64,000 nt of DNA, taken from NCBI RefSeq assembly GCF_037126465.1, contig NW_026999454.1:124001-188000 (forward strand), written 5' to 3'. Numbering within the stretch: position 1 is the first letter of the stretch; every line of letters begins with the position of its first letter. Source of the DNA: Ornithodoros turicata. Lineage: Eukaryota > Arthropoda > Arachnida > Ixodida > Argasidae. The position numbers were made by a program, and so were the translations under genes. Of this stretch, positions 1-64,000 are shown piece by piece. Below the pieces are notes generated by a model. The model ran no database searches. It was not told the origin of the DNA and saw nothing but the letters and a program-made list of their open reading frames with translations.

Positions 1-874
1 GCTACAACCAAAATTATACTGAACTCTTTCTTGCGTCGGCGCTAAGCAGTGAACGACCCTTCAGCTCGTGCATCGGTGCCTTTAATGCATGCTGCGCGTG
101 CACGTGCGTGCCACGCCATGGAGCAGTCCCGGTGAAAAACAAAAACAAAAACATGGTGCGCGTTGCGAAGCGGACTGGCGTCGCTGTCCGAAGGACGTGA
201 AGATAAATGCTGTCAGTGGAACATCCACGAGAACTGTTGTAGGCTACAATTCAGTGAATCGGCATTGAAACATTCAGCAGTGCGCATCATGCCGCGCATA
301 TACGGAACACTACGATCGGACCTGTTCCAAATCCACAAGCCCACGATAGGCATGCGCGCGCTTCTCGTGCTGTCTCATTGGATGCCGCCAATCTTTGCCT
401 CCTGGTGATCCCATTCGTTGCCGCCAAACACAACTTTGTTTTCATTCCGTTTCTCTTCGAAACGGTAGCGTTGTATGAACTGATTTTGTTTGAATTATGC
501 TAATTGAAGTACGGCGTTTCATTTGAGAGCAAGTTTTTCTTGCATTTTTGTTCCCCTTTAAAAGGACCTGAGAATGGCGTGAAAAACCAAAAAAAAAAAA
601 AGGAGAAAAACAAGAAAGAAAAGAGGAAAACAGCACGATTGGAGCCAACCATCATTTAGAATGACATCGTTCAGTCTCCCGAATTCTTGAGAACATCGAT
701 ACGTATGCATTTCTGCGACAATTCCGCGGCCGTTTTCGGGTAGATGTGGGCACAGCTTCCTGTGAAATCCAGCCTAAGAAGTTCTAACCCCCTCTTCCTC
801 AGAGTGCCAGCCATGACTATGTATATACCAGCGAGGCCAGCAACTGCAGTGTCAAAAGCACCACCTTTGTGATT
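1..874. other. intergenic/intronic sequence, no gene recognised
   Basis: I see no conserved coding motif here. The short open frames have no recognisable domain, and the A-rich run near 590-630 is low complexity. The stretch lies upstream of the first recognised phospholipase B-like exon, so it may be intron or intergenic DNA. Confidence 0.4.
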
Positions 875-888
875 ACTCACGAACACAC

Positions 889-1184
889 TAATAATAATTG
901 GGTGTTTACGTCGCGAGCCAGCTGAGATCATGAGCGACGCCACAGCGGTCGGTCTGTGGACTGCTTTTGCCCACCTGAGGATGGTGGGCACCTTTTTTTT
1001 CACCTTTTCACCTTGCGATGAAAGCTCATCAGACGGCACCCCGTCGTCCCTCGCGGAAGACGGCGTAGCCTGTCTAAGCAACTTGTACCCTGCCACCAAG
1101 TTGCTGGCGTCCTCGGCCGGGTTCGAACCCGCGATCTCGGGATCAGAAGGCGAACACGCTACCGACTGAGCCACCGAGGCCGGT
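889..1184 (-). mobile_element. tRNA-derived SINE with 14-bp target duplication
   Basis: Read on the minus strand this begins with a tRNA-like head: an A-box-like GGTGGCTCAGTCGGTAGCG and a B-box-like GCGGGTTCGAACCC near 1120-1175. It ends at the low-coordinate side in a TAA-type tail (TAATAATAATT on the plus strand at about 889-900). The borders are set by a perfect 14-bp direct repeat, ACTCACGAACACAC, at 875-888 and 1185-1198. That is the expected footprint of LINE-mediated retroposition. The reading frames across it are not genes. A related tRNA-like head occurs near 40655-40740. Confidence 0.85.
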
Positions 1185-1760
1185 ACTCACGAACACACAA
1201 AGTGTTACAAAAATGCATATGCCGTTTTCAACAAAGTGGAACTGAGCAATATCATTGCAAGTGATCACTGTCTCGGAACATATTAAGAACGTAGCCTACT
1301 TAGCCTTCTACACTCTCTTAATTCACAGGTCAGGTGGTCTTTGCCATTGGTTGGTTCTTGAGCAGCGCATACCACGGTGTAAGAAAGAGAGAGCTGTCCG
1401 TACGGCGCCTCTCCGTCGGTCGAATTAGTGCTCGCGCTTCTGTATTGTGCTAATAGATGGCTCTGAGCGGAAGGGGCATATGCGCTGCTCGTGGCAGGGG
1501 GGTCGGCTTCGCTCAAAAAAGCGTGAACACAAGAGAGCTGCCATCCGTTGGTCATGGAAGGCGTTGCCTTCCGTTGGCTCCTTCATTCCGCTAAACTGAC
1601 GTGCTCGTTTTCTTAAATTCATCACTTGCTATCTAAATTCGGCGTACCATGTGGGTATCTCATATGTATTTGTTAAACAACTAAGCATTGCATTTTTTTC
1701 CACAACATCACTTGCTTGTGTGCTGTCCTTCGTTCGTCACTTTATTATCGGCGTTACGGT

Positions 1761-1943
1761 CGTTATGAGCTAACGAGTGGCGGGAAATTCAAAAAGGCGG
1801 GCCGGAAATTAAAAAAGATGGGCACGTGACACATTGCGCGTGACGTATCCCACGCCCTTCACGTATCACGCGAAGAGCGCAGTGCACGTGTTTTATCACG
1901 TGCCCTTCTCGACGAGTGCCCCGCCTCTCGTTAGCTCCTAACG
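1761..1943. mobile_element. small terminal-inverted-repeat (MITE-like) element
   Basis: The two ends are inverted copies of CGTTANGAGCTAACGAGNGG at 1761-1784 and 1919-1943, with only a couple of mismatches. The roughly 180-bp body is rich in CACGTG and GTATCACG-type palindromes and has no coding capacity. I could not find a convincing target-site duplication, so the superfamily is unknown. Confidence 0.45.
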
Positions 1944-2457
1944 CGTGCAAGTGATTAAGCCCTCAGAGCATGGAATGACGGGTGGTTTCGTTTTTGCCAT
2001 TTCCGGTTCCCGTTGGTTCGCAGAGCAGCATGAAGATGACGGTTTACTGTGTGTATTCATGTTTGGATTATAGTTGTCTACGGAAATACATGCCTAGATT
2101 TGTTACGATGGGTAACGATTTATTGATTTCGCTCGCAAAGCATACAATCGCCACTTCAACACGTCATAGGCGGTAAACATCATCTGTGTTGGTGGAAAGC
2201 AAAGGGTTGGAGGTGTCGCAGGTAATCTCATAGATAAAATATGATTCACATTTGGTATGACAACGTTTACCTTGTGATTCCGATAGCACTACACAATTCT
2301 GCACGTATCCCCGGGGGTTCGTACGTACTCAACGCAATTCCACGGCTTGCCTCGCTTCCTACGCTGGACATCGTTCCCTCCATCGGCTCGTTTCCCCCGT
2401 TTGTTATCCCACGTGACTGCACAGGGTTGGCAACAAACGGAGCAACTCCACTGTAGT

Positions 2458-3119
2458 CAGGGGCGAATCCAGGGAAGATCCTCGGGGGGGGGGGGGGGGG
2501 GGTGTCGCCATGTAAGACGGCGAGCTGCGGCGCTTTCATTTCACACCAGAACTTTATTTATGATCTACATGTTGCGAAGCTTAGCAAGCTGTAGAGGCGT
2601 TCCTCTACAGCCCTCCCTCCCTTACAAAAACATGCTCTTAGTCCGTTCAAAACAACGCATAACTGAAGGTGCTTGGTAACTGGTGCTACACCAGTATCTA
2701 TTTGTCTTCCTCTATACGCATGTCTAAACAGCAGAAAAATATGTCCTACCATTTTCCTAACGTGCTGTCTCTTTGTGAAGCTCAGTGAGGAGGCCTTAGC
2801 TTTGTAGACACCAGGCAGCCACTGACCCCCCAAACGTCAAATCGCTGTCTTTATCCACTGTGCAGTGTCCGGCGCGTTCCGCGCGCTGAGAGGAGGCGAA
2901 TGTGATTCCTCCTCGCACCACCTGCGTCTTCGCTCCTTTTTAGGCAATGAAGTGTTCGTCGGCGAGTATATGTCATGCCCTTCGCGCAATCTTGGGACGA
3001 AAGGCGCACGCGGGATTGGCGGGAAAACGGAGCGTGCGGCAAGAAAATCTGCCGGAATGGGGGTAGAGGTATGTCTCGGGGGGGGGGGGGGCAGGGCCAC
3101 CCCACTGGATCCGCCCCTG
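2458..3119. mobile_element. nonautonomous hAT-type transposon, 8-bp TSD
   Basis: The element starts CAGGGGCGAATCCAG and ends with the inverted complement CTGGATCCGCCCCTG: a 15-bp terminal inverted repeat with one mismatch. It is bounded by a perfect 8-bp direct repeat, ACTGTAGT, at 2450-2457 and 3120-3127. An 8-bp duplication with CAGGGG ends is typical of hAT elements. Both subterminal regions contain long G runs (about 2487-2502 and 3079-3091). The 662-bp interior has no transposase motif, so it depends on a partner enzyme. Confidence 0.85.
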
Positions 3120-3773
3120 ACTGTAGTCAGGGGGCAGAAATTCGTCGACTAACACTGTCGATGACCAACGGATGGCTGCGCCCTGGCGGTCACGTTCGGG
3201 GATAGGAGAATCCCGTTGACGGCGCGCCAAGTACGTTCTCTAGAGTCTTCCTATATTAACTCTATGGCTCGTGGCCATTGCGAAGCGGGATTTAATCGCT
3301 CTTGGACAGACGCTGACGAAGTCCTAACGCTTCAAAATACATCATTCTCTGGAGCGACTGCTTTTGTTATGCGCTATGTGCCAACAATATTGATTTCGTA
3401 ACACTTCAGTGGCGCCAATGAAGTAGTATCGCCTATCTCATGGTTGATATGTACGGTCCACGATGTCGGAGTTTCAATTATTTTACATAGCTGTGCCCAC
3501 ATGTATCCGTCCATATAGGGTGCAACGAGAAAAGTAAATTGGCTCAACGCTTATTACACTGGAGGCGGTAATTGTGCTGTGAAGCCAAATTAAGCGACTC
3601 CACACGTGAAGAAGGCTTTAAAACAAGCGGTAATTTGAATGTTTGAGCTTTGCGTATGAGAAGCATGAGCGTGAGGATGATAGGCCATCGCAGCGCTAGG
3701 ATAGCTGCTCCTAGGTAGTTGTACATGTGATTTAATCTGTACTTTTTAAGGGTGCGACGAGGGCCGGCGTCTA

Positions 3774-3790
3774 CGGGGGGGGGGGGGGGC
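3774..3790. repeat. poly-G tract
   Basis: An uninterrupted G run of about 14 bases follows GTCTAC and is itself followed by CAACGGGCAGCTGTCC. Similar G runs elsewhere in the window lie next to hAT-type ends (2487, 3079), so this may mark a decayed element end, but no paired terminus was found. Confidence 0.4.
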
Positions 3791-4224
3791 AACGGGCAGC
3801 TGTCCCCCCTGAGCCTGCCTAAAGGGGCGCAAAAGACACCTTTTGGGGAACAAGAATACCGGGGGCGTGCGCAAATTTCCCACACCAGCAGTACTGGGTG
3901 CGACACATTGACGTCTGGTTGAAGGTTCGCTCAGCCAGAATGAGTACTAGAGTTGTTTTACGCAATACTGTTTTTGCGTGGCTTTTATGCACCCAATTGC
4001 CCACACCTTCAATGCTACATACAGTGCATTCTTCAACCAACGCAAGCAACCACAAATAGAAAGCCATTTTCGAAGCTCAAGGATATATATTTTGCGAACG
4101 AAGTACATATTTTGCTGGCTCACTGGGGCTGCTTCCGGCATCTCGGGTAGTGCATAAATTATATGTGCAGGTCAGCTACATCTACATCATGAAACCAATG
4201 GAACACACGTGTGCAGTTGTCTTT

Positions 4225-4420
4225 TTGAAGGCACATCGACAAGATTTCGTTCCGGGTTCGAATCCGGGCGCGGGCTGTGCTGTCTAGTTGTTTTAACCGG
4301 GTTTTCCCCAGACGGGCCATAACACTATATTCTGCATAGTTCTCTGCGATAGTCGTGACGTTGCCCGCCTGAGCGTGGCCGACTACGGTAAGTAGTTCCA
4401 TCACCACCACCTGGTGGTGT
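4225..4420 (+). mobile_element. tRNA-derived SINE copy (truncated head)
   Basis: The segment has a B-box (GGGTTCGAATCCGGG at 4254-4268) followed by GCGGGCTGTGCTG and a GGTTTTCCCC block. It ends in CACCACCACC. The same module order appears in the better preserved copy at 4729-4948. The A-box side is degraded, so the left border is approximate. Confidence 0.65.
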
Positions 4421-4728
4421 TGATGATCAGAGCATTACCGTTTAGTACGCTCAGGACCAATCACTACGTAGGTGAAAGTTACATGTTATAGTAGTGCTAC
4501 GGCAAATGTAAAGGGTCAAAGTTATGTTTGTGATTTTCTTAGAGCAGGGCGTACGCTTTTCATTTCCAATTAAAATATATGCAAAGTGTCAAACAACTGT
4601 ACGGCCCCTGTTCTCAACTTATCAGATGAAATAATGATACAATTCTAATTGGCAACTAACTGTGATCGTGGTAGGAGGAGAGTATCTGATTTCATAGTGC
4701 ACGCTCCTTGTCTTCCGCACTATCCAAC

Positions 4729-4948
4729 CACCTCGCGTGGCTCAGTGGTTAGCGTGCTGGCCATGTCACGTCACGTCGAGACTTGGAGGTACCCAGGTTC
4801 GAATCCCGGTGCGGGCTGTGCTGGCCGGGGTTTTCCCTGGGTTTTTCCTCCGACGCTTTCTGACTTTTCGGCACAATTCCCTAGTGCGTTATTCGTGACG
4901 TTGCCCACCTCTGTGAGGCCGGCGAGCCCTTTCGCTACCCACCACCGT
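4729..4948 (+). mobile_element. tRNA-derived Ruka-like SINE
   Basis: The head runs CTCGCGTGGCTCAGTGGTTAG (A box) and CAGGTTCGAATCCCGGTGCG (B box). It is followed by CTGTGCTGGCCGGGGTTTTC and a TCCGACGCTTTCTGAC block that also occur in the minus-strand copy at 26870-27118. It ends CCCACCACCG. Imperfect flanking repeats (ACTATCCA at about 4720, ACTATTCA at about 4949) may be the duplicated target. This module order resembles the tick Ruka SINE family, named from general knowledge and not from a search. Confidence 0.75.
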
Positions 4949-5851
4949 ACTATTCATAATAAACCATCCGAAAAATTCGCCACGAGCATTGTAATCCCTG
5001 TCCCAGTCCACCAGTTACAAAAATATTATAACGCAAATCGCCTCTCCCACTGTCTGGTCGCCTACCAAGCGGACCACAGCAGAAGCACTCAATGAATGAT
5101 AGTAACAGCAGGCGACCGGTATGTTTCGCGCTGACCCTTCATGTGTGATGGAGTTTCCCGGCTTACGGAACTCAAACAGCAACAGCACTGCTCAATTCCG
5201 CAGTGCAAAAATACCGCGGAGAAGAATATGCAATGTCGAGAAGGGGAAGAGCAAAAAGACACAGGGGCAGAGTGAACGAAAACAACGAAGACGGCTGGAA
5301 ATGACACGCGAGTTATGTTATTTCTACAATTTTTGAAGCATGTCTCGTAGAAGAAGGCATGAAGCAGGTTGATTTATTCATCGTCAATCATTCTTTTCTT
5401 CGTCATCTTGATGACGACGCGAGTGCCTCTAAAGGTAGTTGGAGAGGCGAATACATGTCCGCGTCTAGTTTCGCCTACAGCGAATTCGGATGGAGGCATT
5501 TTCATATTATTGAACCGGTTCGTGCACCGAACCGTTTAGAGCTCACCGGTTTGAACCGTTCTTATAGTTGCCTTCCGGAGCGGAACTCGAACTGAACCCT
5601 TATGACCGACCCTGAACTCGCACTGAGCCGATAACATTTTTGGTTCATTGATTAGAAGTACTTTTCTGCTAGCGCCACCCCCTTGATCCTGGTGGATCGC
5701 GCGCTCAACAGGATATCCATCACGCCAAATGTTTCAAGCCCCAAGCGCTTGTCGTCTGCTTCGGTGCACCCATTGGGAGCGCGAAGGGCTCGCTGGTGTC
5801 GGACACTCCGGCGTGCGCCGATGGTGCATGTGTCGCGTTAAGCGAGCGGAG

Positions 5852-5912
5852 TATAAAACACTCGGGCTTCGGGGCGCCTACTGAACGTAATCGTTGATTG
5901 CGACTCTACTCG
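5852..5912 (+). promoter_or_regulatory. candidate TATA core promoter followed by a splice donor
   Basis: A good TATA box (GTATAAAACAC, TATAAAA at 5852-5858) lies in a GC-rich stretch, with a GGTAAGCTCC splice-donor-like sequence at 5911-5916 about 55 bases downstream. It is 200 bp before the acceptor of the exon at 6054. It could be an alternative first exon of the phospholipase B-like gene or the promoter of a decayed LTR. Nothing in the sequence decides between these. Confidence 0.25.
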
Positions 5913-6053
5913 GGTAAGCTCCAGTGACTGCTGCCGCTGAGAAGGGGAGCGGCGGACGGACAAGTCGCGGTACGCGTGGAGAGGCCTTGAAGTTATCTAT
6001 GTGCTGTTGAATTGATTGGCTCGATGTTAATCGTTACACATCAATCGCACCAG

Positions 6054-6300
6054 CTTTGGCATCCTGGAAGTGTTTACCAACGGCAGTTACCCGGATGAGT
6101 ATCAGGCGTACGGCGCAGGATTGCTGGAGGGCTACTTCACCCGGGACCTCATTCGCATGCATTTCGACAACCAGTGGGCGGACTACTGCCAAGGGGAGAG
6201 CGAGTACTGCCAACGCCTCTATGGGTTTCTTCAGGAGAACCTTCAGTTCATGAACCAACAGGTCAACAAGTTCCGAGGCACAGATCCCTACTGGCATCAG
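6054..6300 (+). CDS. phospholipase B-like protein, exon (N-terminal region block)
   Basis: This coding block follows the acceptor CGCACCAG and ends at the donor CAG|GTAAGC. It encodes [20 protein letters not shown], then a segment with [18 protein letters not shown] and DPYWHQ. This matches the PLBD family, where a GWxxLE...AYxAGxxEG motif forms the start of the Ntn-hydrolase fold. It starts in phase 2 and ends in phase 0, which fits the next block at 27281. N-glycosylation sequons (NGS here; NVT, NSS, NMT, NYT and NCT later) suit a lysosomal or secreted glycoprotein. The upstream exon with the signal peptide was not found. Confidence 0.85.
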
Positions 6301-9300
6301 GTAAGCATTGATGACCGGTGAAAGCAAAAGAAAATAAAAAAGGCGTGAAAATTTTTCCATAATGCCTAAACAACGACGTTCCCAATCAAAAGTAGAAAGA
6401 ACAGGAGTAAACTACTGAAGTAGAGCCAAATGCAGTTCATCCGAACTCCACCGTTCCACTCATGTGGAAACCGAGTTTCCCGGTTAACATTCGAGTATGG
6501 CATGGGCTGTATACCTGGAGTGCTCGGAAAGAAAATTCGTTTTTTTTGTTTCCTTGGCGAAATTACAAATTTTATGGTATATACAGGAACTCATGTTTAC
6601 TCTGATTACGCACACCGTAGACGCATAAAATACTCAGCTGGTGAGGTAAAACTTTAGGCGCACAGGAAAGGTGGCAGGGGCATGGATGAGAGCGTCGTAC
6701 ATTTCGTTAGGTTGAATACTGCCCAGTGGAGATCTCGGTAGGTTCCTCTTGGCGGAACGATCCAAAGACACAACTGCTTCCAACAACGTTTATTTGGGGT
6801 GCAAACATGAGTCACAATCTATCCCAGGCAAAAATCTGGAGTGGGACCACTTTAAAGTGGTTTATTAGACAGGTCTCACTTTGAGTGTGGGACCACTTAG
6901 TGACTGGGACCAGTTGAAAGTGGAACCAGCTTCACGATGGTCCCACTTCAAGTGGAACCAGTGGAATTGATCCAGAGGTCCCCTCTGCTAAGTGGTCCGG
7001 GATCCGACCACTTAGCAGCTGGGACCACTGAATGCATGACCGAAAATAATGCGTAGAAATGCGCATATTGCTCAAGTAAATACCGTTTATTCTGCTAAAA
7101 GCCTACACTGAGCAGAGAGAAATAATCAATACATCTCTACATGCACATACTACGTAGTATAATTCTGATCACTCACTGTGTCTAGACAAGGCATATGCCT
7201 GACTGTGCGATGCACTCACGGACCACAGGGAGCTTTCGTTCGTTGGCCACCTCACATCTTGTATTGTCTTGGAGAAGATGACACTCCTGTTTTCCATGCA
7301 CGTCGGCACATACGCCCCCTTCCTCGTCATCGTACGTTCGGAATCTTCTGATCCTGTTTCTCTTCAAGTTCCTCCTAAGTTTCTAAAATGAAACATCTAA
7401 TTAGGCATCAAAACAACACGGTCATCACTCATACCTGCAAACATTCGCGACGTGCAGTCCGGTTGGCGTTTCACAGTGCGTTCTTGGCCCTACGCCGTTT
7501 ACGTCTTCTTAGTGTCAAAACTCTTCCGGGAAATCGACAATGTGATGCATAGGAACCATTGTCATCGCATTGTCTTAGAAAGCGCACTAAAACACACGCA
7601 AATACTGCACAGGAGATATACCACCCTTGCGACGGCAACTGAAGACAAAACGAACTTGCTACTACGCGTCCAATATCCAACTGCCACCTGCCACCCTGCC
7701 ACCCTCTCCCTCTCGCCTCTCCTCTCCCTCTCCGCTCTCGCCGTTTGAAGTTTGAATTTGTTGCAGTCGTGGCGTCTTCACATTCCATAAGCCTCTGCAA
7801 TTATCTTTTCTTCTTTTTCGTTTTCTATCTACTAATTATTTAGCTTAATTTTTTGTTGTTCTTGAGACGTATTTTTTGACATTTCTCTAGTACCTAATAC
7901 CTTGTGATGATATTCACCTTCGATGAGAATATCTGCGCGAATTGGAGTCAGTGATTTCCCCAGAAATTCATTGCTCGGGGGTGCCGATCTTTCAGGGGGG
8001 GGGGGTATGCTTGGTGAAGGTTCCGCTTACGGAATTTTTCTTAGACACGGAAAGAATCGTGGCACAATGGTGACATATCTGCAGAGCTTTCCCGTTATAT
8101 TGGTATATGTTAGAACACAATACATTAGAATAGAGATTCATTATGAACGGCATTTCAACATTAAGAATCATAATGACACGACCGACAAAGAAAAAAGACT
8201 AGCACCTTGTCTCACGAAGCTCAATGAATACCTGTCAACCAACGGTGAAAACCTTACACGAAAAAAGCAGAATACCTCGCTTGATTGAGTTGGGCGTTAA
8301 TGGTTCTTCATGATCCACATTGAGTTTGCGTGCCCGCACGCATTTTTGCTCGTATATGCGCGCAATATATGCATATTGAAAGTAGTAATGTATCAGCTCA
8401 AGTATCCGGAAACTCACATCTTCGCCTGGACGCCATTAATTAGCAATTAGAGCTAATTGGGACCCCCCCACATTAATCAGGACCCACCAGGGAGTCATTA
8501 CACTAATTGGGGATCATCTAAGACACGTCCAGACCACTATGTGAGTTTCCGGCTACTTGAGCTGATAAAAAAAAAAAAAATAGATAGAGATAGAGTGGAG
8601 AGAACGAGTTTAGTTGAAGATCAACGAAGCCATCTTGTAGAAAGCGGTCCGGAACGGCCGCTGACTGTCGCTGGGCGACGGAGCACGGAGGCAGGTTGCA
8701 AAGCATCACAGCACCAGTTCCGGACATCCTGTGACGTCAGCTGTGACGTCATCATGGCATGTCTGGGCAAGTTAGGACAGCTCTGAACATGCAAGGAGAA
8801 AAACACTCGTAATACAGAGGCTGGGAAAGCAAGAGTACGCAAACCATCAATAGCTAACAACAAAATAGAACTAGTTACACAACAACAAATGATCCCACCA
8901 CAACAGGAGCGCAGAACCATGCGACTGCTCCATCCGAGAGGCAGGCAGAAACTGACTCGTAATGGTTTTTGTCCTGTATAAACCCCGCAGCTGCACCCCC
9001 TAGCGGTTACTTTCTCAACTAATCTCACAACAAAATTATTAAGAATCACGCCAGCGCTACTCCCGGTCCCAAGGCAGAAGATGATAGAAAATGGCGGGAA
9101 TGCCCGGACAACAGCAACCAGCACCCGACGTGCACGGGCACGAAAATCGCAAACAAAGCGGGAACAAAGTTGGCGAAAGCATTAGTTACACAACAAATCA
9201 CCTCACCACAGTAGGAGCACAGACCGATGCGACTGCTCTCGTCGACAGCCATGGATCAAGTGACGACGGAGCGAACGACCGCACGTCTTCTCCCAACGAG

Positions 9301-12300
9301 AGCCAGAGGTGGACTGACGTAAGCGCCACTCTACGGGTGCTACGCATGCGCGCGCTCGTAGCGCCCTCTGCGCGCTCCTACCGCCACCTGCGAGAGGCTA
9401 AGAGAGAAGAGCATTCCTGCGCCCCCTGCTGGCCGTTCTCATTGGTCGTGAGGCTAAGAGAGAAGAGCATTCCTGCGCCCCCTGCTGGCCGTTCTCATTG
9501 GTCGTGACGTCATCCTATTGTCTCAGGGCTACCCTGTTTTTTCCACTAATGCTCCTTTGGTCAATCTGCAATGAAGCCACAGTATGACGTCATCATGCAC
9601 CTGCGTGGCTCAAGGACGCGTACGTTCTAGACAGGGGACCTATTATTTATTGAATCACTATCCCATGATTATTTCCTTTATTCTTCTATAACGATTGAAT
9701 AGGAAACTATTGCAGAAGAGCACCATGCATGAAAGCTCATCGTAGGAATTCCAAAGTCTTACTAAATGAGACTTGCAAAAGAACAAAATATCCTAACACG
9801 TAACTCCATCAACGGCAAATAAGAGGACTAGGTACTCAACAAATCAACAAAGAGTAAGGGTAAACAGGAGCGCAGAACTCAGGGCAGCACTATCGTCAAG
9901 GCAACAACGTTCCTTGTCAAAAATAAAAAAATAAAAAACGTCAACACACGAAAGCATGCATATCGGGGCATGTCAGAACACGTCAGCACAAATTGTACGA
10001 CTGCTGGGCAACAGAGGAAAACAAACAAACACTTGAACAGAGTGAAAAAGACACTCACCATCATTTTTCCCGTTCACAGCATTCCCTCATTGTAAATCCA
10101 CTCGTTACAAAATCCACCTGCATCGTCGAACACCATTCACCAGTGACGAACCACACATCCGCACCCCATCAGAGGCAGACATAACCCCACCGAAGCTACG
10201 CTCTTCCACTGACGGCCAACGCCAGGAGCAGAATTTGCGTGTCGAGACCCGTCAGTGTCGAAGAGAGAAGTGAAACCTTGCGCCCCCTGCAGGCCGTTCT
10301 CATTGGTCGTGACGTCATCCTATTGTCTCAGGGCTACACAGTTTTTTTCCACTAATGCTCCTCTAGACAAGGTCAACCTGAAACAATAGTCTCTCGGTAT
10401 GCGGTCATCATGCATGTGCGTGGCTCAAGGACGCGTACGCTCTAGACAGGGCACCTGTTATTTATTGAATCACTATCCCTAGATTATTTCCTTTATTCTA
10501 CTATAATGATTGCGTAGGGAACTATTGCAGAAAAACACCATAGACAAGAGGAGATTGTAGCATTTCATTCCCAAAGTCTTACTGTACAGGAAAAAAAAAA
10601 TGGTTCAGGAAGACATAAAGTCACACACCTGTCCCCCTCGCGGTTACTCTCTGAACTAAATGAATCGCAAAATTATTAAGAATTGCTCTACTCCCATTCA
10701 AGGCAGCACTATCGTCAAGAATATGCCTTGTACAAAAGGAAAAAAGCTACATGCAGAAGGAAAGCATGTCAGAACAAGCCCAGGCATGTCAGCACATGTT
10801 TGTCAGACAAGGGGGGGAAAAAGCGAAAAGAAACAAAGAAGGAAACCAGCATCAAACTATTTCTTCTTATTCAAAAACAGTGCTCATCATAAATCTGCCC
10901 AGGACAATACACACTATTTTTCTATTGCCACACTTTTTTCCAGTAACGGTCAATGCATTGCTACAGACTGCGTGACGTCATCACATCCTGTCTGAAGAAG
11001 AAGACACCGGCAAATACTCCTATTATTTATTGAATCGCAAGATTATTTCCTTTGTCCTACTCTTAATGACATTGATTCTCTCATTAAAATTCAACAAAAA
11101 GCACCCCGCATATTAACGATTTTCACCCCAAAGGCTCATCATGGTCATTAGAATTACAGTAAACTGCCACTGCTCTTTTAAAATAATAAGTGAGACCACT
11201 CAACATCACCTCCAGGCTTATGTAATACATCACCCTTTCTATGCTCATACATTCGTTGTCTGAGGCTACATCTGCGAGCAAAAAAGGCGCGGAAGCCGGG
11301 TGGGCAAAGTTCCATTCGCGCATTGCGAGCAAAAAGGCGCGAAAGCACAAGACAGAACGCCTTTACGGGAACACGATAGCATTCCTATACTATATTAATG
11401 ATTATTGCATTGCAGTTTAGAAAAACTACAACTAAACTATAATTTTAGGAGCCCAACTTTCTATGGAAACTATAATTGCCCTATTACTTGGATCGCTACT
11501 AATGAAGCGCTCCAATTTTTTCTCTCTTCCCATTTCAGCCTTGTCATGCAGGGAAGCAGACTCATATCAAAAATAATTAATTTACACTGAGGGTGCCGTG
11601 CTTCAGGAATTCCTATCCTGCGCTCAGATGCAAGCATTTCTTCACGGATACCTTTAACAGCTGACTTCCTCACATATCGAACACCCAACAACATCAAACA
11701 AACAATCAGAGAAACCCTCTTCTCAGCTGCACCATGCGACTTTCTTCTGCGTAAAATCGGTGATTTGAAGAAGAGAGCAGCGAAAAATTGCGCGCGCTTG
11801 TGCTCGACCTGAAGCATATGCCAATAAACCAAGAAAAAGGCACTCATGTCTGGTATCTGATAGTGCCACATACACAGACGCATTGCCCTTGCGTAAAGAA
11901 AGCACAGGACACGGATACACAAATTTCCTTAGGTGAGCAGGGAAAAGGCTTAAGACCACAGGTCACGACACATCGCCACGCGGCTAGCACAACATGACAC
12001 CAACAAGATACTAGCAGCGGGAAGAACTGCAACACTGCTAAACAAGTCCAGACATGCCACGATGGCGTCACAAATCAGGAAGAAAAAAAAAAGAAAAAAA
12101 AGCACACGCACGCACGCACAGAGGACAACGGATTAAACACACGGTGCGCTCAGGAATAATCGTAGCGTCACCGCACATCGCTACGAAGCTAAACGTCTAA
12201 CACAAGACGACACCAACAAGATATTAGCGAAGGGTAAAAATTGCAACACTACCGATCAAGTCCAGACATGCGACATCGCATACAAAACACTGCTCATCGG

Positions 12301-15300
12301 GGAAAAGGCCTAAGCCTGCGACGGATCATCATAGAGCGTACACAACTTCATTTTTTTCTATTTTGCGTAAACTAAACGCGGTCTGCTTGGAAAACGACGT
12401 ACAAATTTTCTTAAGGAGCAGAGAAATATTTCTACTCCGTGCTGAGATACCAGCATTTCTGCTCAAAAACCTGCAAAATTAAGCACTGCTTACTTCGTCA
12501 AGATATCGAACAAAATCAAACAAACAACCCCACTTCCACTGGTAGAACACTATTCAGCTTTTACGCAGGAGGCTTTCTTCTACATAAAAGTAGAGAAAAT
12601 AAGAAAAAGAGCAGCGAAATATTACACGCACTTTTGCTTGACTTAAAAAACCTGAAGCATATGCCAATAAACCAAGAAAAAGACACTCATGTCTGGTATA
12701 TGATAGTGCCGCATACACAGACGCATTACCCTTGCGTAAAGAAAGCACAGGACAGGGATACACAAATTTCCTTCAGTGAGCAGGGAAAAGGCTTAAGCCG
12801 TACCGCCTAGGAATAATCGGAGAATCACCGCTTATCGCTACGCGACTAGCACAACATGACAGCAACAAGATATCAGCGAAGGGTAAAAATTGCAGCAAGA
12901 AAGACACTACTGAACAAGTCTAGACATGCGACATCGAATGCCAAAACACTGGTGATCGGGGAAAAGGGCTAAGCCTGCGGCGGATCATCATAGAGCATAC
13001 ATAAGTTCATTTCGCGTAAACTAAACGCGGTCTGCTTGGAAAACGACGTACAAAGTTTCTTAGGGAGCAGAGAAATATAGCAATTTCTACTCCGTGCTCA
13101 GATACCAGCATTTCTGCTGAAAAACCTGCAAAATTAAGCACTGCTTACTTCATCAAGATATCGAACACCCAACAAAATCAAACAAACAACCCCACTTCCA
13201 CTGATAGAACACTATTCAGCTTTTACGCAGGAGGCTTTCTTCTACATAAAAGTAGAGAAAATAAGAAAAGAGCAGCGAAAATTACACGCACTTTTGCTCG
13301 AATAGCAATAAGAGAAAAAAATAAAATAAAATATCGACACACACGCTAATAAACTGTGACAAAGACACCCATTTCTGCTATCAGATAAGTATTGCATAAT
13401 GCTAAATACTCATTTGCATTGTCCCTGCGTGAAGAAAGCACAGGGCAGGGATACACAATTTATCTTAAGCGAGCAGGGAAAGTCACTTCTACTCGAACAG
13501 CTTAATACCATAAAGTCAGAATTTTTGCAAAGCAAATAAAGCTTGAACAGCGCTACGAACGTGACAGACACATACTAACAAACAAACAAACAAACATACA
13601 AACAAACAAACACTTCTATTCATTTCTATTGATAAAGGCGTAAACCACACTACAAGAACAAAGCACGCTGCTTCAGGAAAGCGTATCAAATGCATCGCAA
13701 CAGGACCGGCTCTCATAAAATAGCCTGCCCAAAACGAAGACTTCACCAGGTTCGCGAGGTAATTCCATTAAAAACGCTCTCGGTCTATCCTACAGATAGC
13801 AATGCAAGCGCTGCTTCCCTTATTTTTTAAGCCACTATTCCACGCAATGGTACATAAATGTATCACTCGTGTCACATGAAAAAGCACACACAAAGAACTT
13901 ACTTGTCAAGTGGGATCCCTGGTTCAGGAAAGCGCGCGCGCCCGCGCGCACACATACACAGACGCACACTCACATTTTCACAGTCACGAACACAAAGTCC
14001 ACCACAACCACATAAATCCATATTATTCCTCAGGTCAATAATTATCCTACCATCGTCAAAAGATGGCTCACTCTTGTATGCGATCGCAAAGCGATAGGTC
14101 CTCGTTCCGGATGTAATAGGATAACGCCACTCGGCCGACGCGAACCAAAAAAGAAAGAAAGGAATGCGCGTTCCTATACCTCCACAAAGAAAACGGTGCC
14201 GTGCTTCTACGCAGCGCTCATCATACAGGAGTGAATTGTCTTCTTCGTTTTCCTTTTATTTTCTTGCACCCATATATTTTGCAAGAATACTATAGAGCAG
14301 AACGGACAAATGTGAACATCATTCGCTACACACTGTAGCTCTCACCATTTTTAAACCAAACCACTTAACATGTGTTCATAGGTCTTCACTAAATAGGTGA
14401 GCCGATAATGACTCAAAATGAAATGAAATCAAATAAAATAATCATTCCAGCATCGCTGGCTGCAAGCTTGGGTACCCTGCTTGGGTCTGCTGGCGCTGGA
14501 ATAAAAGATTTATCGCGAGGGTACTACAATGGTGAGCTCTGCTGCTGTTTAAGTGATAAAACAGTGCACCTGCTCGGGGAAAGGGCTCGCGCGCGCGTCC
14601 AAACCGCGAGGCCCGCGTTGCGCTCGCACAGGGAATCGCGCGCGTCGCGTCCCGAGAACGGGTCCGCGCGCGGCTCGCGTGGGGCGCGGTTCGGGAGCAC
14701 TGTTTTATCACTTAAACAGCAGCAGAGCTCACCATTGTAGTACCCTCGCGATAAATCTTTTATTCCAGCGCCAGCAGACCCAAGCAGGGTACCCAAGCTT
14801 GCAGCCAGCGATGCTGGAATGATTATTTTATTTGATTTCATTTCATTTTGAGTCATTATCGGCTCACCTATTTAGTGAAGACCTATGAACACATGTTAAG
14901 TGGTTTGGTTTAAAAATGGTGAGAGCTACAGTGTGTAGCGAATGATGTTCACATTTGTCCGTTCTGCTCTATAGTATTCTTGCAAAATATATGGGTGCAA
15001 GAAAATAAAAGGAAAACGAAGAAGACAATTCACTCCTGTATGATGAGCGCTGCGTAGAAGCACGGCACCGTTTTCTTTGTGGAGGTATAGGAACGCGCAT
15101 TCCTTTCTTTCTTTTTTGGTTCGCGTCGGCCGAGTGGCGTTATCCTATTACATCCGGAACGAGGACCTATCGCTTTGCGATCGCATACAAGAGTGAGCCA
15201 TCTTTTGACGATGGTAGGATAATTATTGACCTGAGGAATAATATGGATTTATGTGGTTGTGGTGGACTTTGTGTTTGTGACTGTGAAAATGTGAGTGTGC

Positions 15301-18300
15301 GTCTGTGTATGTGTGCGCGCGGGCGCGCGCGCTTTCCTGAACCAGGGATCCCACTTGACAAGTAAGTTCTTTGTGTGTGCTTTTTCATGTGACACGAGTG
15401 ATACATTTATGTACCATTGCGTGGAATAGTGGCTTAAAAAATAAGGGAAGCAGCGCTTGCATTGCTATCTGTAGGATAGACCGAGAGCGTTTTTAATGGA
15501 ATTACCTCGCGAACCTGGTGAAGTCTTCGTTTTGGGCAGGCTATTTTATGAGAGCCGGTCCTGTTGCGATGCATTTGATACGCTTTCCTGAAGCAGCGTG
15601 CTTTGTTCTTGTAGTGTGGTTTACGCCTTTATCAATAGAAATGAATAGAAGTGTTTGTTTGTTTGTATGTTTGTTTGTTTGTTTGTTAGTATGTGTCTGT
15701 CACGTTCGTAGCGCTGTTCAAGCTTTATTTGCTTTGCAAAAATTCTGACTTTATGGTATTAAGCTGTTCGAGTAGAAGTGACTTTCCCTGCTCGCTTAAG
15801 ATAAATTGTGTATCCCTGCCCTGTGCTTTCTTCACGCAGGGACAATGCAAATGAGTATTTAGCATTATGCAATACTTATCTGATAGCAGAAATGGGTGTC
15901 TTTGTCACAGTTTATTAGCGTGTGTGTCGATATTTTATTTTATTTTTTTCTCTTATTGCTATTCGAGCAAAAGTGCGTGTAATTTTCGCTGCTCTTTTCT
16001 TATTTTCTCTACTTTTATGTAGAAGAAAGCCTCCTGCGTAAAAGCTGAATAGTGTTCTATCAGTGGAAGTGGGGTTGTTTGTTTGATTTTGTTGGGTGTT
16101 CGATATCTTGATGAAGTAAGCAGTGCTTAATTTTGCAGGTTTTTGAGCAGAAATGCTGGTATCTGAGCACGGAGTAGAAATTGCTATATTTCTCTGCTCC
16201 CTAAGAAACTTTGTACGTCGTTTTCCAAGCAGACCGCGTTTAGTTTACGCGAAATGAACTTATGTATGCTCTATGATGATCCGCCGCAGGCTTAGCCCTT
16301 TTCCCCGATCACCAGTGTTTTGGCATTCGATGTCGCATGTCTAGACTTGTTCAGTAGTGTCTTTCTTGCTGCAATTTTTACCCTTCGCTGATATCTTGTT
16401 GCTGTCATGTTGTGCTAGTCGCGTAGCGATAAGCGGTGATTCTCCGATTATTCCTAGGCGGTACGGCTTAAGCCTTTTCCCTGCTCACTGAAGGAAATTT
16501 GTGTATCCCTGTCCTGTGCTTTCTTTACGCAAGGGTAATGCGTCTGTGTATGCGGCACTATCATATACCAGACATGAGTGTCTTTTTCTTGGTTTATTGG
16601 CATATGCTTCAGGTTTTTTAAGTCAAGCAAAAGTGCGTGTAATATTTCGCTGCTCTTTTTCTTATTTTCTCTACTTTTATGTAGAAGAAAGCCTCCTGCG
16701 TAAAAGCTGAATAGTGTTCTACCAGTGGAAGTGGGGTTGTTTGTTTGATTTTGTTCGATATCTTGACGAAGTAAGCAGTGCTTAATTTTGCAGGTTTTTG
16801 AGCAGAAATGCTGGTATCTCAGCACGGAGTAGAAATATTTCTCTGCTCCTTAAGAAAATTTGTACGTCGTTTTCCAAGCAGACCGCGTTTAGTTTACGCA
16901 AAATAGAAAAAAATGAAGTTGTGTACGCTCTATGATGATCCGTCGCAGGCTTAGGCCTTTTCCCCGATGAGCAGTGTTTTGTATGCGATGTCGCATGTCT
17001 GGACTTGATCGGTAGTGTTGCAATTTTTACCCTTCGCTAATATCTTGTTGGTGTCGTCTTGTGTTAGACGTTTAGCTTCGTAGCGATGTGCGGTGACGCT
17101 ACGATTATTCCTGAGCGCACCGTGTGTTTAATCCGTTGTCCTCTGTGCGTGCGTGCGTGTGCTTTTTTTTCTTTTTTTTTTCTTCCTGATTTGTGACGCC
17201 ATCGTGGCATGTCTGGACTTGTTTAGCAGTGTTGCAGTTCTTCCCGCTGCTAGTATCTTGTTGGTGTCATGTTGTGCTAGCCGCGTGGCGATGTGTCGTG
17301 ACCTGTGGTCTTAAGCCTTTTCCCTGCTCACCTAAGGAAATTTGTGTATCCGTGTCCTGTGCTTTCTTTACGCAAGGGCAATGCGTCTGTGTATGTGGCA
17401 CTATCAGATACCAGACATGAGTGCCTTTTTCTTGGTTTATTGGCATATGCTTCAGGTCGAGCACAAGCGCGCGCAATTTTTCGCTGCTCTCTTCTTCAAA
17501 TCACCGATTTTACGCAGAAGAAAGTCGCATGGTGCAGCTGAGAAGAGGGTTTCTCTGATTGTTTGTTTGATGTTGTTGGGTGTTCGATATGTTGAGGAAG
17601 TCAGCTGTTAAAGGTATCCGTGAAGAAATGCTTGCATCTGAGCGCAGGATAGGAATTCCTGAAGCACGGCACCCTCAGTGTAAATTAATTATTTTTGATA
17701 TGAGTCTGCTTCCCTGCATGACAAGGCTGAAATGGGAAGAGAGAAAAAATTGGAGCGCTTCATTAGTAGCGATCCAAGTAATAGGGCAATTATAGTTTCC
17801 ATAGAAAGTTGGGCTCCTAAAATTATAGTTTAGTTGTAGTTTTTCTAAACTGCAATGCAATAATCATTAATATAGTATAGGAATGCTATCGTGTTCCCGT
17901 AAAGGCGTTCTGTCTTGTGCTTTCGCGCCTTTTTGCTCGCAATGCGCGAATGGAACTTTGCCCACCCGGCTTCCGCGCCTTTTTTGCTCGCAGATGTAGC
18001 CTCAGACAACGAATGTATGAGCATAGAAAGGGTGATGTATTACATAAGCCTGGAGGTGATGTTGAGTGGTCTCACTTATTATTTTAAAAGAGCAGTGGCA
18101 GTTTACTGTAATTCTAATGACCATGATGAGCCTTTGGGGTGAAAATCGTTAATATGCGGGGTGCTTTTTGTTGAATTTTAATGAGAGAATCAATGTCATT
18201 AAGAGTAGGACAAAGGAAATAATCTTGCGATTCAATAAATAATAGGAGTATTTGCCGGTGTCTTCTTCTTCAGACAGGATGTGATGACGTCACGCAGTCT

Positions 18301-21300
18301 GTAGCAATGCATTGACCGTTACTGGAAAAAAGTGTGGCAATAGAAAAATAGTGTGTATTGTCCTGGGCAGATTTATGATGAGCACTGTTTTTGAATAAGA
18401 AGAAATAGTTTGATGCTGGTTTCCTTCTTTGTTTCTTTTCGCTTTTTCCCCCTTGTCTGACAAACATGTGCTGACATGCCTGGGCTTGTTCTGACATGCT
18501 TTCCTTCTGCATGTAGCTTTTTTCCTTTTGTACAAGGCATATTCTTGACGATAGTGCTGCCTTGAACGGGAGTAGAGCAATTCTTAATAATTTTGCGATT
18601 CATTTAGTTCAGAGAGTAACCGCGAGGGGGACAGGTGTGTGACTTTATGTCTTCCTGAACCATTTTTTTTTTCCTGTACAGTAAGACTTTGGGAATGAAA
18701 TGCTACAATCTCCTCTTGTCTATGGTGTTTTTCTGCAATAGTTCCCTACGCAATCATTATAGTAGAATAAAGGAAATAATCTAGGGATAGTGATTCAATA
18801 AATAACAGGTGCCCTGTCTAGAGCGTACGCGTCCTTGAGCCACGCACATGCATGATGACCGCATACCGAGAGACTATTGTTTCAGGTTGACCTTGTCTAG
18901 AGGAGCATTAGTGGAAAAAAACTGTGTAGCCCTGAGACAATAGGATGACGTCACGACCAATGAGAACGGCCTGCAGGGGGCGCAAGGTTTCACTTCTCTC
19001 TTCGACACTGACGGGTCTCGACACGCAAATTCTGCTCCTGGCGTTGGCCGTCAGTGGAAGAGCGTAGCTTCGGTGGGGTTATGTCTGCCTCTGATGGGGT
19101 GCGGATGTGTGGTTCGTCACTGGTGAATGGTGTTCGACGATGCAGGTGGATTTTGTAACGAGCGGATTTACAATGAGGGAATGCTGTGAACGGGAAAAAT
19201 GATGGTGAGTGTCTTTTTCACTCTGTTCAAGTGTTTGTTTGTTTTCCTCTGTTGCCCAGCAGTCGTACAATTTGTGCTGACGTGTTCTGACATGCCCCGA
19301 TATGCATGCTTTCGTGTGTTGACGTTTTTTATTTTTTTATTTTTGACAAGGAACATTGTTGCCTTGACGATAGTGCTGCCCTGAGTTCTGCGCTCCTGTT
19401 TACCCTTACTCTTTGTTGATTTGTTGAGTACCTAGTCCTCTTATTTGCCGTTGATGGAGTTACGTGTTAGGATATTTTGTTCTTTTGCAAGTCTCATTTA
19501 GTAAGACTTTGGAATTCCTACGATGAGCTTTCATGCATGGTGCTCTTCTGCAATAGTTTCCTATTCAATCGTTATAGAAGAATAAAGGAAATAATCATGG
19601 GATAGTGATTCAATAAATAATAGGTCCCCTGTCTAGAACGTACGCGTCCTTGAGCCACGCAGGTGCATGATGACGTCATACTGTGGCTTCATTGTAGATT
19701 GACCAAAGGAGCATTAGTGGAAAAAAACAGGGTAGCCCTGAGACAATAGGATGACGTCACGACCAATGAGAACGGCCAGCAGGGGGCGCAGGAATGCTCT
19801 TCTCTCTTAGCCTCACGACCAATGAGAACGGCCAGCAGGGGGCGCAGGAATGCTCTTCTCTCTTAGCCTCTCGCAGGTGGCGGTAGGAGCGCGCAGAGGG
19901 CGCTACGAGCGCGCGCATGCGTAGCACCCGTAGAGTGGCGCTTACGTCAGTCCACCTCTGGCTCTCGTTGGGAGAAGACGTGCGGTCGTTCGCTCCGTCG
20001 TCACTTGATCCATGGCTGTCGACGAGAGCAGTCGCATCGGTCTGTGCTCCTACTGTGGTGAGGTGATTTGTTGTGTAACTAATGCTTTCGCCAACTTTGT
20101 TCCCGCTTTGTTTGCGATTTTCGTGCCCGTGCACGTCGGGTGCTGGTTGCTGTTGTCCGGGCATTCCCGCCATTTTCTATCATCTTCTGCCTTGGGACCG
20201 GGAGTAGCGCTGGCGTGATTCTTAATAATTTTGTTGTGAGATTAGTTGAGAAAGTAACCGCTAGGGGGTGCAGCTGCGGGGTTTATACAGGACAAAAACC
20301 ATTACGAGTCAGTTTCTGCCTGCCTCTCGGATGGAGCAGTCGCATGGTTCTGCGCTCCTGTTGTGGTGGGATCATTTGTTGTTGTGTAACTAGTTCTATT
20401 TTGTTGTTAGCTATTGATGGTTTGCGTACTCTTGCTTTCCCAGCCTCTGTATTACGAGTGTTTTTCTCCTTGCATGTTCAGAGCTGTCCTAACTTGCCCA
20501 GACATGCCATGATGACGTCACAGCTGACGTCACAGGATGTCCGGAACTGGTGCTGCGATGCTTTGCAACCTGCCTCCGTGCTCCGTCGCCCAGCGACAGT
20601 CAGCGGCCGTTCTGGACCGCTTTCTACAAGATGGCTTCGTTGATCTTCAACTAAACTCGTTCTCTCCACTCTATCTCTATCTATTTTTTTATTTTTTATC
20701 AGCTCAAGTAGCCGGAAACTCACATAGTGGTCTGGACGTGTCTTAGATGATCCCCAATTAGTGTAATGACTCCCTGGTGGGTCCTGATTAATGTGGGGGG
20801 GTCCCAATTAGCTCTAATTGCTAATTAATGGCGTCCAGGCGAAGATGTGAGTTTCCGGATACTTGAGCTGATACATTACTACTATTGAACAGTCACTTTC
20901 AAATGATTTTAGAGAAATGCATGCTACGATCATGTGCATGGCTGTGGTCCTACAGCACAAGTTTGACAGTACATGATGTAATTCGCTCCGCTGGACTCAC
21001 TACCAGCTAGAACGTGGTGGTGGCCGAGTTGGTTGGGGTCACCTGAGAAATTTCAGGGGGGGGGGGGTGTTGCAAAAATGCAGGGAGGGTGTACACCCCT
21101 GATTGGTGTTACAGGGATACAGCATACATTTGATCGCAGACGCGCGCACCTGGATAAACAGCAATAAAAAGAGATCATGCATGTGCTAAAATTGATCAGA
21201 GTAATAGATCAAACAAAACCAGAAGGACATATGGCAAGTGTGGACAAGATGAAATCTCAAAGGGGAAAGCTGGGAAGCTGCCCAACTTGGAGTCCCAAGT

Positions 21301-24300
21301 GACCATTCTGGGAACAAAATGGTACCTGTGAGGCTCCAGCTGGAACTTCTGGAACCATCTGAGACCAGAGTGGTACCATTGATGTCACCAAAGTGGATCC
21401 AGCCACCCCACTTGGGAATCCAGCTGGGACCATCCACATTCAACTGGAACCACTCCGGTACCATCAAACGTCCAACTGGAACCAGTCCAGATTCAACTGA
21501 AACCATTCTGGGACCAGTCCAGATTTTCGCCTGGGAAAAGAAAAGAAATAGTGTAGGTGATATGGTGTCTCTCAACTAGTGATGGGCAATCCAGTTCACT
21601 TTGGTGAACTCGTTCGTACAGTTCAGTTTGGTTCACTGAACCGTTCAAAAGTTTCATTCTTTCGTTCATCTTTCCGTGACGTCATAACATCATGTGACCG
21701 ATCTCAACGGCGAACCGGCATCTACTTATGTGCAGGGTTGTAGACAGTAACTGAGTATGGTTCTGTTTTGTGGGCGAGTGTGTTCCATGATGGTGTTCGT
21801 ACAACACATTACCGCTCGAAATCTGACAGTCACCTGCCGGCCATATTGGTCATATGTTGCGATAAGCGAATGCATGTTTATGGGGCCGTCTCTCGCTGTC
21901 ATGAAGAAAATAAACAGTTCATTCTGCCGCACTGTAATTCTCTCGTAGTTCACATTTTCTTCAGTCCACTTTCCGCTTGCTTCCGCCTCTCGGCAGGGCT
22001 TTCTTTGGTCACGCAAATTCACTTTCATAGTTACTTTTTGGTCCCCTTCATAGTAGGTCCATTCTTTTCGCCTGCACCTCGGCCCTGAACTAGTTCAAGC
22101 AGTGCAACACTCTCACATTCTTTTCGCCATGGACCTCGCATGTATTTAAGAACTGGTGATGGGTCAGTGCATCACTTTTCTTTCGAAAAGAATGAACTTA
22201 GTCTACGGGAAACAGCGATACTCACTGCGACCTCGAAAGCCATCCACGATCGAGCTTACTTCCAACTCGAGGTAGTGTTTCCGCCGTTCCCGGCGCTCGA
22301 ATGAATGAACACTCAACTATTCCGGTGTGGGCGCCATCTGTCGGCATTCCTCCGAAGCTTGAATATGACAGGCCACGAGCTCGATTGGCCACACTGAGAG
22401 CTTACCGCTTTGTGATTGGCCAAGCCCCACGATCTGGGATGAATCGGAGAGCACTGAAGCGAACGAATAGCGAAACGAAAAAGCGAAGAACGATAGAGAA
22501 CTCAACTGAATCGAAGGAATAGGAGAACGAGGAGAACCGTTCACTCGCGAGCTGCATCGAAGAGCAACGGAATCGTTTGCTCTCAAACGGCGCACTGGTT
22601 CTTCGGTTCTCCGCGACTCGCTGCGTACAATTGCGTTGTTCTTGCTGGTCTTCTTTGGAATCTTAGCGTTGGTTCGCTACGGCGCGTCGATATTGAGCTT
22701 TGTGGCGGACGTCGTATGGGTGGAAGTATTCAGAATCAAAAATGTATTTTGGATTTTTTGTTTATGATCGGCTCGCTCTACGTATCGCTAGTGGTGATCT
22801 GCACTCGATAATTCCAAGTTATTTGTCAGGTATACCGGAAAAGGCCCTTTCTGGCTAGTATGTGAGATGGCGGGCATGTTTTTCATGTACGTATTTAGTA
22901 ATGATCTGTACTTAGAAATCTTAAACCAGTCCCCTGGTGCCTGCCTACTTCGAATTTGGCGCGTCAGTGACTACGGTAGAGGCTCCGCATAGAAAACTAG
23001 GAATAATCAGGGTCACATGACCCACTGACGTCAATGATTCGCGAACGAATCTTTCGAACGAGTCTCTAATGTTCACTGATTTGAACGAACACATCAGATT
23101 CGGGCCACGCGCGCTGAGCTTCGCCTGGCAAACTACTGCGCATGCGTTCAACACTGCTTATGCGTTCAACACTGCAACATAGATGGCACGATCGACTGGA
23201 GGAGAGTGGAGAACGAGAAACTGTGAAGCGAATGCAGCGAAACCTGACAAAACGGGGACGTCTAAGTGAACTGGTGAACGAGTACGATCGACGATAGTGA
23301 ATGAGTTCATTCAGTTTGTGCCCGGGATTCGTTCATTCCGAACTGTTCATTCGCGAACGACACATCACTACTCTCAACATAAGTTCTGGGAATGACCTGG
23401 CGCGGAACGTCGCCTTCTAGCAACTGGGCCTAATTTGGACGGCACAGTTGCTGAAGGCTAGAAGACAGCTAAAGGGTCATGTCGTCCCTCTATATAATTA
23501 CCAAGTCACTCGCACCGGCTCCCTTGGATGAGTTCTGATCTGCGGTAATGTAGTGTCCGGGAGGAAACCATGTGCTGGAGAGCTTCACCACCGTGGTGGG
23601 CTTGCTCAAGACTGAGTTGATTGAACTGACTATCGGTGACTGATGGCGCGTCACGGAATTGGCCCCCTTTGCGAATGAGCTCGAAATCTCTTTGCTTGAC
23701 CTGTACGGTATTTCCAAGTTCCTCTGCAGTATCGTGTAAATCGCGGTTCGACACGGTGATAGTTAGTGGCACGAATTACATTGTGTGCTTTTCGTGGACG
23801 TTGGAACTCGTAAAGCTGTGCTACCAGCGATTGTAGGTGCTTGTTTCAGAACCCATTCTATAGAGAATGACTGTTCATGCCAGCGATCGATAAAGTCAAA
23901 GTCAACTTTTCTCTTCCAGTCAAGGCCCACGATAACGTTCCGAGGAAGGCTTTTACCACAAAAACGTCAATAGTTGCGGTGGCAATTCCGGCGTCGTGTC
24001 TCCGCCAGGAGCGGCCAAACTTCGGAAAAACGGAAAGTGCAACAAAACGAAATTCCACGCGACTTTACGCTTAACTTTTTCCCCGGCAACGAATGGACAA
24101 AGGGACTTGAAACAAACGGTTTCGTCACCTAGAGATATTAGCCAACAACATACGATACTTCAAGCAAAATCTGAGACCATGTCCGGACCAGCCTGCCTGA
24201 CCTTACGTGGAATCAGGCGTGGTGTAGTCTGCACCGATGATAAGATCAGAGGTGAAACCCGCAGACATTGTGCACGAAAACCAGAGTGAAGAGACAAAAT

Positions 24301-27300
24301 ATGTCAGTGTGACGCATTTTGAAGACACACATATGCCAAAAAATAAAAGCAAGTGACAAAAAAAAAATGACAAAGAAATACCAAACGGCAAGAGCGCGAA
24401 GTGCAAAATTCACTTGTTTGTGTTGTCAAATTAATCGTTTTCGTACCGTCACAGCCGACAAAGACAAACTGTCCCTCGTAATCAAAGAACATGTCTTCGG
24501 AATGGGGAAAAATCCCCTATCAGTAAAGTAAACATGTTGTGTTGTTGTTTCAAAATAGGTCAATCTAGCACTCCCCTCTGCGTTAGCTGTGGCGTGGTGG
24601 CTGATATTCCCAACTGCATCCTACGCTGCCGGCAACACCTTCTAGAGTCACTGTACTGGGGGAAGAGTATCGCATTCGCTTTCCCCGTGCCGCCGCCTTG
24701 CTCATTCGCCGAGGCGCGTCACGTGGTGCGTTTTCCTCCTCTTTGCTTCCAACCTCCCGCCGGGTCTCCGGGGCATGCAATAGCTGGGACGCATGTGCGC
24801 GTACGTTCGTGTGGCGCTCTTGGTGTTTTGTACGTGCAATGTATCTCAGAGAGCTGAGGAACTACGAACAACCATGTCTGGATGTTGTGCTGCAACGGGA
24901 CAGAGCCAGGGAAAGCATTTTTCTGCATTCCGACGGGCAAAAGTGACGAAACGCGTAGATCGGCACAGAACCTGCCGGAAGAACTTCGCGCCTACGAATA
25001 ACACACGCTCGAGCGAGGTAAATTTCGTGGCGTGTTTATTTTTCATTGCAGAACCTTTGCACACAGTACTGAATAACAGTTCAACTGTGCGAAGAACAGC
25101 CGTGCGTATCAAAGTAGTGTTTGTTGGATCTTCCCATTGCGTTCCCTGTCCTGCGGTGCTAACAAAACGTCACTGTCAGGACCACTTCACACGCGACGAC
25201 TTCGAGGACAAGGAGATTCGAAAGAAGTTGAAGTGGACGGCAGTCCGAAGCAGTTTTGCATACCGGACACCTACGGGGCTGAGGAAGGCTCCTATCCCCC
25301 GTTCTTCGCACGCAGAGTTCTCCGAGGAGTCACTAAAAGACTTGCACACTGAAGTTGATGACAACATAGTGTAAGATCAAGGGACAGTGGAGGATAGTAA
25401 TGCGTCGAGATAAATGTAGATATGCACTATGAAAATTATTGGAACTTATGAAAACCTTTCTTAAATATTGAGCTGTAATTGTGAGTGAATCAACTTTGCA
25501 GAGGAAGACAACACGGTCACAAACCAGAGCATCGAGGAATATGCACAGGGAAAACTTGCAGACGAGTCATGTGATGGTCCTTCGACGAGGTCGCCGTCTT
25601 AAAAGGAACGAGCAAAGGCTGAGACGGAATGTAGTGACTTGAAGCTCACGGTCTACTCCTCATGGAAGATCAACTGCTTGCGTTGGAGCGGGGGATTGGA
25701 AGAACAATCCACAGCACTTTACATGCGCGTGAAAAAACGTTGGCATGCACATAGCCATTGAACGTTTGAAATAGAAATTTAATTGCGAAGAGACGAGAAT
25801 AAAACTGGTGGAGGTTATTTATGTCAACCTGAAGCTCCACACACGAGCACTATAGTTTTATGTCCACAAAACAAGTGAACTAAAAGGAAAAAAAAACATC
25901 TATAGAGCGCAAACTAGACTCGACGATGCCTTTTGGAGGCGAACACGAGCCAACATAATTCGTCTGTTAGCTACAGAATACAACAAACGATACTGTAGTG
26001 ACGCTTGTGACCTGTTTCATTAAGTATTAGCCGAGTCCCACCACAGGAAGTCACAAAATGTTTGGTGCACAGCCGCGAAATCAACGCGTTGTAACACTGA
26101 CTACAGCTATCCCAACACGCGACCCGCGGCGGCTTGGAAGCAATATGGCTGCCGGAGCAGACGACGCGGAGCGGTTGCGGTACTCTTCCCCCGGTACAGT
26201 GACTCTAACACCTTCTGCACCGTGACGCCCTCTGTCGTCATGTATCCCAACTTGGCTACGGCACTATAACACTGGCTATCTTACTGGGTCCCGTTCTTCA
26301 ACCGACGCAGTGGGCCGTTCACCACTGCGCTCCTCCGCTTTCTCCGCGCTTCGAACCTTGTCAACGCCTTGTGATTCTGTGACCGTGTGTGTGATTTTTC
26401 AGTTTCAGTTTTGTGTGTTTTTTGTTCTTCCACTTTCTTTTCTTTGCTTCTTTTTATTTGCTTTCTCTTCTTTTCCTATTCTTGTTTTCCATCTCTTCTT
26501 TTTTTGGAATAGCAATCCGACTTCTGTCTGGCTGACCTTTCCTTTCTTTTTTTCTTAATAAACATATCCTCCTCCCCCACATGTTGTGATAACAAAACTA
26601 TTTGTGGATGTGGGGACATAGCTCGAAGGTGTGTAATAGTTGGCACCATTCTAACGCGAAAGAGGTCCTGCAATACATTATTTCATTTGTTTCCGGATAG
26701 AAAGACAATTTAGTTTTGGAAATTGAAGACGAAACACGCAAACGCGCATGGAAAAAGCGCGAGATCCCCCTCCCTGTCTTGGAGCTTGGGACGCCTTTCG
26801 GCATTTGCGATACAGTAGTCAGTGGGGAACTAGGTATAAAATGGGATAGTTTCCGAATCGACTGGAATGGATGGTGGTGGTGGTGCTTGTGAAGGAGCAC
26901 GCCGTTCCCGGCCTAACAGAGGTGGCAACGTCACGACTACGCTCTGGGGGAATGTGCGTCCTGGGCCGACTTCTAAGGCAACTGTGTCCACATGTGTCTG
27001 ACAGCGTCTCAGGAAAACCCACGAAAAACCCCAGGCAGCACCGCCGGCACCAGGATTCGAACCCGGGTACCTACATGTCAGTCAGTGGAGCGGATGCGAC
27101 CGTCCCTTTAAACGGTCAACTGGAATGAGCGCGTGTTCACGGCTTGCGTCGTTATTTCCCAAACAGGCATATTACCAAAAGCACAAATCAGGAGCAACCC
27201 TGTTGCTTATTACACCATCTGCCGTAATTTGCATCTAATGCTTGTATGTCTGCCGGTACAGTTTCTCTTTCTGTTTCCAGGTTGGCCTAGCGCTGGATCA

Positions 27301-30300
27301 GCTTGCAGGAATCGATGATGCTCTTCAAACGCGTGCTCGTTACTATCCATCGTCCTCCTACGTCAACGTTACCGACTTACTGTGAGTGAACCCACACCAT
27401 TTGGGGATAGGCTTATATTGATCCCAAACGCAGGTTCCTCAATGTGGACGGAGACCTGGAGGACCTGGAGCAAGCCCTCAAGCGAATTCAGCCGAGGAAA
27501 GTGCTGGGCAGCGGCTCCTGCTCAGCGCTCGTAAAATTGTTGCCTGGAAATAAGGACCTGTATTTCTCTCAGGTTACCTGGTCTACCTATGCTAGCATGC
27601 TAAGGATTCTCAAGAAGTACCACTTTCAGTATCACTTAACTTTTTCCTCAGGTATGGTATTCCACGTGCGTGAGCCAGATATAGTGTGAATACATTTGCA
27701 CTGTAAAATTTACAGCACAGAAATACGTAGGTGAAACCTGCGTAAGTTCTCTCTTACTTTCTTTTGTCACCGACAGTTGTAGCCCGTGTTATGGGAACGA
27801 GATCCAAAAATCCACGAATTATCCCTTACTTGGTACGACTCCCACCAGGACTCGTCCTCAAATTCCACTCTAAAAACGATTGCGCTTTTTTTACGCCTAA
27901 AATTGGTTCGACACTTTTGTCTGCATCAAAGTAAGCATTTGAAAAGTGCCACATCACAAACTTAGTCTCTGCAACCATCAGTGGCGAATTTACGAGTGCA
28001 CTCTTAAAACATTGTCACTTTTGTGGCACTGTCTGAGCGCCGCTTCGGTCAAGTGTCACATATTGACATGGTTTGTACGTGTCTGTGAAATGTCACAGAT
28101 CTGGAAGTGTCAGTATGCGTGGTATCTGTGTTGCATTGAGTATTGTCGTCAGAGATGCGTTACCGACGCTCAGAGCAATACAAATATCCTGACGCTTTCC
28201 AGTCTGTAGGAATCACCTAGCTATGATCAGCGTAATTAAGACAGTCATATAGGGAAACTATTCCACAGCAAAATATACGCGCAGCGACTGTAACGCAATA
28301 AGTTGAATCGCAGAAGTGCTAAAGGAGATGCATATACCACTTCAAAGCGGTAATTACAGTTTTGTATGCGACGGAAGACACGGCCTAATAGCTAGACATT
28401 GGGGGGAAGAGTAAATGCACTGGCAAAGTTCCAGTAAGTTAATCCACGACATTTTGTGTGCGAAGTAATGGGTACAAGATGACTTTCAACGAATCCGAAC
28501 TATTTACTAGAGAAAACGCTCACACAGAAGGTTAACTTGCGCTGCAGAGAGTCCATTGTGTACACGTACGACAGCCCATGAGTGTCAAAAGAAACCAAGC
28601 CGACCTTTGGTCATGCTGACCTTTCCGTAATAAACGTATATCCCCTCACCAAAAAAGAAAAAACAACAACAAAGAAACAAAGGATGAATAAGCCGGAGAA
28701 CATCTGATTTCAGAAATAACAATTCAGAAAACAATCACCGACGTGTTCCTGTGTGCCAGCGTGCGTGTGCGACACATTATTTCTGAAAACAGAATGAATG
28801 AGAACGAACATGGTCAGTGTTATATTGCAGAAGGGCTGACAGTGTGTTTGCATTTGGTTGGCAAACGGTATAGCCTGTGCGCAGGAAATTAGTAAACCCT
28901 GCATGAAAGGGCGGAACTAAGAAACATGAAAAGAACGTGCCAGAGCAGTGAAATGGAAAAAGAAAGAAAGGTCTCAGCAGGGACGTCTGAAGGCAAGCGC
29001 GAGGCCCGGCGCTGTGAACCGATGCGGGGCCTGATATAAAGATGATGTAAGCTAACAAAAAAACAAAACAAAAAAACAGCATTGTGACTAGAGCCACGTT
29101 GAGAGTATATTTGAATTTCATACATTTCTCCCGCGTTTCTCCGTGGTCTAATGCTGCAAAAACCCTACGATTCAACAAAGGTCCGGAGGCTGCCATATAA
29201 GCTTCGCACTGTGTAAACCGACTGTTTGAGGACACCAAGCAGTGATCGACAACACGCAAGGAATAGCCATTCTTGAACTTGTCTGCTGGAGACAAAACCA
29301 CTTCTTCATCTCTGTGGGGTCAAAGACGTTGTCTTTTCTTTCGTTCTCTTGGACTCGAATTCTGCGGTGACGTCTATCGCCTGAGTCAGTTCTTTTCCTC
29401 GAGAAGCCGCAGAACTGAACCCGGTGTCTCGATAGTTCTTGATGAAATTAATGAGTTCATCGAGCTGAACGACAACAGAATCCTGGTCAGCCGTCCTACA
29501 TTGTAATGTCTTGCTGACTACATTCGCAGGTGCAAGCAGATCGTACCAAGTTCCCAAACTTTGCAGGAACTCAAACTTCTATAGATAACGGGATATTAAG
29601 GAATACACTTCACTTCACTTCTGGTTTTTGGGTCGTCGGTAGTTTGTGCAAGACCATTAAAGGAGTACAGAGGGCATTCCAAAAAAAAATTTCAGATTAA
29701 GACGTCTGATGAAGTGTGTGTGTCATTTTACCGAATGGCGCTAAAGGTTTTGATGTGTGCAATTTGTTTACCAGGAAAGAACTCACATAAACATGGGTCC
29801 GCGCATTCACCCTTAACTCGCCATTCCGGGTATTACCAGGAGGAAAAGGTATGATGCCACGTCACCAACGACGTTATAAGGAGAACTCGTTCTGGTTCGC
29901 CGGTCAGTGGGGGTCAGCGCCTTGTCCCTTTGCCGCCGTAAACCAGTTTTGCCAGTTCTCCCGGAGAATTGGGGATAGAAGGAGCGGCCGAATCATTACC
30001 GAGCCAGGAGAAAGGCTTTTTCAGAGCCCCGAACAGCCGAGTAGCAGACGACAGAGGAGTAGCAGACAACATGTCTCTCTACCAATCAGGGAGCGTTCTC
30101 TTTATAGCGTCAGCGCGAGGTTCCAGGCAGATCACAGGCTGGTATTGGTCTTCACCACCGTTGCGCACGCTCGCTTTTTGCGGCGTACTTTAAATTCAAT
30201 TTCTGCGATAATTATGACACTGTGGTGTGAATTACTTCGCATGGTGCATCTTACTGGCCTACTTAACAGTTTTATAGCAAGAAAACAGGGTGTTAAAGAT

Positions 30301-33300
30301 GACTTCTGTGCTACTTTATGTGCCTTTCTGATCCCTGTTGCTGGGAATCTGAGAGCTTTGATACTTTAGTTTCGAGCCTGTTTTTCCAGCGTGTGTCAGA
30401 CAACGGTTTCACAAACTTGAACAGGGAAAAACAGCGCGAAAAACTGGACGAAGAGTAGAGACACGTACAAACAACCCCCCCCCCCCGTCTAGTTCTTCCC
30501 TGTTCTCTCCGTCCAACAACAACAGCAACAATAAATGAAGAAGTGATGATGACATGGGATGTTTCCCGGTGTTAGCCACAGGACACTACCCCACTTCACA
30601 GTGGTTAATATGAGAGGATGAATCCAGGTTTTCAAGCTGTTTGTTTGTCCCTTTTCAAGAAGTAGGGGAAGGGGGGGGGCAAGTTGAAACGTTTTTTAGA
30701 AAACCGCCCAAAGTCGAAAGGTACTTCGGGGCGTAGGCGTTTCAGTGCACTAGCTGCACTGTTGATCCCTCTGGATACTGTGGAACAAAAGTGACGCGAG
30801 TATTTCATGACCATATTGTGAAGAGTAAACGTACAACCGTGCAAAGCGGTGTGCAGGAATTTAATCACAAAGTCAGCGAGAATGAATGAGTGAGTTTCGT
30901 CCTCCCCTCCCTCTTCGTAACACTCTCCCCCCACCCCCCACAGGCGGACGAAGGCCATGTCCTCATGGCGTGTAAGGTTTTAGGCGCACTACGTGAGTCA
31001 GCTGAAGGGTGGGGGTCCTTCGGTCGGGCGGTGGCGTACAGGGTTCCACTTGATAGTCTAAATCAGAGACTCGTCGCACGATGCGGTAAGGTCCGGTGTA
31101 GCGCGCTAAAGGTTTCTCGGAGCGCCCAACTCTTTCGGGTTGGCGTCCACATCTATACCAGACAGTGCCGGATTTATCGTGGTCAGGGCCCGGGGCAGCG
31201 TACATGGTGGGGGCCCTTCTGCACGATCAGTACTTTTCATGGTGCTTCATGAGTGTAAATTATGGGCATACAGATGGCTGACCTGAATGCGAATATTCCG
31301 TGCGACATATACATATATGAAAAAGTTCAATGTCCAGCAGTTGGTTCGTTTATTACCACACGGTTTCCAGAAAGAGTACTTCACATTAGCTCTTACAGTG
31401 AACATCTTTTAAGATCTCGTATCTAGTATCCTGCAACCTATTCGAGACTATACGCTGCTATAGCGCAAACTGGAACCTTCGTTGACTTCCTCACTCAAAA
31501 ATCGGAATTGAGCTCTGTAAAGTCAAGCTGTTTAAGAATGTCCCTTTGCATAAGAGTGACAAGGTGTCTGCCGTGCGTCATGGTTGCCCGATAACTGTTC
31601 TTTATGAGCTTCAGTATCGAAATTGAGCGCTCACAGGAACTGCTACTAACCATCACACTGAGATCTATATGAAGAGCAACGTCTACATAAGGGAAAACTT
31701 CCTTCACTCCTTTCTCCGTGATCCGTGTGTAGAGGAAATATTCTCGACCTCGTCTTGCAAAAATGCCTTACCACAGAGGCTGAAGTGTATACCTCCAGAA
31801 TGCAGATTTCTCCAAAGAGAACCAAGACAATAGCTCTTCATATGCGGACAGTCGTTGATCAAGAGAAGCTAATTTGATTCGAGGGCGGGAGAAAGTTCTT
31901 TCTCCGGAACTTCTATGAAGTGCCACTAAACCGTGCTTCAGGGGTACTTACGTAGCCGTTCGTTGCCGTACACTGGATCGTCAATTGCGCTTTCTTACTG
32001 CAGTAAACTCCCTCGTTGCAGTTAAATCGTCCCCAACCATGCGGTCGTGATCGAATGCTTCACGCCTGCAGGTCAAAGCATGTTCAGGTCGCTGTTAAGG
32101 TCTATCTGTGGACATTGTAACGTTTTGCTATTCTTGTCAATTCTGTGTAAAATATCGTCCCAAAACGCCGAATTAATTCCCAAGTCAATGACATCGCCCG
32201 TTTCAAAGCGCACTTCAGCCATTTCATCTCCATTGCTAGTAATAACGTAGAGTCGTTTTAACGTTTTAAGGACGTAACGACGTTTAACGACTTTTAAAGA
32301 CGTAATAACGTTCTAAAGAAAAGGCGGTATCCCCTGACAGCTCACACAGCATCCGCTCTACAGGACCACCGTGTTTTCGGTTATGGAACGGGCTGCTTTC
32401 TTGAGCAATCGCCGTACACCGTTGTGGTGAGGTTGCTCATCGCATGTGTCTTCGTGTCTATCTTTGTATCTATGCGTGAATTCTGTAAAGAACTCGTATA
32501 CTTTCTCGAGGAAATATAAAAAAGGCAACAGCATTACGGCCTTGAGGCTTGTGTTAACATAAGCCTCAAGGTGCGAAAGAACATGCAGTGCAGTGAACTA
32601 TACGGATACCTTTCAACTGGACTGGTATCCTCCAAGTGCACGAAAGTTCTTGCCGTATATGTGGTTTTGCGAGAACCCAAAACCATATCGTCTGTAGAAG
32701 AAGCAGTGACAATTTCAGTGGTGGGGTCCCCTTTTAGTGGGGGCCCCGGGGCATGCGCCCCGTTTGCCCCCTCTTAAATCCGGCACTGATACCAGATCTC
32801 CCGGAGTATACGATACAGGGCGATCCGTTGCGTTGTATCGTTTGCATTGAACGCCCTGGGAGTGTATGATACGGTAACGGGCTAGCTGTCTGGTTTCTTC
32901 GGCGTTGGAGAGAGCACGAGCTGAAGTGGAATCCAGAGGGGAGTCGTCAAGCTGTGGCAGTAAACAGTCGAGAAATGACACAGCTTCGCGCCCGAAAAAA
33001 AGAAAAAGTAGAGAAATGAAAGTTGTTGCTTGGCAAGCGGTATCGTACGCATAGGTGACGTATGGTACGTCTCCCCAGGTGGCTCCCAGGTACGTCTCCC
33101 GGTGGTACGTACCTCGTGGAGGAACGGTGGTACGTCTCCCAGGTCCCAGTTATCGAGAGTACATGAAATGCACATTGACATCATTTCGCAGATGATGCGG
33201 TTTAGGCGTTCCGTTAGTCCATTCGTCTGTGGGTGGTAAGCCGTGGTGGCACAGTTGATTGTATTATTGAGTCTAAGCCCCCCGAATTCGTAGATGTGAC

Positions 33301-36300
33301 TTGATCTCGACTTGACTTGCAGATAGCTTGGAAGAGCGCCAATGCACTTCAGAAACTCTGCTCGGCCTGAAGAGTTCTTACGCAGCGAGCTTGACGTGTG
33401 GCGAAAATCTGAAGTCAGCGCTCGGGCTACCTTGAACCCGACTTGGCTAACGCTCCAGTATGGCAGCTTCGGGAAGCACATGACACTCAGCATCTTGCCT
33501 TCCCTATTGAAAAATCCTACAAACTTTCTTACAAGATTAGAGCTTTCTTTTAGGAATTCTCACAGAGGATGTGGATTCCTACAGACATTCTGACAGAGAA
33601 CATATTTTCTCACACAAAATCATTTAAATGAACTTCTGTTGGTGCATCTTAAGAGAAATTTCAAGGATGTTTTTTGTGAGAAGAGATGCAGAGCTCTGTA
33701 AGATCTCTCATGGCTTCTAAGATCTGTAAGAGAACTCTTTCTCATAGAATTTCTCACAGCAACCCCATCTGAGTCATGTGACAGACTGGCGCCGTGTTTC
33801 TCTCTCTACTGGTACTCTCTACCGTGTTTCACTCTCTCAGACTGGCGCCGTGCCTCAACGAAAGATGGTCTAGTAGACCGTGGCGTTCGTGGCGTTCGTG
33901 GTTTGACCGTTTGGCGCCGCAATTCAAACACATGTAGTGAACGGTGCAGGAGTCTGCTGCGAATAGTCAATATGCGTCCACGTAAACTACATCGAAGACG
34001 ACATGGAAGCGATACTTCACGCAAGTTTGTCATGGAATCTGAGACAACGACATTGGAAGGCCTAAACAAGAACATTAAACTGGCGTTTTGGTATGCTGAG
34101 GACGGCAGCGTGTCTGGAACCGGGAAGAAGTAAAAATGCGTGGAGGTAAGCTCGGTTATCTCATTCAACGTGGTGACTGCTCCTCAGGAGTACGAATTTC
34201 TAGAGGGCATTACATTTGTGTAATTGAGTACAAGCGTCTTGTAGAGGTTTACAGCTTTATCTACTTTTGTGCAGAAACCGAGAGTTATCTCATTACGACT
34301 GGAAGAAAATATATCCATACCTCGTGTTTTGAGTGCGAAAATTTATTTCATGAGACCAGTTCCACCCATTGTTTCGACTGGCCGCCGAATCCGTCCATGC
34401 ATCGCGTCAACTGTAGTCAGTTTCAGGTTTGCGTGAGGTGTTCGGTCTAACGTCCAAAATTTTAAAATGATTGAGGTATATAAACTAACGGTAAGGGTAC
34501 GCTGATATCGGAAGTAGTGTACTGAAGCTTCCAAACTTGTGTATTTAGAATATTGTTCATCTCCCGCTAGCGAAAATTATATCTCCCCCAGCAAACCATC
34601 AAATATCATATTTTTTTACTAGTTGTAGTATCCTCCACGCCTCAGAAGGTGCAGACTACGGAAGGTGCATAAAGCGGAATGTGTTAGGTCCATCAAAAGG
34701 GCATGAAAATTAAAGCAGCGTTCGTTATTCTCATATTGGAATTCTATATGACTCGCAATAATGATCTCTTCACAGCGATATGCCTTATCGTAACTAAAAC
34801 AGCTTATCCTACAGAGTAGTCACCATTACCTGTGAGTATAAATTAATACTCCGACTGAACTGAGCGTGTGTATATCACAATTGGGGTTTTCTGGCCTGGA
34901 TTGTGATTTTTATTGCACCATATGCCTGTATTCTAAAATGTGTGCTCCTTCATCCAATTTCCGCACACACATGCTTTGCCTGCTTTTCCAAACAAGAGCA
35001 TATGTAGCATCGTAATATCACAATTGACATTATGATGTTCTTACATTCTTTTCTTTTTTCTTTCAGATGCATATAAACGATATCTTAATGAGAGGCCCTG
35101 AGATCCACCAAAGGCTACAAGGCTGAGTTCTTTTGTTCTGCACATGCGATTTTTTTGAACGTTAAATAAAGAGTGAACAGATTACACAGATTGTCACTTG
35201 GTGTAGAACATCATTTCTTTACTGCCTCCTGCAAATCTTATCAGAACATTTTGACTGAGTCTTGTGGGAAACAAGCTATAAGAATGTCTATGAGAAACCC
35301 TTAAGAGAAACTTTATGACATCTCATAGAGATCCGGTGAGAAATTCTATGAGAAAACCTGTAAGAATTTGGGCAATAATCCTATAGAATTTCTCTTTGGA
35401 TTCTGTGAGATGTTTCTTGTGAGAATTCCTGCAGGATTTTTCAATAGGGTGCTTTACATGAGCCGATGCGTCATCAATTTGCTTACAGGGACCTTGCACG
35501 TACGTTGGTGCCAGATGACAGGTGTGGCTCATATTATAAGTCCTGACGCTAAGAAATGTCAGGATTTCAAAGAAAATTTTAAGTGCAAACTTGAGGGGAA
35601 ATCTCGCTCACAGACGCAGTTAAAGTTAGCAGGCTGCGGCTTGACGAAGTAAGCCAGCGGAAGGGTCCATGAAAGACGCAAACCGTCTTGAGCGATGGCA
35701 GGTTTTGGTGCAGACGTGCACAAGTCAAGATGCGGCTTCTAGTCAAGTTACATCTGAATTCGGTGGTAAGGATGTTCTGTATAGTTTCCGATAGAAAGCA
35801 CCGTCCTCTGTCGCTAATAACGGCTTCTCGGAGCACCATGTCGAATGATAATGTTCTGTAAACGAATGCGACATCAGACGCAGTACGAGAAAGAACTGCT
35901 TTCGTCTCAGAATATTTTGTCACTATCCAACGGATGTAATTATCCACTTGTTGCCTGAAGAAGGCTGAGGGCATGGTCCCAGCAGATCGATCCCGATTTT
36001 CGCAAACGGTGTTGCAAATATTCTGCTCAATATTATGGGCATACTGTTGGGACAACCAGGTGGCTTGACGGCTGGATAAGAGAAATCGCACATGTCAGTT
36101 AGGTTCATACCGATATGACAGATATGGCGTCGGCTGTATCACAGAAATCCCGCAGGCCATTCTCCTTTTCAGCTTGACTAAAGTACTAGCTCAAGTTACG
36201 CGAAATAATCAATCTGTTGACAGAATCGAAGATCCCAGGGCACACAGCCACATTTTCTTCCAGTCCCGGACGCATTTTCTCAGGCGACGACTTCTACTTG

Positions 36301-39300
36301 TTGTCTTCCGGATTGGTAAGTACCAGGTCATAAAAGGTAGCAAATCAACATTTCAGAACGTGTCCTCTACAGGCTACTATGGAAACGACCATCGGCAATG
36401 GCAATTCCTCTTTGCTGAAGTACATTGTTCCAACGTCCAACTTGGAGTATATTCGTAATATCGTCGCAAACCGCTTGGCAACGTCGGGGTCACAATGGTG
36501 CGACATATTCGCCAAGCACAACAGCGGGACGTAAGTGATGCAAGATACATCAAGTCATGAATTAGTTTTCATTAAATGTCCCCGAAGAGTACGAACTATA
36601 AGGTATTTCTGAAACACCAGGGCAGCATGCTGGGTTGCAAATGGGAATATTGTTCTCCAATGTGATGTACTCTTCAGTATTTTCATGCCGAAAGAAATGG
36701 CAGGAGGGGCACCGAAAATGATTTGGGGACCATCCATACGACATCACGGCTGCTTGCTCTGTTAGCTTTTATAGTAGTCGGTAGGGTTATAGGGTTTTAA
36801 GCGTTTTCAAGCTTTACAATGACTGGACTGATGTGTCCGTAATGTGTCGAAATGTCAACTGAAATGGCAAAACCCTGTGGTTGGCTTTCTCACGTAACCC
36901 GACACAAGATTCCTATCACACTTCCTCCACACTTTTCTCTCCGGCCAAATGCACTATATAGAGTTACCTCCAGGCGTCTTTTTGTGTGTCTTCCAAGGCA
37001 TTAGAGAACTTTAGTACATCGTAAGAATTCTACGAAAACGACACGATATAAGAAGTGATCAAATGCAAGAGTACAATGGTGATGTGATTGGCCACAGAGA
37101 GAGGGTGATTTCCTTATCATGTTTTTGGAACTGTTAGCGTGAACACCTTCTGATGAACTGAAACTCGCTAAAAGTGAGTGTTAGTAGTCCGTCGATAATG
37201 TGGCTTCCATCTAGACAGAAGGCCAGCGCAGCTCCAAGTAACGTCATCCTACTCGGATGGGCGTTGGCCAATTGCACGACCGCGGTATGCCCGGCGGCGT
37301 AATTCCAAAACACTACGCAGTACAGCAGACCGCGGTTTCTCTAGCCTTAGCGAATGATGGCGCCGCGACGCCGTGCAGACGACACGCGAAGCAGACGACA
37401 CGCGCTTCATTGGAGAGAAACCATTCCATTCGCTGACGTATCGCGAGGACTAGAGGATATGGGTGAGGTGGTGGTCTCTTCTAGGTTGTGTTGGTCTACC
37501 GGAACCAATCAACACATACGATTCTAAGTCATGCGCGCTGCCATTGGTTCCGGTAGATACGGTAACTTCACGATGACGTTATCAACGGTCTACTAACACT
37601 CTCTATTATGAACTCTCCGCTCATGCCTCTGTCCTCATATCGAAGAGGAAACAAAGTATCGTTGCTGTTGAGCTCGGGTTGTCCATGCGTGCGTTATATC
37701 AAAACACACACGAAAAAAAAAAAATAATGTCTGTGGCTTCCAATTTTACTAAATGCTAAAAAATGTCTGTATCCTTTTCCGGAACTTACACCCTTTTTTA
37801 GTGTACCTTTCCAACGCGCACCGTTTCCCCTATATGCTGTTTTGTATCCGGCAGCAGTACTGTGCTCTGGTTAACAGATATCACTCTTTACTCATACTAA
37901 CTGACACGTTGGGTGGCAGCGACAAGAAGAAGCGAAAGGACCCGCAAAAAGCTCCACGTGCAGCAGCTCATACAGCGCTGAGAAATTAGAGAGTTTCAGT
38001 AGACCGTTATTGCATATCCGACACGATACCCGGTACGGCGTTGGTCTCATGGCGCATGCGCGACGTTACCGTATCACCGATACCGCGTATCACCGATACG
38101 GATATCCTCGAGTACCGTACCGCGTTTGAGAGGTCACGCGAAGGTGTCACGCGGGTTGTGTGAAAAGAAGAAGAATATTAAGGCCGACTACGTGAGAAGG
38201 AAGATGGAGGTGCTGACCCCCTTAGCAAAAAAAGAGGTTTTCTAAAAATGATGACATTTTTGGCGTGTGCAGATGTTGAGCACTTTCGTTGTCTTTTCTT
38301 TTTTTTCACCACAAATGGATGTGTTATTTCTAACTTTTTGTGTAACTCGAATAAAATTCGAAATAGAACGATTTGCAAGTTTCTTTTTTTTTTTTTTTTG
38401 CTTTTCCGGAATTTGCCGCGCGCGACCGTTACGACGTTAATTAACCGTTCCGTCTGCTTCCACGGTAAACTACAATGTCAACAGTGTCGGTTTCGCGTAT
38501 CGCGATAACGTTTCGCATCATGGTATCGTAGATGTTGCAAACTGGTTTGTTAAAACTTATTATTGCTGACTCTTTGCACGTTGTTCTATTTCGTGGAATG
38601 CCCATGTTTTGGAAACCAAATAGAACACAACTGGCGACATGTGGCGCCAACAAAACTGCAAATAAATTGAAATATGGCAGAGGTATTAAAAGCCACACAG
38701 CGGCGGGATTTGAACCACGCCGCTATCTGGATTTTTCGACGACTGCCATATATTTCAGTTGTCCATGTTCTTAGGCACCTGGAGGCTTGTGTTTTGTTCG
38801 TCCGTTTGTGTTCCAGCCTCAGAACAGTTACTTTACATCGCAAATAAAGCTCGTTCGCCTAGTCTTCAAGTAGTGCAAGTTGGTGCAACTGTTTCCTAAT
38901 TTTAGGATTGGTATCTTGATAGTTGGAGCCAGTTCGTTAGAAAATTTGACGTCTCCAAGTTTGAAAACCGGAGATTCGGGTTATAATAAAGGATTTTGGA
39001 GAATGATATTGCTGCTATGCCCATTTTGTACAAAGTTAAGTACAAAGACACAGTTGCCTCAAACGTATGGAGCGTGTGGCCTTAAGAGCAACCGTGTCTT
39101 CGGAAAAGTCGTCTATCCACCCTACGCGAATTTCATTCGGAAATAGCAGTTTTCATTGAACTCAGAGATAGTGATGTTGTGACATAACCATCTGGTGCGG
39201 TAACACAACTAATTGCAGGTACAACAATCAGTGGATGGTTCTTGATTACAAGAAATTTCGACCCGGAGGCCAGCTCCAGGACAACCTACTCTGGGTGCTG

Positions 39301-42300
39301 GAACAATTGCCGTAAGTTATATAGCCATTTCATTTTGTCAGTTACATCCACCCATGAAAACATTTCAAGGCAGAAAAGGTAAAGGAAAAAGGGCACTCAT
39401 AAAAATAGGCTCAGCGCGCGGCACGCTATAGAAGAGAAGAAAGTGAACAATTTTAGCACGTGAAGAAGAATAACTAGAAGCACGATCCCGGGCGAATACG
39501 GTAGCATTCTCGGGAAGGTAGACGTTGCTTACAGCACCGTGCGTCGGAGATTTCGTGCGCACGTCAAAGAACACCAAGAGGGCGAATTATTCGCAGTCCT
39601 ATCTTGCGGCACGTGCAGCATGTAACCAGACAAGTGTAGGCCAAATCACCTTACCTGCAACCTGACATGTATACTACACCCAGTTATTATTAGTTATATG
39701 GTCTAAAGGTAATTGGAGTAGATGTACACGATAGGTGTGTCAGCCTGTTTGTGTGGAGACATGCTGCACGTGCCGCACAGTAGGACTGCGGATAATTTCG
39801 ACCACCTGGGGTCCCTTGGACGTATGCCGGAAGTCGGGTGGCAATCATAAGGCCGAAGCTCACAACGCCGAATTATCAAAAGACCGAAACTCGAAAGGCC
39901 GAAAAATCAAAACATCGAGCAATCATAAGGCCGAAAACCAAACGGCCGAAAAATCAAAACACCGAAAAATCACAAGGCCGAAAAGTCACAAAACCGAATT
40001 ATCGAAACGCCGGCAAATGAGGAACCCAGGATACGTGAACTGGTATTCCAACTGCGATAAAAAAATTAGCTCTACAGATTAAATAGAATAAACTCGTTGG
40101 GAATTAATACAGCAAATAAATCGTTTCATCGAACATCGCATTAATAAAGTACTTTCGATGACTTAAGGGAAAAAACAAAAAGGAAAAGTAGAGATATGAA
40201 CTACTGTGTTATTGTGTGTTTATTGTACACGGTGGCAATCAGGTTCGGGTTACCAAATGTAGAGAAACACCATCTCCTCTACAATTCATTCAGGGGGTGA
40301 TACAAGTCATTCACTGGCATTCACCTACCACACACGTTCTCTTTGTAGTAAACATGTTTTAGATTAATGCTAGATTAGGTTGGCAATACTAGGTTATAGT
40401 TTATTGCTTTTTTAAAAGTGAAAAGAGCAATTCCATTTCAGGTCTTCTGCTTCTTGGGCCCTTTTATTTCGGTGTTCGGTTGGGTGTTCTGATTTTCGGC
40501 CTTTTGACTTTCGGCCTTCACATTGCTCAGCCTTATTATTTTTCGGCCTTTTGGCTTTCGACCTTCTGACACTTCGGCGTTCTGATTTTTCGGCCTTTTG
40601 ATAGGCTTCCCCGGAAGTCTCGACATACGGTGTTGGAAGCAGTGGTTTGCATCCCCCACATTGTTACCGTTCTCGGCCGGGATTGAACCCGCGATCTTGA
40701 GCTCAGCATACGGTCAGTATACGGTCTTTTAACTGGAACCCAAGTGTTCATCATAACTTACAAAACTAGCGTGTAGCTGAGTGAAGAAGATCAGACACGG
40801 ACAGTGCGATTTCTTCATGGCCCTTTCACGCCGTTACACTAAAAAATTTCACCGTCAAAATGGGCAAATGCACGGCAACAATGCTGCCAACTGTCGCCCG
40901 TTTCTTCTACTGTGACCCGTAAAATATGTATGGATGCCCGTTATAAGGATGCTATCATGTTGAAAACCAGAGACAACAAACAGAAAAACACAAATCCTAA
41001 GGCGGCAACCACCTTTTTGCCAACTGAATCGGGCCAACGGAGCGCCAACTCAGCGTGAACGGAACGGTATCGAAGCTGTGCAACCGCATGGAGCAGAATG
41101 TCCACGTTGAGGTTGTCATGGTGAAGCGTCGGCATCGCGTTTACCACCGCTTGTTGCACGCGATGTGGCAATGCTTATTGTAGCAAACTTCTGTACGCAT
41201 TGTTTAGTAACATAAATGATATTTTAGCGGTTCTTGAAAAAGTACGGTGCCAATAACATCTAGAAATCAGGTGTTTACAAAAAAATTTGAGATACGAAGA
41301 GAATGTTGGCTTATGAGTGTTTCTAGCAATGCTCACTAAAGAAATATCAGACTGCATTTTTGTTACCGTTATCTCATTACACATTTCCAATTTGCTATAT
41401 GCCACAAATAATATTTTGATGTTTCATTTAGTCACCTTCGCCTTGCACACACGTTGCCACCTCCTGCCAAACGATATATTTTAAGTTTATGTCCTTATAC
41501 TGAACAAGTTTGACGTTCCAAAAGGGTGGCCTCCTTGAAGTTCACTCGACGGGTCTGCGTGCCCTTCTAGGAGGCAGGGCGAAGAGGGCAAAGCCCGAAG
41601 GAAAAATAAAAGCGGTCACAGGCATGGTCACAGGTGACTTTGTCACGTGCTTGTGACATTTCCTGTGAAGGACGTTTTCATTGGCGCACACGGTTCCGTC
41701 GGGTGATGTCACTTCCTCTCCTCAGACTAAATATTTATCATATATCATATATTCATATGAATGGCAGCAGAACTTGAAAGGTGTAAAGTCGCGCCCGGAT
41801 CCTAGCAGAAGAACTCCTACCTCTAGAACAGCATATTTATTCTACGAGTACAGATACAACGTTCTACCGTTCGAGCCCATAAGAAAAAAAATGATACAAA
41901 CAAAAAAAGTCATCTTCCTCTTCTAGTCATTGCATTCTTCCTCTTCGTCGTACAGTCATTTCTTCACACTGCAAGATCCTTCACACACCCCCCGAAGAAA
42001 TGTTCAGTACATTACACCTCGAGTTTATATAGCAGATCTCCAGGCCGTAGCACTGTGGTTCGATCTGACATGCGGACCTCGAAAGCCCGTGTTTTTCCGT
42101 CTTTGCCTGGAAAGCTTCGTATTATTTGTCCCGTCGGCCATCCTTGTCTCTTCTTCCTGTCATCGCGGACGATCACGATGTCATCCACTTGAAGTTGTCC
42201 TCCTTTGCTTTTGTTATGAAAGTTCCTGAGCTCCGTGAGATATTCCGCGGACCACCTCTTCCAGAAGGTATTCAAACTCTCTGCCCGTTTCTGCCACATT

Positions 42301-45300
42301 ATCTGTAGAGTACTACCACTGCTCTCTGGTACATCGCTAGCTTTGGTGTTCGGTAGCGTTGTCAATCGCTTTCCCGTCAGGAATGCTGATGGACACAGTG
42401 GATGCGTACCTTCCTCCTCATACACGAATGTTATTGGACGAGAATTCAGGATTGCTTCGACTTCTGTGAGAATGGTATTGAGTTCGGCTTCCTTCAGACA
42501 TCTTGCGCCGATCGTCTTCTTCAAGGTGACTTTCACCGATCGTACTAGACGTTCGTAGAAGCCGCCCCACCATGGGGCATATGGTACGTTATACCGCCAC
42601 TCTACTCTCCATTCAGCAATCTTCTCTTCGATTTCATGACCGTGTGTCACATCCCATAAATTTCTAATCTCCTTGTTGCTCTTGCGGAAAGCCTTGGCAT
42701 TGTCGCTATAGACAACTTTGGGTATTCCTCGCCGCGCTACGAACCGCCGGAACGCCAGTAGAAATGCGGTCGCTGACATTGCTTCTACAAGTTCAAGGTG
42801 TACGGCTCTGTTCACTGCGCACACAAAAATTACGAAGTATGCCTCTTTTGCTGAACGTTGTGCCTTTATCCACACTGGCCCGGCAAAGTCGAGTCCTGTT
42901 ACTGCGAACGGCTCTGACTGTGTCACCCTCGTTGACGGCAGAGGAGCCGTTTCCTGTCTCGCAGCCCTTACATTGTATCGTTGGCAGACGACGCATTTCT
43001 TCAAGATGCTCTTGATCAACTGTCGCGCGTGCACAATCCAGAACCTTTCCCTTAATTGGACGAGAGTGTCTCTTACTCCTGCTTGAAGCAGATCCCAGTG
43101 ACACTGCCTGATCAGCAGTTCCGCATAATGATTCTTCTTTGGTAGGACGACGGGGTGTTTCTGATCATACGGCAAATCACTGTGATGTAGCCGACCTGCT
43201 ACCCTCAGTACGCCACTGGTGTCCATAAACAACTTGCTGCCTTGCAATGTTGACCATATTGGTAATGGCTTGTTACTCAGCACAGCCGCTATTTCTTCTG
43301 GAAAGGCTTTCCCTTGCACAAGTTTGATACAACACTCTTCGGCACGTTGCAACTCCTGCGCTGTCAGGGGTCCGGTAGTGTAACTTTTCTTTGTAGCGTT
43401 CCCTCTGAATCGCAAAATCCAGGCCACAACCCGATGTAACCTTCTCACAGAGCTGTACCTTTCCATCTCTATGACGTCTTCCGTCTCTGTAGTCAGCGTT
43501 TGCAGAACTTTTGTTTTCTTCTCCTCCAATTCGTTTCTCTCCAGGTCATCGTCCATGTTCCACACAGGCCATTCGCTGTCGCTTCGAGTCATCCAGCTTG
43601 GTCCTGACCACCACAGCTCGCTTTCAGTCATCTTCTTTGCTTGCATTCCTCTGGTCAGTAGATCTGCTGGGTTTTCTTTGCCCTTGCAATACTTCCATCC
43701 ATCTATTTGAGTAAGCCTCTGAATTTCTTGTACCCGGTTTTGCACGAACTGCTTCCAGCGCTGGGGATCCCCACGTATCCAGCAAAGCGCTATTCTGGAA
43801 TCTGTCCAAAAGTGAAGTCGAACTGGACTGATTTTGATCTTTTCAGTGATATAGGAGACAAGCCTTGCTCCCACTAGACATGCCATCAACTCCAGTCGAG
43901 GTATTGTCAGCTCTTTTATTGGGGCGAGCCTTGACTTTGCCATCAGCATCGCTGCGGTTCTTGTTCCACAAGAGTCTTCCATAACTGTGTACGCTACCGC
44001 ACCGTACGCTGTAGGACTCGCATCACAAAACATATGTATCTCTGTATGTACCACGTCTTTGTCCATGTCTCGGCCATACTACCTCGGTACTCTTATGTCT
44101 GGTAGATCCTGTAGTTCGGAGCCCCACCGGATCCACGTTGTTTGAAGGTCTGTAGGTAAAATGTCTTCCCATCCAATCTTGCGCTTCCACAACAGTTGGA
44201 AAAGGATTCTACCACGGATCGTAAACGGTGCCAACATTCCCAGTGGATCATATAGGCGGGCTATGATCTGCAAGACACGTCGTTTCGTGTCGCCACCTTC
44301 ATGGTGTAGACTCCACAAGTCGCTCATGCCAAATGTTAAAACGTCCGTGTCCGGCAACCACGATATTCCTAGAACTTTCTGCATATCCTTGGGATCACCC
44401 AATGCTCGTTCGCCCGACTCTGCCTGAAGGGACTCGCGCACGTCGCCATGATTTGTTGCCCACTTATGCAGCCTCATTTTCGTTTGTTCCAAGAACGCCG
44501 TCGCTTCTTTTGCGATCTTCTGTGCTTCCTGTACGTCATTTGCTCCGGTTATAAGATCATCCACGTACATGTGGCTACTAAGGAGTCGTGCTGTTTCTGG
44601 ATATTCCTCTTCCATCATCTTGAAGTGGCTGCGCAAAGTAGCCGCGAGCAAAAACGGGCTTGCCGTCGTGCCGAAGGGAACCCTCGTCATCCTCCAGCTT
44701 TCTACCGGTGGTAGTGGCATTCCCGCTTCTGGTTTTGTCTCATACCACAGATACCGTAAGGCGTTTCTGTCCTCTTCCCTCACGGTTATTTGCAAAAAGG
44801 ATTTTTCTACATCGGCCCCCAAAGCGATCTTATGGACCCGGAAATTCAGCAGTAATCCCACGACGTCAGGATTTAAATTCGGTCCAGCTTCTAGGCACTG
44901 GTTAAGCGATTTTGTTGAGCCGCAACTGGATGAGCAATCGAACACCACTCTAGTCTTAGTCGTACTACTAGATTCTCTCAAAATGGCTTGATGTGGCATA
45001 TAGTAGACGACGCTTTGTCCTTCGTCAACTTCGTCAACCACTCTTTCTGCCATGCTGTTATCACTGTACATCCGGATCGCTTCGTCATACCTCTTCAGCA
45101 ACTCTTCGTTGCGAGCCAATCTCCTAGTTAACTGTGTGAGCCTCTTCAATGCCACTCCTTTGTTGTTTCCCAAATTCAGCGTCGACTTGTACGGGAGCGC
45201 AACTTCATAGCGCCCTCCATTTTGTGTCACACTTTGGAAGAACCGACGTAGTACCGGGTTCTCTTGTTCGTCATCCGTGTCTGGAACCACGCCAATGGAT

Positions 45301-48300
45301 TCGAGCTGCCAAAACTTTTCTAGCGTCGAATTCCCTTCGTCTTCGTCTACGGACAGTCTGAGCACCAACGTTTGATTGCAATGCTGAATTGTCCCTGCTC
45401 TAGGTGACACTCCATGTACCATCCAGCCGATCCGTGTCTCCACTGCTCTTATGCTGCTGCCTAGTCGTACAATCCTTCCAGTCACTAGATCCCAGTACTG
45501 ATCGGTGCCTATGAGAACCTGTATTTCCTCTTCATTTTCTGGACACACCAGCTGCTGGACAGGAAGGTTCTTCGCTCTCATTTTGTCGATTATGAAGGAG
45601 CATGGCATAGGTGTGTTTTGGCCACTGATGACGTCGGTGACTAGCGCTTCCATGTCGTACTCATTGCCACCCTGTAGACTGAGAAGCCTTATGGATACTC
45701 TCCGAAACGTTCTTTCTTCTTGTCGTCCCCCAAAGACTCCTACTTTCAGTCGTTCTTGGCCGACTGTCTCACACTTCAAATTTTGGGCGGTTCGTTGAGT
45801 AACAAATGTCCTTTGACTGCCCGTGTCGAACATTATCTTGCCCTTGCTCGCTTCCCCCGGACCTTTACACCAAGCGACTACTGTCTGTAGTATAGTCTCT
45901 GGGCCTTTGGTGCGTCGAGTCAGCTCTAAACTGAACTGCGACGATTCCGACGTCGACTTGTCTGTGCTGAGCGAGCTGTCTCCCCTGGGACTACACACAG
46001 AAGCAGCATGTCTTCCTTGACACTTACTGCACTCTACTTTACGCCAACACCTCCTGGATACGTGGTTGGGCAAGGTGCACCTGAAGCACCGCCCTCCTTC
46101 TTTGAGCTTGCGTAGCTTTTCTACTGAAATCGTCGCTTGGCACTCAGCCGTCTTGTGATCCTTTGCTTTGCAGAAAAAACATTCCGAGTATTCCTCTGCT
46201 GTGTGAAGCAACGTTGACGTCGATGACGGCCTCTTGGCTCTCTTCGCGTGTGTCTTAACTTCTCTGTCCTTGTGTGATCCCGCCGGCTCTTTCCTGTCTC
46301 CCTCACGCGTAAAGATCGATCTTTCGCGACTGTCTACTTCAACCCTGAGGAAGACCAAAAAGTTATTCAGTTTGACAACATGCTGGCTGCTTGCACGCGC
46401 TGAGGTGTTGTCGTCGCCGGCCTCTTGGCCGCTCCTGCTCTGGCTCGTTGTTCCAGCTTCTGCCTGCAATGCCCCTTTGTTGAAGTCGACCACCAACTCT
46501 TGAGGTACTAGTCGAAGCATAATTGAATACAGCATGGATGCGAACGACTCTTCGGGTACACCCAGTGCCTTCAATGCTCTCACTTGTGACACGACTCCGT
46601 CGTATAGCTTTCTCAGTCCTCTCACATCGTGCTGTGCTCTCACCGGTTGCAGGTTAGTAAGTCTGCTCATGTGATCTTCAATCTGAAGCGTCTCGTTCCC
46701 AAAACGTCGTTTGAGGATCTCCAGAGCATCGTCGTAACATCTCTCCGTCGGCGGCAACCCCGCGATAGCTGATGCCGCTTCCCCTGTAAGCGCTGCTCTT
46801 AAATAGTGGAACTTGTCGCACGTGGATAGCCTTTGATTGTCGTGGACCATTTGGCGAAACTGCTCCCAGAACGCGAACCAGTCCCTCCTTTGACCGTTAA
46901 ATTTGACGAGATCCAGCTTCGGCAGCTTCCCGTGCTGGTTCATCCTTCCAGCGTTCTCCGACTGTCTCGACCCTGACTGACGTTCTGACGTCCGACTTAT
47001 GGCCGTAGAATTTCGCTCGAGCCTGAACTGTAGCCGTGCGAGCAATGCAGTTGCCCCGTCGATATACTTGAAGCCCTCTTGCTGCTCCGCGTCGACGTCT
47101 CCCTCTGACCACAAAGGCTCCAGCTCAGCGTCCACTTTCTCCAAGTTCTCTGTCTGTTTCTTTATCCTAGCAACAAGTACTTCGATGTCTTCTTCTGCAA
47201 GGTTTACGTCGCCAAGCTTCTCTGTAGCTTCTTTTACGGTTCGAGTTACCGGACTTCTCAGACCTTGGCGACGCCTCTTTAGGCATTCCATGCGTTCCAT
47301 CTTCAAGCGGTAGGCCTAGCCGTTGACACTGATACTTCGAAGATGGTTAGGGGTCCTTCGTCTCTCTTTCTCCCGGGTTTCGGCACCACCTTTCTCCTTG
47401 TAAAGTCGCGCCCGGATCCTAGCAGAAGAACTCCTACCTCTAGAACAGCATATTTATTCTACGAGTACAGATACAACGTTCTACCGTTCGAGCCCATAAG
47501 AAAAAAAATGATACAAACAAAAAAAGTCATCTTCCTCTTCTAGTCATTGCATTCTTCCTCTTCGTCGTACAGTCATTTCTTCACACTGCAAGATCCTTCA
47601 AAAGGAACGGTGACCTACTAAGCGAACAATAGACGACGGACCGATGAGCCGGTTTCTGCCAAGGGTAGATATTTAGTCTGAGGAGAGGAAGTGACACAAC
47701 CCGACGGAACCGTGTGCGCCAATGAAAACACGCTTCACAGGAAATGCCACAAGCACGTGACAAAGTCACCTGTAATCATGCCTGTGACCGCTTTTTTTTT
47801 TCCGGGCTTTGCCGTCTTCGCCCTGCCTCCTAGAAGGACACGCGCGGACTTCGACGTGGATATCGCAGGTTTCAAAGAGGCCACCCCTTTGGAACGTTAA
47901 ACTTGTTCAGTATAAGGACATCAACTTAAATTATATCCTTTGGCAGGAGGTGGCAAGGTGTGTGCAAGGCGAAGGTGACTAAATGAAACATCAAAATGTT
48001 ATTTGTGGCACATGCCAAATCGGAAATATGTGAGGAGATAACGGTAATAAAATGCAGTCTGATGTTTCTTTAGTGAACATTGCCAGAAACACTTATAAGC
48101 CAACATTCTCTTCGTATCTCAAAATTTCTTGTAAACACCTGATTTCTAGATGTTATTAGCACCGTACTTTTTCAAGAACCGCTAAAATATCATTTATGTT
48201 ACTAAACAATGCGTACAGCAGTTTACTACTATAAGCATTGCTACATAGCGTGCAACAAGCGGTGGTAAACGCTAGGCCGACGCATCACCATGACAACCTC

Positions 48301-50848
48301 AACGTGGACATTCTGCTCCATGCGGTTGCAAGCTTCCATACCGTTCCGTTCACGCTGAGTTGGCGCTCCGTTGCCCGATTCAGTTGGCAAAAGTTGCTCC
48401 ATGCGGTTGCCGCCTCAGACACAGCAGAGTTATTTAATCTGGACTTCACAACTAATATCCTCAAAACCCAGCGAGGGGGGGGGGGGGGAGGTGGAGAAGG
48501 GTGACTTACTGGTGACATTTTTCCTAGTGGCTATTTCCAAAGATTCTCGAAACAGTCTTCGCTGACTGAGCAGTTCCCACGCGAGCGCGGTGGTTTCTTC
48601 GAAACGAGGCCCATAGCCTTGGCACACTTTTAGGTGTCTGAGGATTTGCGTCTGTCTGCTTTTTTTGTCCGTGCTTCTGGCTTTCAACATGGTTTAGAAC
48701 CGGTTGGGGTTCATAAGCACCAAACATCCTATAACCTTGTGGAAGCCTAAGTTCCCACAACCTCGGGGCGTCAGCCCGTCCGCTCCGCACGCGAAGGAAC
48801 ACGCAGCACAACAACAGAATCAATGCAACATCGGTTTATTTTACCTTCTCCGCCACAGTATGTACTTCGTCAAGGCGAGCATCTCCAAATAATCAAGCTT
48901 GCCCTGTCGCACCCTGCCTTTTATCTCCTCCAAGGCAACCCCCCCCTCCACGATGAAAGTTGAAAGTCACTGAAAAGGTTAGCCAGCTGTAGGACTCGAA
49001 TCCACATCTTCTGGATTGCCGATCCAGGGCTCTACCAATTGGTAGAGCCCTCTGGTAGCTCAATTGGTAGAGCCCTGGACCGGCAATCCAGAAGATGTGG
49101 GTTTGAGTCCTACAGCTGGCTAACCCTTTCAGTGACTTTCAACTTTCATCGTTAATTTCTTAGGCAAATTGAAGCTTTGTATGTATTTGTCCCTTCTATG
49201 TTGTTCCAGCCTCAGAACATCAGTTCTTTCATGTTCATTAGTTGCCGCCTGCGTCGATCCCGTCGTATGAATGCGTGTGTGAGTGAGCAAAAATGTAAGA
49301 GTGAAAGGAGGATGGGTGAGAGAGAGTGGCTGGTTTGTCCCTTCAGATGACGCAGCCTGGAAGTCGCTGAAAAGGCGTGTTAGCTTAGCTCAATTGGTAG
49401 AGCCCTGGACCGGCAATCCAGAAGATGTAGGTTCGAGTCCTACCAGCTGGCTATAACCTTTTCAGTGACTTTCAACTTTTATCGTTAGTTTATTTACTTT
49501 GCGCCTATGTGCAAGTGAATCTAAATTTGGTTCTTCCAACATACATGTAACCGAAGAAGTCCTTCGAAACTATAGACAATATAAGCCTGGGAGCAGTTCT
49601 TTGTACTTTGTCTTTTTTTTTCATGGCGTGGATGTGTAGGTATCCCAGACTGCAGATGCATACTCTAAACAAGTTTGAACTAAGGTTTTATATGGCTGTT
49701 AATATAATATCTTTATTTTTATGGCGAAATTTCGTTCTTTGCATTCACAGACTTCGAGTGCCTTTCGCGCACATATTAGTATCCCATTTCGGATCGTTCA
49801 CTTTAAATTGGTCGCCAGCAATGAAAAGGATGCCTAGAAGAAGCATAGACTATTGGCTGCTGCTCCCAACTTGAGGCCATTTTCTTCAATATGTGTCCTA
49901 CTGGTTCGAGGGGTACTTCCGCATTGTTCTATTCAATTCAATTTAATTCAATTTTATTTTCCTTTCGGATGAGAGAGAGTAAAAACCCAGAAGGCTGTGC
50001 TGTTCGTGGATGACAAAGGTCTGCAAATAACCAGTGGCCTAGCCTCTTTAGCTGAAAAAAAAAACAAAAAACCAAGAAACAAACAAACAAACAAAAAGCA
50101 GAGGACACTGATTGCTTGCTCCGTATGCTCGAGTCAAAAGTTACAGAAAAAGAGGTGCTAAGGTCCCTTCGAACAAACGTCTTTCGAACAAACGGCGTCG
50201 ATCAACCGGCTTTCGATCAAACGGCTTTCGACCAAGCGGCGTTCGATCAAACACCTTCGATGCAGTAGTAATAAACATATGGGTCTGTTTGTAATGGGTA
50301 ATTCATTTTGCACTGAATCATTCTTCGTAAAACATACTGACTTTCTTTGCAGAGGCTACGTCATGAGTGCAGACGTGACGGATGTGCTGCGGGACCAGAG
50401 CTACTGGCCGAGCTACAACACCCCGTAAGCAGTGCTGGTCCGTGTTCGAGAAATATGCATAACAACGCTTCATATCGACCAGGTACTTTCAGAGGATTTT
50501 TAACCTAAGCGGTGACCCCGAAGCTGTTGCGAAGTTCGGTGACTGGTTTAGCTACAACATGACTCCGAGGGCACGCATCTTCCGTAGGGATCATCATAAC
50601 GTTCACGACATGCGGACTATGACCAAGCTCATGAGGTGCGGAATCGCAGGTGATCCGAATAAGCTCGAAATACGTTCTCCTCGTGCAGGTACAACAACTA
50701 CACGAAGGATCCCTTATCAGCGTGTAATTGCACTCCGCCATACAGCGCAGAAAACGCTATATCGGCACGCAGCGACCTGAACCCAGCCGATGGAGTGTAC
50801 CCGTTTCCATCCCTCGGCCATCGATCCCACGGTTCCACAGATATGAAG
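6054..50848 (+). CDS. phospholipase B-like (PLBD/lamina-ancestor family) gene, spliced, partial
   Basis: Nine coding blocks join in one frame: 6054-6300, 27281-27381, 27434-27651, 36248-36315, 36373-36530, 39219-39311, 50353-50424, 50483-50635 and 50689-50848, about 423 codons. The family is lysosomal or secreted Ntn-hydrolases related to mammalian PLBD1/PLBD2. They mature by self-cleavage before a Cys nucleophile, and the mammalian proteins are roughly 550-590 residues. The SCSAL site is at 27516-27530. Family landmarks in order: [58 protein letters not shown] and RYNNY. The signal-peptide exon and the C-terminal exon(s) are missing from the window. All introns are GT-AG and several are swollen by transposons. 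Confidence 0.8.
6806..7030. repeat. degenerate short-motif array (GGGACCA/GTGGAACCAG type)
   Basis: After TCCCAGGCAAAAATCTGG (6819-6836) the sequence consists of degenerate repeats such as TGGGACCACTT, AAGTGGAACCAG and GGTCCCACTT for about 200 bp. An inverted relative at 21240-21535 ends with the complementary motif CCAGATTTTCGCCTGGGA. Both therefore belong to one nonautonomous repeat family. No coding content is visible. Confidence 0.55.
7031..8374. other. intronic sequence without recognised gene
   Basis: This is part of the first recognised intron of the phospholipase B-like gene. It holds a pyrimidine-rich patch at 7675-7740 and an 11-base G run at 7995-8005 after GATCTTTCA. No domain-bearing frame was seen. 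Confidence 0.4.
8375..8380. repeat. target-site duplication ATTGAA, left copy
   Basis: ATTGAA directly abuts the first base of the giant palindromic element and recurs exactly at 20884-20889 just beyond its last base. A 6-bp duplication is expected for Polinton/Maverick elements. Confidence 0.75.
8391..8567. repeat. subterminal mini inverted repeat in left arm
   Basis: TATCAGCTCAAGTATCCGGA at 8391 onward and its inverted copy ending at 8567 form a 29-bp inverted pair (8391-8419 and 8539-8567) with one mismatch, separated by about 119 bp. The module is mirrored in the other arm at 20697-20873. Each transposon end therefore carries its own small hairpin just inside the 10-bp terminus. It may be a protein-binding end structure or a small element carried along. 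Confidence 0.7.
8732..10980. promoter_or_regulatory. six CRE palindromes (TGACGTCA) in left arm
   Basis: Exact TGACGTCA octamers occur at 8732, 8744, 9505, 9585, 10310 and 10973, and they are mirrored in the right arm. TGACGTCA is the full CREB/ATF consensus. Several copies lie inside the reiterated arm modules, so the count partly reflects duplication. Whether they bind anything is unknown. Confidence 0.4.
9391..9512. repeat. 56-bp tandem duplication inside left arm
   Basis: The unit beginning GAGGCTAAGAGAGAAGAGCA and ending CATTGGTCGT is present twice head to tail and is followed by GACGTCATCCTATTGTC. A diverged third copy lies at about 10262-10320. The mirror copies are at about 19752-19873. 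This is one of several internal reiterations that build the arm. Confidence 0.75.
9640..11060. repeat. reiterated modules of the arm (TATTATTTATTGAATC type)
   Basis: A module with TATTATTTATTGAATC, GATTATTTCCTTT and CTATTGCAGAA recurs at about 9645-9720, 10448-10535 and 11018-11060. Each copy follows a region with AATTATTAAGAAT and GGCAGCACTATCGTCAAG. The spacing of roughly 600-800 bp suggests that the arm grew by duplication of larger units. Confidence 0.55.
11770..13480. repeat. large direct repeats inside left arm
   Basis: The block with CATATGCCAATAAACCAAG, CACTCATGTCTGGTAT, GCGTAAAGAAAGCACAGGAC and GAGCAGGGAAAAGGC appears near 11815-11950 and 12655-12795, with a diverged copy at 13365-13490. 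A second block with GGTCTGCTTGGAAAACGACG recurs at about 12377 and 13029. These are direct repeats several hundred bases long. They explain the similar short frames, which I do not regard as genes. Confidence 0.65.
14568..14696. other. GC-rich asymmetric spacer at the palindrome axis
   Basis: The 129 bases between the arms are strongly GC- and CpG-rich (runs such as CTCGCGCGCGCGTCC and GGTCCGCGCGCGGCTCGCG) inside otherwise AT-leaning arms. They are not self-complementary end to end. This asymmetric centre is hard to produce by simple read-folding artefacts and would form the loop if the arms paired. Confidence 0.7.
20697..20873. repeat. subterminal mini inverted repeat in right arm
   Basis: This is the mirror image of 8391-8567: TATCAGCTCAAGTAGCCGGA at 20697 onward pairs with TCCGGATACTTGAGCTGATA ending at 20873. 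It lies 10 bp inside the right terminus CATTACTACT. Confidence 0.7.
20884..20889. repeat. target-site duplication ATTGAA, right copy
   Basis: Exact copy of the 8375-8380 hexamer, immediately after the last base of the palindromic element. Confidence 0.75.
21240..21540. repeat. degenerate short-motif array (CTGGAACCAGTCCAGATT type)
   Basis: About 300 bp of imperfect units such as CAACTGGAACCA, GGGACCATCC and CTGGAACCAGTCCAGATTC end in TTTTCGCCTGGGA. The region is inverted relative to 6806-7030 and belongs to the same repeat family. Frames across it come from the repeats and are not proteins. Confidence 0.6.
21577..23370. mobile_element. nonautonomous hAT-type transposon, 8-bp TSD CTCTCAAC
   Basis: The element begins TAGTGATGGGC and ends in the complementary GACACATCACTA. 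It is flanked by perfect 8-bp duplications, CTCTCAAC, at 21569-21576 and 23371-23378. Subterminal regions are full of GAACGA and GTTCA motifs (21600-21665 and 23035-23360), which is common in hAT ends. The 1794-bp body has no transposase motif. It sits just right of the GGAACCAG array. Confidence 0.85.
24635..24642. repeat. target-site duplication ACACCTTC, left copy of P-like element
   Basis: ACACCTTC is repeated exactly at 26208-26215, directly outside the two 31-bp inverted termini. Confidence 0.8.
24643..26207 (+). mobile_element. P-element-like transposon carrying a THAP-type frame
   Basis: The two ends are 31-bp inverted repeats, starting TAGAGTCACTGTAC and running through GGGGGAAGAGTA (24643-24673 and 26177-26207), with two mismatches. 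An exact 8-bp target duplication, ACACCTTC, flanks them. A 31-bp TIR, an 8-bp duplication and an internal THAP-like coding segment are what is known for P-superfamily transposons. At 1565 bp it is too short for a full P transposase, so it is internally deleted or derived. Confidence 0.8.
24874..25374 (+). CDS. THAP-domain-like transposase fragment of P-like element
   Basis: An open frame from the ATG at 24874 (context AACAACCATG) to 25374 starts [16 protein letters not shown]. Further on it contains [20 protein letters not shown] and TAVRSSF. The last part matches the second half of a THAP zinc finger: C-x2-H before F, then a degenerate AVPxxF box. The N-terminal CC may supply the first metal pair. 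The middle is longer than a THAP domain allows and contains an acceptor-like TTTCATTGCAG near 25040-25050, so an intron of about 35-100 bp is plausible. No transposase catalytic core follows. The frame is probably the DNA-binding remnant of the element and not a host gene. Confidence 0.55.
   Translation: MSGCCAATGQSQGKHFSAFRRAKVTKRVDRHRTCRKNFAPTNNTRSSEVNFVACLFFIAEPLHTVLNNSSTVRRTAVRIKVVFVGSSHCVPCPAVLTKRHCQDHFTRDDFEDKEIRKKLKWTAVRSSFAYRTPTGLRKAPIPRSSHAEFSEESLKDLHTEVDDNIV
26208..26215. repeat. target-site duplication ACACCTTC, right copy of P-like element
   Basis: Exact match to 24635-24642, immediately after the right inverted terminus. Confidence 0.8.
26290..26580 (+). mobile_element. LINE 3' end (5'-truncated), pyrimidine-rich tail
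   Basis: A T/C-rich stretch runs to GGAATAGCAATCCGAC, a TGACCTTTCC block and the terminal AATAAACATATCCTCCTCCCC. The same terminal order (GGAATAGCAAGCC, then CTTTCC, then AAACATATTCCCCCC) ends the RNase H-coding LINE at 62876-63787, and in reverse the copy at 55528-55860. It is therefore the 3' UTR of the same LINE family. The left border is approximate and no target duplication was resolved. Confidence 0.6.
26870..27118 (-). mobile_element. Ruka-like tRNA-derived SINE with 9-bp TSD
   Basis: On the minus strand a tRNA-like head with the B box GGGTTCGAATCC is followed by GGTGCTGCCTGGGGTTTTTC, then GAGACGCTGTCAGACAC and GTCGGCCCAGGACGCACATT. The tail is CACCACCACCACC. ACTGGAATG is duplicated at 26861-26869 and 27119-27127. 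This module order is the one I associate with tick SINEs and is the main clue to the organism. Confidence 0.8.
27281..27381 (+). CDS. phospholipase B-like protein, exon
   Basis: The acceptor CTGTTTCCAG precedes and the donor CT|GTGAGT follows. It encodes [20 protein letters not shown] and then [13 protein letters not shown]. The segment corresponds to the family's VxxxxxQxDGLxxG region, which leads toward the self-cleavage site. It enters in phase 0 and leaves two bases of a Leu codon completed by the next exon. The intron to the next block is only 52 bp (27382-27433), in sharp contrast with the 21-kb intron before it. Confidence 0.85.
27434..27651 (+). CDS. phospholipase B-like protein, exon with Cys nucleophile
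   Basis: The block follows AAACGCAG and encodes [38 protein letters not shown] and [15 protein letters not shown]. In PLBD proteins self-cleavage exposes the Cys of an SCSAL-type site as the N-terminal nucleophile. Here that codon is TGC at 27519-27521. The [23 protein letters not shown] stretch matches the conserved sandwich-fold strand region. The donor TCAG|GTATGG leaves phase 1, which suits an acceptor at 36248. A short extra exon in the 8.6-kb intron cannot be excluded. Confidence 0.85.
27652..29150. other. intron sequence, no gene recognised
   Basis: I see no conserved coding motif. A weak relic of the LINE 3' end (CTGACCTTTCCGTAATAAACG at 28617-28637) is visible, followed by an A-rich patch at 28655-28680. 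Confidence 0.4.
29306..29557 (-). pseudogene. hAT transposase fragment (decayed)
   Basis: The minus-strand frame reads [16 protein letters not shown], then [19 protein letters not shown] and [11 protein letters not shown]. This order (SLWyxxxxxNxVSKxLQ, a QLxxLxxFxxxYRxxGF segment, then xxFxxKRxRKK) is typical of the central part of ZMYM/DUF4371-type hAT transposases. No complete enzyme surrounds it and the frame breaks on both sides. Confidence 0.6.
31495..31707 (-). pseudogene. hAT transposase C-terminal dimerisation domain fragment
   Basis: The frame contains [20 protein letters not shown] and ends [12 protein letters not shown]. SCERSFSxLKxIKxxxRxxM, followed by LDFxxxxxxF, is the signature of the hAT C-terminal (hATC) dimerisation domain. 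The rest of the transposase is missing or decayed. It belongs to the element bounded at 31163-32788. Confidence 0.75.
32235..32315. repeat. AACGTTTTAA-type degenerate repeat
   Basis: GTCGTTTTAACGTTTTAAGG, GTAACGACGTTTAACGACTT and GACGTAATAACGTTCTAA form a short patch of reiterated motif inside the hAT element. The patch is noncoding. Confidence 0.35.
33502..35449. mobile_element. unclassified TIR element with AGAATTCTATGAGAA-type arrays
   Basis: The element begins CCCTATTGAAAAATCCTAC and ends GGATTTTTCAATAGGG, which are inverted copies. Both subterminal zones carry degenerate repeats of the kind GGAATTCTCACAGAGG / GAGAAATTCTATGAGAAA (33540-33760 and 35285-35430). Candidate flanking hexamers are imperfect (AAAGCA against AAGGCA on the minus strand). 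The ~1.95-kb body has no recognised transposase. Confidence 0.55.
36248..36315 (+). CDS. phospholipase B-like protein, exon ([12 protein letters not shown] block)
   Basis: This short exon encodes [17 protein letters not shown], a clear match to the family's SxPGxxxSxDDFYxLSSGL motif. It ends at TTG|GTAAGT in phase 0. Two acceptors are possible: GGCACACAG just before 36248, which keeps the frame with the phase-1 donor at 27651 and adds TFSSS, or the stronger TTTTCTTCCAG just before 36264, which would need another short exon upstream. The ambiguity affects only about five residues at the left edge. Confidence 0.75.
36373..36530 (+). CDS. phospholipase B-like protein, exon
   Basis: The acceptor GTCCTCTACAG lies only 57 bp after the previous donor. 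The block encodes [39 protein letters not shown] and HNSGT, matching the family's helix-rich stretch before YNNQ. It ends GGGAC|GTAAGT, leaving two bases of a Thr codon. This gives the conserved SGTYNNQ junction with the exon at 39219. Confidence 0.85.
36541..39218. other. intron, mostly unassigned repeats
   Basis: No gene was recognised. Visible features are GATACCG/CGGTATC-type palindromic motifs at 38020-38130 (similar to 53720-53870 and probably hAT-end debris), a long T run at 38382-38399, and A-rich microsatellites. A minus-strand frame at 36562-36747 has a FRCPSCHFF...CNPACCP cysteine pattern that I could not assign. Confidence 0.4.
39219..39311 (+). CDS. phospholipase B-like protein, exon ([13 protein letters not shown] block)
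   Basis: The exon follows AATTGCAG and ends TTGCC|GTAAGT. It encodes [16 protein letters not shown] and LLWVLEQLP. YNNQxMVLDxKxF is one of the most conserved PLBD motifs and is thought to contribute active-site residues. It enters with the third base of the Thr codon and leaves two bases of a Pro codon, in agreement with 36530 and 50353. The following intron (39312-50352) holds the BEL retrotransposon. Confidence 0.9.
39838..40020 (+). repeat. degenerate AAGGCCGAAAAATCAAAA array
   Basis: About ten imperfect units of 15-17 bp built on GGCCGAAAAATCAAAAC lie head to tail. The inverted version is at 40438-40605. The array follows a conserved GGATAATTTCGACCACCTGG segment. Translation gives only repeat-encoded KAEKSKH-type peptides. 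Confidence 0.7.
40438..40745 (-). repeat. tRNA-like head followed by GGCCGAAAA array
   Basis: Read on the minus strand this begins with a tRNA-like B box (GCGGGTTCAATCCCGGCCG near 40672-40690). About 70 bp later it continues as repeated AAAAGGCCGAAAAATCAGAA units. It is inverted relative to 39838-40020. The combination suggests a SINE-like element whose body is a short-motif array. Confidence 0.55.
41001..41737. repeat. left arm of inverted-repeat element interrupted by BEL
   Basis: This 0.74-kb stretch is the diverged reverse complement of 47665-48413; for example GGCGGCAACC at the outer end and CCTCAGACTAAATAT at the inner end. Together they form a foldback element with a short loop. The BEL/Pao retrotransposon at 41782-47600 was inserted in that loop. 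Arm divergence is clearly higher than between the BEL LTRs, so the foldback is older. Confidence 0.75.
41777..41781. repeat. target-site duplication AAAGG, left copy
   Basis: AAAGG directly precedes the TG of the left LTR and recurs at 47601-47605 right after the CA of the other LTR. Confidence 0.85.
41782..41983 (-). repeat. BEL/Pao LTR (3' LTR of minus-strand element)
   Basis: The 202-bp repeat starts TGTAAAGTCGCGCCCGG and ends GCAAGATCCTTCA. I find no difference from the copy at 47399-47600. Just inside, the minus strand carries a G-rich polypurine-like tract (CTTCGGGGGGTGTG, 41984-41997), as expected next to a 3' LTR. Confidence 0.9.
42012..44066 (-). CDS. BEL/Pao pol, RNase H and integrase part (after amber codon)
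   Basis: This 684-residue frame continues the upstream gag-pol in the same phase and is separated from it only by one TAG. It opens with RNase H motifs ([27 protein letters not shown]). It then has the zinc-binding region HLLxxxxxx-like CHWDLLQAG...CVVCQRYN, and the integrase core with LDFAGP (first Asp, near residue 393), [10 protein letters not shown] (second Asp, near 453) and [12 protein letters not shown] (Glu, near 503). The BEL-type DUF5641-like tail [12 protein letters not shown] closes it. The start Met listed is only the first Met after the stop; natural translation would come from the upstream frame. Confidence 0.9.
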   Translation of the reverse strand: MDKDVVHTEIHMFCDASPTAYGAVAYTVMEDSCGTRTAAMLMAKSRLAPIKELTIPRLELMACLVGARLVSYITEKIKISPVRLHFWTDSRIALCWIRGDPQRWKQFVQNRVQEIQRLTQIDGWKYCKGKENPADLLTRGMQAKKMTESELWWSGPSWMTRSDSEWPVWNMDDDLERNELEEKKTKVLQTLTTETEDVIEMERYSSVRRLHRVVAWILRFRGNATKKSYTTGPLTAQELQRAEECCIKLVQGKAFPEEIAAVLSNKPLPIWSTLQGSKLFMDTSGVLRVAGRLHHSDLPYDQKHPVVLPKKNHYAELLIRQCHWDLLQAGVRDTLVQLRERFWIVHARQLIKSILKKCVVCQRYNVRAARQETAPLPSTRVTQSEPFAVTGLDFAGPVWIKAQRSAKEAYFVIFVCAVNRAVHLELVEAMSATAFLLAFRRFVARRGIPKVVYSDNAKAFRKSNKEIRNLWDVTHGHEIEEKIAEWRVEWRYNVPYAPWWGGFYERLVRSVKVTLKKTIGARCLKEAELNTILTEVEAILNSRPITFVYEEEGTHPLCPSAFLTGKRLTTLPNTKASDVPESSGSTLQIMWQKRAESLNTFWKRWSAEYLTELRNFHNKSKGGQLQVDDIVIVRDDRKKRQGWPTGQIIRSFPGKDGKTRAFEVRMSDRTTVLRPGDLLYKLEV
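44079..47306 (-). CDS. BEL/Pao gag-protease-reverse transcriptase
   Basis: This 1075-residue frame begins [14 protein letters not shown] and has a Gag region with [16 protein letters not shown]. Around residues 375-440 it has three Cys-rich knuckles ([41 protein letters not shown]). The protease DTGS triad is near residue 493. The reverse transcriptase has [21 protein letters not shown] and the catalytic MYVDD near residue 914. It ends at an amber codon directly before RNase H in the same frame. Given the identical LTRs, the stop is either a recent mutation or a readthrough site. Confidence 0.92.
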   Translation of the reverse strand: MKMERMECLKRRRQGLRSPVTRTVKEATEKLGDVNLAEEDIEVLVARIKKQTENLEKVDAELEPLWSEGDVDAEQQEGFKYIDGATALLARLQFRLERNSTAISRTSERQSGSRQSENAGRMNQHGKLPKLDLVKFNGQRRDWFAFWEQFRQMVHDNQRLSTCDKFHYLRAALTGEAASAIAGLPPTERCYDDALEILKRRFGNETLQIEDHMSRLTNLQPVRAQHDVRGLRKLYDGVVSQVRALKALGVPEESFASMLYSIMLRLVPQELVVDFNKGALQAEAGTTSQSRSGQEAGDDNTSARASSQHVVKLNNFLVFLRVEVDSRERSIFTREGDRKEPAGSHKDREVKTHAKRAKRPSSTSTLLHTAEEYSECFFCKAKDHKTAECQATISVEKLRKLKEGGRCFRCTLPNHVSRRCWRKVECSKCQGRHAASVCSPRGDSSLSTDKSTSESSQFSLELTRRTKGPETILQTVVAWCKGPGEASKGKIMFDTGSQRTFVTQRTAQNLKCETVGQERLKVGVFGGRQEERTFRRVSIRLLSLQGGNEYDMEALVTDVISGQNTPMPCSFIIDKMRAKNLPVQQLVCPENEEEIQVLIGTDQYWDLVTGRIVRLGSSIRAVETRIGWMVHGVSPRAGTIQHCNQTLVLRLSVDEDEGNSTLEKFWQLESIGVVPDTDDEQENPVLRRFFQSVTQNGGRYEVALPYKSTLNLGNNKGVALKRLTQLTRRLARNEELLKRYDEAIRMYSDNSMAERVVDEVDEGQSVVYYMPHQAILRESSSTTKTRVVFDCSSSCGSTKSLNQCLEAGPNLNPDVVGLLLNFRVHKIALGADVEKSFLQITVREEDRNALRYLWYETKPEAGMPLPPVESWRMTRVPFGTTASPFLLAATLRSHFKMMEEEYPETARLLSSHMYVDDLITGANDVQEAQKIAKEATAFLEQTKMRLHKWATNHGDVRESLQAESGERALGDPKDMQKVLGISWLPDTDVLTFGMSDLWSLHHEGGDTKRRVLQIIARLYDPLGMLAPFTIRGRILFQLLWKRKIGWEDILPTDLQTTWIRWGSELQDLPDIRVPR
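47371..47388 (-). other. primer binding site, tRNA-Phe type
   Basis: On the minus strand TGGTGCCGAAACCCGGGA lies 10 bases inside the 5' LTR. It is complementary to a tRNA 3' end of the form TCCCGGGTTTCGGCA plus CCA, which I recognise as animal tRNA-Phe. The 10-base gap after the LTR is longer than in many elements. Confidence 0.75.
47399..47600 (-). repeat. BEL/Pao LTR (5' LTR of minus-strand element)
   Basis: Identical, as far as I can read, to 41782-41983; it starts TGTAAAGTCGCG and ends GATCCTTCA. The duplicate target AAAGG follows at 47601-47605. Confidence 0.9.
47665..48413. repeat. right arm of inverted-repeat element interrupted by BEL
   Basis: Diverged reverse complement of 41001-41737. 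It runs from ATATTTAGTCTGAGG at the inner side to GCGGTTGCCGCC at the outer side, with a small local duplication of CTCCATGCGGTTGC. No protein is encoded. Confidence 0.75.
48473..48489. repeat. poly-G tract
   Basis: About 14 G residues follow AAACCCAGCGA. It is the same kind of tract seen near hAT ends elsewhere, but no paired terminus was found. Confidence 0.4.
48951..49160. repeat. head-to-head pair of tRNA-like SINE units (inverted)
   Basis: Two copies of a tRNA-like sequence (GCTCAATTGGTAGAGCCCTGG A-box side, GTTCGAGTCCTAC B-box side) face each other, with the axis near 49040. Both continue outward into the same CAGTGACTTTCAACTTTCAT tail. The shared tail shows these are SINE units and not functional tRNA genes. 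The anticodon-loop position would read CCGGCAA or TCGGCAA. Confidence 0.7.
49379..49490 (+). mobile_element. tRNA-derived SINE unit with tRNA-Ala-like fold
   Basis: A third copy of the tRNA-like module can be folded as D arm GCTC...GAGC, anticodon arm CTGGA-CCGGCAA-TCCAG and T arm GTAGG-TTCGAGT-CCTAC, but an extra base spoils the acceptor stem. It is followed by the same CTTTTCAGTGACTTTCAAC tail as the pair at 48951-49160, so it is retroposed and not a cellular tRNA gene. Confidence 0.65.
49480..49910 (-). pseudogene. CR1/L2-type LINE reverse transcriptase remnant
   Basis: On the minus strand, 49631-49700 reads [20 protein letters not shown] with stops around it. This is the C-terminal RT signature of CR1/L2-like LINEs (YxxLVxPxLEYAsxVWdPYt). 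The same relic with the same flanks lies at 58800-59410, in the same orientation. Confidence 0.65.
50172..50265. repeat. TTCGATCAAACGGC-type motif array
   Basis: Units such as CGAACAAACGTCTTTCGAA, CGATCAAACGGCTTTCGAC and CAAGCGGCGTTCGATCAAAC repeat every ~15-17 bp. Similar arrays are at 58408-58510, 59597-59670, 61010-61110 and 61800-61880. The core TTCGATCAAA/TTTGATCGAA reads alike on both strands. Confidence 0.65.
50353..50424 (+). CDS. phospholipase B-like protein, exon
   Basis: Acceptor CTTTCTTTGCAG, donor CCCC|GTAAGC. It encodes [24 protein letters not shown], whose parts DVTDVLRDQ and YWPSYN match the conserved D-T-x-x-L-xxxxYWPSYNxP motif of PLBD proteins. The phase (third base of a Pro codon in, two bases of Pro out) agrees with both neighbours. 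Confidence 0.9.
50483..50635 (+). CDS. phospholipase B-like protein, exon (PRARIFRRD block)
   Basis: The exon follows ATCGACCAG and encodes [36 protein letters not shown] and MRTMTKLMR. PRAxIFRRD is a hallmark of the family. It ends ATGAG|GTGCGG, splitting the Arg codon that begins the RYNNY motif. The preceding intron is only 58 bp. Confidence 0.9.
50689..50848 (+). CDS. phospholipase B-like protein, exon (last one found)
   Basis: The acceptor CTCGTGCAG is followed by [20 protein letters not shown] and [20 protein letters not shown]. The end is MK|GTCAGT in phase 0. Family members have RYNNYKxDPxSxxxC followed by an ExxIxxRxDLNP segment, both visible here. Cys residues and two sequons (NYT, NCT) suit a secretory-pathway protein. 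The expected C-terminal exon (GPTxxxxPxFxW and beyond) was looked for to 64000 and not seen. Confidence 0.88.
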
Positions 50849-52850
50849 GTCAGTTGCAGTATCTGGACTTCTCATACAAGCCATATAGTTTTCTACACTT
50901 TTGTCACATATCTCTTGCTGTGCCTTGAAGGCGCACCAAACAGCTCGACGAACTTTCTCCAATTATTATGCTTCACGAAACAACGTGACTCACGATATCT
51001 AAATATACAATTCATTTACTTTTAGACAGCGTATTTACCACGAACAATGCCATTCAAATAGCATAATTCGCGCCAGTCTCTCCTTCATCCTTGGAACGGG
51101 GTCACCTCACCAAGTTCCATTGCAACGCATAGCAACGCCACATTCCAGGCGCTGGGGGTTGAGGAGATTTCGTTAATGACAGGCCCCACCGAGACAAGCT
51201 GCAGCTCGCGAAGGAACCGGTTGCAGGAACATCGTGGTGACCTCGCGGTGTAATACAGTACTGAAAACGTAATGCGCATACGAAATGCAACATTGGAGGC
51301 TTTTGGTACGGTTTGAACTGGCTATCTTGAGGACGACAAGTGGAAAGGTACTTAGAATTTACCTCAGTTATCGATATTACAACAAAATCTATGTATAAGC
51401 GTCCTGCATTCTGAATGGTTGATGGTGCGTGACGTCAGAGTGACGTGCGGCTATTGTCGCCAGGACATCGCAGAGTGGGGCATGAGCGCGAAAGAGTGCA
51501 GTTTATATTTTGTGGGTTTACAGCCGATATTTACTTTATTGCGACAGCAATTTTTGGAAAACGCTCACCGTCGGCAACGTATCACAATGCTGTTAAAAAA
51601 AGTGCACCTTGTATACATTTTTAGTGCCGCTTTAACTGCTGCGGCTACAGCTTTGTCAGATAAATATCGAGGTCTAGCTGCACCAGAATAGCAGAATGAT
51701 TACAAGACCAGCTCCAGTCTTTACACGTCGTCTACCGCTTTTGGAGTACAATTTTCGGTTATGTTTCTCGTTGAGTACCATATTTGGGTCCGCGGACCAG
51801 TGTTATTTCGAAACTAAGTAACGAAGCACCGCTAGACGTCACTGCAGTCAAGGGTAGCGCAAGGCTAGCAGATTTAAGAAGTAATGCGCTACCGGCACCG
51901 GCGAATACTTTGTGTTTTTTTTTCTGTACTATCGTAATTCAGGCATATCGCTTTCCAATATATCTAACAATAATTTACTACCAATTTTCCGTTAAGACAG
52001 CAGCATAAACATGGAGGAAGGAAACACAGGAGCGGCCGTTTCGAGCTGATTTCCGTGGTACCCCTCTAGCGGTCGCTCCTGTCAAAACCGCCATCACTTC
52101 CTGTCCACCACGTGGTCCTCTCTAAAGTTTCGGTTTGGCAACGCTTTGTTGCTCGCGCTACTTTTCATGCTTTTCCGAAGTCATTTACTCTTAAAATATC
52201 AGCACCACTGCGGAAACAACGTTTTGTTAACGTGTTCTTACGGCGTTTGCGGCTGTCGTTCAGCTCTGTCACGGGAATAACGTTTCATTCGTAAGCACGT
52301 ACTTGACCGGTTGTTTCGTACCCCTGTGTGTGAGAGAGTCATCTTGAATCGTCCCTTTGCAAGCTGGCGCTGTGCTATAGCTGCAGATTCAATTGATTTC
52401 CTCCATCATTGTACAAATTTGATTACTGGCATGCTTTACCACTTCAGCAACAAACACACAAAAGCGGCCACGTCGTCACACAAACATCGCTGCCGCGAAT
52501 GATGTTTCAAGTCCTGCGTGGTTGTCCTGTAGATACTGACAGGTCTTGTAGTAGAAGGGTAAACCAAGAGTAAACCTCCGAACACACAAAAATAAAGCTG
52601 GACGCGCGGCGTTCATCACAATGCAGATACCTGAACTGCAAGACAATCACGACTCCCGTCGTCTGCTTTGGGGGCTGGCCAGCGCATGCTCTTGGGGCCA
52701 CGTGAGCGGTCACGTGGTATACAGGAGCATCCCAGAATGCAGTGCGAAGCTGGCACGCCGGTCCCAATGGCAAAAAGTTGGAAGGGCCACTACTGTGTTT
52801 TCTTCCTCCATGAGCATAAAACTCACGACAATAGCCAATATTTATTATTT
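50849..52850. other. intron or downstream sequence, no gene recognised
   Basis: No conserved coding motif was found. Short frames lack domains, and scattered T- and A-rich patches are present. If the phospholipase B-like gene continues, this is intronic. Confidence 0.4.
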
Positions 52851-52854
52851 GTAG

Positions 52855-53035
52855 CGATGTACGAATATTCGAATTTATACCGAAATCGAAACTTCGACAA
52901 TCGAAATCGAAATTTATATCGAAAAATACCGAAGCGAATAATTCGATTCTATTTCCTAATCGAATACGGAATTCTATATTCGAATTTCGAATGGAAAAAG
53001 GATAACGAGGATAATGAGCGCTACTTCATATTCTG
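52855..53035. repeat. hAT-like transposon end rich in ATTCGAAT/CGAAATCGAA motifs
   Basis: The segment starts TAGCGATGTACGAATATTCG and continues as reiterated TCGAAATCGAAA and ATTCGAAT motifs. The start resembles the TAGTGATG-type hAT end at 21577. A matching second end and target duplication were not found. Confidence 0.4.
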
Positions 53036-53714
53036 ACAAGGGCGTTCCGAGAGGGGGGCAAGAAGAAGGGGCAAGAGGGGATCCCCTCTGGAGCTGCAAC
53101 ATCACCGCGTGTGGGAATTCCCCGCGTTTTACTCGCGAGTCGTCATTGTCAGGTGCCGTCATAATAATCTGAATCTTATCCTGCATATCAGACGCTTCGG
53201 TTGTTGCCATTCCAGTGTCTATTGGTTGGACGCTTTGCCTCCCCTTGGATGCTTTTCGCGCTCCCCCGACAAAAATCCTGGGAACACCCATATATTCTGG
53301 CCGGGGTGAAGCTGATATGACCCACTGAAAGTCTGAAAAATCCAACTCCCAAAATAAACTTTCAAAATAAATCTTTTTTTCCCCTGGGCGTCTAAATAAA
53401 CCGGAAAAAAATCTAGCAAAATTAGCCCTTCGAAATAATTTTTTCAAAATCCACCCTCTCTGATTGGTACTTGACGGAAGTTACCTACATCCGCGTCGGA
53501 GTTCGCTCTTGGAATGAACTTGAACGCCATGATCAGGTCATGACTACGTTCTGAGAAAGTACTCCCGGTTTAGAAGAATAGCCTCGTTCGCAGCTCAACA
53601 CAGAAATGTGTGCGTTGTCCCTGTATTCATACGCTTCGTGCTCTGCACTTTGAAACTGGATATTTCGATTTCCTCAATCATTATTAGAAGGAATATGATC
53701 AATTATGGTCAGTG

Positions 53715-53870
53715 TTGTATGTAACGCCGTTACAGTAACCGATACATTTTTCGGTATCGGAGTGCGGATCGCGATATGTTTTTAAATCGGTATCAGAAAA
53801 GCATTTCCGTTACAGATTTACGGTAACGCGATCTCCGTATCGTTACCGATACCGATACTTTTTTAGTGGC
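53715..53870. repeat. hAT-like end with ACCGATACCGATAC motifs
   Basis: It begins CAGTGTTGTATGTAACGCCG and contains GTAACCGATAC, TCGGTATCGG and CGTTACCGATACCGATAC. Similar GATACCG motifs occur at 38020-38130. Such ends are common for hAT elements but the mate is missing. Confidence 0.4.
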
Positions 53871-54739
53871 CCACACTATCTTCATTGACCATATTTCTTA
53901 CTCTGATTCATTGGCATTCGTCCGCCTAGCTCTCGACAAGAAGCATATGGACACGCCTACGTGCTCTGTAACGGGAATTATACCAAATACATGTTCGCTT
54001 TTTTTCTTCGAACCTGGAGGAAATAGAGAGGCTGCGCTCAAGAAAAGAGTTGAGGTCAACGAACATAAGTCAAGTCCTTGACAGTGCGCACTGCGAAGCT
54101 GCCGTGTCGTTCACACATACTGTGGTATATTTATTATTTATTTATTTCAATATACTACAAATCCCACTTGGGATCCAGGTAGGAGTGGAAAATTATATAG
54201 ACACAAAAAAACCAACACTGTAACAAAGGATACAAAACACAAACAACAGACAGCTTAATATTGTAACTTCGGATCAGAAGAACAGTCTCTGAAGAAGAAC
54301 CGCTTCTTCGAAGCAGACGACTGCCGGTATGAAGTTTTAAATAAGTAATGAAAGTAGATCGAATAAAAAATGAGCAAAAATGTATGTATAAATAAAATGC
54401 AATTATATAACGCAAAATCCTACGTATAAGGGTCGTCCTTCTTGCTATTTTCTTGGTATCACGGTCTTAACTAGGCCTAACGTTAGTGACGAAACATCCC
54501 ATTTTCTCATAAATAATGATGGCGGAGCGAAAGTTGAAGCTGATTTTTGCAGATGCGCACATAAGGATATATGGTCACAGTATGAAATCAAAGTAGTCTG
54601 TGGAAATTTTTTGTCACAAAATCTCCCGTTCGCCGTTCCAAGTACCATCCTCCATCTTGGAGAAAATTTGGTGTCATGGCAGCTCCTCTCTGGCATGGCA
54701 GCCTGTTTTTTAGGCTCCTCCTAATGGCCAGACTCCCTT

Positions 54740-54835
54740 TGTCATACACGCCACTGACTAGTTGCTGTTGCCTGTCGTCGTCGTCGGTAAGGAAGCGAAA
54801 AAGTGAAACCCCGGGAGTTTTTCTGCTATTACGAG
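54740..54835 (-). pseudogene. THAP-domain-like fragment
   Basis: The minus-strand frame reads NSRKTPGVSLFRFLTDDDDR followed by QQQLVSGV. THAP domains have xxGxSxFRFPxDxxxRxxWxxAI after the first two Cys. The Cys pairs are not preserved in this frame, so it is a relic at best, possibly from a P-like element related to 24643-26207. Confidence 0.35.
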
Positions 54836-55269
54836 TACTATACCTTGGATTGAATAAAGGCAGTTGAAGTATGCAACTGTGCGTATGTTTGTGTTGTGTT
54901 TGTATGTTCATTGCCCCATCTACTACTACGTTCCTATATTACTGCACCACTTTGCAACCTAAAACGGCCTTGCATAACACCGCAGACTTGCTTTCCATAC
55001 CGGAGACCGCTTAGAATTCGCGCAGTAATAAGAAAGCAAACGGCAAGCAAACAACGAACTCAATGAAACTCTCAAACTAAAAGCATGTAGATACACACGT
55101 ATGTACAGATGGGCGGGCTTCGGTACACATTTGTCGTAGAGTGAGTGCCAAAAGGTGTTCATTTCCTCCATCGGCTCTTTTTTTCTTTTTTCTTTTGCCG
55201 ACAGCAGCGCAAGTGACGCTGTGCATTCGTTGGTGCGGCGAGGACTCACAGCTGTCTCATGGGGTAGTC

Positions 55270-55450
55270 TCGAACTACAGGTTTTCCCGTCGTATTTAAT
55301 CCGTATATCGCGGAATTTAATCCTTATACCGTGGAATTTAATCCTCATGCCGCCACTTTTAATCCTTATACCGTGGGATTTCATCCTTCTTTTAAATTTA
55401 ATCCTCGTGTATGCTACCAATTTTAATCCTTATGCGGTGAAATTTGATCC
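55270..55450. repeat. TTTAATCCTTATACCGTGGAA-type motif array
   Basis: About seven imperfect ~20-25-bp units such as GGAATTTAATCCTTATACCG occur in a row. They resemble in style, but not in sequence, the GGCCGAAAA and TTCGATCAAA arrays of this window. Confidence 0.65.
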
Positions 55451-55527
55451 TAAATTTTCAGGGTGACTTTTCATTATTCTTTTCACTACAATGCGACAGT
55501 GTGGGATTACCTGTACGATTTATGACA

Positions 55528-55860
55528 GGGGGGAGGGAATATGTTTATTAAGAAAAAAAGAAAGGAAAGGTAAGCCAGGCAAAGAGCCGGCTTGCTATTC
55601 CGAAGAAAAAGGGAAAAGGGGAAGGGGAAAACGAAAAAGAAAAGGAAGGAGAACGAAAAAAACAAAAAGGGGAATCAAAAAAAGAAAAGGAAGGAAAAAG
55701 AAAAAGAAAAAGGGGGAATAGAAACACAGGAAGGAAAGAAAAACAAAAAGCAACAAAAAGAAAGGAAAGGGAAAGAAAACAAGAAACAAAGAAAAGGAAA
55801 AGGAAAGAGAAACAAAAAGAAAGGAAAAGGAAAGAAAGAAAGAAGAGAATAAACACTAGC
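55528..55860 (-). mobile_element. LINE 3' end, minus strand, with long purine tract
   Basis: On the plus strand GGGAGGGAATATGTTTATTA is followed by AAGAAAGGAAAGGTAAGCC, GGCTTGCTATTCC and then about 240 bp of almost pure A/G. Reversed, this is the same terminal order as 26290-26580: a pyrimidine tract, then GGAATAGCAAGCC, CTTTCC and AATAAACATATTCCC. The polypurine run gives Lys/Arg-rich frames that are not proteins. Confidence 0.6.
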
Positions 55861-55975
55861 ACAACGTTACATGCAGTTCACGAGCCCTGAGACTCGGAGA
55901 GAACAGAGGAGAGCGGCAGTGGTTGGGGTGCAAGACGGGGCCAAGAAGAGCGGCCAACCAAAAGTCGTTACAGCC

Positions 55976-56755
55976 AATGATTTATGACAGGTTTTGCATT
56001 GTAGTGCATTCTAGTGCACAGAGCAGTCGTAGTCACAAAAAGACCCGAAAAGAGAAAAAGACCATTTCGAGCTGCAAACCAGAGAATTCTCACAACAGGT
56101 CATAGATTATGTAGGTAGTCTTATAATATCCTTTAGTTGTGCAAAGAATAGTCGTATTCATAAAATCAATTTGTAGCTACAAACCAGGAAATAGTCATAC
56201 CAGGTCATACACAATCAAGGCATCTTAAATTATCCAATGGTAGTTCAAATAGTGCTCATAGTCATAAAGGGTCAATTTATAGTTGTAAACAAGGAAATAG
56301 TCATAAGTCATAGACCATGCAGGCAGTCCCATACTATCGCATATTATTTCATTTACCTGAGATAGTTACAAAAAGTCAATTTATAGCTGCAAACGAGGAA
56401 ACAACCATTATGCTCATAAACATTGCAGGTAGTCCCATACCATCCCATAGTAGTGCACGGAGGAGGCATAGTCACAAAAAGTCAATTTATAGCCATAAAC
56501 AAGGAAACCATCATAACAGGTCGTGCAGGTAGTGCAGTACTATCCCATTGTAGTGCATAGAGCAGTCATAGTCATAAGAAGTCAGTTTATAGCCCTAAAC
56601 AAGGAAATAGTCATATCGGGTCATAAATCGTGCAGGTAGTCCCATACTATCACAGTAGTGCATTGAGCAGTGATAGTCACAAAAATACCATTTATAGGCG
56701 TAAACAAGGAAATACTCATAACGTGTGATATATGATGCAGGTAGTCCGACTATTT
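55976..56755. repeat. minisatellite, period about 100-107 bp, about 7 copies
   Basis: The unit contains GCAGGTAGTCCCATACTATC, TAGTGCATAGAGCAGTCATA, AAAGTCAATTTATAGC and AAACAAGGAAATAGTCATAA. Unit starts are visible near 56109, 56211, 56318, 56424, 56524, 56630 and 56734. Copies are 80-95% alike by eye. Confidence 0.8.
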
Positions 56756-56805
56756 TCTAGAGAGCTGGCCTGAGATTTTCCCTCTCCCTCGCGCGCCCCG
56801 CCCAA

Positions 56806-56838
56806 CCTCCTATTGGCGCGCTCCGCGCCAATAGGAGG
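56806..56838. repeat. perfect 15-bp hairpin
   Basis: CCTCCTATTGGCGCG and CGCGCCAATAGGAGG are perfect inverted copies separated by three bases. They contain a CCAAT box in each direction. It could be a promoter element or the relic of a small inverted repeat. Confidence 0.6.
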
Positions 56839-57126
56839 ACGCGTGAGCGGCGTCGGCTGAGTGCCATCTGGGGGCAGAGGTTCGAACGTAGACGGGGACG
56901 TGCTTTTGGCGATGCTACATCCACTGGGTCGTTCCATACACCACGGCTCTTAGTTGGCCCGTGAGATGGCGCTGCTCGATCTGTGACCACGAAAATGGTC
57001 GGCGATAAGTACTGAGTCATTGTCCCATTTCTGTCTCTCTCTCTTTTTTTTCTGTTTTCGTGGAATGAATTGACAGATTTTGACGGCTCCTGTGTTCGCT
57101 TGCTTTTGCTGTTAATAAACGTTTCA

Positions 57127-57480
57127 TGTTCGCGTCCTTGAGCGATGCCCGCGTTTGTTTGTTTTTGCTTTTAATGAACGTTTTATGATGGCTTGTTTTT
57201 GCTTTTAAACGTTTTATGATAGGCGTCCTTGAGCGATGCCCGCGTTTGTTTGTTTGTTTTTGCTTTTAATGAACGTTTTATGATGGCTTGTTTTTTTTAA
57301 CGTTTTATGATAGGCGTCCTTGAGCGATGCCCGCGTTTGTTTGTTTGTTTTTGCTTTTAATGAACGTTTTATGATGGCTTGTTTTTTTAACGTTTTATGA
57401 TAGGCGTCCTTGAGCGATGCCCGCGTTTGTTTGTTTGTTTTTGCGTTTAATGAACGTTTTATGATGGCTTGATTCATTGC
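57127..57480. repeat. tandem repeat, period about 91 bp, four units
   Basis: The unit GCGTCCTTGAGCGATGCCCG, GTTTGTTTGTTTTTGC and GAACGTTTTATGATGGCTTG starts near 57132, 57223, 57315 and 57405, with a diverged fifth near 57507. The inverted equivalent enters the window end at 63890-64000. Confidence 0.8.
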
Positions 57481-58628
57481 CTGTTAGGCGCGGACTTCGA
57501 ATGGCGCGTTTGCGGCGTCCTTGATGGTGCCCGCGTTTGTTTGTTTTATTAAATATATGGAACACGCGTTGTTAGAGTGATCTTGATAAGACGTCCGCGA
57601 AATCGTTGCGCCCGTGTTTGGGTGATAGTAGGGCGTTCTTTGGCGTGTGTGTGTGTGCCTTCCCTTTTATTGAGCATGTCATGCGATTCGTGTGCGATGC
57701 GCTGTGGACCGGGACACGGCCGGTGAGAGGTATACCCTATTTTTGTTTCTTTGTCGTTTCGCAGGACAATGCGTCATTATAGACTGTTTCCCTCTGCGTT
57801 TTTTCCCTCTGTTTCATACCCCCTTTTTGTCTTCACTGCGTCATGCGACACGTGTTGTTACGAAAGGAATTTGATGCGATGCCATGCCCGTGCCGTTTTT
57901 GTGCGTATGTTTAGATAATGCCGACAGAAGACTCTGGTTCTTTTTTCCCTTTTACTGAACATGATGCCACACATGTTGTTACAGAAGGACTTTGACGAGA
58001 CGCCCAGGCCGTTTTGTGCATATGTTTGGTAATGCTGGCTAATGACGAAAGAAGACTACTTTTTTGATGGTTTCTTTCATTAAACTTTTGATGGCACCGT
58101 ACCGCTGTCAATCGACTGGGCGCGCATCATCTTTATATGTGAAACCAGGAGACGCATGCAACTGACCACAGCAGGCTGCGAAATTAATGCACATGACATT
58201 TATTACAAGGAACTGCATGGACAGGCTTTTGTTGGCGATGACAACAGTACATGTGGTCGATGGCGGTCCTCTGAAACCCGTGCCGTAGTGCCTCGGTAGT
58301 GGAGTACACTGTTGTTTTTATATGCTGTAGCATATCATGATGCGTGCTCATGCAAAATGACATCCGACTGTCATTTTATAGGATTAATGGTTCCGGAACA
58401 TTTCATCCAACGTCGTTTGGTCGAAAGCCGTTTGATCGAACGCGGGACATTTGGTCGAAAGCCATTTGATCGAACGCCGTTTGATCGAAACGGCAGCGGT
58501 CGTTTGATCAATTTTTTTATTGGTTCGCTTGTAGCGTTGATGTAACAAAAAACATGAAGAAAAACAACAGAAAGCGTCAGTCCTAGATGCTGTTATCCTA
58601 AGGAATATTTAACTCTGTGTAATACGCT
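57187..58628. repeat. left arm of second large inverted repeat
   Basis: The arm is the reverse complement of 61701-64000. The inner end GTAATACGCT (58619-58628) matches AGCGTATTAC at 61701-61710, and ATGGCTTGTTTTTGC at 57188 matches the last bases of the window. The true outer end may lie further left (down to about 57040) and cannot be set because the partner leaves the window. It contains the 91-bp tandem units and a TTTGATCGAA array at 58408-58510. Confidence 0.8.
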
Positions 58629-58789
58629 TGCCCATATACACATTCCTCATCTTAACACACTTTTTCGCACCCAGAAAGCGGTCCAAGGGCCTGGGTTGTT
58701 CACCCTCTCACGTTCGACAACTTGATAGGTTTTTCCTCTCTGACAGATAGTGACTAAAAATGGCATACATGCCTTTCACCGCTAGTATC

Positions 58790-59420
58790 CCAACACTTTG
58801 TCAACTAATAAACAACTTTGACAAATAAATAAATAAATTACACTCTTGAATGGTTAATTCGCGTCGGACGTGGACAAATTTTAACAAGGTATTTTTAATG
58901 TTTGTAGTCAATAACTGACATTGTATAGGAGAAAGAAGTTTTAGTTTATTTACTTTGCGCCGATATGTGCAAGCGAATCTAAATTTGGTTCTTGCAGCAT
59001 ACATGGAACCGAAGAAGTCCCTCGAAACCCAGACAATATAAGCCGGGGAGGTTGTCTTTGTAGTTTGTATACTTTTTCCTTCTTCTTCTTTTTCTTTTTT
59101 TTTATCGTGTGCATGTGTAGGGATTTCAGACTGCAGATGCATACTCTAACCAAGGTTGAACTAAGGTTTTATATGGCTGTTAATTTAGTATCATTATTTT
59201 GTACCATGACGAAACTTCCTTCTTAGCATCCACAGACTTCGAGTGGCTTTCGCGCACATATGGCTATCCCATTTCAGATGGTTCCCTTTAAATTTGTCGC
59301 CAACAATGAAAGGGTGCCCAGAAGAGGCACAGACTATCGGCTGCTCGCAACCTGAGGCCATTTGCTTCAATATGTGTCCTACGGTTCGCCGGATTCTTCC
59401 GCATTATTCTATTCGGCTGT
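58790..59420 (-). pseudogene. CR1/L2-type LINE reverse transcriptase remnant
   Basis: On the minus strand 59112-59181 reads YKTLVQPWLEYASAV, followed by a stop and NPYTC. Downstream is a segment with GFRGTSSVPCMLQEPNLDSL, which fits the D-(y/h)-x-x-x-SSVTxMLxxLxWxxL region after the RT domain. Same family, orientation and flanks as 49480-49910. Confidence 0.65.
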
Positions 59421-59596
59421 GCTGTTCGTGAATGACAAATATCTGCAAATAACCAGAGGTCTCCCCTGTTTAGTTAAAAAAAAGCAAGAAAAAAAAGAAG
59501 AAGCAGAGGACACTGATTGCCTGCTTCCGTATGCTCGAGTCAAAAGTTACAGAAAAGAGGTGCTATAAGGACACGCTGCGAGCTTTGAACTCCCTT

Positions 59597-59670
59597 CGAA
59601 CAAATGTCTTTCGACCAAGCGGCGTTCGATCAAACGGCGTTCGATCAAACGGCGTTCGAACAAACGGGCG
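59597..59670. repeat. TTCGATCAAACGGC-type motif array
   Basis: Four to five units of CGGCGTTCGATCAAAC lie just downstream of the LINE relic, at the same relative place as the array at 50172. The sequence then continues AACGGGCGGACACCGGAG. Confidence 0.65.
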
Positions 59671-59699
59671 GACACCGGAGTGGTTATAGGAATGGCCCG

Positions 59700-61000
59700 A
59701 TATGGATCAAACGTCGCATGCCGATATCCCGTTAGATAACCCCCCCAACCCTTTTATAACCACCAGCTTAGCGCCGATATCAACATGTTGGAAATCAGTG
59801 CTTTGTCGGCGGATAAGTGAGTGACAGAGGACGAAGCATCAGAGATAAAACGTGAAATTTAATTCAGTTAACTTCCCCACGCGCAAACAGCTTTGAGATC
59901 ATGTATCAGCGTCAGCCTTTTCTACATTCAGGATATGATTGCGCGATTGTTGCGAATATTTGCATTGTTGCGATTGCGAAGAACTGCAGAACACGCCTTC
60001 GCCAAGAACCTAAAGTGTCGATAAACTGATTCTAACATAACAACAATAATAACGTCTAAAATGCTAATACGCCAATTCTAACGTCTATTATACCCACACT
60101 ATAATTCTAACATGACCTAACGTCTAAAATGCCAGCAGACTAATTCTAAACTGATCTAACATGTAGTATATAGTATAGTATAGTATAGTAATATAGTATA
60201 GTAATAATAATAGTAGTAATAATAATATAGTAAATATATAGTAATAGTATAGTATAATAGTGCATATCCCTCTTGTATCATGAAGCGTAGCAATGTATAT
60301 ATCACTCCTCACAGCCTCATAGATTGTAAATAGAGGCGCTGTCCATGTACTGACCCTTCCACGTCGTATTAAATTTTCCTACAACAGTAAACATCTAAAA
60401 TGGTGGCAAATTGATTCTAAAGCGCGGACCCCATAACAAGCGACACCCGATGCGCTGCAGAATTTGTCGCTGTCGCGTCTGGTCATGGCGCGACTTCCTG
60501 GTCCATTTGAGCAGCGACATTTCGTCGCCGAGAAATGATGTTTTTGGAGAAGCATTGCTTATTTTATTCGAGCTAAGTTGTAAATTGCCATAAATATACC
60601 AAAAATAGTATTTCATTCGTCAAAACGAAGAGAACTTGTAATGAAGGTGCTATGTAATATTTGCCGTAACGCAGTGGCGCTGTTAAGTTCCCAACGCCCC
60701 GCCCACTTCTTCGTCTGCTACTTTTGTTGGTTGCCCTCTCCACCCTTTCCCTTGCCCACGCGTTCAGTTCTTGTTTCACGCCGTCAAATCTAGCTGGTTT
60801 TGTCAAACAACAGGCAACGAATTCAGCGACATGCTACAAATATCTACTGGGAGTAGATGCAGAAATATTCAGCCGCGACTGAGCTTTTTTGACGCTCGTG
60901 TGGCGGCAGTGACGTCGATTTTGTCGCTTCTCGCGTGTATCTGCCGCGTGTCGCTTGTTATGGGATTCGGGCTTAACAGTGAGCAGTTCTCCGACGGGCA
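59700..61000. other. central region of second inverted repeat, no gene recognised
   Basis: Contains reiterated TAACGTCTAAAATG motifs (60050-60135), a TAGTA-rich microsatellite and unassigned single-copy-looking sequence. No domain-bearing frame was found. Confidence 0.4.
60163..60262. repeat. TAGTA/AATAATAG microsatellite
   Basis: About 100 bp of TAGTATAGTATAGTA and AATAATAGTAG repeats, purely A/T with periodic G. Confidence 0.85.
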
Positions 61001-61009
61001 ATTGTCTGG

Positions 61010-61110
61010 TGAGCAACTGACCGGTGGCGTTCTATGAAACTGCATTCGATAAAATGGCGTCGATGAAACGTCGTTCGACGAACCGGCGTTCGATGAAATG
61101 GGCGGACACC
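61010..61110. repeat. TTCGATGAAA-type motif array
   Basis: Units CATTCGATAAAATGGCGTCG, ATGAAACGTCGTTCGACG and CCGGCGTTCGATGAAATGGG precede GCGGACACCCGA. The same GCGGACACC extension follows the array at 59597-59670, so both are one repeat family. Confidence 0.55.
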
Positions 61111-62353
61111 CGATATGCTTGCTTTGCTTTTCTCTCTGCGCCGTGGTACGCAAGAGGCAAATAGGCGCATCCCAAACTAACGAAATCATAACAGACATCA
61201 GTCCAGCGTCCTTACGGTCCAGTACGTACATCAAGTGTACTACAGGAACTCACGGCAACAGGACATCGGAGGGAGTTATAAAGTTTGAGATAGGACGAGC
61301 TTAAAAAGAACACAACTAGGCACGTGCTATACTTGAGCATACAATGGAACCAAGAATTCGTTCTATTCTTTCCTCTTAAGCCGTTCTGACCTCTTATCTT
61401 TGCATAACGAACTTTTTGTCACTGAACTTTGTGTTGTGAAGTCCGTGTTTGGGTCGCTCAGTGAATGCGGATTATTCTCCTACAAGGAGAAAAGAGGGGT
61501 CAAAACGCCGAAAATGGTGGGTGGTTTACGCGGAACCGGCGCTTTCTTTGTTTCAGTATCCCTTCAGCTTCTAGACCTCGGCAGCGTAGCGAATTGTAGT
61601 CCACCGTTTCCGGTCTGAACTGGTGACGTGCAATGGCGTATGTGCCCGCAATGTTCTTGAACATTCCGTCCCACACAGTCGAAATGTCAGGCCATTAGAT
61701 AGCGTATTACACAGAGTTAAATATTCCTTAAGATAACAGCATCTAGGACTGACGCTTTCTTTTGTTTTTCTTCTTGTTTTTTGTTACATCAACGCTACAA
61801 GCGAACCAATAAAGAAATCCATCAAACGACCGCTGCCGTTTCGATCAAACGGCTTTCGACCAAACGACGTTCGATGAAATATCCCGGAACCATTAATCCT
61901 ATAAAATGACAGTCGGATGTCATTTTGCATGAGCACGCATCATGATATGCTACAGCATATAAAAACAACAGTGTACTCCACTACCGAGGCATTACGGCAC
62001 GGGTTTCAGAGGACCGCCCTCGACCACATGTACTGTTGTCATCGCCAACAAAAGCCTGTCCATGCAGTTCCTTGCAATAAATGTCATGTGCATTAATTTC
62101 GCAGCCTGCTGTGGTCAGTTGCATGCGTCTTCTGGTTTCACATATAAAGATGATGCGCGTCCTGTCGATTGACAGCGGTACGGTGCCACCAAAAGTTTAA
62201 TGAAAGAAACCATCAAAAAAGTAGTCTTCTTTCGTCATTAGCCAGCATTACCAAACATACGCACAAAACGGCCTGGGCGTCTCGTCAAAGTCCTTCTGTA
62301 ACAACATGCGTGGCATCATGTTCAGTAAAAGGGGGAAAAGAACCAGAGTCTTA

Positions 62354-62508
62354 TCCCAAGCAGCACAATGTACTGAAAGCCGAGTGCAATAGGGGTGGAC
62401 GGGTAGGTGGAAGGCCTTGAACAGACTCGTGAAACTAAGGAACATTGATAAAACACATACCGTCCACCCCTACTGCACTCGACTTTCAGTACATTGTGCT
62501 GCTTGGGA
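62354..62508. mobile_element. 155-bp hairpin MITE inserted in the right arm
   Basis: It starts TCCCAAGCAGCACAATGTAC and ends in the complement GTACATTGTGCTGCTTGGGA. The inverted termini extend over about 50 bp and leave a short loop. It is absent at the matching place in the left arm, near 57915-57935. A clear target duplication was not seen. Confidence 0.7.
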
Positions 62509-62875
62509 TGTAGGCATTATCTAAACATACGCACAAAAACGGCACGGGCATGGCATCTCATCAAATTCCTTTCGTAACAACACGTGTCGCATGACGCAGT
62601 GAAGACAAAAAGGGAGTATGAAACAGAGAGAAAAAAAAAACGCAGAGGGAAACAGTCCATAATGACGCGTTGTCCCGCCAAACGACAAAGAAACAAAAAC
62701 GGGGTATACCTCTCACCGGCCGTGTGTGGGTCCAAAGCGCATCGCACACGAATCGCATGACATGCTCAATAAAAGGGAAGGCACACACACACACACACGC
62801 CAAAGAACGCCCTACTATCACCCAAACACGGGCGCAACGATTTCGCGGACGTCTTATCAAGATCACTCTAACAAC

Positions 62876-63787
62876 TACTACTGGTCGCTTTGAGATATGT
62901 CTCCTCGTGTACGCCCAGGGCCTGGTCGGTCCTCACCGACAGTAAAGTGGCTCTGGAGGCGCTGGCCTCTTACTCTGCCGCAGTCATCAGTGACACCTGC
63001 ACCACGATCATCGCCCTGCACTCTGAACTTGTATCACTGGGACACGAAGTGGTGTTCCAATGGATTCCGAGCCATGTCGGAACTTCAGGCAATGATCGTG
63101 CTGACGCTCTTGCTCGACAAGCCCACGACGCTGAGCAACCAACTGTCTTTCCCCTTGCGCACTCTATGTGCCAGCTGAAAATCCGCCGCTTCACTGCCAA
63201 CCGCACACAGCTCTTTCAGCAAGAAGCTATACGAACCCATGCCTTCCTTAAATCCATTGACCCTTTAATGACATATGCTGTGCCTGGCCGCATCCCGCGC
63301 ATCGAGGAATCGCAGCTTCATCGGCTGCGGCTGAGTGTGGCCGGAACTCCTCTCCTCCTATTTAAGATGAATCAGCACCCATCACCTCTTTGCCCAACGT
63401 GCACCGTAGAAGCCGATGTGCCACACATTCTCATTGCCTGCCAGCGGTACGAAGACCACCGATCGAGTCTCCGGCGCCGCCTTGCTCATCTAGGCTACCG
63501 AGAGCTTTCCCTCGCGGTGCTACTTGGCCCTACCCAGCACGCTGAAGTCACGTCTGCGCTGACACGATTCCTTCGGGAATCTAAACTCCTGGGCATTCTC
63601 TGATGCGTCCTATGCGCAAAGATTAGTGAAGGAGCTGTTTCTTCTGTATTTTTTGATAATTTTCTGTATCCCAGCTGTTTTCTTCTGTTTGCTTGAAAGC
63701 ATTAGGGAATAGCAAGCCCACACCGTGGCTAACCTTTCCCTTTCCTCGCTTTCCTCTTTTCTTACTTTGCATTAAACATATTCCCCC
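62876..63787 (+). mobile_element. 5'-truncated LINE insertion with 12-bp TSD
   Basis: A 912-bp segment absent from the other arm is flanked by perfect 12-bp duplications, CACTCTAACAAC, at 62864-62875 and 63788-63799. The left arm has a single copy (as GTTGTTAGAGTG at 57570-57581), confirming the empty site. It codes for the RNase H end of a LINE and ends AAACATATTCCCCCC without a poly-A tail. Confidence 0.92.
62890..63603 (+). CDS. LINE ORF2 C-terminal fragment: RNase H and Cys/His tail
   Basis: The frame is open from the insertion edge to a TGA at 63601. RNase H motifs VLTDSKVALEAL (catalytic Asp) and QWIPSHVGTSGNDRADALA (His and Asp) are intact. Further on CPTCTVEADVPHILIACQRY gives the C-x2-C-x7-H-x4-C knuckle usual after RNase H in I/Tad/R1-group LINEs. 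The start codon is arbitrary because the element is 5'-truncated. It probably has no function of its own. Confidence 0.85.
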   Translation: MRYVSSCTPRAWSVLTDSKVALEALASYSAAVISDTCTTIIALHSELVSLGHEVVFQWIPSHVGTSGNDRADALARQAHDAEQPTVFPLAHSMCQLKIRRFTANRTQLFQQEAIRTHAFLKSIDPLMTYAVPGRIPRIEESQLHRLRLSVAGTPLLLFKMNQHPSPLCPTCTVEADVPHILIACQRYEDHRSSLRRRLAHLGYRELSLAVLLGPTQHAEVTSALTRFLRESKLLGIL

Positions 63788-64000
63788 CACTCTAACAACG
63801 CGTGTTCCATATATTTAATAGAACAAACAAACGCGGGCATCATCAAGGACGCCGCGAACGCGCCATTCGAAGTCCGCGCCTAACAAGCAATGAATCAAGC
63901 GATCATAAAACGTTCATTAAAAGCAAAAACAAACAAACAAACGCGGGCATCGCTCAAGGACGCCTATCATAAAACGTTTAAAAGCAAAAACAAGCCATCA

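Follow-up and report, generated by a model that had tools for sequence, protein, structure and literature searches.

A giant palindromic element with Polinton-like ends in the genome of Ornithodoros turicata

The window analysed here, a stretch of 64,000 nucleotides from Ornithodoros turicata, contains a 12.5-kb palindrome at 8381–20883. Alignment of its arms, 6,187 bp each, shows the right arm (14697–20883, reverse strand) to be the reverse complement of the left (8381–14567, forward strand), with 9 SNPs (7 transitions) and three indel events of 1–2 nt between them. An earlier note had described these arms as a near-perfect palindrome in which position x pairs with 29264−x. The arms are as described, but the register holds only in 8381–9542 and 11672–14570; between 9542 and 11672 the arms are still paired at an offset of 1–2 nt caused by the indels. 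The central loop (14568–14696, forward strand) has a GC content of 76%, and the spacer measures 123 nt by ungapped pairing vs 129 nt when counted from the innermost 18-mer. The termini read AGTAGTAATG...CATTACTACT and begin with AGTAGT (8381–8386, forward strand), the (AGT)2 end motif. Direct reading places ATTGAA on both flanks (8375–8380 and 20884–20889), in agreement with the earlier note, and the sequences beyond it are unlike each other.

Several features of the left arm, all on the forward strand, recur in a Polinton of the same genome, here called family b. Close to the end lies an imperfect terminal hairpin (8391–8567, element positions 11–187), followed by a 163-bp block (9222–9384) that local alignment matches to Polinton b 711–872 at 93% identity. 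Further in are two diverged copies of a unit of about 320 bp (9456–9763 and 10261–10583, together spanning 9456–10583) and degenerate tandem units of about 650–840 bp (11740–13481), partly like Polinton b 375–637. With its very long inverted repeats, the further repeats inside them and its short central domain, the element is built like a foldback transposon. The terminal hairpin was also considered as a separate, TA-flanked MITE. This was rejected, as other copies have GATCAG where the window has TATCAG, and the hairpin of Polinton b occupies an almost identical place (13–186).

No recognisable gene was found among the 47 frames of at least 60 aa in one arm plus the centre when these were compared with Pfam; the three matches are weak (best E 0.025) and none corresponds to a Polinton gene. 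The palindrome is, as had been proposed, almost all terminal inverted repeat. None of the protein-primed PolB, integrase, protease and ATPase genes of an autonomous Polinton was recognised in it, and 54 frames of a family-c Polinton gave no match below E 0.1 in 11 palindrome copies. A small gene may nevertheless be present, because all but one of the 11 left arms keep a 108-aa frame open.

The palindrome belongs to a large family. Its 22-nt end motif has 458 exact copies in the 1.07-Gb host assembly, against none for the reversed pattern. The 40 end matches that were scored include 14 pairs besides the window copy, and 10 of these were fetched whole (leaving out C159, C8, a 17.8-kb pair on C4 and a 26.9-kb pair on C62). 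All 10 are giant inverted repeats of 12.6–14.2 kb, present in C3 only as rearranged pieces. A second set of 30 pattern loci yielded 12 pairs from 24 loci, one pair being the copy C1a already fetched; six loci with no convergent partner (L033, L034, L039, L040, L049 and L056) were excluded from the count of duplications. The inverted structure was found again in 11 more pairs, read over 1.5 kb inside each end, a few showing it only partly. Chance is ruled out by the end motifs against their control together with these inverted structures. Among the first 100 ends listed there are 37 convergent pairs less than 30 kb apart (median 13.7 kb, half of them 12.1–14.9 kb, extremes 3.5 and 28.9 kb), and 26 ends are unpaired at that distance. 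On C1, 9 of 12 scored loops lie outside the listed pairs. Many copies therefore have other or mutated ends. The loop itself is reproduced: a comparable loop is central in 7 of 11 copies, loop-like sequence occurs in copies on many contigs, and the 40 loop matches scored, out of 792 candidates, all match in reverse as well, at the same place. In a scan of viral contigs, a 19-nt stretch of the element end had no match.

Of the 22 distinct copies whose flanks were compared, that of the window among them, 21 sit between exact 6-bp duplications. When left and right flanks were deliberately mispaired, only 2 of 506 combinations agreed, both from one element that had been entered twice. The palindromes have the target-site duplication of Polintons together with (AGT)2//(ACT)2 or other AG...CT ends. 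The notion of a nonautonomous mobile element with such ends and duplications, advanced from the window alone, is borne out at the other loci.

Polintons are abundant in this genome. We read one copy each of four families (a, b, c and d; 11.5–16.8 kb), and each of them runs from AGTAGT to ACTACT and is flanked by a perfect 6-bp duplication (CTCGTC, ACAGTG, GAGGCC and CTCGTG, respectively). The same motif, 5´-(AGT)2//(ACT)2-3´, is given for vertebrate Mavericks in PMC8097293. The palindrome resembles these four Polintons in ends, duplications, possession of terminal inverted repeats and comparable total size. It differs from them in being almost wholly inverted repeat, whereas their repeats measure 1,062 bp in b, about 569 bp in c and at least about 300 bp in a and d, and in having no recognised polymerase, integrase, protease, ATPase or capsid gene. 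For family b, the reading covered the initial 2.5 kb plus the far end; the polymerase was located by profile, and an ATPase-like frame scores under the cut-off.

The outer 1 kb of the palindrome is homologous to the family-b end, a claim based on local alignment. In the window copy, element positions 175–333 match at 66% and 842–1004 at 93%; across 11 copies the latter block is 70–95% identical to b 711–872, where collinear homology ends. Positions 191–840 align with a score of 222, compared with a mean of 120 (sd 13.8, maximum 157) in 100 shuffles, and b 1–872 gives 150 local matches, against none in 20 shuffles and none for the reversed sequence. A shuffle control with global alignments of the outermost 230 bp, made for 8 copies and 4 Polinton ends, speaks against terminal homology, being mostly non-significant (z −1.2 to 2.6). 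The first 12 bp are common to b and only 7 of 11 copies, and C4b, C3, C6 and C1c start AGTAGTATGGGA. A search for full Polintons sharing the palindrome's ends, as the earlier note advised, found AGTAGT in a–d but no Polinton with the exact 22-nt end: none of the 23 scored PolB matches in the listed span of C1 falls inside a listed pair. A further connection is an element on C77, in which family-b ends (97% over 872 bp) are joined on both sides to the inner arm of the palindrome. The Polinton link made in the earlier note is upheld by the ends, the family-b homology and this chimera; its idea of a possibly undescribed class is not. The palindrome is best read as a foldback-shaped derivative of Polintons, and not as a class apart from them. 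Among the papers listed from a literature with few subscription journals and without Repbase, no title or abstract opening describes a palindromic, foldback or non-autonomous Polinton like this.

In the explanation that we hold to be highly probable, the palindrome is a gene-less member of the Polinton/Maverick lineage that has taken on a giant foldback shape and, being non-autonomous, would rely on Polinton enzymes to move it in trans. Its ends, its duplications, the palindromic form of the copies read and the homology to the family-b end are observed directly; mobilisation by a Polinton integrase and polymerase we infer from the ends and duplications. The integrase of family-b or similar Polintons would insert the palindrome with a 6-bp stagger, and their protein-primed polymerase would begin at the AGTAGT ends. 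The displaced single strand could pair with itself as a hairpin some 6 kb long. Such folding would match both arms in every round, and a new copy would enter the chromosome with identical arms.

Other origins have to be weighed against this. Like the foldback elements FB, Tetris and Galileo, the palindrome combines very long inverted repeats, which contain tandem repeats, with a short central domain; it also shares with them a probable reliance on another element and, with Tetris, the absence of genes. It is nonetheless very improbable that the palindrome is a classical foldback element unrelated to Polintons and mobilised by a Mutator-like or P-like transposase of the cut-and-paste kind. Foldback elements of the Mutator type have duplications of 8–10 bp, as given for Tetris in PMC4079207, whereas here they are 6 bp and the ends are AGTAGT; the family-b homology, the C77 chimera, and a length of 12–14 kb that is almost entirely palindromic also set the family apart. 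Equally improbable is that two copies of a 6.2-kb element came to lie head to head by independent insertion. Each arm does carry a full end, but a single pair of duplications flanks the whole palindrome, the loop is central in most copies, and the three scored C1 loops inside listed pairs lie within 4 nt of the pair midpoint. The palindrome is inherited as one unit. Fold-back artefacts of long reads, which are known (PMC12870357), could have been merged into a contig, and the arms would then run into mirrored flanks with no target duplication. In 21 of 22 copies the outer flanks differ and the 6-bp duplications are exact, the differences between the window arms are mainly transitions, and comparable loops occur on many contigs, which makes an artefact the least credible origin of all.

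A more serious competitor concerns the arms. They are nearly identical inside each copy, with up to 8% difference between copies, and in all 10 copies analysed (C3 was excluded for its rearranged arms) the two arms are sisters with support of 0.99–1. Y-chromosome palindromes keep their arms alike through gene conversion, and a Polinton-derived element could do so by ongoing conversion in the chromosome without a reset at transposition. The closeness of the arms would fit, as would C149, where the SNPs are clumped (p<0.001, differences at 73–105) and many have both alleles elsewhere. C4b and C92 tend to clumping (p 0.058 and 0.071), and in C130, C1a and C149 the widest stretch free of SNPs is nominally long (p 0.036, 0.012 and 0.006, respectively). 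On the other side, SNPs are unclumped in 7 of 10 copies (p above 0.1), and 116 of 135 have an allele absent from all other copies examined, as expected if identical arms mutate after insertion. We regard ongoing conversion as possible, though doubtful, as the main cause. The mostly private differences suggest that the arms were identical at each insertion; the 19 SNPs with both alleles in other copies, 8 of them in C149 with its clumping, show that some conversion or end exchange does take place.

Protein-primed and parvovirus replicons can yield defective or self-complementary genomes that are copied through hairpins with helper enzymes. By analogy the palindrome, likewise palindromic, may be hairpin-copied with helper enzymes; unlike such genomes, it is known here only as a large family of chromosomal copies. 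One speculative extension of the Polinton-derived reading is that the palindromes are Polinton satellites, replicating as extrachromosomal, protein-primed hairpins, re-inserting with rematched arms and growing their arms by reiterated filler from helper ends. Their size might be held near 12–14 kb because the genome must fit a putative helper capsid. Hints of this are a gene-less element near helper size and the Polinton-b-like filler in the arms. According to PMC8097293, Polinton virions had not been observed. A numerous, gene-less, almost wholly palindromic and helper-sized element that seems to parasitise Polintons could offer a handle on free, protein-primed and packaged Polinton genomes; a free form, a terminal protein and particle content of the palindromes are things to look for. 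The family also indicates that a foldback shape can arise within the Polinton lineage, and it forms a natural record of the survival of very long palindromes in the chromosome.

Elsewhere in the window, the inverted repeat at 41015–48392 has no AGTAGT at its ends. A further inverted repeat starts at 57098 and extends past the window edge, its left part lying within.

The palindrome occupies 8381-20883 of the window and is near-perfect, its left arm (8381-14567) and right arm (14697-20883) each measuring 6,187 bp. Nine SNPs (seven transitions) and three indels of 1-2 nt separate the arms; two of the indels lie in homopolymer runs and one is an extra A. The arms enclose a spacer of 76% GC that is 123 nt long by ungapped pairing, or 129 nt when counted from the innermost 18-mer. 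The termini are AGTAGTAATG and CATTACTACT, and ATTGAA stands on either flank, beyond which the left and right sequences differ.

This copy belongs to a large family. Exact matches to the 22-nt end motif AGTAGTANKGKATCAGCTCAAG number 221 forward and 237 reverse in the host assembly (1.07 Gb, 379 contigs), where the window has the coordinates C172:124001-188000, and the reversed control pattern has none. The listing's first 100 places all lie on contig C1. Of these, 26 are without a convergent partner within 30 kb, and the other 74 make up 37 convergent pairs spaced by less than 30 kb, whose lengths have a median of 13.7 kb, a middle half of 12.1-14.9 kb and a range of 3.5-28.9 kb. The 40 scored hits of the end search included fourteen pairs in addition to that of the window, and all 10 that were fetched are giant inverted repeats. 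Nine of these have arms that can be aligned over 5.98-7.05 kb at 99.3-99.8% identity; those of copy C3 align in rearranged pieces only, at 93-99%. A GC-rich central loop of 100-129 nt is found in 7 of 11 copies (window copy counted), C1b has such a loop off centre, and the centres of C92, C149 and C3 are larger and asymmetric. Querying the assembly with the loop gave 792 candidates; in each of the 40 scored, a reverse match accompanies the forward one at that site, so that the arm pieces adjoining the loop are inverted there. On C1, where 12 loops were scored, three lie inside listed end pairs, at most 4 nt from the pair midpoint, and the remaining nine belong to copies whose ends are absent from the list. 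At the locus L007, the right end of one copy (1924) and the left end of another (2215) are separated by 291 bp, with N between.

Target-site duplications were tabulated for 12 pattern pairs, the 10 fetched copies and the window copy; one pattern pair is the copy C1a, and the 23 rows therefore represent 22 distinct elements. An exact 6-bp duplication flanks 21 of the 22, the sole exception being the pair at L050/L051 (ATCGCG vs AATGCG). When left and right flanks were mismatched as a control, 2 of 506 pairings agreed, both owing to an element entered twice. The target leans towards pyrimidine at position 3 and purine at position 4.

Polintons are present in the same genome. A PF03175 profile search gave 1,253 polymerase candidates spanning several families; the 91 scored were all listed above the cut-off, many in frames of more than 1,100 aa. 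Ends were read for four families, in one copy each: a (C1, 11.5 kb, beginning AGTAGTAATA, duplication CTCGTC), b (C2, 15,056 bp with terminal inverted repeats of 1,062 bp, beginning AGTAGTAATGTA, duplication ACAGTG), c (C7, 16.8 kb, ends AGTAGT...ACTACT, GAGGCC on either side) and d (C4, 15.1 kb, ends AGTAGT...ACTACT, duplication CTCGTG). In family c an integrase scores above the cut-off, as does an ATPase-like frame (for AAA_14 and Pox_A32); its matches to a chromodomain and to the adenovirus protease score below it. For vertebrate Mavericks, PMC8097293 reports that (AGT)2//(ACT)2 is the end motif found most often and that duplications are of 6 bp, and it expects the repeats to serve jumping-back when replication is protein-primed. 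Past the family-d Polinton, 1.2-2 kb from its right end, there is a diverged end that is palindrome-like (locus L062, about 2234-3071).

By sequence comparison, the palindrome is related to Polinton family b. The window copy starts with the same 12 bp as b, a start common to 7 of 11 copies; C4b, C3, C6 and C1c start instead with AGTAGTATGGGA. An imperfect terminal hairpin occupies a near-equal place in both (palindrome 11-187, b 13-186). Further in, element positions 175-333 of the window copy match b 176-341 at 66% identity and 842-1004 match b 711-872 at 93% (70-95% across the 11 copies), and the stretch between these blocks scores 222 against a shuffle mean of 120 (sd 13.8, maximum 157, 100 shuffles). 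Searching the 11 copies with b 1-872 gave 150 local hits, compared with none in each of 20 shuffles and none for the reversed sequence. After filtering, 106 of the 150 place b 340-700 within the arms, past 1.5 kb, in degenerate tandem units, and the arms thus seem to consist in part of repeated Polinton end sequence. In a global shuffle control over the first 230 bp, most copies were not significant against Polinton ends; the stems of the hairpin may have diverged in sequence or undergone exchange.

When b 1-1200 was used as query, 15 of the 40 places scored matched b only up to 872 (14) or 859 (1), position 872 being where the collinear homology between palindrome and b stops. One of the 15 (C1 near 142.548 Mb), which has an additional b match adjoining and lies close to a PolB hit, probably represents a rearranged Polinton. 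The element at C77:1381351-1394195 has both ends 97% identical to b over 872 bp, and palindrome sequence inside it was predicted before its interior was examined. Two 250-bp stretches just inside its ends are mutual inverted copies (99.2%); both match the palindrome inner arm at 91-95%, and neither matches family b in the 2.5 kb compared. At least one element (C77, the one of the 15 examined) therefore combines family-b ends with a palindrome backbone.

No recognisable gene was found in the palindrome when 47 open frames of at least 60 aa, covering one arm and the centre, were compared with Pfam (three weak matches, E 0.025-0.076). No frame of at least 100 aa open in all 11 left arms was found; the best kept, a 108-aa frame, is open in 10 of the 11, and the 47 frames compared included its window counterpart (10664-10975). 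Since genes were searched for and not found, the palindrome is not classed as an autonomous Polinton. It is a foldback element by shape and a Polinton descendant by its ends, duplications and homology. Among the papers listed in a literature search, with Repbase outside its scope, none describes giant palindromic Polinton derivatives in its title or abstract opening.

In a tree of 20 arms from 10 copies, the arms of each copy are sisters (support 0.99-1). SNP divergence between arms within copies is 0.11-0.54%, and left halves differ by 0.7-8.3% from copy to copy. The SNPs between arms number 135: for 116 of them one allele is absent from all other copies examined, for 19 both alleles occur in other copies, and there is none for which neither allele occurs elsewhere. 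SNPs are not clumped in 7 of 10 copies (p above 0.1); of the other three, C149 shows strong clumping, and C4b and C92 show it marginally. In C130, C1a and C149 the longest stretch free of SNPs is nominally long. The simplest account is that the arms are identical on insertion and later diverge by mutation, with conversion now and then. Structure, duplications and homology are direct observations on the palindrome; for its propagation, we envisage that a Polinton integrase would insert the element and a Polinton polymerase would copy it. A single strand could then fold into a 6-kb hairpin, and pairing of arm with arm in every cycle would reset the arms to match.

The window holds other repeats. 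An inverted-repeat element at 41015-48392 (arms of about 730 bp, 91%) contains a BEL/Pao LTR retrotransposon (41782-47600), whose 202-bp LTRs are identical and which has two long frames of 688 and 1,078 aa. Two tRNA-like matches (49056-49113 and 49382-49449), one inside a 92-bp inverted repeat, perhaps represent a tRNA-derived SINE. A further long, foldback-like element begins at 57098 and runs past the window end at 64000; it is an inverted repeat whose arms contain tandem repeats of 91 bp. The right part of the window also has dispersed arrays of a 15-bp TTCGATCAAACGG-like unit (50166-50261, 58414-58490, 59595-59667 and 61025-61098).
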